A stretch of 37,047 nucleotides of DNA from Thermoproteota archaeon (GTDB taxonomy: Archaea; Thermoproteota; Bathyarchaeia; Bathyarchaeales; Bathycorpusculaceae). Below the pieces are notes generated by a model, which saw only the letters and a program-made list of their open reading frames with translations, made no database searches and was not told the DNA's origin. The first letter of the stretch is position 1. Every line of letters starts with the position of its first letter. A program made the position numbers and the translations under genes. Below, piece after piece: positions 1 through 37,047 of the stretch. The stretch is from NCBI GenBank assembly GCA_012513715.1, contig JAAZBP010000070.1, positions 1 through 37,047 of the forward strand, given 5' to 3'.

Positions 1-35
1 ATTTTTGGACAACATGTTCCTTTCTGATTAATAAT

Positions 36-303
36 AAAAAGGGGGAAAGCTGTTTCTCCACCTTATAGTAGGCTGAGTCTGAGCCTTAGTGTTGTTTTCG
101 GCCCATCTAAGCTGCGTCTTTAGCGTATTAGAGACTTTTAAGCCGTCTTAAACTCCAATACGTCACAGTATAGATAGCAACACTAGCATGTCCAGCCCAA
201 AGAAGCAAAGTCCTTACGGATACACGCCAACCGTGTAGCTGTTTTAGATGGCGTACATCAATGCTTCTTTGCATTGCATCTAAAGCTTGCTCCCCAGCCT
301 ACA
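36..303 (-). ncRNA. Structured small RNA gene, unidentified family
   Basis: This stretch has no plausible ORF but shows dense, nested complementarity. An outer 8-bp stem pairs 295-302 with 68-75. A hairpin pairs 243-250 with 277-284, with an inner 6-bp stem 259-264/271-276. A second hairpin pairs 221-226 with 232-237. A TCC-GTAA-GGA tetraloop lies at 211-220. An 8-bp helix pairs 178-185 with 87-94 and encloses a long hairpin (157-162/124-129 and 147-152/137-142, four-base loop). On the minus strand a TATA box lies 26-30 nt before the outer stem, and a C5T5 tract at 36-45 could terminate. The two 5' hairpins followed by a long helix resemble SRP RNA topology, but the GGAA/AGCAGCC core of SRP helix 8 is not seen, nor are the RNase P CRI/CRV motifs. 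The RNA call is good; the family is unknown. Confidence 0.6.
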
Positions 304-328
304 ATTAAGGTTATTACAAATTCTTTGC

Positions 329-336
329 TATAAATA
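329..336 (-). promoter_or_regulatory. TATA box of the small RNA gene
   Basis: TATTTATA on the minus strand, centred about 28-30 nt before the outer stem of the RNA at 302. This is the archaeal TATA-to-start distance, so transcription should begin at the first base pair of the folded RNA. Confidence 0.5.
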
Positions 337-415
337 TTGTGACATTAACGGTACAAATTAGAGCAAAACAGTATAAAATAGAACAAAATCATCATTAGGA
401 AAAATAAGTAGAAAA

Positions 416-3298
416 TTATTCAACATATATTGCTGGTTGGTACGGCATAGCCATAGACGCACGACGTTTAGGATCAAACCGGTCCGCATCATCTTCACTG
501 TACACATCAATTTCGGCGTTGAAACGGTTTTTCAAGAATAATAAAGATTCTTCTAGGATAAATTGTTCATTTATGATCCGTATTTTTTGCATATTTGATT
601 TACGTATTCCTGACACTTTTGTTAAAGCTTTGATAACCCGTGGAACCATATTCGCTACTTCTTTCATATGAGGTTTCAAATCTTTATTCGCTGCAAATTC
701 CTTCATTAATTCGTTTATCTTTACTTCTCCGGTTAATGTTTTTTCTAAAATTTTGAGGTACAAATCCCATTTCCATGACGCTGGTGTATAGTAACATATT
801 CTTGTTGGTGTTATCTTCATGGCTTTCAAGATGTTGTTGGTATCTGCCATGATGTCTGTTATCAGATTTTCTTGTTCCTCTGAAGCAGCATCAACTTTGG
901 AGTCATCAAAAAGTGGCCAGTTAGCTACGCTGATAAAGCCGTCTTCACCTGTTCGACTCCATAGTTCCTCACATAAGAAAGGCGCAAAAGGAGCAAGCAT
1001 CTTTAACCAATCCTTCACAGCTTCCACCAATGCTTTTGTATTGCAGTTACCTTTACGTTGAATGTACCATCTAAGATCATTCCAAGTTTCAAACAAAGCT
1101 GTTTGAAGTGCTGTACGTGTTTTAAGTTCATCCAAACTTGATGTTACTTCTTTAATACGACATTGCATACGACTAGTAAGCCAACGTTCAAGAGCTGTAT
1201 TTTCAGCAATTTGATCTGATGATATTATGTTTCCGGCGAAACCCATCAAAGCTTCAAACTTTGTTTTTAAGTCAGTAACGTTTTCCGCTCGCCAGTCAGG
1301 GTCATCCATACCCTCAGCGCCCAGCAATAGAGCACATCTTGTAGCGTCAGCCCCATATTTTTCGACAGCGCCTTTTAGGGTTATGAAGTTACCTTTGCTC
1401 TTATGCATACCTTGCCCCTCCACCATTAACATACCGTTTACGCCTATGGCTCTTGGCCAGAGTTCAGGTGGGAAAAGTGCAGCGTGGTGGAATATACAAA
1501 AAGAGAGGTGATTGGGTACAAGCTCTTTAGCTGAATTGCGTAAGTCAAATGGATACCAATATAGGAATTCTTTACGCATTTCTTCAAGTAAATCAGAATG
1601 TATACCAGAATCTGCGCTTACCTGGTTTTGGTTACCTTTTCCCAAGAAAATATAATCAAATACTTCAGGGGTAAGTGATTCAGGTTTGATGCTATTTTGT
1701 TTGATGTGTTTGTTTATTGTGTAAAATGCCATGTATAGTGTTGAGTCACTTAATGTTTCGATAATCCAGCCTTTGCCCCAGGGTAAAGGGGTTCCGAAAC
1801 CTGTTGTTCTTGCACATGCCCATTCACGTAGCCAATCAATAACGGTGTTGAACCAGGGTTTGGCTGAATCAGGATAAATATTCATTTGATCTACAACTTG
1901 CTTAGCAAGTTCTTTCCATTTGGGATCAGAATAGTTAAGAAACCACTGATCTGAAAGAATCTTTACGATACATTGTGTCATACACCTGCAAAATACTGGT
2001 TCAGATAGATCATACATGCTGTCGGTTAAGCCTGATTTGCGAAAATCACTGATCAAGAGGTCTTTTGCTTCGCGAATTGTTTTTCCGGCGTATTGGCCAC
2101 AATTTGCTTTCAAGATTCCGCTGTGAAACTCTTTTTTGTATAATTCTTTGGTTGCCTGATCAGCTGCAGGATCATTTTGATCTTTTATTTTCATTTTGTC
2201 TACAATTTCAACTGCCGGATGATCTCCGAAGCCTTCAACAGTGATAATTGAAATAGGCTGGATAGCTTTGACCATTTCTGAATCTATCCCGAATTGAGAT
2301 AGAGTTTCTGGTTTCTGCTGTAGATCCCGTAAGGCTAACCAATCGTATGGTGCATGCGCTGGTACACTATACACTACACCAGTGGCTGTTTTTGGGTCCA
2401 CAAACCAACCTGGTAAAATTGGAAACTTTAGTTTTGTAACTGGATTTTCAAATGTTTTTCCTATTAGTTCCTTGCCTTTGAAATTGCGTTTAACTTCAAT
2501 TTTGCGTTCTTGCTCTTTGAGTTTTTCAGCTGCTTCTTGGCTGATTACCCAGTTTTCCCCGTTAACAATAGCTTCAACATATGTTGCGTCTGGGTTAATC
2601 CAGATGTTAGTGAGCCCATAAACTGTTTCAGGTCTAAAGGTTGCAGCTGGCAAAACTGATTGATCGTCTAATCTGTACTTGATTAGCGTGTATTCCTCAG
2701 GGGTTACTCCTTCTCCACTTTGTCTGTCATGGTCGCCTGTTGGGCTCTGATCTTTTGGGCACCATACAACAGGGTGGGTTCCCCGTGTAACAAAACCTTT
2801 TTCTTTTAAGTTCTTGTATTGCCACTCAATAAATTTCTGATAAGTAGGTAATACAGTAGTAAAATCTCGGCGCCAATCCACTGAAAAACCTACACTTTTA
2901 GCTGCTAAACGACCTTCACTAGTATAGTATTGAGCCATATAGAGGGGGTCAACAAACTTGTTAAGTTCCTCTTCAGGTACCCCATCGACTTCCCTGAGAA
3001 CACGAATGTATGCTTGGTCGCCTCGTGCTACACGTTGGCTTGCGCCTAGCAAAGGTTGTCCTGTCCAGTGCCAACCCCAAGGCCAAAGTACGTTGTAACC
3101 CTGCATCCGCTTAAATCTAGCGTAAGCGTCTACTCTAGAGGCAGTAAATGTGTGACCTACGTGTAGTGGACCATTCATGTATGGGTAGGGAAAGGTCACC
3201 AATTTTTTTTCTCGTTTTGAGTCAGGGTCAGCTTCGAAAAGATGGGCGTTTTCCCATTTAGCTATCCATTTCTGCTCCATTTCCTTGGTTTGGCTCAT
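416..3298 (-). CDS. leuS: Leucyl-tRNA synthetase, archaeal type
   Basis: Charges tRNA-Leu with leucine in the cytoplasm. The 960-residue length fits the archaeal/eukaryal LeuRS class. The class I signature HVGHT (HIGH equivalent) is at residues 46-50 after PYPYMNGPL, and KSKGN (KMSKS equivalent) is at 633-637. Between them lies the large CP1 editing insertion, with the TFRPETVYGLTNIW stretch typical of the editing pocket. The anticodon-binding helical domain and a C-terminal extension follow. The start is ATG with a weak AAAGG upstream. The gene stands alone on the minus strand, with the small RNA gene downstream and a divergent protease upstream. All key motifs are intact. Very sure. Confidence 0.97.
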   Translation of the reverse strand: MSQTKEMEQKWIAKWENAHLFEADPDSKREKKLVTFPYPYMNGPLHVGHTFTASRVDAYARFKRMQGYNVLWPWGWHWTGQPLLGASQRVARGDQAYIRVLREVDGVPEEELNKFVDPLYMAQYYTSEGRLAAKSVGFSVDWRRDFTTVLPTYQKFIEWQYKNLKEKGFVTRGTHPVVWCPKDQSPTGDHDRQSGEGVTPEEYTLIKYRLDDQSVLPAATFRPETVYGLTNIWINPDATYVEAIVNGENWVISQEAAEKLKEQERKIEVKRNFKGKELIGKTFENPVTKLKFPILPGWFVDPKTATGVVYSVPAHAPYDWLALRDLQQKPETLSQFGIDSEMVKAIQPISIITVEGFGDHPAVEIVDKMKIKDQNDPAADQATKELYKKEFHSGILKANCGQYAGKTIREAKDLLISDFRKSGLTDSMYDLSEPVFCRCMTQCIVKILSDQWFLNYSDPKWKELAKQVVDQMNIYPDSAKPWFNTVIDWLREWACARTTGFGTPLPWGKGWIIETLSDSTLYMAFYTINKHIKQNSIKPESLTPEVFDYIFLGKGNQNQVSADSGIHSDLLEEMRKEFLYWYPFDLRNSAKELVPNHLSFCIFHHAALFPPELWPRAIGVNGMLMVEGQGMHKSKGNFITLKGAVEKYGADATRCALLLGAEGMDDPDWRAENVTDLKTKFEALMGFAGNIISSDQIAENTALERWLTSRMQCRIKEVTSSLDELKTRTALQTALFETWNDLRWYIQRKGNCNTKALVEAVKDWLKMLAPFAPFLCEELWSRTGEDGFISVANWPLFDDSKVDAASEEQENLITDIMADTNNILKAMKITPTRICYYTPASWKWDLYLKILEKTLTGEVKINELMKEFAANKDLKPHMKEVANMVPRVIKALTKVSGIRKSNMQKIRIINEQFILEESLLFLKNRFNAEIDVYSEDDADRFDPKRRASMAMPYQPAIYVE

Positions 3299-3397
3299 GG
3301 AACCTTTTGAGTAAAACTTAAGCTATTAAGAGTTTTGCTCTCAAGACGGCGTACATTTGTTGAACACTTTTTTCACAATTAGAAAAAACCTAATTAA

Positions 3398-3407
3398 TTT
3401 ATATAAT
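3398..3407 (+). promoter_or_regulatory. TATA box of the protease-peptide block
   Basis: TTTATATAAT, centred near 3402, about 48 nt before the proposed CTG start at 3450. This predicts a transcript start near 3428 and a short leader carrying AAAAGGAGA at 3434-3442. Confidence 0.5.
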
Positions 3408-3449
3408 ACGACAAAAATCGCTTTGACAACGACAAAAGGAGACACGTAA

Positions 3450-4301
3450 CTGAAAAAAATATTTGTGGTAATGATATTCTTATTGTTGGTTGCGCTTTGT
3501 TCATCTTTAGTAAACAACACAACTTTCGGAATTACGGGCAACTATACCGCTGATTCAACAGGTTACGTCGGAGTTGTCGTCCTTTTCAGTGACACAGACA
3601 GAACTGAACTAAGAGGTTACGCTACGGGTTTTTTGATTTCTTCGAGAGTGATGATTACTGCTGGTCACAATTTAATAGAACCAACAGCAGCAGTAAGCGT
3701 TTGTTTTGATGATGGACCAATCCCATACGAAATTGATGAAGAGGGAAAAATTGTGGATTTCGACGCAGACAAAATTTATGAAGCAGACAGATTCGAGGTA
3801 TATCCAAAATATATCCCAACATTAGCAGGCAACCAAGAATTCGCCACAAGCGATATCGGCATAATCATCTTGAAGGAAGAAGTCGATGGATTTACCGATT
3901 TCCATTTATTATTACCTGAAGAAAATTTTGCAGACACTTTATCAGCTAAAACAGATTTACGCGTAATAGGGTATGGTCTGCAATACCAAGTTACTCCGAA
4001 AAAGAATCCAGAAAACTCGTGGGTGGGCACTGTATCACGGAACTCTGCAATAGTCCAACTTGTGAATAACAACTTTGCAGGCGGCGACAAATACCTTAAA
4101 TTAACAGCCAACAACGGCCAAGATAGAGGCGGAATCACATTTGGAGACTCCGGCGGACCAGTAATATATAGTTCGGATGAAGGAGAAATGGTGTTAGCTG
4201 TTAACGCATTTGTTTCAAGTGACAACTGTCGCGGAGTATCATACCACACTAGACTAGATGTACAACAAGTTCAAGAGTGGATCAATGGATATTTGGAATA
4301 A
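3450..4301 (+). CDS. Secreted trypsin-like (S1/V8-type) serine protease
   Basis: A 283-residue secreted endopeptidase of the chymotrypsin fold. The triad is visible: His73 in ITAGHN, Asp135 in TSDIGI and Ser234 in FGDSGGP. The first GTG in frame (3465) would cut into the signal peptide and sits 22 nt from any Shine-Dalgarno. A CTG at 3450 has AAAAGGAGA ending 7 nt before it and yields MKKIFVVMIFLLLVAL, a textbook secretion signal (n-region KK plus hydrophobic core). I therefore choose CTG; an in-frame TAA lies just before it. A short peptide gene follows 28-37 nt downstream, then a prenyl-synthase-like gene. The protease could process the exported peptide or be a general extracellular enzyme. 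Secreted S1 proteases are uncommon in archaea, so transfer from bacteria is possible. The family call is firm; the partner role is inference. Confidence 0.9.
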   Translation: MKKIFVVMIFLLLVALCSSLVNNTTFGITGNYTADSTGYVGVVVLFSDTDRTELRGYATGFLISSRVMITAGHNLIEPTAAVSVCFDDGPIPYEIDEEGKIVDFDADKIYEADRFEVYPKYIPTLAGNQEFATSDIGIIILKEEVDGFTDFHLLLPEENFADTLSAKTDLRVIGYGLQYQVTPKKNPENSWVGTVSRNSAIVQLVNNNFAGGDKYLKLTANNGQDRGGITFGDSGGPVIYSSDEGEMVLAVNAFVSSDNCRGVSYHTRLDVQQVQEWINGYLE

Positions 4302-4329
4302 AATTATACTAACAAAAAATAGAGGAGAG

Positions 4330-4389
4330 GTGAAAAAATTGAACAAAAAAATAATCAAAGCAAAACCAGCTTTAACAGGATGGTATTAA
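4330..4389 (+). CDS. Short peptide gene ending GWY, candidate modified-peptide precursor
   Basis: An ORF of 16 codons from TTG (4339), or 19 from GTG (4330): MKKLNKKIIKAKPALTGWY. The strong Shine-Dalgarno GAGGAGAGG (4322-4330) sits 8 nt before the TTG, which makes TTG the better start (MNKKIIKAKPALTGWY). The peptide is a basic leader-like half followed by Lys-Pro-Ala-Leu-Thr-Gly-Trp-Tyr at the very C-terminus. A stem-loop and T-run follow directly, so it could be a small abundant transcript. Downstream are a prenyl-synthase homologue, an MFS transporter and a radical SAM/SPASM enzyme, the classes expected of a peptide-maturation locus. Trp is the residue prenylated in ComX pheromones, and a C-terminal Tyr is the residue modified by the mycofactocin maturase. 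It could also be a chance ORF; the RBS and setting argue against that. Confidence 0.5.
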   Translation: MKKLNKKIIKAKPALTGWY

Positions 4390-4423
4390 AAACCATACAA
4401 AGACACATATTTTTTCCTTTTTT
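4380..4423 (+). terminator. Stem-loop plus T-run after the peptide gene
   Basis: ATGGT (4380-4384) and ACCAT (4392-4396) form a 5-bp stem across the last codons and stop of the peptide gene, followed by a T-rich tract at 4410-4423. It would end or attenuate transcription before the synthase-like gene. TTTATAGTAAATA at about 4421-4433 can serve as a TATA box for that gene. Confidence 0.4.
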
Positions 4424-4476
4424 ATAGTAAATAAACAAATAAGCTTATCGCACAGAAATGTTTTAAGGTTTAATGT

Positions 4477-5472
4477 ATGTCAACGGACCGCAAAATTAGG
4501 GCAATTAAGAGAAGATTTAATCAACTAGGAATAGAAGCTATGGAGAATGCACGGAGACATATATCTTCAAAATACAATGATAACAGTGATTTGTCAGAGG
4601 CACTACGCTACTTCAATTCGGTGACTCTGAGCGATGCTTTACCAGTTTTTCCAGCATTGATTAGTCTGGCATGTAAAGCAGTTGGGGGTAGAATAGAAAA
4701 TATTAATTCTTGGGGAAAAGCTATTGTATTAATTAGCGCAGCAGCTGATTTACATGATGATGTAATAGACAACTCAATTATGAAAAAAAATAAACAGACT
4801 GTTTTCGGAAAATTTGGTCTTACGACAACGATTCTTTCAGGAGATGTGTTGCTTGTTGAGGGTATTATGATATTAAGTGAAGCTGGCAAACAGATTTCAC
4901 AAGATAAAGCCTGCAAAGTTATGAAGGAAGTTTCAGACGCTGTATTTGAAATATGCCGTGGAGAAGTTTTGGAGTCTCAGCTTCGTAAGATTGAGAATTT
5001 ACAACCCGAAGAATATCGAGAAGTAGTTAATCTTAAAGCGGTTGTTCCAGAATTGGCTATGAAAATAGGTGCTACGGTAGGTAATGGAAATTCAGAGGAG
5101 ATTGAAAAGCTTGGGCAATTTGGTAGAGTATATGGAATAACTTCAATTATGATAGAAGAATTTGTAGACCTTCTAGAAATTGATGAACTTAATAACCGGT
5201 TAAAGAATGAGTGCCTTCCGGCCCCTATAATATATGCAATTCAAGATGAAAAAATAAAAAAGATGGTAAAAAAAATTCTGGCAAATCAACCTGTGAATAA
5301 AGATGTTCATGAAAAAATTGTAGACATCGTCCTTGAATCTAAAGAAGTTGTTAACCTCGAAAAACGTTTGATTTTGGATGCTAAACAAGCGATTAGCCAA
5401 TTGACGAGTATTAACAAAAAAACCAGAGAAGAACTAGAAAAAATTTTACTAGTTCCTCTCAACTATTTTTGA
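4477..5472 (+). CDS. Divergent isoprenyl-diphosphate-synthase-like protein
   Basis: A 331-residue all-helical polyprenyl-synthetase fold. The first aspartate-rich motif is intact (DLHDDVID, Asp94, Asp95, Asp98) and is followed by FGKFGLTTTILSGDVLL, the usual allylic-site region. The Arg-Arg normally after the motif is replaced by lysines (MKKNK). The second aspartate-rich motif, DDxxD in true synthases, reads EEFVD (227-231) and is followed by LLEIDEL and KNECLPAPIIYA. From memory, EFxD with NECLP recurs in a group of archaeal homologues, so this looks like a distinct subfamily and not decay. ComQ, which prenylates the ComX peptide, is also an IPPS-fold protein with a modified second motif. 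It sits between a peptide gene and MFS/radical SAM genes. A peptide prenyltransferase role is inference; ordinary isoprenoid synthesis is the alternative. Confidence 0.85.
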   Translation: MSTDRKIRAIKRRFNQLGIEAMENARRHISSKYNDNSDLSEALRYFNSVTLSDALPVFPALISLACKAVGGRIENINSWGKAIVLISAAADLHDDVIDNSIMKKNKQTVFGKFGLTTTILSGDVLLVEGIMILSEAGKQISQDKACKVMKEVSDAVFEICRGEVLESQLRKIENLQPEEYREVVNLKAVVPELAMKIGATVGNGNSEEIEKLGQFGRVYGITSIMIEEFVDLLEIDELNNRLKNECLPAPIIYAIQDEKIKKMVKKILANQPVNKDVHEKIVDIVLESKEVVNLEKRLILDAKQAISQLTSINKKTREELEKILLVPLNYF

Positions 5473-5518
5473 CAGGTTTTTAGTACCAACCTGTTAATCG
5501 AATTATACCGTTTTTTTT
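5472..5518 (+). terminator. Hairpin and T-run after the synthase-like gene
   Basis: ACAGGTT (5472-5478) pairs with AACCTGT (5488-5494) around a 9-nt loop. A run of eight T lies at 5511-5518. It follows the TGA at 5470-5472 and probably ends most transcripts before the MFS gene. Confidence 0.5.
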
Positions 5519-5668
5519 CATAAAGCCCACACCTTTCGTGTATTATTGTTGTACACACATACTTTAAAACTTTTTTGTTCTTTAATAGTTTTAAATTACA
5601 CCAAAAAATCCTCAATCCTTAATTTGATGGAAGCACAATAGCTATCACTCAGGTAGATGCGTTAGCAG

Positions 5669-6976
5669 ATGAACACACCGCCAAACGGTACAAAAAAAAC
5701 GACGGCTATAGCCAACATAATAATAGTCGCTAACGCTTTTATCTGGTATCTAATAGCTTTTAACATGATAAGAGGATCTCTTTCTAATATTAACGCAACC
5801 ACACATGAGACACTTTTAATAATAGGCATAAACACCGGGGCTATTGTAATATCAGGACTAATCGGTTCTTTTTTATTTGATAAATTTAAGAGCCGAAGCA
5901 AATTCCTGTTCTATTGGATAGCAATTGGAGCCATACTGTCAATTCTTCCCTTAGGATTGGAAATTTCAAATTTAATGCACATCACAATTATTTCCTTTAT
6001 TTTTGGGGTATATTTCGGAATAGGTATGCCAGCAACAATGGGACAACACGCGATAACCACTAAAATCGAAGAAAGAGCAAAATTTGGAGGCTTTGCTTTT
6101 CTCATAATTGGAATGATTTTTTCAGTTACTGGATTAATAATTTTTGATAATATAATAATTAGTTGCATAATATTGGGATTAGTTAGAGTATCAGGCTTAG
6201 TGATATTCTATTTTTTAAGAAAAGAGGGCAAAACAGTTTATGAAAAGGAAAATGTTAAATATACAACAATTTTGTCAAATAGATCTTTCTTTTTTTATTT
6301 TATCCCTTGGTGCATGTTCACACTTGTAAATTACATGGCGATGCCAATTCAAACTTCAATTTTTTCAACAGAACTAAATATAAATACACTTATGGCCGCA
6401 GAGTACGTTATCACAGCCATATTTGCAGTAATTAGCGGTTTTATTGCTGATAAAATAGGACGTAAAAGACTAGCCATAATTGGTTTTATTATGTTAGGGA
6501 TAGGTTATGCAGTTAATGGACTTTTTTCAGGTTCAAACATATTTCTAACTAGTATAATATACATAGTTGCTGATGGAATAGCTTGGGGAATTTTCTATGT
6601 GTTGTTTATTTTTACAATATGGGGTGACCTTGCAAATGAAAAAGCTGCAGACAAAATTTACTTTTTAGGTGTTTTACCATATGTGTCTTCATATTTTATG
6701 CAACTACTTCTTCATCCTTATTTAGCAGGGATACAGAAAGAGATGATTTTCTCCTTTGCTAGTGTTTTTCTGTTTCTTGCGGTTTTACCTTTGATATATG
6801 CACCTGAAACGTTGCCTGAAAAGATTATGAAAGATAGAGACCTTAGAAGTTATATTGAAAAAGCAAAAAAGAAAGCTGCACAAGACGCTGAAAAAGGAGC
6901 AAAAAAGCCAATTACAAAAAACAAAAAAGAAGATGAATATCAAGAAGCTAAAAAGCTTGCAGAAAAATACTATTAA
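5669..6976 (+). CDS. MFS transporter
   Basis: A 435-residue major facilitator with about 12 hydrophobic segments and a lysine-rich cytoplasmic tail (from about residue 385, with EKAKKKAAQDAEKGAKK). The loop between helices 8 and 9 contains GFIADKIGRKRL, the MFS motif A-like D-x-x-G-R-K/R pattern; FDKFKSRSKF in the first half is a weaker copy. Substrate is not readable from sequence. It precedes the radical SAM gene by only 25 nt, so the two are probably co-transcribed. In the proposed peptide pathway it would be the exporter of the modified peptide or an importer of a signal; both are inference. No Shine-Dalgarno precedes the ATG, and another ATG at 5657 hits a stop two codons on. Confidence 0.9.
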   Translation: MNTPPNGTKKTTAIANIIIVANAFIWYLIAFNMIRGSLSNINATTHETLLIIGINTGAIVISGLIGSFLFDKFKSRSKFLFYWIAIGAILSILPLGLEISNLMHITIISFIFGVYFGIGMPATMGQHAITTKIEERAKFGGFAFLIIGMIFSVTGLIIFDNIIISCIILGLVRVSGLVIFYFLRKEGKTVYEKENVKYTTILSNRSFFFYFIPWCMFTLVNYMAMPIQTSIFSTELNINTLMAAEYVITAIFAVISGFIADKIGRKRLAIIGFIMLGIGYAVNGLFSGSNIFLTSIIYIVADGIAWGIFYVLFIFTIWGDLANEKAADKIYFLGVLPYVSSYFMQLLLHPYLAGIQKEMIFSFASVFLFLAVLPLIYAPETLPEKIMKDRDLRSYIEKAKKKAAQDAEKGAKKPITKNKKEDEYQEAKKLAEKYY

Positions 6977-7001
6977 GTACAATGTAATTTAAGGTAAAAA
7001 C

Positions 7002-8132
7002 ATGTTCTTCCATTTGATGCTAACTAGTGACTGTAACCTGCAATGCAAGTACTGTTTTGGAGAGAGTTTAGATGACTTTGCCGAAGATTTCGGCGAAGAA
7101 CTAGAAGTAGACTATAATTTACCTCATAGCGTGAACTATGACTTGTCTTTGCTTGAACGGTTTTGTCGTCAAGACCCTGAATGTGTGTTAACATTCTATG
7201 GTGGAGAACCATTGCTCCAGATGGATAAAATCCGTCAGATAATGAATAAGATTGAACCTGAACATTATATGATTCAGACTAACGGTTTGCTCTTAGACAA
7301 ACTTGAATCAGAATATGTCAACCGCTTCCACACAATTTTAGTATCTATAGATGGGGAAGAATCTGTAACGGACTATTATAGAGGTAAAGGTACCTTCAGA
7401 AAAGTAGTTGATAATTTAAAAATCATAAAAAATAATGGCTTTAACGGTGAATTGATTGCTCGTATGACTGTAATGGAGCAAAATGATGTTGAAAAGCAGG
7501 TTAAATGGTTACTGAATAATGATGAATTCTGTTTTTCGTCGGTTCATTGGCAACTGAATGCTGGTTTCTGGGGAAACGATTATCAGAGGCGTAGCTTTGA
7601 GGAATGGACTAAAACAAGTTATATTCTAGGTGTTGATGAACTCGCAGATTTTTGGGTTGAACAGATGGCACAGAATGGTGTAGTGCTTAAACTTTACCCG
7701 TTATTAGGCATAGCAAACTCACTTTTACATAAAGAAAAAACCAGTTTAATGCGATGTGGCGCGGGATGGATAAACTACGCCATCCAAACTGATGGTAACA
7801 TTATTCCTTGCCCAACAATGTGGGGTATGAAAAGATATTATTTAGGAACCATAAAAAATTCTAGTCCATTAGCACTCAAAAAAATTTTTGTTAACCAGAA
7901 ACCCTGTAATGATTGCAAAATATTGGATGTCTGTGGTGGTCGTTGTCTCTATGCTAATATAACTAAGAGATGGCCTGACGAGGAATACAGTAAAGTATGT
8001 TACACTGTCAAAAGATTAATCGATGCTGTAGAAAAAAATGTGCCCACTATTGAAGAATTAATCAGAAAGGGCAAAATTAGTTTAGAAGATTTTGACTATA
8101 TGAAATATAACGGAGCAGAAATTATTCCGTAA
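7002..8132 (+). CDS. Radical SAM/SPASM enzyme, putative peptide-modifying
   Basis: A 376-residue radical SAM protein. The [4Fe-4S]-SAM motif CNLQCKYC (Cys11, Cys15, Cys18) is at the extreme N-terminus, and FYGGEPLL is the SAM-binding GGE motif. The C-terminal part has the auxiliary-cluster cysteines of a SPASM/twitch domain: RCGAGW, IIPCPTMWG, CNDCKILDVCGGRC and a final VC. This layout matches the archaeal family I remember as AF1577-like, annotated as putative peptide-modifying radical SAM enzymes; I could not check that. An AAGG lies 7-10 nt before the ATG. It is the last gene of the plus-strand block. SPASM enzymes typically cross-link, decarboxylate or epimerise peptide residues, and the 4330-4389 peptide is the natural substrate candidate. 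Confidence 0.9.
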   Translation: MFFHLMLTSDCNLQCKYCFGESLDDFAEDFGEELEVDYNLPHSVNYDLSLLERFCRQDPECVLTFYGGEPLLQMDKIRQIMNKIEPEHYMIQTNGLLLDKLESEYVNRFHTILVSIDGEESVTDYYRGKGTFRKVVDNLKIIKNNGFNGELIARMTVMEQNDVEKQVKWLLNNDEFCFSSVHWQLNAGFWGNDYQRRSFEEWTKTSYILGVDELADFWVEQMAQNGVVLKLYPLLGIANSLLHKEKTSLMRCGAGWINYAIQTDGNIIPCPTMWGMKRYYLGTIKNSSPLALKKIFVNQKPCNDCKILDVCGGRCLYANITKRWPDEEYSKVCYTVKRLIDAVEKNVPTIEELIRKGKISLEDFDYMKYNGAEIIP

Positions 8133-8407
8133 AGATATCAATAATACTAATAGCTTTGTGATAATCAGTGTAACTATAAGATAGAAGTGTTTTCAAAGGG
8201 TAAATTGATGCTCGAGAATGTTGATTGATTTTTCAGAAATAAGAAAGCATGTTTCAAATTTTGAGTAGATTTCAAGAAAACAATTTTGTTCTGCTTAATC
8301 AAGACTAGTAATGAAATGGAAAAAATAGGCCAGTTACAACAAAACAACAAAAACATAAATTGACTAAAATACCTGAACCTTAAACATACAAAAGAAAAAA
8401 GGTTAAA

Positions 8408-8701
8408 CTAGTTTTTACAGTAGTTTTTTATCGGCGACAGGGGGACAGTAAAAGTTTCTAATACGCCTTCAACTAACCTTATTTTATCTGACACAAAACG
8501 CAATGCATCCATGTTTTTATCTGCCTGAAACAGGATAGCAAAATCCCATTCCCCAAATACTTGGTAGGCTTCTTGAAGTTTTATACCGTCAAGGGGTTGC
8601 TCACTGAGCTCCATTAATGGTTCATAGAGTTTGGCAGCCATGTTTGGACTGATTTTTATTAATGTAAGGTATTTTTGGCAAGAATCAACCAAAGAGTTCA
8701 C
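8408..8701 (-). CDS. Stand-alone Lrp/AsnC ligand-binding (RAM) domain protein
   Basis: A 97-residue protein from a GTG start. The second half, GEWDFAILFQADKNMDALRF followed by VEGVLETFTV, has the beta-alpha-beta pattern and wording of the Lrp/AsnC C-terminal effector-binding domain (RAM fold). There is no helix-turn-helix, so it cannot bind DNA alone. Stand-alone RAM proteins in archaea bind amino acids or associate with full-length Lrp proteins. It lies between the radical SAM gene (convergent) and a winged-helix regulator on the same strand. No Shine-Dalgarno is evident. The domain call is fairly secure; the ligand is unknown. Confidence 0.7.
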   Translation of the reverse strand: MNSLVDSCQKYLTLIKISPNMAAKLYEPLMELSEQPLDGIKLQEAYQVFGEWDFAILFQADKNMDALRFVSDKIRLVEGVLETFTVPLSPIKNYCKN

Positions 8702-8821
8702 CTAATCAATGTATGTTTTTTAACCCTAAAAAGGTAATGTTTTTTATTATTCTTAACTTGATGACCACATCGTACTATAGCAATATAACAATTTAATTGT
8801 AAAACGAAAATATTAGTTAGT

Positions 8822-9322
8822 TCATAGGTGGTAACCAGACAGTTTCTGTTCTAGTTCAATAATTTTTGATTGAAATTTGGGGTTTCTATATACTTCAACC
8901 GTGGCTCTCATGCTAGCATATAAAGAGAAGTCGCCTGGATCAACTCCTTCAGGAACATCACTGAAATTTGATAGTTTAATCATCATTGCTTTTTGAATAT
9001 CCGAGTATATGATGTAGGCTTCTTGTAGCGCGGGGTTTTTTGGTGATAAGCTGAAGTATTGATGTGGAGTATACCATGTGGCTGTTGCTCGATAAAGTTT
9101 CTTTTCTATGTTTCCGACTCTTTTTGTTTTAGTTTGCTCTATCATTTTAGCTTTACAGAGTTTTTGGAATCTTCGCCAGATTTTTAACGTGGACAAGTTT
9201 AATTTTTTGGCAATTTCAGAAGGGGAATGTTCTGCTGCTACTAGTGCCTTTAGGATTTCCTGGTTTATTGGGTCAGAGATTAGGTTTGAGTCTTTGTTAT
9301 CGAGCATCTTTACTAGTTTCAT
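8822..9322 (-). CDS. Winged-helix (ArsR-like) transcription regulator
   Basis: A 166-residue regulator. Residues 20-80 form a winged helix: INQEILKALVAAEHSPSEIA, then LNLSTLKIWRRFQKL as recognition helix, then MIEQTKTKRVGNIEKKLYRA as wing. The C-terminal half is helical and probably dimerises. I use ATG 9322, not the longer reading at 9346, because a minus-strand TATA box (9346-9353) lies 28 nt upstream of 9322 and the extension would run through the core promoter. The message would be leaderless. It is divergent from an ABC-2 exporter, with a perfect 12-bp palindrome between TATA and start, so it most likely controls that exporter and itself. Confidence 0.8.
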   Translation of the reverse strand: MKLVKMLDNKDSNLISDPINQEILKALVAAEHSPSEIAKKLNLSTLKIWRRFQKLCKAKMIEQTKTKRVGNIEKKLYRATATWYTPHQYFSLSPKNPALQEAYIIYSDIQKAMMIKLSNFSDVPEGVDPGDFSLYASMRATVEVYRNPKFQSKIIELEQKLSGYHL

Positions 9323-9327
9323 ATAGT

Positions 9328-9339
9328 GAAAACGTTTTC
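9328..9339. promoter_or_regulatory. Perfect 12-bp palindrome, candidate operator
   Basis: GAAAACGTTTTC reads the same on both strands. It sits between the TATA box (9346-9353) and the start (9322) of the winged-helix gene, where a bound dimer would block transcription. It is a good candidate site for the regulator's own binding. Confidence 0.5.
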
Positions 9340-9345
9340 GGCGCA

Positions 9346-9353
9346 CTTAAATA
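9346..9353. promoter_or_regulatory. Shared TATA box of the divergent regulator and ABC genes
   Basis: CTTAAATA. Read on the minus strand (TATTTAAG) it lies 28 nt before ATG 9322. Read on the plus strand it predicts a start near 9377 and a leader with AAAAAGGAAAAGG just before the ABC ATPase ATG. A second possible plus TATA, AATAAATA, is near 9372-9379. Confidence 0.45.
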
Positions 9354-9405
9354 CCTATTTGTCGTTAAGACACAATAAATAATAAAAGAAAAAGGAAAAG
9401 GCACC

Positions 9406-10347
9406 ATGATAGAAACTAAAAACTTGACAAGAAAATTCCGCAACATAACAGCAGTAGACAACATTTCTTTTAATATAGAAAAAGGTGAGGTTTTTGGTTT
9501 CTTGGGTCCAAACGGAGCGGGTAAAACAACCACAATAAGAATGTTAGCATGCTTGATTTCGCCCACAGAAGGCACAGCTACTGTCGCAGGATATGATATC
9601 CGAAGTGACCCGACTAAAGTGAGAGAATCAATCGGCATATTAACAGAGAACCCCAGTCTCTATGAAAGGCTTACAGCCTATGAAAACATGGATTTCTTTG
9701 CTGCTGCTTACGGAATTAAAACATCAGATGAAAGACAACAGAGAATCAGAGAGTTACTTGATTTTTTTAATCTCTGGGATCGAAGAAATGATAAAGTAGC
9801 TACTTTCAGCAAAGGCATGAAACAGAAATTAGCCATTGTTAGAGCTATTGTACATAGACCACCAGTACTATTTTTAGATGAGCCCACAGCGGGATTAGAT
9901 CCAGAGTCAGCTAAAGAAATTCGAGATTTAATGTTTCAATTAAGTCAGCATGAGAAACGTACAATACTATTATGCACTCACCATTTAGAAGATGCTGAAA
10001 AACTTTGCAAAAGAGTCTTAATAATGAATAAAGGGCGCTGCATATTGACAGGCAGTCCTAATGAGCTACGTGATAAAATAAATCCTCAACCTGTTTTAGA
10101 AATTGAATTAACAAAAGTATCGTCTATAGTTTTAAATGCGATTAAAAACGAGAATTATGCTAAAGAAGTCAAAGTGTTAGACCAAGAAAACATAATTGCA
10201 GTAAGTGTTGGCGATGCTCGTGTTGACACTCCTAAAATTGTACGAACAATAGTTGAAGCTCAAGGGCAGATTCTCTCAGTAAAACTTTTACGCCCTTCAC
10301 TTGAAGAGGCATATCTTAAACTAATAAAGGAAGGGAAACAACAATGA
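9406..10347 (+). CDS. ABC transporter ATPase, NatA/CcmA type
   Basis: A 313-residue nucleotide-binding subunit of an ABC-2 exporter. Walker A is GPNGAGKTTT (near residue 37), the signature is FSKGMKQKLA, Walker B is VLFLDEP followed by TAGLDPES, and the H-loop is CTHHLEDAE. The C-terminal 80 residues are the extension usual in drug and Na+ efflux ATPases. A purine-rich AAGGAAAAGG precedes the ATG. It overlaps the permease gene by 4 nt (ATGA), a sign of coupled translation. The divergent winged-helix gene is its likely regulator. Substrate is unknown: drug, lipid, peptide or Na+ are all possible. Confidence 0.93.
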   Translation: MIETKNLTRKFRNITAVDNISFNIEKGEVFGFLGPNGAGKTTTIRMLACLISPTEGTATVAGYDIRSDPTKVRESIGILTENPSLYERLTAYENMDFFAAAYGIKTSDERQQRIRELLDFFNLWDRRNDKVATFSKGMKQKLAIVRAIVHRPPVLFLDEPTAGLDPESAKEIRDLMFQLSQHEKRTILLCTHHLEDAEKLCKRVLIMNKGRCILTGSPNELRDKINPQPVLEIELTKVSSIVLNAIKNENYAKEVKVLDQENIIAVSVGDARVDTPKIVRTIVEAQGQILSVKLLRPSLEEAYLKLIKEGKQQ

Positions 10348-11165
10348 ACATGCAAAAAGCATGGCTAGTTTTTAAAAAAGACTGGCTAGAAATAAAGAGA
10401 AATTGGCAAGTACTCTTACCAATAATTTTGTTACCACTAATTTTTTCAGTAGTATTTCCAATCATTATTTCATCAGTTTCAAATGCACCAACACAAGACG
10501 TTTCCAGTGGCGACTTTCAATTGTTAACAGCCAACTTGCCCGCGGATGTACAAGCTCTACTTGCTGAGATGACACCTAACCAAGTTATGGTGTATATTAT
10601 GGTGCTATATTTCTTCGCACCTTTCTTCTTAATAATTCCAGTGATGGCTTCAAGTGTAATGGCTTCAGACAGTTTCGCAGGTGAAAGAGAAAGAAAAACA
10701 ATAGAAGCACTCTTAGCTACACCAATATCAAACAGCGAACTTTTAATGGGCAAAATCTTGGTGAGTTTTATTCCAGCAATGATTGTTACAATAGCATCCT
10801 TTGCAGTCTACTCGACAATAGTGGATATAATAACCTTTGAAATATTCAACGGAATTTTGTTGCTACCAAATGCTAATTGGCTTATAATGATATTTGGAGT
10901 TGCTCCAGTAATAGCTATATGCAGTATAGGTTTAACTGTGATAATATCAGCTAAAGTTAAGGGATTCAAAGAGGCTCAACAGATAAGTGTTATACTTCTT
11001 TTGCCAGTATTAGGCTTAGTTTTTGGTCAGATGTCAGGCTTAATTATTCTTGGGCCTTTAGTGTTAGCTGCACTTATAGGAATATTGGCAGTTGTAGATG
11101 TTGCTATAATCTATGCAGGAGTGAGAATGTTTCAGAGAGAAGAAATTCTTGCAAAAAACAACTAA
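10344..11165 (+). CDS. ABC-2 family permease
   Basis: A 273-residue membrane subunit partnering the ATPase just upstream. It begins with a cytoplasmic helix (KKDWLEIKRNWQ), then a first membrane segment, an external loop of about 40 residues, and the intracellular GERERKTIEALLATPISNSE segment, the signature coupling helix of ABC-2 (NatB-like) exporters. Several more hydrophobic segments follow, about six in all. Its start overlaps the ATPase stop. Nothing in the sequence reveals the cargo. Confidence 0.9.
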   Translation: MNMQKAWLVFKKDWLEIKRNWQVLLPIILLPLIFSVVFPIIISSVSNAPTQDVSSGDFQLLTANLPADVQALLAEMTPNQVMVYIMVLYFFAPFFLIIPVMASSVMASDSFAGERERKTIEALLATPISNSELLMGKILVSFIPAMIVTIASFAVYSTIVDIITFEIFNGILLLPNANWLIMIFGVAPVIAICSIGLTVIISAKVKGFKEAQQISVILLLPVLGLVFGQMSGLIILGPLVLAALIGILAVVDVAIIYAGVRMFQREEILAKNN

Positions 11166-11327
11166 CTTTCAAATTGAAAACGAATATAGATAAAAAAATC
11201 TACAGCGAAAAAACACAAACAACTATCATCTTTTTTTAAGGCATATTGAATTCAAACAGAGCGCAGAAACTCCTTTAAATGCATCGGGATTATTGTACCG
11301 TTTAAGATAAAGGGGGCTGTGGCTAAG

Positions 11328-14315
11328 ATGGAGCAGAACAACAATAATTCTATAGATACCTTAGTAAAAAACATGAAGCCAGCCCTGAGTACAGAAGAAA
11401 TTGCTAGTTTATCAAGTGAAGAAGTTGTAAAATATTTTAATACCTCACAAAATGGTTTAAGCTCTGAACAGGCAGCAGAACGCCTAGAATATTACGGTCC
11501 TAATGAATTAGCACGTCAACATAAACATTCGGCAATCAAAGAGTTCTTGTTGCATTTTAAAAGCCCTTTTGTCATTATTCTTTTGATCGCAGGAATAGTT
11601 TCTGGTTTTTTAGGTGAAATCGCTAACACCATAATTATTTTAGTTATTATCTTTGTCAGTGTAATTCTTGGTTACTATCAAGAAAATAAAGCTGAAAAAG
11701 CAGCTCAATTATTAAAACAAAAAGTAACTTCAACTGCAACTGTAATACGTGACAGCATCAAACAAGAGATCAAATTCCCCGAGATAGTACCAGGAGACAT
11801 AATATATCTCTCAGCAGGAGACATAGCTCCTGCAGATGCTAGAGTTATCAGCGCAAAAGACTTATTCATAAACCAATCTGCACTTACTGGAGAATCATTT
11901 CCAGTTGAAAAAATTTCTGGAGCTATAAAAGGTAAACAAAACTCGACTTCCGAGTGGAATAATTATTGTTTTATGGGCACCTCTGTTGTCAGCGGTTCAG
12001 CAACAGCTGTAGTAGTTAAAACAGGTGGAGCAACCGAATATGGTAAAATAGCTAAAAAACTTATGGAGAAAACTCCAGAAACCGAGTTTGAAAGAGGAAT
12101 CAAGGGTTTTGGTTTCCTTATTATGCAAGTCACTTTTTTGCTAGTGATTTTTGTATTCATGACGATATCTCTACGCAATCCAACAGAGATGGGTGTTATA
12201 GAGGCTTTACTTTTTGCTGTAGCATTAGCGGTTGGGCTAACACCTGAATTGTTGCCCATGATCATAACAATTAATCTATCTCGAGGCGCAATGGCTATGT
12301 CCAAAAAAGAAGTCATAGTCAAACGTCTTTCTGCTATAGAAAATTTTGGCAGTATGAACGTATTATGCACTGATAAAACAGGTACATTAACTGAGAACAG
12401 AATTAAACTTGTGTTAAACGTAAACCTTGAAGGTGAAGAAGACAAGAAAGTCTTTCTAAATTCATTCCTGAACAGCAATTTTCAAACTGGACTAAAAAGT
12501 CCTTTAGATGAAGCAATACTAAAACATAAAGAGATAGACGTATCTAAATACAATAAAATTGATGAAGTACCTTTTGATTTTATACGAAGACGTGTTTCAG
12601 TTGTAGTAGAAGAGTTAGGTCAAAGATTTTTTGTAGCTAAGGGCGCACCTGAAGAGATAATGAAAGTCTGCTCATATTACGAGCAGAGAGAAGTGATAGC
12701 TGATCTCAATGAAGAAGCGCAAAAAAATATTTTACAGAAATACGATGAATACAGTGCCAGAGGCTTACGTGTTTTAGGTGTAGCATACAAAAGACTCAAA
12801 GAAGAGAAAAAGACCTACTCAATAAACGACGAAGTAGACATGATCTTTTTAGGTTTTGTAGCTTTTCTTGATCCACCTAAAGAGACAGCTAAGCAATCAC
12901 TTCAACTTTTAACCAGAGCAGGCATCGAATTAAAAATATTAACAGGCGATAATGAACTTGTCACAAGAAAAGTCTGTGAAGACCTAGGGTTAGAAATTAA
13001 GGGGATAGCAGTAGGCAACGATTTAGCAAACAAAACTGATGAAGCTTTAATGGCAATTGTTGAGGAAGCAAATGTATTTTGCCGTGTAAACCCGATTCAG
13101 AAAGACCGTATAATAAGTTTACTCAAAACAAATGGACATGTTGTAGGATACATGGGTGATGGAATAAATGATGCACCTTCACTAAAAAATTGTGACGTGG
13201 GAATTTCTGTCGATAATGCTGTAGATGTAGCTAGAGAATCAGCTGATATTATTCTCTCAAAAAATGACCTGACGGTTCTCGCAGAAGGAGTCTTTGAAGG
13301 ACGAAAAACCTTTGGAAACACAATGAAATATATTATGATTGGAGTAAGCTCAAACTTTGGCAACATGTTTAGTGTTGCAGGAGCAGCTATATTCCTAACA
13401 TTCCTGCCTATGTTGCCTGTCCAAATTTTATTAAACAATTTACTTTACGATATATCTCAGTCTACAATAACAACTGACAAAGTTGATGAAGAATACATTG
13501 AACGCCCAAAACGTTGGGATATGACCTTCATTAAACGTTTTATGATTTCTCTTGGACCAGTCAGCTCCATATTTGACTTCTTAACCTTCTTTATAATGCT
13601 GTATATTTTCAACGCTGGACCAGCTTTATTCCGTACAGCATGGTTTGTGGAGTCAATAATTACAGCAGTAATAGTCGTATTTGTAATTAGAACTAGACGA
13701 AGACCCTTCTGGAAAAGCAAACCAAGCAGATATTTGATATTCAGTAGCATAGCAATAATTGTATTTGCTTTGATAGTACCCAACACCCCGCTTGGACAAA
13801 TATTTGGTTTTGTTCCACTTCCACCGTTATTCTTTGGAATCTTGATACTGATCATCGGAGCTTACGTAATCTTAGCGGAAGTCATTAAAGGGTACTTCTA
13901 TAAGAGACATGCATATCGCCTTGAGCAGGTTCTGGTGCCCAAAAGAGCGTTATATGTTACGAAAACTGCTAAACTCATGCAGGACATGATAGCAGCGATA
14001 AGTCTTCGTAGCGAAGATGAATTTACAATAGAATCATTAAACGACGACCTTAATCACGCACTAAGTTACCCGATAAACTTCAACCAAGTGGCAAGAAACC
14101 TACAATATCTGAGACGTTCAAACCTAATCAGCGTAGATTGGAAAGAGAGAACAATAAAACGTGAAACATCATTATCCGAATACGTTCAGAAAAGCATCAT
14201 AAATGGACCTATGTGGGAAAAAATAAGTAACGAGTGGCTTAGAATAAACAATTTACTGCTAAATAAATATGGCACGGTCAATACTGAATACGAAGATTTA
14301 CTACCAAAACAATAA
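11328..14315 (+). CDS. mgtA: MgtA-type Mg2+ P-type ATPase with C-terminal winged-helix tail
   Basis: A 995-residue P3B-type ATPase that imports Mg2+. Present are the TGES loop (LTGESFPVEK), the M4 motif VGLTPELLPMI characteristic of MgtA/MgtB, the phosphorylation motif DKTGT (Asp349), KGAPEEIM in the nucleotide domain, and the hinge GDGINDAPS. Bacterial MgtA is about 900 residues; here about 120 extra residues follow the last membrane helix. They read as helices ending in INFNQVARNLQYLRRSNLIS and a basic strand (VDWKERTIKR), a winged-helix pattern. I use ATG 11328: AAAGGGGG (11309-11316) is 11 nt away, against 2 nt for the GTG at 11319. TTTAAAT near 11274-11280 is a likely TATA box. The enzyme call is sure; the tail call is moderate. 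Confidence 0.93.
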   Translation: MEQNNNNSIDTLVKNMKPALSTEEIASLSSEEVVKYFNTSQNGLSSEQAAERLEYYGPNELARQHKHSAIKEFLLHFKSPFVIILLIAGIVSGFLGEIANTIIILVIIFVSVILGYYQENKAEKAAQLLKQKVTSTATVIRDSIKQEIKFPEIVPGDIIYLSAGDIAPADARVISAKDLFINQSALTGESFPVEKISGAIKGKQNSTSEWNNYCFMGTSVVSGSATAVVVKTGGATEYGKIAKKLMEKTPETEFERGIKGFGFLIMQVTFLLVIFVFMTISLRNPTEMGVIEALLFAVALAVGLTPELLPMIITINLSRGAMAMSKKEVIVKRLSAIENFGSMNVLCTDKTGTLTENRIKLVLNVNLEGEEDKKVFLNSFLNSNFQTGLKSPLDEAILKHKEIDVSKYNKIDEVPFDFIRRRVSVVVEELGQRFFVAKGAPEEIMKVCSYYEQREVIADLNEEAQKNILQKYDEYSARGLRVLGVAYKRLKEEKKTYSINDEVDMIFLGFVAFLDPPKETAKQSLQLLTRAGIELKILTGDNELVTRKVCEDLGLEIKGIAVGNDLANKTDEALMAIVEEANVFCRVNPIQKDRIISLLKTNGHVVGYMGDGINDAPSLKNCDVGISVDNAVDVARESADIILSKNDLTVLAEGVFEGRKTFGNTMKYIMIGVSSNFGNMFSVAGAAIFLTFLPMLPVQILLNNLLYDISQSTITTDKVDEEYIERPKRWDMTFIKRFMISLGPVSSIFDFLTFFIMLYIFNAGPALFRTAWFVESIITAVIVVFVIRTRRRPFWKSKPSRYLIFSSIAIIVFALIVPNTPLGQIFGFVPLPPLFFGILILIIGAYVILAEVIKGYFYKRHAYRLEQVLVPKRALYVTKTAKLMQDMIAAISLRSEDEFTIESLNDDLNHALSYPINFNQVARNLQYLRRSNLISVDWKERTIKRETSLSEYVQKSIINGPMWEKISNEWLRINNLLLNKYGTVNTEYEDLLPKQ

Positions 14316-14487
14316 AACAGTTTACTAACTTTATAAATTGCTAAATTGCAAAAGTTTAGTCCAACCATAGACCATCAATATTTGATTTTTAATTATGTAC
14401 AAAATTGAAGAAATATTAAATCTATAACTTGTAGTGAAGACTGTAAAAAAGTAAAAAAATTATTATTTAAAAGGGGAAAAAGGTGCT

Positions 14488-15612
14488 TTATTCAGCGCCT
14501 GCAGCTGCATCAACTATTTTCTTAATTTCTTTGTTTAATGCATCCGGTAGACCCAGAATACTTACATCCATAAATCCGCGTATTATCAAAGATACTGCTT
14601 GTTCACGAGATAATTTTCGTGTCATTAGATAAGTAATTTCTTTTTCGCTAATTTTTCCAACGGCAGCTTCATGTGTTATTTCAACGCCTTTTTTACGGGC
14701 AATTAATTCGGGGATTGATTGCATAAAAGAAATATCATCAAAAATTAATCCTTGACATTCTAGGTGTCCTTTACAGTCTGAGTTATCGCCGTCTATTAGA
14801 CCACGGATTATCATTTTTGAGCCATCTCGAGTAATCGCGCGGCTTACCATTTCTGCTTTACTGCCTTTCCCAGTCAGAACTGCTTTTGAACCTAAATCTA
14901 ATAGACTATTTTTATGTCCATATACTATGCTATTAAATATTACACGGGAATTTTCACCGTTACAGTAAGCGGCAGGATACATTTGAGTATCTCGTACAGG
15001 GCGCATACAAACATAGTTGGAGATGAATGTGGCATTATCATCAATTTGTGTAGCACTTCGAGGCCTTACAAAAGTGTTTTCGCCCCATTGATGAATCATT
15101 GTAAAGTTTAGAAGGGCACCTTTTTTAACGTATATTTCTGAAATACCTAAGTGCGCTGCTTGTGGAACGTTAGAATGTTGTACACAACTAGTGATTATGT
15201 GTGCTTTTGAGTCTTCTTCTGCAATTATTATATTGTGAACTCTCTGTTCCAGATTTTGTTTAGAGATAAGCATACATGACTGTAGTGGAAATGCTATTTC
15301 TGCGCCTTTAAAAATACGCATAAAGTAACCTCCACTGTAATCTTCAGCTACCTTCTTGGTATATTCGTCTTTATCTTTATCTACAAGTTTCCAGCGATAA
15401 TCTTCAAGCCAAGGATACTTTTTCAGTGCTACTTTGATATCCAACAGCTCTAGTTTACCCTCATATAATTCATTCACTTTAGACGCTATTGTCTGTTGGT
15501 CTAAGTGGACGAATGTTGCAGATCGATTCTTTTCTTCAGTTTCAAGACCTGCCTGTTTTGCTTCCTCGAGGATTTTATGAGGAATTTTAGTTAAATCAGT
15601 TGGTTTACTCAA
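14488..15612 (-). CDS. sufB: SufB/SufD-family Fe-S cluster scaffold protein
   Basis: A 374-residue right-handed beta-helix scaffold protein for Fe-S cluster assembly with SufC. The C-terminal motif THEAAVGKISEKEITYLMTR corresponds to the conserved HEA region of SufB (His314, Glu315). ECQGLIF places Cys286 where SufB has its essential cysteine, so SufB function is favoured over SufD. It is shorter than E. coli SufB (about 495), as expected of the minimal archaeal SufBC systems with a single SufB/D subunit. Its start overlaps the end of sufC by 8 nt. No other suf genes are near. High confidence. Confidence 0.93.
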   Translation of the reverse strand: MSKPTDLTKIPHKILEEAKQAGLETEEKNRSATFVHLDQQTIASKVNELYEGKLELLDIKVALKKYPWLEDYRWKLVDKDKDEYTKKVAEDYSGGYFMRIFKGAEIAFPLQSCMLISKQNLEQRVHNIIIAEEDSKAHIITSCVQHSNVPQAAHLGISEIYVKKGALLNFTMIHQWGENTFVRPRSATQIDDNATFISNYVCMRPVRDTQMYPAAYCNGENSRVIFNSIVYGHKNSLLDLGSKAVLTGKGSKAEMVSRAITRDGSKMIIRGLIDGDNSDCKGHLECQGLIFDDISFMQSIPELIARKKGVEITHEAAVGKISEKEITYLMTRKLSREQAVSLIIRGFMDVSILGLPDALNKEIKKIVDAAAGAE

Positions 15613-16363
15613 CTTTCCAACCCTCCCGGGTTCTTATTCTACAAGCAACACATTCTTCATAACCTAATTTTTTGATTTCTTCGTATATCCTTAGAGGGTC
15701 TTTAAAGCAGTGGAATTGACCCTTTAGCAAGATGCAACCGTATAAAGCTTTAATGTAATCTAAGATATCGCCCTTGTGAGTTATTAGTAAAGCAGAACTT
15801 CCGGTTTTTTCAACATATTTTTGAATAGCTATTGCAATCATCCGTAAGCTTTCTACATCAACACCAGAATCCGGTTCATCTAGCAGGAGTAACTTTGGTT
15901 TAAGAAAAATCAGCTGCAGAATTTCGGAACGTTTTCTTTCGCCACCACTGAAACCCAGATTTACATCACGATGAAGAAAATTTGTTAATCGGAATTCTTC
16001 AATCTGCGCCGATTCTTCAGGACTAAACTCATCAGATGCTGTTTTTCCTAGACATAGTTTTAGCAAGTCACCAAGTTTTACACCTGTTATTTCAGGTGGA
16101 TTTTGGAAACTTACAATCATACCCATTTTAGCCCTTTCATCGATGCTTTTTTCTGTTATGTCAACGCCGTCAAACAATATTTTGCCACTGACAACCTCGT
16201 AACCAGGTAAGCCCATAAGTGTACCAATAAGCGTTGTTTTTCCTGAGCCATTAGGTCCAAAAAGGATGTGGCTAGCGCCTTCTTTCAGGCTGAAGTTTAG
16301 ATCTTTTAAGATTAGTTTATCTTCAACCTTAACTGATAAATTGTGAACTTCAAGTGTGTCCAT
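15605..16363 (-). CDS. sufC: Fe-S assembly ATPase SufC
   Basis: A 252-residue ABC-type ATPase that drives SufB. Walker A is GPNGSGKTT (near residue 35), then the SufC-specific stretch MGMIVSFQNPPEITGVKL at the Q-loop, the signature FSGGERKRSEI, Walker B LLLDEPDSGVD and the H-loop LLITHKGDIL. The DEPDSGVDVE wording is diagnostic of SufC. It overlaps sufB downstream; together they form the minimal SufCB module. The ATG is divergent from a polyferredoxin-like membrane protein gene that itself needs [4Fe-4S] clusters. Confidence 0.95.
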   Translation of the reverse strand: MDTLEVHNLSVKVEDKLILKDLNFSLKEGASHILFGPNGSGKTTLIGTLMGLPGYEVVSGKILFDGVDITEKSIDERAKMGMIVSFQNPPEITGVKLGDLLKLCLGKTASDEFSPEESAQIEEFRLTNFLHRDVNLGFSGGERKRSEILQLIFLKPKLLLLDEPDSGVDVESLRMIAIAIQKYVEKTGSSALLITHKGDILDYIKALYGCILLKGQFHCFKDPLRIYEEIKKLGYEECVACRIRTREGWKVE

Positions 16364-16519
16364 ATGTGGTCAAGTGGAATTGTTTTCATAGAAAATAAGC
16401 TTTATTACTTTTAACATGAAAATCGTAACTACTTTTGAGATAGAAATTAAATAATAGTTTTCATAGGACTGAACAATAGATCGGGAAAGAGATATTAAAA
16501 ATGAGAAAAAATCTATCTT

Positions 16520-17482
16520 TTGAATAATAAAAAACAATTAAAAATAGAGCGTATACAAAACATAAAATTTGGTTGCGAAAGCTTGAATTGGCTGAAAGAT
16601 AAAACAAAAAGATTCAGCATTATAAGGGTTAGTATCCAGTTATTATTTTTAATGCTAATTTTTTATGTATCAATTGTGGGTGTCTGGAAAGGAATCCTTT
16701 TACTAATAATATTTTTTGCAACAGTTTTTTTGGGCAGATTATTCTGCGGCTGGGTTTGTCCAATGGGATTATACATGGATATAATGACATTGTTACGCAG
16801 ATTATTGAGAATAAGTCACTGGTCTTTGCCAGAATCCCTAAATGGTGTATTACATAAAACTCGATATATAATCGCTTTAGTCATAATTGCATTAGCTCTA
16901 CCTGGCTTAGCAACTAGTTATACCGCTTTACATGACGTCAGTAAATTTTTATGGCTTCAACCACCATTTACAGTATACGCATTCCTTTTAGAGCCCCTTC
17001 AACCGCTTGTTCTACCATGGAGACCGCCCTTTGGGGCTTTAGCAGAAATAAGCGGTTTCTACCTAACTTTTCCATATGTAGGCGAAATTTTTCTCTATTT
17101 GAAAGATACAGGATTTGCCTTATTGCTATCATACATTTTTATCGTCATTGTATTAGGGATTTCATTTAAGGTTAGACGTTTCTGGTGTCGCTTCTGTCCC
17201 ACTGGTATATCGCTTGCAGCTATAAACAGGTTTAATCGATTTAAAAATATACCATTTTTGCGTCTAAGTAAAAAAGAGGAGAAATGCACCAAATGCGGCA
17301 TCTGTAAACGTGTTTGCCCAGTTCAAGTTACTGAGGTTTACGAGAGCAACAAAGACATCTACTCAACAATGTGCACTTTATGTCTTCGTTGTGTTGAGAT
17401 GTGCCCAGAATCAGACTGTTTGAGTTTAAAACTTAATGGCAAAACTATTTGTAAATCTCGCAACTGGCTAGAATCTGCTTAG
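16520..17482 (+). CDS. Membrane polyferredoxin, NapH/CcoG-like
   Basis: A 320-residue membrane iron-sulfur protein. After a basic N-terminus there are about five hydrophobic segments carrying two Cys-x3-Cys-Pro-type motifs on the cytoplasmic side: FCGWVCPMG and FWCRFCPTG, as in NapH, NosR and CcoG. The C-terminus has two ferredoxin motifs (CTKCGICKRVCP and CTLCLRCVEMCP). It probably moves electrons from a membrane donor to a cytoplasmic acceptor, or helps metal-cofactor maturation; no terminal reductase gene is adjacent. The start is a TTG. An 8-codon ORF (16501-16527, MRKNLSFE) overlaps this start and could couple translation. Divergent from sufCB. Confidence 0.85.
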   Translation: MNNKKQLKIERIQNIKFGCESLNWLKDKTKRFSIIRVSIQLLFLMLIFYVSIVGVWKGILLLIIFFATVFLGRLFCGWVCPMGLYMDIMTLLRRLLRISHWSLPESLNGVLHKTRYIIALVIIALALPGLATSYTALHDVSKFLWLQPPFTVYAFLLEPLQPLVLPWRPPFGALAEISGFYLTFPYVGEIFLYLKDTGFALLLSYIFIVIVLGISFKVRRFWCRFCPTGISLAAINRFNRFKNIPFLRLSKKEEKCTKCGICKRVCPVQVTEVYESNKDIYSTMCTLCLRCVEMCPESDCLSLKLNGKTICKSRNWLESA

Positions 17483-17618
17483 TAGTTTTCCCGCAGATCT
17501 AATTCAGGCAGTTAGAGCTTAAAAACAGATTAAAATCATAAAAACGCTGCCTAAATATATAAAAGAGCGGTAATTCTTTGCTTTCGAAAATCTCTCAGGC
17601 TGTGCATCAATTATAAAA

Positions 17619-18707
17619 CTGTTCGAATCTATCACTGAAGAAAACAGAGGCAAATTTTCTGTTCCTGTTGACTTGATACGTGTTACAGCAATATTTCTGG
17701 TAATCTTTTTACATGTAACAAATACATTTCATAATCAGATATATGAAGCAGTATTAAATGGAACATTTTCGTGGACATTTACTATATACAAGTCGCTTGC
17801 ACTTCCATGTGTTCCATTGTTTGTTATGCTTACTGGATCATTACTTCTTCAAACATCCAAGATAAATGAACCCATTAAAGTGTTTCTTAAGAAGAGAGTT
17901 AAACGTATAGGTTTAGCGTTTGTTTTTTGGACAGCAGTATATTTAGCGTGGAGTTTTTATATCACTCAAACCCCATTTACGTTTGTTAATATTTTAGAAG
18001 GTACATTCTATAGCTTATTTTCAGGTTCATACTACCATTTTTGGTATCTATATCTTATTGCAGGGCTCTACTTGATTACTCCATTGTTGAGGGCTAGTGT
18101 AGCTTTTAAGGACCCCAAATTAATCAAATATCTAATTTTAGTTTGGTTTATAGGAATTAGTTTAGTACCTTTATTGCCGGTTTTCACGAATTACAGTTTT
18201 CCCGGTGGACTTTTCATTATGGGAGGATATACTGGATATTTCCTTTTAGGTCACTATTTACAGAATGTACGATTACGTCGAAAATACATGTACGCCTTCA
18301 TAGTCTTAGGACTAATATTTACTGTAGCTAGCACTTGGGTAATGAGTGTTCCTCTTGAACCTCTAAAAGAATACTATGTATTTTTTGATTATTTAGCAGT
18401 GAATGTAGTGGTAATGTCTATTGGGTTATACACCTTTCTGAGTTCATTTTCAGCAGACTGGCCAGGAAAAAATCACCCACGGGCCAAAAAAATTGTTCGG
18501 GTGATAAGTAAAAATACATTACCTATTTTCTTGTTTCACATTATTATTTTAGAAACGCTACATAGAGGTCTTTTAGGTTTTTACTTAGATTTGACAATTT
18601 TTCCATTATTAGAAGTCCCTCTCGCATCAATTTTTATATTGTTAGTCACTTTGGGTTTGGTTTTAATAATGAAAAGAGTGCCAATATTAAAAAAATTAAT
18701 TGGCTAA
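17619..18707 (+). CDS. Acyltransferase-3 family membrane O-acyltransferase
   Basis: A 362-residue integral membrane acyltransferase with about 10 hydrophobic segments. The N-terminal family motif is VDLIRVTAIFLVIFLHVTN; the histidine near the end of helix 1 is catalytic in the family. Such enzymes O-acetylate cell-surface sugars or polymers. The first TTG in frame (17673) would remove residues before DLIR, which family members have. The frame is open back to 17574, and the best upstream start is CTG 17619 (giving LFESITEENRGKFSVPVDLIR). A TATA-like AAATATATAA at 17553-17562 predicts transcription from about 17584, consistent with that. It is convergent with an SGNH hydrolase gene 6 nt away. 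Confidence 0.85.
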   Translation: MFESITEENRGKFSVPVDLIRVTAIFLVIFLHVTNTFHNQIYEAVLNGTFSWTFTIYKSLALPCVPLFVMLTGSLLLQTSKINEPIKVFLKKRVKRIGLAFVFWTAVYLAWSFYITQTPFTFVNILEGTFYSLFSGSYYHFWYLYLIAGLYLITPLLRASVAFKDPKLIKYLILVWFIGISLVPLLPVFTNYSFPGGLFIMGGYTGYFLLGHYLQNVRLRRKYMYAFIVLGLIFTVASTWVMSVPLEPLKEYYVFFDYLAVNVVVMSIGLYTFLSSFSADWPGKNHPRAKKIVRVISKNTLPIFLFHIIILETLHRGLLGFYLDLTIFPLLEVPLASIFILLVTLGLVLIMKRVPILKKLIG

Positions 18708-18713
18708 TTCTTG

Positions 18714-19373
18714 CTAAGTTATCTTGCTATAAATTACGTCTGCAATTATTTTTGCCCCATCATGGTTTGGATGTACACCATCAACAAAGTAATCGGGATG
18801 GTAAAGCATATGCGTATAAACATCTATAATGGGTAAATTCAGTTCTTTTGCTACCTCTTCGATTCGAGGTATTATTCCCAAAGTAAAGTTTTCACTGCTT
18901 AAATTGATATTGTTATCATAAATTGGAGGGGGAATAACCAAAAAAATTTGTGGATCACTTTCTAAGGATTTAAGAAAAAAAACCAGCTCCTTGTAATCAT
19001 CAATGAATCTATCGATAAAAGGATAAACATCTGAACGGGCATCATTAGTACCCAGCATTACAACAACTGTTGTAGGTTGAAAATCCTGTAATAGTTGCAT
19101 AGAACAATTGGTCAAATAGGGTTCAATAGAATTTAAAGTCACTGTTGAACCACTTGCTCCAAAGTTGCCTATTGTTGAGTTTAATCCAATAAGCGATTGT
19201 AATTGGTCGGGATAAGAGGTTATTTGGGTTATACTATCACCTACAAGGGCGAGACGAGATAAATCTGGATGAGACCTAGAGTTTTCAACATAAAAGAAAA
19301 CTGATAATATTATAACCAAGAATACGGTTAAGGCAACTAAGATTTTAACTCTTGGAGTCAACATTTTTCTCAT
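18714..19373 (-). CDS. Membrane-anchored SGNH/GDSL esterase
   Basis: A 219-residue hydrolase. An N-terminal anchor (ILVALTVFLVIILSVFF) puts the catalytic domain outside the membrane. The SGNH blocks are clear: GDSIT with Ser47, GASGST (block II glycine), GTND (block III), and DGVHPNHDG with Asp198 and His201. The family removes or transfers acyl groups on lipids or carbohydrates. Its 3' end faces that of the acyltransferase-3 gene. In bacterial OatA-type proteins these two domains are fused, so the pair probably acts on the same surface polymer. Confidence 0.9.
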   Translation of the reverse strand: MRKMLTPRVKILVALTVFLVIILSVFFYVENSRSHPDLSRLALVGDSITQITSYPDQLQSLIGLNSTIGNFGASGSTVTLNSIEPYLTNCSMQLLQDFQPTTVVVMLGTNDARSDVYPFIDRFIDDYKELVFFLKSLESDPQIFLVIPPPIYDNNINLSSENFTLGIIPRIEEVAKELNLPIIDVYTHMLYHPDYFVDGVHPNHDGAKIIADVIYSKIT

Positions 19374-19592
19374 TGCCCAATTAATTATTTAATAGTTAAA
19401 TGGTAGTTATATTGTTTAAAAAGTTAATGACTCTATTGAGTAACTATTTGTTTTATATAATAAAGTCTCAATTAAAAATGCTGAATAGTTAACAAATTAA
19501 AGGTAACATAAAAAGTAGGGTTTAAGACCTAAGGAATTTTTGTTTTAAGGCTTAAATAAAGCCGTGAGAAGGAATATAGGAGGTATTTTCCC

Positions 19593-20762
19593 ATGGTTAA
19601 GACAGTTGAAAAAATATTTTCAAAAGGATATAGTAATGTCAGTGAAAACGATACACTCTCCTCTTGTCTTTCGTTATTTAAAGCAAAAATGCCACCTGTT
19701 TTGGCAGTTATGGATAGCAATAACAAGTATAAGGGAGTAATTGCTCGAAGGTGGATAATAAGGTCAAAGCTTGATCCATCAACCACCAAAGTTAAAACTT
19801 TAATGAAGGGAGCACCTAAAGTAGCTCCTAAAACCTCGATAAACGAAGCGGCTCGGTTGATGATTGAAAGTGGAATTCGTCAACTTCCAGTTTTTGAAGG
19901 AGAAAAACTTGTCGGTTTTATCACTGATGAAGATTTGATTCATGGTGCGGTATTAGAAAAATGGGGAAACACCAAAATCGAAGAGATAATGACTCAAGAA
20001 CCAATTGTTATTGAAGATGAATCAACAGTAGGAGCTGCACTTAGTTTATTCAGAGAACAAGATTTATCCCATTTACCTGTAGTGCAACATGGAAAACTTG
20101 TAGGGTTACTTAGTATCCATGATATAATTGTACATGTTTTTCAACCTAGACAACGTCAAACAACAGGCGAAATTGTGGGGGAAAAGGTTCCAGTTCTAAG
20201 CATTCCTGTTAAGGGTATAATGTCTAAACCTGTAATTACAGTTTTGCCAAAAAATACACTCAGATATGCAGTAGATAAAATGTGTAAATTTGATATTTCA
20301 TGTTTAGTAGTTGCTGGAAGAGGAAAACCTATTGGAATTATAACGAAACTAGATTTTCTTGAACCTATAGCTCAATTAGAAAAACAAGATAGAAGATTGA
20401 CAGTTCAGTTTTCAACTAAAGATGTAGAGATAGATGAAACACAACGTAGCTTAATGATTGGTGATTTTGAGTCTTTTTCGAGAAGATACGGAAAAAACCT
20501 TGAGTCTGGAACATTGTTTGTTTACATGAAGACACATGGCACCAACTTCAAAGGTGAACAACTGCTTCATTGCAGACTGCAATTCAGAACAGTAAAAGGT
20601 TCATTCTTCAGTTCCAGTGAGGGGTGGGGTGTAAGTCAAACCTTTAGGTTAGCTTTAGATAAACTTGAAGGACAGATACTGAAAAGTAAAGAATTACCTT
20701 ATGACCGTGAATTTGCGAGAGAATATTTAAGAAGGATAAGCTTCCCAACATCTGAATGGTAG
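19593..20762 (+). CDS. Four-CBS-domain protein with possible HPF-like C-terminal domain
   Basis: A 389-residue soluble protein. Four CBS repeats span about residues 5-260: repeat 2 begins VKTLMKGAPKVAPKTSINEA, repeat 3 IEEIMTQEPIVIEDESTV and repeat 4 VKGIMSKPVITVLPKNTL. CBS pairs bind adenine nucleotides and sense energy state. The last 120 residues (from RRLTVQFSTKDVEIDETQ) form a beta-rich domain resembling HPF/RaiA ribosome-hibernation factors in its opening and beta-alpha pattern; this is my pattern match only. If right, it would link nucleotide levels to ribosome silencing. ATAGGAGGT (19574-19582) is one of the best Shine-Dalgarno sites in the window. Confidence 0.85.
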   Translation: MVKTVEKIFSKGYSNVSENDTLSSCLSLFKAKMPPVLAVMDSNNKYKGVIARRWIIRSKLDPSTTKVKTLMKGAPKVAPKTSINEAARLMIESGIRQLPVFEGEKLVGFITDEDLIHGAVLEKWGNTKIEEIMTQEPIVIEDESTVGAALSLFREQDLSHLPVVQHGKLVGLLSIHDIIVHVFQPRQRQTTGEIVGEKVPVLSIPVKGIMSKPVITVLPKNTLRYAVDKMCKFDISCLVVAGRGKPIGIITKLDFLEPIAQLEKQDRRLTVQFSTKDVEIDETQRSLMIGDFESFSRRYGKNLESGTLFVYMKTHGTNFKGEQLLHCRLQFRTVKGSFFSSSEGWGVSQTFRLALDKLEGQILKSKELPYDREFAREYLRRISFPTSEW

Positions 20763-20907
20763 ATGGAGCTAACCAAATAACTACACTTTTTTTAAAAAAC
20801 AACTTTTTTTCCAATCAACAGGGTTATTAAGGGTATATGCTAAAAAAGCTGTTCCAAGTGTAAAATAGGAAATGAATCTCATTAAAGGCGCATTTTTATA
20901 GGATGTT

Positions 20908-21405
20908 TTAAAAATTGTTGAAGCTAAATAATTCTTCAATTTTCTTCTTCTTTCGAGGTCTTGGCTGTTCAGCAGGATAACCAAAAGTAACTAAGGCAAC
21001 AATCTTCCAACGTTCAGGAATATTCAGTAACTTTTTTATTTTTTCTTCATTAAAGGCACCTATCCAACAAGAACCTACACCTAAACTCCACGCAGCGATA
21101 ACCATATTTTCTAATGCAATACAAGTGTCAACAACAGCCCATTTACCTGTTAAAAGGGCCTCTACATCAGCACATCCAACAAGAACTACTGGTGCATCCT
21201 TAATAAAACGGTTAAACAATGCATCAGAAAAAAATTTTTTAAGCTCCTTATCGGTTACAGCAATAAAGCGGATTGGTTGTTTGTTTACCGCTGAAGGAGA
21301 TTGCCTACCAGCTTCAAAAATGTTCTCCAATACATCTTGTGGTATATCCCTAGTTTCATATCGGCGTATACTTCTACGAGTAAGAATCACATCAAGATAA
21401 GACAT
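20908..21405 (-). CDS. Nitroreductase family FMN oxidoreductase
   Basis: A 165-residue flavoprotein of the nitroreductase fold. The FMN-binding N-terminus reads TRRSIRRYETRDIP, followed by AGRQSPSAVNKQPIRFI. The central helix has DTCIALENMVIAAWSLGVGSCWIGAF and the end VTFGYPAEQPRPRKK, all standard for the family. It likely uses NAD(P)H to reduce quinone-like or nitro compounds; the true substrate is unknown. ATG 21405 is preferred over the TTG at 21414: AGAGGG lies 13 nt upstream of the ATG, and family members begin close to the RRSIR motif. Convergent with the CBS gene. Confidence 0.92.
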   Translation of the reverse strand: MSYLDVILTRRSIRRYETRDIPQDVLENIFEAGRQSPSAVNKQPIRFIAVTDKELKKFFSDALFNRFIKDAPVVLVGCADVEALLTGKWAVVDTCIALENMVIAAWSLGVGSCWIGAFNEEKIKKLLNIPERWKIVALVTFGYPAEQPRPRKKKKIEELFSFNNF

Positions 21406-21414
21406 AATATACAA

Positions 21415-21787
21415 TCAGCCCTCTAGTATCAAGTTGATAACATAAATTTTATTTGGGTATAGATAAAGATGAAGTTTAAAACTTTCGAACAACACATGTT
21501 CATTTATTATTTAATCTATTGCTGAAGTAAAAAAAGTATTTAAAAAGTTATAACTGGAGAGAGAACTTCAATATTCTTGTACAGCCCTCATTTTACTACC
21601 ACATAATATCTGTTTAACATAAAAAAATGAAGGGGTATGTTTTGTGTATTTTACCCCCACCCCCAAGGTTTTTGTATTTTAGGTTGTTAAAAAGCAGTAT
21701 TTATAATGTTAACAGTTAAGAAAGGTTGGCTAAAACAGAAGTTTCAGCACTTTAAGTTTTTATATTAATGTTTTGAGTAAAACGGGG
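21415..21787. other. Intergenic promoter region of the helicase operon
   Basis: AT-rich region between the nitroreductase and the helicase operon. It holds two plus-strand TATA candidates: TATTTATAAT near 21696-21705 and TTTTTATATTAAT near 21757-21769. A CCCCCACCCCC tract lies at about 21654-21664. A 30-codon ORF (MKGYVLC...) runs over that tract, but I do not support it as a gene. Confidence 0.4.
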
Positions 21788-21904
21788 ATGCCTTTGAATG
21801 TAAAAATTAAAATTGAATATAGCAAACGCGCTTTATCATATTCCGGAATTACAAAATTCAACAAAAAATACGAAGTATATCTGAAGCACCTAAATTTTGA
21901 TTAA
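21788..21904 (+). CDS. Short leaderless ORF before the helicase
   Basis: A 38-codon ORF, MPLNVKIKIEYSKRALSY and on to LKHLNFD, beginning about 25 nt after the TATA-like TTTTTATATTAAT, as expected for a leaderless message. Its last 8 nt overlap the helicase TTG. It is either a true first cistron feeding ribosomes into the helicase by coupling, or the separated N-terminus of the helicase. An A8 tract near 21950-21957 would be a slip site, but the TAA at 21902 lies before it. No homologue is recognised. Confidence 0.4.
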   Translation: MPLNVKIKIEYSKRALSYSGITKFNKKYEVYLKHLNFD

Positions 21905-23780
21905 TATTCTACAATATCAGAGGCTGAAAGTTACGTCCCGAAAAGTGAAGAAAAAAAATGAGGAAATAGAAAAAAACAGTTTATGTTATGAATTTGGAGA
22001 GGAAAAAAACGAAAACAGATATTTTTTTTCCTATTCAGACAGTAATGATATTAGGAAATTAATCCAGAAAAACAATTTTTCAACGTTTCAGAAGTTTCGG
22101 CTTAATTTAGAAGCCCTACAAATAAAACAGACAGATAGAATCGACCGGTTAATAGCCGTTAACGCCATACGAACAAAACTTACTCCGTACAATTTTCAAA
22201 TGCATACTGCACTTCAAGTAATTAATGAGATGAATGTAAATGCAATTCTCGCTGACGAAGTAGGTCTCGGCAAAACAATAGAGGCAGGACTAATAATGAA
22301 AGAGTTGGTTCTTAGAGGAGAAATCGACTCAATTTTAATCTCAACCCCGAAAAGTCTAGTAACACAATGGAAAAGTGAAATGAACGAAAAATTTGGAGAG
22401 ACTTTCTCCATAACAAATAAACCAGGGGAACGTGTTAACCTAAAGAAAGATAACAGAATAATATGTTCACATAATCTTTTACTTACCAAATTTGATCAAC
22501 TATCTGATCGAACATGGGACCTTATAGTAGTTGATGAAGCTCACGCATTTAGGAACACTCACAGCAAAGGTAGAACATGCATAGCAAATCTGAGAAAAAA
22601 ACATCTGTTGCTTTTAACTGCAACTCCGCTATGCAACAAACTTACCGACTTGTATAGTATTGTAGACTTAATTCAGCCAGGTATTCTTGAAAGTGAACGT
22701 GCTTTTGTCTCGCGTTTTGCAGAAGACTCCCGAAGTAGAGTTATCAGACCTAATGAAGTGAATAATTTAAGGCGGACAATAAAAGAGGTAATGTGTAGAA
22801 CTCGTAGGGAACAAACAGGTATTCCATTTACCAACAGGTGTGTAGAGACTAGAACTCTTGAAGCTACAACAAATGAACGTGAATTCATTGATGAAGCGAC
22901 TGAATATCTGCGAGATATGAGTAAAAACCATTTTAAGACAATAGAAACGTTAATTGCAGAAAACCCTTCTAGAAAAATTAGTTTATCCCAAAGCAACGCT
23001 ATACTAGTTTTTCAGGCAATTACACTTCAACAGTCATTTTCTAGTTCTCCATATGCAGCAATCCAATCTTTAAAGAAAAGACAGGAAAGGTTCCCTGCTG
23101 AAGCGGATGTTGCAGAAAGATTAATTGAGATGGCATCCAAGGTTAAAAGTGCAAAAATTGAGTTGCTTAAGAATATTATAGGGGATATCCCCCGTGAACA
23201 AGCTCTTATTTTCTGCTTAAGAAAAATTACAGCTCACAAAATCAAAGAAGTTTTGGAGAGGGAATTTGGAAAGGCAGAAACTTATCTGGGTGATATGGAT
23301 CAGATTGAAAGAGAAAAAACAATTAAAAACTTCAAAAATGGAGAAACAAAATATCTTATTGCAACTGACGCAGCAGCTGAAGGGCTAAACCTGCAGAATT
23401 GCTGTATAATGTTTAATTATGATTTACATTGGAACCCGATGAAAATCGAACAAAGAATAGGCAGAATTCACAGATTTCAACAGGACAGAGACGTTACAGT
23501 TTTCAACTTAAGCGTTAAAGATACTATCGATGATTACGTTTTACACATTTTATACCAAAAGATAGATTTGTTCACTATGACTATCGGCAAGATGGAAACA
23601 GTTCTAGCTGAACTAAAAGACGGCGCTCAAGATATTCAGAGGACAATTGGGGAAATTTTGCTTAGAAGCAATTCTCGTTTGGATATAAAAAGAGAATTAG
23701 AAAGACTATCTAATGATCTTAATGCTTCAAGAGAAAAACAGGAATTAGCTGAAAAATTCACGCAGGGGGTAATTGACTGA
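21897..23780 (+). CDS. SNF2/RapA-type DEAH helicase
   Basis: A 627-residue superfamily 2 ATPase. The motifs are motif I ILADEVGLGKTIEAGLIMKE, motif II VVDEAHAF, motif III LLTATPL, and in the second RecA domain YLIATDAAAEGLNLQ (V) and PMKIEQRIGRIHRFQQ (VI). Wording and order match the RapA/HepA branch of SNF2 proteins, which translocate on double-stranded DNA and displace proteins. The TTG start lacks a Shine-Dalgarno and overlaps the short ORF upstream, so the N-terminus is uncertain. Its stop overlaps the CTG start of the next gene. With a zinc-ribbon protein and an Mrr-like protein behind it, a defence or repair role is inferred. Confidence 0.9.
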   Translation: MINILQYQRLKVTSRKVKKKNEEIEKNSLCYEFGEEKNENRYFFSYSDSNDIRKLIQKNNFSTFQKFRLNLEALQIKQTDRIDRLIAVNAIRTKLTPYNFQMHTALQVINEMNVNAILADEVGLGKTIEAGLIMKELVLRGEIDSILISTPKSLVTQWKSEMNEKFGETFSITNKPGERVNLKKDNRIICSHNLLLTKFDQLSDRTWDLIVVDEAHAFRNTHSKGRTCIANLRKKHLLLLTATPLCNKLTDLYSIVDLIQPGILESERAFVSRFAEDSRSRVIRPNEVNNLRRTIKEVMCRTRREQTGIPFTNRCVETRTLEATTNEREFIDEATEYLRDMSKNHFKTIETLIAENPSRKISLSQSNAILVFQAITLQQSFSSSPYAAIQSLKKRQERFPAEADVAERLIEMASKVKSAKIELLKNIIGDIPREQALIFCLRKITAHKIKEVLEREFGKAETYLGDMDQIEREKTIKNFKNGETKYLIATDAAAEGLNLQNCCIMFNYDLHWNPMKIEQRIGRIHRFQQDRDVTVFNLSVKDTIDDYVLHILYQKIDLFTMTIGKMETVLAELKDGAQDIQRTIGEILLRSNSRLDIKRELERLSNDLNASREKQELAEKFTQGVID

Positions 23781-25144
23781 ATACGAAAACGGACAATACA
23801 AAAATCTTCAAGTTTCTCAGAGAATATGTAAAAACTAAACAAGGCAACATTACTCAGCAAGAAAACGAAGTAATTAAAGTAACATTCCAAAATGGTAAGC
23901 CGCCTATAATATACACTTTTCAACCAGATGTTTCAAGAAAGAAAAAAATTCCGCTTATCGCATTGGGAAGCCCTACTTTCCAAGAGATACTTAGAGAATG
24001 TTTAGAAAACGGTATTCTATCTCAGATAATAGTTAATCCGAAACCGGACATTGAAACATATCTAAAAAACCGTTTTGCATATTCATCGTCTTCCTGTGCA
24101 GGCTGTGAAGAAGTGATTTTAGGAAACAAAGGAATAGGAATATGTGTAAAACCTCAACCATGTTATCATATTATTAATAATGGAAACATTACAGAAATAA
24201 AAAATTTAAACAAAAAGTCAGTCAGGTTTTTCCAGTTTTATTTTTTAATTTCATTCCATAACAAACTTAAACCAAAGAGTGAAGAAGTAATCACTATACT
24301 TATTGATGAAAAAAGCAATATTGTAAAAATTGGAGAATTAAACGAGGACCAAATAGTAAAAAATAACGAATTAGAAATAGATGATGTCAAAGGAAAAATT
24401 AAACCTAAAGTATTTGATGATTTATGGAAAGTTGCTGATTTAAAAATAGAAGAAATAATTAAGGCAAAACTACTTCTTTTTGATTTACAGTTAATTAAAG
24501 AGAAAAAGGCCAAACTAAAAAATTTTGATAAAAGACTCAGAAGAGAAAGACGTGAGCAATTAATCTCAAAAAAGATTGATTTCAACTTTCAAAGGTGGCA
24601 AACTAACTATGAGTCTCTTTTGAGAAGAGAAGAAGAGTCATACATAACTAATGTTAAGGTTAAACTTGTTAACTTGTTGATAGTTAACACTATTGAAGTG
24701 AAGTTTGAAGCAAACTTGAGCAATAATTCAAGGGTACATTCATCATTAACTTTAGGTGTTAATGAATCAGTTGAGATTAATTGTCCAATATGCAAAAATA
24801 CCTTCTCTGAAGGTTATGCCACAGAGGACGCATTGTACGTTTGTGAAAAATGTATTAAACAATCGGTTGATACAGGAAAAATCTACTCTAAAAAAGCAAC
24901 TTTGACTCTTGACCCAGTCCTAAAGGAATACATTGAACCTGAAGCAGGCTTTGTATGTTCGGTATGTGGAAAAAAGTATAGCAAGCTACTTGAATACAAA
25001 TGCAGTTATGACAATACAAGTGTATGTATACACCATTATGGATTTTGCGATATATGTGGAGAAACTTTTTCAAAACTTAATCTTTCATATACAGACGAAT
25101 TCAAAAGTCAATTATGCCCAAAACATGCAACTAAAAATAGTTAA
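23777..25144 (+). CDS. Multi-zinc-ribbon protein of unknown function
   Basis: 455 residues from a CTG start, not recognised as a known family. The CTG overlaps the helicase TGA (CTGA), and AGGGGG (23764-23769) lies 7 nt before it. A start at TTG 23963 would discard 62 residues that read as good protein (VKVTFQNGKPPIIYTFQPDV). Cys-rich sites: CAGCEEV and CVKPQPC in the N-terminal third, and at the C-terminus CPICKNTF, CEKC, CSVCGKKY and CDICGETF, suggesting at least three zinc sites. The middle (about 200-290) is highly charged and helical. A coupled start with the helicase suggests a complex; binding to nucleic acid is a guess. Confidence 0.8.
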   Translation: MNTKTDNTKIFKFLREYVKTKQGNITQQENEVIKVTFQNGKPPIIYTFQPDVSRKKKIPLIALGSPTFQEILRECLENGILSQIIVNPKPDIETYLKNRFAYSSSSCAGCEEVILGNKGIGICVKPQPCYHIINNGNITEIKNLNKKSVRFFQFYFLISFHNKLKPKSEEVITILIDEKSNIVKIGELNEDQIVKNNELEIDDVKGKIKPKVFDDLWKVADLKIEEIIKAKLLLFDLQLIKEKKAKLKNFDKRLRRERREQLISKKIDFNFQRWQTNYESLLRREEESYITNVKVKLVNLLIVNTIEVKFEANLSNNSRVHSSLTLGVNESVEINCPICKNTFSEGYATEDALYVCEKCIKQSVDTGKIYSKKATLTLDPVLKEYIEPEAGFVCSVCGKKYSKLLEYKCSYDNTSVCIHHYGFCDICGETFSKLNLSYTDEFKSQLCPKHATKNS

Positions 25145-25155
25145 GGGAAACAAGA

Positions 25156-26088
25156 ATGGGTTATCAGAAATTTAATGGAATATTAAAAGAAGTACTTGAG
25201 CAGCAACTTATAGAGAGCTCCGAAGTTCTTCAAGATGCACTCCAGATTCCTTTAGACAAAGCAGAAGAGCTAACAAATAGAATAAAGCAAAAATACTGCT
25301 CAGAGAATGAAAAAAAAGAGAAGAAAATAGTAAAAAAACTTGTTAAGAAACAGGCAGATTCAAGTAAAAATAGGGTAAAAAAGAACTGTTACACTTCTTC
25401 TGTAGGTTATCTTTCTAATGAGGAATTTGAAAGGTTAATAGTTTGGTTATTTGAAGAATTGGAATATGAAGTTCAACCAGAATTACACAAGAGGTATCTG
25501 GGTTTTGATTTTGTTGTCCGGAAAGAAAGCGAAAAAATCGCGGTGTTAGCTAGAAAGTATTCTTCAGAATATAAGTTAACAAAAGCTATTTTAGATTTTT
25601 CAGAGAATGCACAGCGTGTCTATGATTGTACCAAATCAATTGTTGTAGCTACTACGTTTTTCACTGATGACGCAGTTTCCTATTCTGAAAATATGGGTGT
25701 AGAACTCTGGAATATAGAGACTATAGCTGAAAAAATCGAGCTAGCAAAAAGAAAAACTGAAGTACAAACGGAAAAGAATTTTCCTAAGTATAAAGGAACA
25801 CTTAAACATAGTCTTTTGAAGCTGGCAGACGAAAAAGATTTCGTAATTGAATCCCGAAATGATGGAGTATACGATTTATACTTGTTTGGAGTAAAGTATC
25901 CTTTATTGACTTTTCAAGCAGAATCAGAGGCTGTAACAAAATGTGTTTATAGAATACGTTACAATGAGCCTGTTGGAGAAAATGAAGGTGAAGTTTTAAT
26001 CAATAGCTACTATGACACAAGAGTTGGACCTGAAGACATGGAAGCTTATAAATTAATAATTGAATATCTTGAGCAGTTTTTAAAATAA
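25156..26088 (+). CDS. Mrr-like restriction-endonuclease-fold protein, altered active site
   Basis: 310 residues. After a basic helical N-terminus (1-78), residues 85-200 match the Mrr_cat layout: NEEFERLIVWLFEELEYEV, then GFDFVVRKESEKIAVLARKY, then VVATTFFTDDAVSYSENMGV and ELWNIETI. In Mrr the pattern is GxD followed by (E/Q)-x-K; here Asp118 is kept but the second part reads L-A-R-K (131-134), so cleavage may be lost or may use the shifted lysine. The C-terminal 100 residues are unfamiliar. It follows the zinc-ribbon gene by 11 nt and completes the three-gene operon. Likely DNA-binding or nuclease partner of the helicase. Confidence 0.75.
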   Translation: MGYQKFNGILKEVLEQQLIESSEVLQDALQIPLDKAEELTNRIKQKYCSENEKKEKKIVKKLVKKQADSSKNRVKKNCYTSSVGYLSNEEFERLIVWLFEELEYEVQPELHKRYLGFDFVVRKESEKIAVLARKYSSEYKLTKAILDFSENAQRVYDCTKSIVVATTFFTDDAVSYSENMGVELWNIETIAEKIELAKRKTEVQTEKNFPKYKGTLKHSLLKLADEKDFVIESRNDGVYDLYLFGVKYPLLTFQAESEAVTKCVYRIRYNEPVGENEGEVLINSYYDTRVGPEDMEAYKLIIEYLEQFLK

Positions 26089-26253
26089 TCAAAATTGGAA
26101 ATAGACACTTAAAACGTAAATATACATAATCAAGCTGTTTCACAGGGTGTATAGTCTGATTGATGGATAATAGAGTCACCCATTGAGTGTAGTATTTAAA
26201 AAAAGAAAACATTTTTGAGTTTTTTTGTTCTTAAATAAATGAAGTGACTTAAG

Positions 26254-26391
26254 ATGGGCCAGTTTGTTGAAAAAACAGATAAAAGGTGTATCAACTGCTC
26301 TACTTCCCAGCAGATAAAATGTTTTGGCATCGAAGTAGTAAGTCGGGGAATAAAAAGAAAAAAGAAATGCGTTAAACAAAGAATGAATTAA
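26254..26391 (+). CDS. Small four-cysteine basic protein
   Basis: A 45-codon ORF starting MGQFVEKTDKRCINC, with Cys at 12, 15, 23 and 39 and a lysine/arginine-rich end (RGIKRKKKCVKQ). The cysteine pattern could bind zinc. No Shine-Dalgarno precedes the ATG; a TATA-like GTATTTAAAA near 26191-26200 would give a leader of about 30 nt. It may be a genuine small protein but no family is recognised. Confidence 0.4.
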   Translation: MGQFVEKTDKRCINCSTSQQIKCFGIEVVSRGIKRKKKCVKQRMN

Positions 26392-26510
26392 AGCTAATAA
26401 CTTTTAATGTAACATAAAAAAAATAGATTGCTGATAAGAGAAAGTTTTTGATAAAAGTAGGAATTGAATTAGACTAAGGCTGTCTATACCAGTTGGGTAC
26501 CCAATTTAAT

Positions 26511-26627
26511 TTATGCTTCTACTGTCATAGGTTTACCGCAACAGACTAGGGTTCCCATACCAGATTGTAGAACTTTGACCTTATTTCCACAAATTTTACA
26601 AACATATACTTCATCAATTTTAGTCAT
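26511..26627 (-). CDS. Desulforedoxin-type rubredoxin-like iron protein
   Basis: A 38-residue protein preceded by a strong GGAGGTG 6 nt before its ATG. The sequence ([14 protein letters not shown], then LVCCGKPM) has the Cys10-x2-Cys13 and Cys29-Cys30 spacing of the desulforedoxin FeS4 site, identical in layout to the N-terminal domain of desulfoferrodoxin (superoxide reductase). It carries no catalytic SOR domain, so it is an electron carrier, probably for a peroxide- or superoxide-reducing enzyme. It is 30 nt downstream of the Fur/PerR gene on the same strand and near catalase, so it belongs to the oxidative-stress unit. Confidence 0.85.
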
Positions 26628-26657
26628 ATTTTTCACCTCCTTTTGGAAAGTTTAGTT

Positions 26658-27071
26658 TTATTTACATTGATTACAGTAGACGTACAATTCCAGATGTTGC
26701 CCTACAAGGGAAAGTTCCAGCTCTTTTGCTATTTCGGATAAGAACATGTTTATTTTTTCAGATTCATAGTCAATTATTTTTCCGCAGTTCTTGCATATCA
26801 AATTAAGGTGAGGGGAAATATTTGAGTCGTAACGAAGGCTTCCATTACAGAGCGCAAATTCCTGTAGTAATCCAATTTTTGTTAGTAAATGTAGTGTCTG
26901 GTAGATTGTAGCTAAACTAATTGTCGGGTATACCTTTTGGATTTTATCATAAATTTTCTCTACAGACGGGTGTTCCTTGCTAGAAAGAACAAACCTACAA
27001 ATTGCGAGACGTTGAGGTGTAACTTTGAAGCCTTTTTCTCTGAGCATTGTTATGAGCTGCTGATCGTTCAT
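26658..27071 (-). CDS. perR: Fur-family regulator, PerR-like
   Basis: A 137-residue metalloregulator. The N-terminal winged helix (GFKVTPQRLAICRFVLSSKE, then ISLATIYQTLHLLTKIGLL) and the metal-binding C-terminal domain (SPHLNLICKNCGKIIDYES and the final CNQC) are typical of Fur/PerR; the two CxxC pairs form the structural zinc site. Context favours PerR: catalase lies divergent and desulforedoxin downstream, and a PerR-like box sits in the divergent promoter. CTATTTTAAG (minus strand, 27096-27105) is about 29 nt before the ATG, suggesting a leaderless message. Fur proper is the alternative. Confidence 0.85.
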   Translation of the reverse strand: MNDQQLITMLREKGFKVTPQRLAICRFVLSSKEHPSVEKIYDKIQKVYPTISLATIYQTLHLLTKIGLLQEFALCNGSLRYDSNISPHLNLICKNCGKIIDYESEKINMFLSEIAKELELSLVGQHLELYVYCNQCK

Positions 27072-27130
27072 GAGAGTATATTAAAAAGGAGGCTGCTTAA
27101 AATAGTTTCTAACAAAAATAAATGTTTAAA

Positions 27131-27145
27131 TAATAATCATTATAA
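27131..27145. promoter_or_regulatory. PerR/Fur-like box in the catalase promoter
   Basis: TAATAATCATTATAA is a 7-1-7 inverted repeat differing from the bacterial PerR consensus TTATAATnATTATAA only at positions 2 and 3. It overlaps ATTATAAATT, the probable TATA box of catalase, and so would block TBP when bound. Confidence 0.65.
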
Positions 27146-27175
27146 ATTAGTTAACATTGTTAAGAAGGTTAATTT

Positions 27176-28639
27176 ATGAGTGACAAACCTCAAAAGAAAC
27201 TAACTACAGTTGCAGGTGCTCCAGTACCAGACAATCAAAACGCATTGACGGCAGGTCCAAGAGGACCTATGCTACTACAAGACGTGTGGTTCTTAGAAAA
27301 ACTTGCACACTTTGACAGAGAAGTGATCCCAGAAAGAAGAATGCACGCCAAAGGTTCAGGAGCTCACGGATTATTTACCGTAACTCATGACATTACAAAG
27401 TATACTAAAGCAAAGATATTCTCCGAAATAGGTAAAAAAACAGAAATGCTTGCTCGTTTCTCAACAGTCGCAGGAGAAAGAGGCGCTGCTGATGCTGAGA
27501 GAGATATCAGAGGCTTTGCTTTGAAGTTCTACACTGAAGAGGGAAACTGGGACTTAGTAGGCAACAACACTCCTGTGTTTTTCCTTCGCGATCCCTTAAA
27601 GTTCCCAGATTTGAATCATGCGATAAAACGTGACCCTAGAACAAATATGAGAAGCGCCAAAAACAACTGGGACTTCTGGTCGTCACTTCCTGAAGCTCTT
27701 CATCAAGTCACTATAACTATGAGCGATAGAGGTATCCCATATTCGTATAGGCACATGCACGGATTTAGCAGTCACACATTTAGTATGATTAACACTAAAA
27801 ACGAACTAGTCTGGGTAAAGTTCCACTTCGTTACCCAGCAAGGAATAAAAAACTTAACTGACGCAGAAGCTGAATCGATAGTTGCAAAAGACAGAGAAAG
27901 TTTTCAGCGCGATCTATACGAAAGCATTGAAAGAGGGGAATTTCCACGCTGGAAAATGTTCATTCAAGTCATGACTCAGGAACAAGCAAAGAAAATGCCA
28001 TATAACCCGTTTGATTTAACAAAAGTTTGGTATCATGCAGAATATCCACTGATAGAAGTTGGTTATTTTGAATTAAACCGCAACCCCGACAACTACTTTG
28101 CTGAAGTAGAACAGGCAGCATTTAATCCAGCTAATGTAGTTCCAGGAATAAGTTTTTCACCAGATAAAATGCTTCAGGGCAGATTATTCTCGTACGGAGA
28201 TGCTCAACGTTACAGATTAGGTGTTAACCACCATCAGATACCTGTGAATGCTCCACGTTGTCCAGTCAACAGTTATCATAGAGATGGCCAAATGAGGGTG
28301 AATAGTAACGCTGGTAGCACAATTGGATATGAGCCTAATAGCTATGGCGAGTGGCAAGAGCAACCAGACTATAAAGACCCGCCTTTAGAGTTAAGTGGTC
28401 CTGCATATCAATGGAATTTTAGAGAAGACGATAACGACTACTATACACAACCGAGAAAACTATTCAGGTTAATGAATCCGACACAGAAACAAGCCTTATT
28501 TGATAACACAGCACGTGCAATGGGAGATAGCCCAAAAGAAATCAAAGTGAGACATATCAGTAACTGTATGAAGGCTGACCCTGAATATGGGAAAGGTGTT
28601 GCAAAAGCAATGGGAATTCAGTTAAATGAAATCTCATAA
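27176..28639 (+). CDS. katA: Monofunctional heme catalase
   Basis: 487 residues, the small-subunit catalase size. Decomposes hydrogen peroxide in the cytoplasm. The active-site histidine is His57 in [12 protein letters not shown], the distal asparagine is in [12 protein letters not shown] (130/131), and the proximal heme ligand is Tyr340 in [19 protein letters not shown]-region and C-terminal residues also align by eye. An AGAAGG precedes the ATG. Divergent from the PerR-like gene, sharing the PerR-like box. Heme catalases are patchy in archaea and probably came from bacteria, which suits a habitat with oxygen exposure. Very sure. Confidence 0.97.
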
Positions 28640-29078
28640 TCAAAAGCTCCTTTTTTATTAGGATTTTTTAATTCGCAGATTAAGATATACCTAATTTTTC
28701 TCTGTTACTATAAATCTTCGATAACCAGTTTTTCTCAAATAAAAAATTAAAAGTCATTTTCGAAAAATACAGGGTCTACTAAAGTCAACTTTAAATTTTT
28801 TGAGGAAGCCTAACAAATCAATTAAAACCTTGTTTTATAATTATAAGACACAAAAATCTGCCAAAGAACCAAATATAAACAAAAAATAAAGGTTTTTCAG
28901 GTAAAAAACCAAATTTTTAATTCTATGGACAGTTTTATGGCTAAAAAAGTCTTTTCTTGTAAATACACTAATATAGCCGCAAAAACTATTTTAAACCATT
29001 AGAATTTAATAGAAAGAAAGCAGAATCAGGCGCTTTCTCTCAGATTATTCTGAATAAGAACTCAGGTAAGAATGTTAA
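28640..29078. other. Intergenic: T-tract terminator, otherwise nothing clear
   Basis: T-runs at 28651-28656 and 28664-28669 should end the catalase transcript. The rest is AT-rich with no convincing ORF. A 25-codon ATG ORF at about 28925-29002 (MDSFMAKK...) is not supported. The last 60 nt hold the promoter and leader of aIF1A. Confidence 0.4.
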
Positions 29079-29384
29079 ATGGGTAAAAGAAAAATCACAA
29101 ATGAAGGAAGTCTAGACAACATGGTTCTACCTTCTGAAAACGACGTTTTAGGTATAGCCGTAAAAATGTTGGGTGCAGATAGAATAATGGTGAAATGCCA
29201 AGATGGAAAAGAAAGATTATGCAGGGTCAGGGGTAAACTAAAAAGGCGTGTATGGATAAGAGATGGAGACATAGTCCTTGTTTCACCATGGGATTTCCAA
29301 AGCGATACTAGAGGAGACATTTTCTGGCGCTATAGGAAAAATCAGTCTGATTGGCTGAGAAACCACAATTATCTTACAATGTAA
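29079..29384 (+). CDS. eif1A: Translation initiation factor aIF1A
   Basis: 101 residues, full length for the archaeal factor. It binds the small ribosomal subunit A site during initiation. The OB-fold core reads GIAVKMLGADRIMVKCQDGK, then RLCRVRGKLKRRVWIRDGDIVLVSPWDFQ, nearly diagnostic for the eIF1A family, preceded by a flexible basic N-terminus. A LysW-like gene follows after only 12 nt. Confidence 0.96.
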   Translation: MGKRKITNEGSLDNMVLPSENDVLGIAVKMLGADRIMVKCQDGKERLCRVRGKLKRRVWIRDGDIVLVSPWDFQSDTRGDIFWRYRKNQSDWLRNHNYLTM

Positions 29385-29396
29385 TGAGGGATAATA

Positions 29397-29567
29397 ATTA
29401 ATTTAAAATGTATAGACTGCGGAAATACTTTCTCCAAAGATGGAATAACACACAACCAAGTTGTTACTTGCCCAATATGTGAATCGCAATACAAAATTGT
29501 TATAGATAACGGAAAAATTTCTTTAAAAGAAAATGTGCTTGAAGAAAAAGACTTTGGAGAATTCTGA
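29397..29567 (+). CDS. LysW-like carrier / small zinc-ribbon protein with ATT-type start
   Basis: 56 residues, beginning LKCIDCGNTF, with a second CPIC pair and an acidic tail LEEKDFGEF. LysW/ArgW carriers have the same plan: two CxxC pairs, a short strand region, and an acidic tail ending EDWGE whose last Glu carries lysine or arginine precursors. Here the tail ends DFGE-Phe, so the Glu is not terminal. No ATG/GTG/TTG/CTG is available between the in-frame TGA (29385) and the first Cys; TGAGGG (29385-29390) is 6 nt before ATT 29397, giving MNLKCIDC. It follows aIF1A closely and has no LysX/ArgX partner nearby. The family call is moderate; carrier function is uncertain. Confidence 0.65.
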   Translation: MNLKCIDCGNTFSKDGITHNQVVTCPICESQYKIVIDNGKISLKENVLEEKDFGEF

Positions 29568-29803
29568 AGCACCCAGGATTAAAAAGACCCTTTATTTAAA
29601 GTAAAAATTTAATTTTTAAAAATACAGCTCTGAATAAAAAATAAAGGGTTATTTGCAATAATCTAAAAGTAATTTTAGCACGACAAACTTTAAAGTAAAA
29701 GGTCTTTTTCTTGTGCAAACATTTAAGTCGACCGAAATATTTACATTTATAGTTAATTCTTCCGCTATTTTTCATAGCTTAAAATTAACAGGAATAATAA
29801 GTA

Positions 29804-30022
29804 ATGTCACAACAAAATAGAGTACAAATAAAATGTAGTGATTGCGGCAAAACTGATACTGTTTCATTTAAACCAACACCAGGTAAACCAGTTTATTGCC
29901 GAGATTGTTTAAGCAAACATAGAGTAAAAAGAACAGATTCTAGAGATAGAGTGGAAAATAGATCACCGGTTCCCAGTGTAGAAAAGCAAGCATGGTCTAG
30001 ACGACAAAATAACTGGAAATAA
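29804..30022 (+). CDS. CxxC-x17-CxxC zinc-ribbon protein
   Basis: 72 residues. The core IKCSDCGKTDTVSFKPTPGK and PVYCRDC has two CxxC pairs 17 residues apart, a small zinc-ribbon found in many archaeal and some bacterial short proteins. The basic, unfolded tail (KHRVKRTDSRDR...) suggests nucleic-acid contact. A TTAAAATTA near 29780 could be its TATA box and AGGA lies about 10 nt before the ATG. Function is unknown. Confidence 0.75.
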   Translation: MSQQNRVQIKCSDCGKTDTVSFKPTPGKPVYCRDCLSKHRVKRTDSRDRVENRSPVPSVEKQAWSRRQNNWK

Positions 30023-30177
30023 TAAAAAACTTTTTCACTTATTATAGGTAACTCAAAAAAGTTTTTCTGGGAAGTTTCCAGTTAAAGTTCACTTGAACTT
30101 TATTTTTCTCCAGATAACCCCATAATTTTTCATATTAAAAGGATTAACATCTAAGGTGAATAGAACAAAAAATGGTT

Positions 30178-30303
30178 TTAATGGTTTTTTGTTAACATAT
30201 GACCTTTATGTTGAACCATTCTATGAACTCTTAATTCTTCAGGACTTTGAAAGTTTTTATTGCATATTCGACATTTAAATAATTGATTATTGTAAGGTAA
30301 CAT
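30178..30303 (-). CDS. Mini C2H2 zinc-finger protein
   Basis: A 41-codon gene. One classical C2H2 finger fills it: CRICNKNF, then LRVHRMVQH (Cys-x2-Cys-x12-His-x4-His), with the FKC start and the leucine of the finger core present. Single-finger proteins of this size occur in archaea and are thought to bind DNA or RNA. CTTTATAAG on the minus strand near 30362-30370 is a fitting TATA box with a leader of about 35 nt; no Shine-Dalgarno is seen. Fairly sure, because the finger pattern is specific. Confidence 0.65.
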   Translation of the reverse strand: MLPYNNQLFKCRICNKNFQSPEELRVHRMVQHKGHMLTKNH

Positions 30304-30642
30304 CTGTTTTTCGCCTATCGCAGTACACACCGCTTTAGAACGTCAAAGAGGTCTAAGCTACTTATAAAGAAGACATCAAGATATCCTGAAGCGCTCATTT
30401 AACAGCAGTAAATAACACCTGTAAAAACCTTACCAGTCCAAAGAATACGACACTAAAAGAAAGTATTTTAGAATGAAGAATAAGGTCTTTAAATTTACTT
30501 TAAAAAAACGTCCAAACAAAAACTTATGACTACACTAAAGATAGGCGCCTGCTCGAGTTTGACTTAAGGTAAAATTTTTTTCTTATTTACAATAAACAAA
30601 CAGGAAATTTATGTTTAAACAGAATATAGGGAACCTACTTTT
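30304..30642. other. Intergenic between two small minus-strand genes
   Basis: Holds the promoter of the C2H2 gene (TATA-like 30362-30370). I see no other ORF or stable fold here. Confidence 0.35.
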
Positions 30643-30771
30643 TTAGCGTTTTTTGCCTTTTGGAGGCAGTTGTTGTCTCATTTCTTTCTTCTTAGCTTCC
30701 TTTTCACGTTCCATTTTTTTTCTTTGTTTATTCTGAGTATTTTTTTGTTTCCTTCTTGCAACACTGGGCAT
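30643..30771 (-). CDS. Tiny lysine/arginine-rich protein
   Basis: A 42-codon ORF: MPSVARRKQKNTQNK, then KKMEREKEAKKKEMR and a PPKGKKR end. It is almost entirely charged and helical, like a small chromatin or ribosome-associated basic protein. TTTATATAAA (30821-30830) lies about 55 nt before the ATG and predicts transcription from about 30800. No family is recognised; low complexity makes coding status uncertain. Confidence 0.45.
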   Translation of the reverse strand: MPSVARRKQKNTQNKQRKKMEREKEAKKKEMRQQLPPKGKKR

Positions 30772-30820
30772 AAAATCACACTTTAGGATAGCAACATTGA
30801 AGCTAAAACATTTTCGGGTC

Positions 30821-30830
30821 TTTATATAAA
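30821..30830 (-). promoter_or_regulatory. TATA box of the tiny basic protein gene
   Basis: TTTATATAAA, a self-complementary TATA box about 55 nt upstream of the ATG at 30771, in the gap between that gene and the P-type ATPase. Confidence 0.45.
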
Positions 30831-30955
30831 AGAACTTTGTCGAGATGACGGGAAAAACATATGCAAATTCAAAAATCAGTCGGATGGTGAAAGTTTAAGC
30901 ATCTTGAATAAGTTTCGGAGTATGTGAAACTGAATTAGGAAGGAAAATGGAAAAA

Positions 30956-33691
30956 TTAGTTTTTAATCGGCTGAGGCAAAGGAGTTAGTGTAGACGCTTT
31001 TTGTTCGTTCTTATCATCGCGGTAATGTAGAATGCGTTTGGTTACTTCAATTGTTAATAGGACTATCGAAGATAGGCCTGCTATCAGAATCACTTCATCC
31101 AAACCAATTGGAGCGAGATTAAAGCTTTCTCTTAGGAACGGCACGTTTATTATCAGCAGAATTAAGGCGATTTCCCAAAGTATTGTTCCCACAAGCAGTT
31201 TATGGGGCCGAACTTTGACTATTGTGTATTTTAGTGAACGACAACTTAGAGCTAATACTAGTTCGAAAAAGATCAATACCAAGAAGAGGCGGGTTTGAGC
31301 TACTTCAATACCTAGTGGCAACGCACTTATGAATACCCAAAGCAGTAGTGGCGTTTCTATGAGGATAGCACGTATTAAGAATACTTTAACGTCTTTAGTG
31401 AATATGCTTTCTTTCGGATTTCTTGGCGGTCTCTTCATTACGTCTGGTTCAGGAGGACTTAAACCTAGAGCTATGGCAGGCAACCCATCTGTGGCTAAAT
31501 TGATATATAGAATATGCACTGGAAGAAGCGGAAGAGGATAACCAGCCAAAACTGCGAAGGATAGTATAAGTATCTCTACAAGGTTTGCCTGCAGCAGGTA
31601 AGTAAGATATTTTTTGATATTATCGTATGTCCATCTCCCCATTTCTACTGCATTTACTATTGTTGCAAAGTTGTCGTCTTCAAGCACTAAGTCTGCAGAT
31701 TCCTTTGTTACTTCTGTACCCGTTATACCCATAGCGACGCCGATATCGGATTTTTTGAGTGCAGGCGCATCGTTAACTCCGTCACCGGTCATGGCGACAA
31801 CTTCGCCCTTATTTTTCCATGCTTCAACAATTTTGAGTTTATGAAGGGGGGAAACTCGGGCGTAAACACTTATTCTTCTGACTTTATCACTGAATTCTTC
31901 ATCAGATATCCGTTCTAAGTCTTCGCCTGTTAAAATTTCGTCGCCATCTTGGTAAATACCGATTTCTTTTGCGACAGCCAAAGCAGTTAGTTTATGGTCT
32001 CCTGTAATCATAATTGGTTTGATTTTGATTTGTTTACATAGTCTTACAGCGTCTATAGCTTCTTTTCTCGGCGGATCCATCATGCCAATTAAACCTAAGA
32101 ATACTAAGTTGTTCTCAACAGATTCTTCTGTGCAGTCGGTTAAATCTCCAGACATTTCTTTATAAGCTATGCCTAATACTCGAAGACCTTGACTGGCCAT
32201 TTCCTCGTTTATACTAAGTACTTTTTGGAGTTTTTGTTCAGTCAATTTTTCAGTTACGTTCTCTGAGTAGATATGTGAGCAGTATCGCAGAACAATTTCG
32301 GGGGCACCTTTTGTGAATATGAGTTTTTTATCTTCTGGTCGGTCTTTAACAGCATGTATTGTAGTCATGCGTTTGCGGTCAGAGGAAAATGGAAACTCGT
32401 TTATACGAGGATACGCACAAGATACTTCATCTTTTTTAATTCCAGCCTTAAGTGCAGAAACAACTAAAGCACCTTCGGTTGGATCACCTTTAACAATCCA
32501 GTTATCGCCGTCTAAAACTACGGCTGCATCATTACATAATACAGATCCTTTCATGAGGAGTGAAAAAGATTCAGTCTTCAGCACATCCGGGTTATTTAGT
32601 TCTAATTCACCTTTAGGTGAGTATCCAACACCAGTTACTTTGATAAATGAGCTAGGTGTGTAAATTTTACGGACAGTCATTTCTCCTTTGGTTAAAGTGC
32701 CTGTTTTGTCAGTACAGATGACTGTTGTAGATCCAAGAGTTTCAACTGCAGGCATTTTTCTCACTAGAGCACTACGTTTTGCCATCTTGTACATACCTAT
32801 GGCTAGGCTGCCAGTCACAATTGCTGGGAGGGCCTCGGGTACTGCAGCAACTGCTAGCGCAATTCCAAATAGAACCATTTCAAGCAGGTCTAGACCACGC
32901 AGTACCCCAAGAATTATGACTGTTATGCTTACTCCTAAAGCTGCGGCACCAAGCCATTTTCCAATCTCTTTAGTTCTTTTCTCTAAAGGAGTCTCTCTCT
33001 TTTCAACAGCACTTACTTGGCCTGCAATTTTTCCAAACTCTGTATTCATTCCAGTAGTTATAACTAAAGCTTTAGCTTTGCCTGATGTAACTGCTGTTCC
33101 TGAAAAAACCATATTTTTTTTGTCCAAAATAGCTGCATCTTTAGCTACTTTCGTTATGTTCTTTTCAACTGGTATAGATTCGCCAGTTAGAGGGGCTTCA
33201 TTTACATGTAAATTGTTAACTTCGATAAGTCTTGCATCAGCAGCTACTTTGTCTCCTTCCTTAAGAACTAGAATATCACCTGGCACGATGTCTTTAGCGG
33301 GTATTTGTACTTCTCGTCCATCCCTTAACACTGTAGCTGTTGGAACAAGCATTTTTGTCAAAGCTTCAAGGGCTTTTTCTGCGCGATATTCCTGAACGAA
33401 ACCTAAGACAGCGGAAAGCACCACAATTATCAATATTATTGAGGCGTCAAATTGATGCCCAGTTACAAAAGATATTATCGCTGCTGCAATTAGTATAATT
33501 ATTAAGATGTTTTTAAATTGCCCCAAAAAAATCTTTATGGGCGACATTTTTTGTCCAGCAGCTAACTGATTAGGACCATATTTGTTAAGCCTGTTAGCTG
33601 CTTCAGTTGAGCTTAATCCAGATTTTGTGCAGTCAAGCTTGTTTAGAACATCTGCTGATTCTAAGGCATGCCATGATTCCTCGTTACTCAT
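30956..33691 (-). CDS. P2-type cation ATPase, probably Ca2+ exporting
   Basis: 911 residues. The N-terminal cation-ATPase domain, LTGESIPVEK (TGES loop), M4 AAVPEALPAIVTG, phosphorylation motif DKTGT (Asp328), FTKGAPEIVLR, hinge TGDGVNDAPALKKSDIG and M6 YINLATDGLPAIALG are all present. The M4 Glu and the M6 Asn...Asp residues correspond to the SERCA-type site II ligands, so Ca2+ export is likely. The M5 stretch (YDNIKKYLTYLLQANLVEIL) lacks the usual acidic site I residue in the expected place, suggesting one Ca2+ per cycle. An inverted repeat lies upstream. Mn2+ is an alternative cargo. Confidence 0.92.
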   Translation of the reverse strand: MSNEESWHALESADVLNKLDCTKSGLSSTEAANRLNKYGPNQLAAGQKMSPIKIFLGQFKNILIIILIAAAIISFVTGHQFDASIILIIVVLSAVLGFVQEYRAEKALEALTKMLVPTATVLRDGREVQIPAKDIVPGDILVLKEGDKVAADARLIEVNNLHVNEAPLTGESIPVEKNITKVAKDAAILDKKNMVFSGTAVTSGKAKALVITTGMNTEFGKIAGQVSAVEKRETPLEKRTKEIGKWLGAAALGVSITVIILGVLRGLDLLEMVLFGIALAVAAVPEALPAIVTGSLAIGMYKMAKRSALVRKMPAVETLGSTTVICTDKTGTLTKGEMTVRKIYTPSSFIKVTGVGYSPKGELELNNPDVLKTESFSLLMKGSVLCNDAAVVLDGDNWIVKGDPTEGALVVSALKAGIKKDEVSCAYPRINEFPFSSDRKRMTTIHAVKDRPEDKKLIFTKGAPEIVLRYCSHIYSENVTEKLTEQKLQKVLSINEEMASQGLRVLGIAYKEMSGDLTDCTEESVENNLVFLGLIGMMDPPRKEAIDAVRLCKQIKIKPIMITGDHKLTALAVAKEIGIYQDGDEILTGEDLERISDEEFSDKVRRISVYARVSPLHKLKIVEAWKNKGEVVAMTGDGVNDAPALKKSDIGVAMGITGTEVTKESADLVLEDDNFATIVNAVEMGRWTYDNIKKYLTYLLQANLVEILILSFAVLAGYPLPLLPVHILYINLATDGLPAIALGLSPPEPDVMKRPPRNPKESIFTKDVKVFLIRAILIETPLLLWVFISALPLGIEVAQTRLFLVLIFFELVLALSCRSLKYTIVKVRPHKLLVGTILWEIALILLIINVPFLRESFNLAPIGLDEVILIAGLSSIVLLTIEVTKRILHYRDDKNEQKASTLTPLPQPIKN

Positions 33692-34445
33692 AACCTGTCG
33701 CCTTCATAGATTAATCGAATCTGATTGATTAATTAAACCAATCAATTCTAAACCGATTGCTTTTACAAAACAACTATTTATAGTTCATTATTTTTTTTAA
33801 ACTTTTTAAGTTAAGACTTTGACTTATCGCTACCAAGTTTTTTTTTAATAAACAATTTTTTATCAATAATACTATTTAAAAAACAATTTATTCAAATATA
33901 AAAATTCGTTTTTTACATAAAAAAAATTACATATTGCATAGCTTCGTACGGAAAAACCAATTTTTTCGAATTAGAACCCTCAACAGCGTTAATTCATTTG
34001 ATTTCCAAACACGAATTTTCTTCTGAAATGACTAACCTGAAAAAATCCAAAAACTAACCTTACAATTATCTAACATAGATAGACACCAATTTTAGGCACT
34101 CTGCTTGTTTTTATGTGTTAATTTTTAACGATTTGATTATAATAGTAGCATCGGTGATAGTCGTTTTTTGTAATTCTTTAACTTACTAATTCAACATAAA
34201 AAAATCCAATGCTACTATTACAGAAAAAAAGTTATTAGAACATAAAAATGTTAATGGATATATTTAATCTGCTAATTGCTAAAAGTTAACAAAAATAATT
34301 TTTAATGGTTCTTCGTCTTTTCTAAAAACTCAATTTGACCACTATATAATATCACTGAAGTTCAATTGATACTTGAGTTGTTTTTAATTTGATTTTAACA
34401 TAAATTATTTTATACAATGGAACTTAATGATTCATTGGAGATTAA
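33692..34445. other. Large AT-rich intergenic region with inverted repeats
   Basis: No ORF is supported. Near the ATPase start, ATTGATT (33724-33730) and AATCAAT (33740-33746) form a 7-9-7 inverted repeat that could be an operator. Further on, 34140-34151 and 34209-34220 are complementary (12 bp). Otherwise it is homopolymer-rich DNA containing the trmO promoter. Confidence 0.4.
34140..34220. repeat. 12-bp inverted repeat flanking 57 nt
   Basis: TAATAGTAGCAT at 34140-34151 is the exact reverse complement of ATGCTACTATTA at 34209-34220. The interior has no ORF. It could be a hairpin RNA, a regulatory cruciform or the remnant of a tiny mobile element; no target-site duplication is obvious. Confidence 0.45.
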
Positions 34446-34889
34446 ATGGCTTCTGAAGAAAAAATCGTGCTCTATCCTGTAGGTTACGTAAAAAGCAAAT
34501 ATGTCAATAAAGGAAATCGAGATATAATTTCGCAGATTGTAATAAAAAATGAACTAATTGAAACATTGCAGGGAATTGAGGATTTTTCACATATATTTGT
34601 GCTGTTCTATTTTGACCGCATTTCACCTGAAAAAAAGAGCAAATTGAAACTACATCCTAAAGGCCGAGCTGATTTACCTTTAGTAGGAACTTTAGGAAGC
34701 AGATCGATGCTGCACCCAAATCCCATTGGCTTAACATTAGTAGAGATAATAAAAGTCGAGGAAAACATTTTGACGGTTAAAGGTTTAGACGCCTACGACG
34801 ACACACCTGTATTGGATATTAAACCGTACGATCCGGAAGGAGACGCTGCAGTCAACGTAAGAGTACCTGACTGGTGGAATAAAATATAG
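34446..34889 (+). CDS. trmO: TrmO-family tRNA (t6A37) N6-methyltransferase
   Basis: 147 residues, the compact archaeal form. The beta-barrel SAM-binding family (formerly TsaA/UPF0066) methylates t6A37 of certain tRNAs. Visible landmarks: YPVGYVKSKY at the start, GIEDFSHIFVLFYFD, HPKGRADLPLVGTLGSRSML, then HPNPIGLTLVEI, and DAYDDTPVLDIKPYDP. The usual R-P-N-P-I-G is H-P-N-P-I-G here. GGAG lies 6 nt before the ATG. Confidence 0.92.
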   Translation: MASEEKIVLYPVGYVKSKYVNKGNRDIISQIVIKNELIETLQGIEDFSHIFVLFYFDRISPEKKSKLKLHPKGRADLPLVGTLGSRSMLHPNPIGLTLVEIIKVEENILTVKGLDAYDDTPVLDIKPYDPEGDAAVNVRVPDWWNKI

Positions 34890-35115
34890 ACGCCCCAACA
34901 TCATTATTTTAATTGGTCAATTTTCAAAGAATCTCAGGAGTTTTACATTTTTCTGTTTAACGAAAAATCCTCAGTTTATAAGAAAACAAATAATCAGGAT
35001 AAACATTAACTAGGTCACATACATATTCCGCTATCCTAAATTCTTTTTAAATAAAGCGGATTCCAAAAAAAGTTCGATTAATGATAAACCAGTTCAGCTT
35101 ATTTTTTATGGTTTT

Positions 35116-37047
35116 TTAGTTGTTATTTATTATTAAAGTAAATTTTGCGCCTTCTCCAGGTTCCCCTTCCTCAACTATAGTCCAACCGTAGAACTCAACT
35201 ATCTTCTTAATCAAAGACAAACCTAAACCGGTACTTCCGCCAGTAGAGAAGCCTTCATTAAAAAGTTTAGATTTATTTTCAAAAGATATGCCTTCACCAT
35301 TGTCTTCATAAATCAGATGTTTTTTATCGTCATTTTCCAGAAAATAAAATTTAATTTGGGACACAAATCCACCATATTTAATCGTGTTGTCAACTAGATT
35401 ATGGAAAACCTGCACAAGAAGAGAGTCAGCAACAACTTTTAAGTTATGACATTCGTTAATAATTTTTATTTTACCTAAATTTGGAATCAAAGAGATAGCT
35501 TGATCAAAAGCTTCACCAACATCAACGACTGAGGGTTTTTCAGCACCGATTTTCTCGTAGACTCTACTAAAATCGAACAGTCTATTTGCTGAATTAACTG
35601 CAGAATCAATGGCTTCAAAATACTTAGTCACCCTTGGGTCATCACCAACATGTTTTCTGAGCAGATAAACACTGTTCCTTATAGTCATAAGTTTGTTACC
35701 CACATCATGTCGGGTTAAGCTACCTAAGACGCGAATTTTCTCATTGAATAAAAAGAGTTTTTCTTCATCAAATTTGCGTTCAGTGACAATTGATAAAGAA
35801 ACTAACAAAAGCTGAGGTTTGCCTTTGCCATCGCGCTGTAAAACATTTACTCTACTTTGAAGCCACTCCCATTTGCCACTTTTACTTTTTAGACGATATT
35901 CGATGGGTTTTTCACCGCTTATTGTACCTTGCATTATATCGTACCAATTTTTTAGAACAGATTCTTTGTCAGCAGGATAAATATGTTCAGTGAGTGAATT
36001 TGTACCTTCTATCTCACTTCTTGGATACCCCAAAAAAGTATCCCTGTTAAGAAATTGAGTCTTATGAGAGATATTATCAAAAAGGTAAATCGTGTCAGGT
36101 GAATTGATTATCAATTGGCGAAAACGTGCTTCACTTTCACTTAAAGCCAACATATCTTTTTTAAGTGAAGTTACATCTTCAAGAGATATAACATACAGTC
36201 TGGGTTTTCCTTTTTCGTCTCTGATTAGACTCACGTTTACTTTGCCATCTATTATTGTTCCATCTTTTCTTATGTATTTTTTTTCTAAACTAAAAAAAGG
36301 TACTTTTCCTGCATTTAGATTATCTACAGCGATAATACTATCAGCTAAATAGTCTGGATGCGTAATGTCTTTGAAATCCATCTTTCGCAGTTCACTTTCT
36401 GAATAACCAAGAATTTTGACGAATGATTCGTTGGCACTCAAAAAATTTGCGTCTGCTGCTATTGTGGCTATTCCAATTGGGGAATTAGCAACTATAGCTC
36501 TCTGAAGCTCTTCACTTTTTTTAAGAGCCACCTCGATTTTTTTACGTTGAGTTATGTCTCTAATAATAAGACAGCTTTTAACTTCACCTGAAGAAGATAG
36601 AAACAAATTAGAAGAAGCTTCGCCAACAAATGTTGAACCATCTTTACGTTTAAAAGTAAACTCGGAAACAACTTTGCCTGTCTGTTCACGTTCTTTTAGC
36701 GCATTTTTTAGTTTTTCATCTTTTACAACTATTCCTTGGCGTCCAACTTTAATAATTTCCTGCTCACTCATCCTCAACATACGACACGCTGCAGGGTTAG
36801 CGGACAAAATAGAGCCGTCTGGTTTTGTTAGCATCACACCATCAAAACTGTTTTCAAACAATAAACGATTTTCATCCTCACTTGTCAAAAGAGAACTATC
36901 ATCATTTCGGGCTCTAACTAAATTGGTTATTGCGTGTGTTAGTTCTCCGTAGACTGTTTTTGGTGTGCCGTGTTTGTTTATGTAGTAGTTTGCTCCTAGG
37001 TTTAGGGCTTGTATGGCTATGTCTTCTCTTCCTTTTCCTGTGAACAA
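35116..37047 (-). CDS. REC-PAS-PAS-PAS sensor histidine kinase, 5' end beyond window
   Basis: 643 residues are visible; the frame runs off the window edge. It opens with the end of a response-regulator receiver domain (FTGKGREDIAIQALNLGANY, with the conserved Lys in YYINKHG). PAS domains follow at about 60-170, 180-295 and 305-425, each ending in a PAC strand (IIRDITQRKK, VISLEDVTSL, LVSLSIVTER). The dimerisation helix has RHDVGNKLMTIRN with the phospho-acceptor His447. The ATPase domain has NLVDNTIKYGG (N box), EDNGEGIS (G1) and TGGSTGLGLSL (G2). No membrane segment is seen, so it is a cytoplasmic sensor, typical of archaeal hybrid kinases. The signal is unknown. Confidence 0.92.
   Translation of the reverse strand: MFTGKGREDIAIQALNLGANYYINKHGTPKTVYGELTHAITNLVRARNDDSSLLTSEDENRLLFENSFDGVMLTKPDGSILSANPAACRMLRMSEQEIIKVGRQGIVVKDEKLKNALKEREQTGKVVSEFTFKRKDGSTFVGEASSNLFLSSSGEVKSCLIIRDITQRKKIEVALKKSEELQRAIVANSPIGIATIAADANFLSANESFVKILGYSESELRKMDFKDITHPDYLADSIIAVDNLNAGKVPFFSLEKKYIRKDGTIIDGKVNVSLIRDEKGKPRLYVISLEDVTSLKKDMLALSESEARFRQLIINSPDTIYLFDNISHKTQFLNRDTFLGYPRSEIEGTNSLTEHIYPADKESVLKNWYDIMQGTISGEKPIEYRLKSKSGKWEWLQSRVNVLQRDGKGKPQLLLVSLSIVTERKFDEEKLFLFNEKIRVLGSLTRHDVGNKLMTIRNSVYLLRKHVGDDPRVTKYFEAIDSAVNSANRLFDFSRVYEKIGAEKPSVVDVGEAFDQAISLIPNLGKIKIINECHNLKVVADSLLVQVFHNLVDNTIKYGGFVSQIKFYFLENDDKKHLIYEDNGEGISFENKSKLFNEGFSTGGSTGLGLSLIKKIVEFYGWTIVEEGEPGEGAKFTLIINNN

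Follow-up and report, generated by a model that had tools for sequence, protein, structure and literature searches.

The window (the whole stretch of DNA analysed, 37,047 nucleotides) carries what is probably a mobile, allelic peptide-signal cassette of an archaeal host, similar in kind to ComQ/ComX. Its core consists of an IPPS-fold (trans-isoprenyl diphosphate synthase-like) enzyme, predicted to be a peptide prenyltransferase (4477–5472, plus strand; PF00348, E 6e-26), a convergent class-A micro-ORF, MKKNGIIRLTGWY (5480–5521, minus strand; SD-like AAAGGTG), and an MFS transporter predicted to export a peptide (5669–6976, plus strand; PF07690). Upstream lie a trypsin-like (S1) serine protease, predicted to be secreted (3450–4301, plus strand; Pfam Trypsin, E 3e-9; TAGHN and GDSGGP motifs), for which in-frame CTG at 3450, GTG at 3465 and ATG at 3471 are all possible starts, and a class-B micro-ORF, MKKLNKKIIKAKPALTGWY (4330–4389, plus strand). 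The insertion site is flanked by the leucyl-tRNA synthetase gene leuS (416–3298, minus strand), which adjoins the cassette, or a cassette-free site, in relatives, and by a conserved radical SAM/SPASM gene (7002–8132, plus strand; TIGR04084, 314 bits with a cut-off of 225) judged to be outside the cassette. The five consecutive plus-strand genes listed in the earlier note are thus all present; of its interpretation, the unit of peptide, enzyme, MFS transporter and protease is supported, and the radical SAM chemistry is not.

The short GWY peptide gene of the window is real and beyond chance, since a syntenic short ORF follows the same protease in two relatives (MNAKRIVQAKPATGGWY in G007 and MNKRVIRGKPITTGWY in G029). 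It has the proposed size and end, starting at a GTG (19 codons) or alternatively at a TTG at 4339 (16 codons), preceded by the Shine-Dalgarno-like AGGAGAG and ending KPALTGWY. Class-B homologues were found behind the same protease at L082, L088, L114, L117, L188 and L206 and, with a near-cognate start, at L197. Protease gene and class-B micro-ORF co-occur in 8/8 loci carrying the protease, which is accessory to the cassette's type-B half; to the extent of these eight loci, the suggestion that the protease belongs with the peptide system is borne out. The second micro-ORF, MKKNGIIRLTGWY, had been overlooked; the window holds two precursors with an identical LTGWY end. The 23-nt DNA common to both GWY ends does not recur in the genome even when up to 3 mismatches are tolerated.

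Class-A counterparts of MKKNGIIRLTGWY were found in relatives at about 94 curated loci, which span Bathyarchaeia and a second lineage within its phylum and share the IPPS-fold enzyme, the convergent micro-ORF and the MFS transporter. A GWY-ending short ORF as sole criterion gave few cases, and the general pattern emerged from the convergent gap; the resulting class-A set is partly hand-curated, ten automatic calls having been discarded by eye as false. The MFS gene adjoins the IPPS-fold gene in 93/100 loci. Conserved short ORFs thus lie beside homologous gene sets, as the earlier note had proposed to look for, and its view that a short ribosomal peptide, a ComQ-like atypical IPPS-fold enzyme and an MFS protein belong together is upheld. 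The micro-precursors, of 10–22 residues, have a basic N-terminus, an [I/V/P]R core and a hypervariable tail of 2–9 residues. Tryptophan is present in the tail at 74/94 curated loci; the other 20 have Trp-less tails (for example MKRNTPIRALPP at L087) with the enzyme's DDxxD motif intact. A proposal confined to modification at Trp-Tyr is too narrow, given the variable tails and the 20/94 that lack Trp. No peptide was called at L158, L160 and L166, and the candidate at L166 lacks a usual start codon.

In a held-out set of 60 loci, a micro-ORF was found in 36/60 compared with 1/60 on the other strand, and shuffles gave a mean of 4.6 and a maximum of 11. Micro-ORFs with a Trp near the end numbered 26, as against 0.25 in shuffles. 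Comparison of related loci demonstrates, at the level of codons and residues, selection on the encoded peptides: L161 and L172 encode an identical 17-aa peptide despite many synonymous codon changes, and two tail residues differ between L110 and L111 within 95% identical DNA. Some ends (IRAGP, ALPP, AFPP) resemble known arrest ends such as the RAGP of SecM, as they would if the micro-ORFs were regulatory leaders acting by nascent-chain arrest and the IPPS-fold protein were an ordinary isoprenoid enzyme. We consider this very improbable and reject it on orientation, the class-A ORF being convergent to the enzyme gene with no downstream gene to regulate; moreover, the tails co-vary with enzyme and MFS transporter, and the IPP-site Lys is gone in 94/94 enzymes. 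A small toxin of a type I toxin–antitoxin system was rejected by reasoning only, as very short, basic peptides with no membrane-like character do not fit one.

The AF2 model of the IPPS-fold enzyme (pLDDT 93.8) matched, using Foldseek, the archaeal GGPP synthase 1wy0 and the free-Trp farnesyltransferase Ord1 (9v4h). The GGPP synthase is the best match by both fold and sequence, sharing the first Asp-rich motif and a Lys, whereas its GGKRVRP IPP site and RRG motif are gone from the cassette enzyme. The first motif, DDxxD, is kept in 94/94 enzymes and the Lys-200 equivalent is K in 83 and R in 10 of 94; the second motif is mostly [DE][DE]xxD, with EEFVD in the window, as the earlier note had observed. 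The hallmarks of canonical chain-elongating trans-IDS enzymes (a GGKRxRP IPP motif and a DDxxD second motif) are missing, the IPP-site Lys being retained in 0/94 and the second motif degenerate. Loss of the IPP Lys with retention of the allylic-diphosphate site is what a prenyltransferase, not a chain-elongating synthase, would be expected to show; the acceptor residue of the predicted peptide prenyltransferase may be Trp or Arg.

Several features recall the ComQ/ComX pair of Bacillus ComQXPA (PMC4008528, PMC10853753), namely an IPPS-fold enzyme beside its precursor gene, a Trp in the C-terminal region of the precursor, DDxxD in all 94 enzymes together with an altered second Asp-rich motif, and extreme variability between strains. 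The two differ, however, in the length of the precursors (10–22 residues here, 52–73 in ComX), in the constancy of Trp (within the last 5–10 residues in ComX; in 74/94 here, with 20/94 Trp-less tails), in the conserved Arg of the cassette peptides and in the archaeal host. An MFS transporter, sometimes with a PadR regulator and the protease, takes the place of ComP and ComA; neither a ComP kinase nor a ComA regulator stands beside the enzyme–peptide pair among the recurrent clusters listed, which comprise MFS, PadR and protease as recurring neighbours and include no kinase, and the cassette itself yielded no receptor or two-component system.

The bacterial PalQ and ChrPC-P are likewise trans-IDS-like IPPS-fold peptide prenyltransferases, PalQ prenylating a C-terminal Trp (PMC10853753, PMC13290415). 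Known trans-IDS-like Trp prenyltransferases are marked by a Gln directly before the second motif (PMC13290415), and all known members of the PalQ and ChrPC-P group are Trp-specific and conserve it; in contrast, and again differing from ComQ, the cassette enzymes have this Gln in 0/94 cases in the aligned column and in 0/94 within 2 columns. Ord1 (PDB 9v4g-j) shares the fold, superposing on the model with a TM of about 0.73, but its substrate is free Trp, its Gln is present (the mutant Q216A has been solved) and its sequence identity is 19%.

The identities of MFS transporter and enzyme are strongly correlated between loci (r 0.91), and tail similarity follows both the enzyme (r 0.54, p 0.0004) and the MFS transporter (r 0.50, p 0.0002) and is uncorrelated with leuS (r 0.00) and the radical SAM gene (r 0.05). 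In the pair L080/L081, leuS is 88% and the radical SAM gene 91% identical, yet the enzyme is only 35% and the MFS transporter 38% identical, and DNA homology breaks at the cassette ends. These comparisons demonstrate joint exchange: enzyme, transporter and tail are swapped as one unit, flanked by leuS on one side and the radical SAM gene on the other.

The radical SAM/SPASM enzyme had been proposed to modify the peptide as well, possibly yielding a redox cofactor. Its gene starts ~25 bp past the MFS gene in the window and in many relatives, so co-transcription is possible, and the SPASM domain is typical among peptide-modifying enzymes. However, the TIGR04084 gene is kept at the cassette-free sites L079, L084 and L089, is missing where the cassette sits elsewhere in the genome (L106–L118) and evolves with leuS (r 0.87) rather than with the enzyme (r 0.13). 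The linkage of maturase and precursor across genomes expected in SPASM RiPP systems is not found here, and the gene is a neighbour, not a part, as it tracks leuS while enzyme, transporter and tail co-vary. The precursors of known cofactors are conserved, whereas the tails here are hypervariable, which disfavours a redox-cofactor role. On these three lines of evidence the radical SAM enzyme was rejected as a component, and we consider its involvement very improbable.

The cassette is present in 50/109 genera of the class, usually as a single copy and often at a fixed position. A virus-borne origin was rejected, as no relative of the enzyme was found in IMG/VR and neither enzyme nor protease had a PHROG match. 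An unlikely alternative is that the cassette makes a prenylated antimicrobial peptide (a bacteriocin-like RiPP), which the MFS protein would export while also pumping for self-immunity; the hypervariability of the product, the swapping of enzyme, peptide and transporter together, and an MFS pump would suit toxin and immunity equally, and microcin C combines a micro-gene precursor with an MFS exporter. On the other hand, the distribution resembles a core signal more than a patchy weapon, and tails of 2–4 residues, for example FD, AGP or VTG, would make a very small toxin.

In the peptide-signal reading, the IPPS-fold enzyme would use a Mg2+-bound allylic diphosphate to prenylate the micro-precursor, at the tail Trp if present or at the conserved Arg; the MFS protein would export the product and the secreted protease, where present, would trim it. 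The product would be a species- or strain-specific, pheromone-like signal, as indirectly suggested by the hypervariable tail, the joint exchange of alleles and a dedicated promoter element. Weighing against this reading are the Trp-less tails beside an intact DDxxD, the missing Gln, the lack of any receptor or two-component system found in the cassette, the hand curation of the class-A calls and the three loci with no called peptide. No described archaeal peptide pheromone or archaeal IPPS-fold peptide prenyltransferase was found in the open-licence papers searched. We regard as possible, though doubtful, the fuller proposal of an archaeal pheromone in two lineages of one phylum, based on IPPS-lipidated micropeptides outside the known Trp prenyltransferases, with the conserved Arg instead of Trp as acceptor for some or all of its members. 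If the peptide-signal reading is right, the gain would be a concrete, testable signal for uncultured Bathyarchaeia, about 90 catalogued types of predicted pheromone, a new branch of lipidating enzymes that may use a new acceptor residue, and a kind of micro-gene that standard gene calling probably misses.

The promoter region of the class-A micro-ORF (5522–5596, minus strand) contains a TATA-like TTTTAAAG and a conserved TGTACAACA..ATAC element. The 7-mer GTAGAAC is present in 40/94 upstream regions (0.8 expected) and the related GTTCAAC in 35/94 (0.45 expected). The strict promoter pattern was present in 5/9 searched genomes, with one occurrence each, at the cassette; a wider regulon sharing the inverted repeat was rejected on this single site per genome having the pattern. 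A PadR regulator gene lies directly upstream in 44/100 loci, and TGTAGAACA..TGTTCTACA may be the DNA target of the adjacent PadR, for example at the L113 locus.

The earlier note's row of five plus-strand genes is in place, and family searches gave the identities of all but the short ORF: a trypsin-like protease (3450–4301), a short ORF (4330–4389) encoding MKKLNKKIIKAKPALTGWY and preceded by an SD-like AGGAGAG, a polyprenyl-synthetase (IPPS) fold enzyme (4477–5472), an MFS transporter (5669–6976) and a TIGR04084 radical SAM/SPASM enzyme (7002–8132). The assembly was judged to belong to Bathyarchaeia because the best relatives are MAGs of Candidatus Bathycorpusculum and of other Bathyarchaeota. 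The observation was borne out and is larger than described. The GWY-end DNA has one further copy in the whole genome, on the minus strand within 5480–5521, where it closes a micro-ORF of 13 codons, MKKNGIIRLTGWY, convergent to the IPPS-fold gene. Both ORFs are present in two relatives' genomes, G007 (MNAKRIVQAKPATGGWY following the protease, MKANNKVIRTGGWY convergent) and G029 (MNKRVIRGKPITTGWY and MKKDNKLVRPTGWY), and the two peptides of one genome agree in their last four or five residues (LTGWY, TGGWY, TGWY).

In the relatives, the space separating the IPPS-fold gene from the MFS gene holds a micro-ORF on the convergent strand (class A), whose peptide begins with basic residues, has an [I/V/P]R core and ends in a variable tail such as GAWW, GAWS, QLWS, VWG, FTI, ALPP or LWGTW. 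Cassettes from other families, and those elsewhere in the genome, follow the same pattern; peptides of a further lineage of the phylum include MKSYNPTPVRLWVPG, MKKYNPTPIRIWVPPLP and similar ones. The pattern was fixed in writing and then tested on 60 previously unused loci, with 100 dinucleotide shuffles as the control. An SD-preceded match was found on the convergent strand in 36 of the 60 and on the other strand in one (shuffles: mean 4.6, maximum 11); 26 matches had Trp in the last six residues, against 0.25 in the shuffles. Ten of 104 automatic calls were discarded by eye, leaving 94. No class-A candidate was found at loci L158 and L160, and L166 has no called ORF, its promoter element being followed by the frame KRRVIIRVKL, which lacks any of the usual start codons. 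Three loci (L209, L210 and L211) carry a YNPTPVRLWVPG-type micro-ORF in two tandem copies within one gap downstream of the IPPS-fold gene, as if precursor amplification were under way.

Evidence for coding came from comparing loci. The encoded 17-residue peptide is identical between L161 and L172, although their codons differ synonymously at many positions; a similar pair is L209 and L214. At L110 and L111, where the surrounding DNA is 95% identical, the peptides differ in two tail residues only (LYWR versus YFWR). A second peptide class (class B), which has a core resembling [IV]xAK and ends in WY or WW, lies directly 3' of the protease in 8/8 protease-bearing loci, the L197 ORF having a near-cognate start only. 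The window cassette combines both classes.

The AF2 model of the enzyme is confident (pLDDT 93.8), has the IPPS fold and matches GGPP synthases and the Trp prenyltransferase Ord1. Relative to the GGPP synthase 1wy0, DDxxD is retained in 94/94 enzymes and the Lys-200 equivalent in most, the IPP-binding lysine is retained in none of the 94 and the RRG motif is altered. This pattern would be expected of an enzyme that still binds an allylic diphosphate but has ceased to use IPP as acceptor. The analogy with ComQ, the Bacillus pheromone prenylase, that had been proposed earlier proved right. All IPPS-fold peptide prenyltransferases known so far have Trp as their target, and a Gln preceding the second motif is common to them (PMC13290415). 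This Gln is absent from all 94 cassette enzymes and 20 of the 94 peptides lack Trp, so the enzyme probably works like ComQ but outside the described Trp group. The arginine, as the sole residue common to class-A peptides, is a candidate prenyl acceptor; its invariance is partly by construction, as it belongs to the search pattern, although it had already been seen in the initial loci, when no pattern had yet been drawn up. At L106, L107 and also L171, IPPS-fold genes are paired in tandem ahead of a single MFS gene, perhaps forming a heterodimer.

Among 13 genomes carrying all four genes, identities of leuS (416–3298, minus strand) and the radical SAM gene correlated (r 0.87), as did those of enzyme and MFS (0.91), against 0.13 for enzyme and radical SAM. 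Tail similarity tracked the enzyme (0.54, p 0.0004) and MFS (0.50, p 0.0002), and not leuS (0.00) or radical SAM (0.05). Between L080 and L081, leuS is 88% and radical SAM 91% identical, the enzyme only 35% and MFS only 38%; DNA homology ends near the leuS start and returns approximately 70 bp short of the radical SAM gene. At L079, L084 (both Bathycorpusculum MAGs) and L089, leuS and radical SAM lack an intervening cassette and no close enzyme was found elsewhere in these genomes, an apparent loss. The radical SAM enzyme had been taken as part of the system, wrongly, since its gene tracks leuS and is kept at sites without the cassette. Being approximately 70% identical across the order and present in most genomes of the genus, it probably has a separate, basic function of its own. 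The ComQXPA locus undergoes the same kind of exchange as the cassette. For that system distinct communication groups (pherotypes) are known (PMC4408185).

In 44/100 loci, the enzyme gene is immediately preceded by a PadR-family gene. Around a TATA-like box, the micro-ORF promoters share GTAGAAC (40/94, approximately 0.8 expected) or GTTCAAC (35/94, approximately 0.45 expected), and strict patterns gave a single site, at the cassette, in 5/9 genomes searched. We would guess that PadR binds these elements. The enzyme subfamily occurs in 94/257 genomes and 50/109 genera of the class; a second lineage of the phylum has it too, and it was not found in IMG/VR. Signal function, prenylation chemistry and peptide export are predictions.

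Elsewhere in the window, a SNF2-type helicase (PADLOC DrmD/BrxH/ZorD-like), a zinc-finger-like protein and an Mrr-type restriction endonuclease are consecutive at 21897–26088, possibly an unclassified defence operon. By eye, the 998-residue P-type ATPase at 11319–14315 has a C-terminal extension past the last membrane segment, atypical of the usual pump, and a catalase gene diverges from a Fur/PerR-like regulator at 26658–28639, which is unusual in a presumed strict anaerobe.
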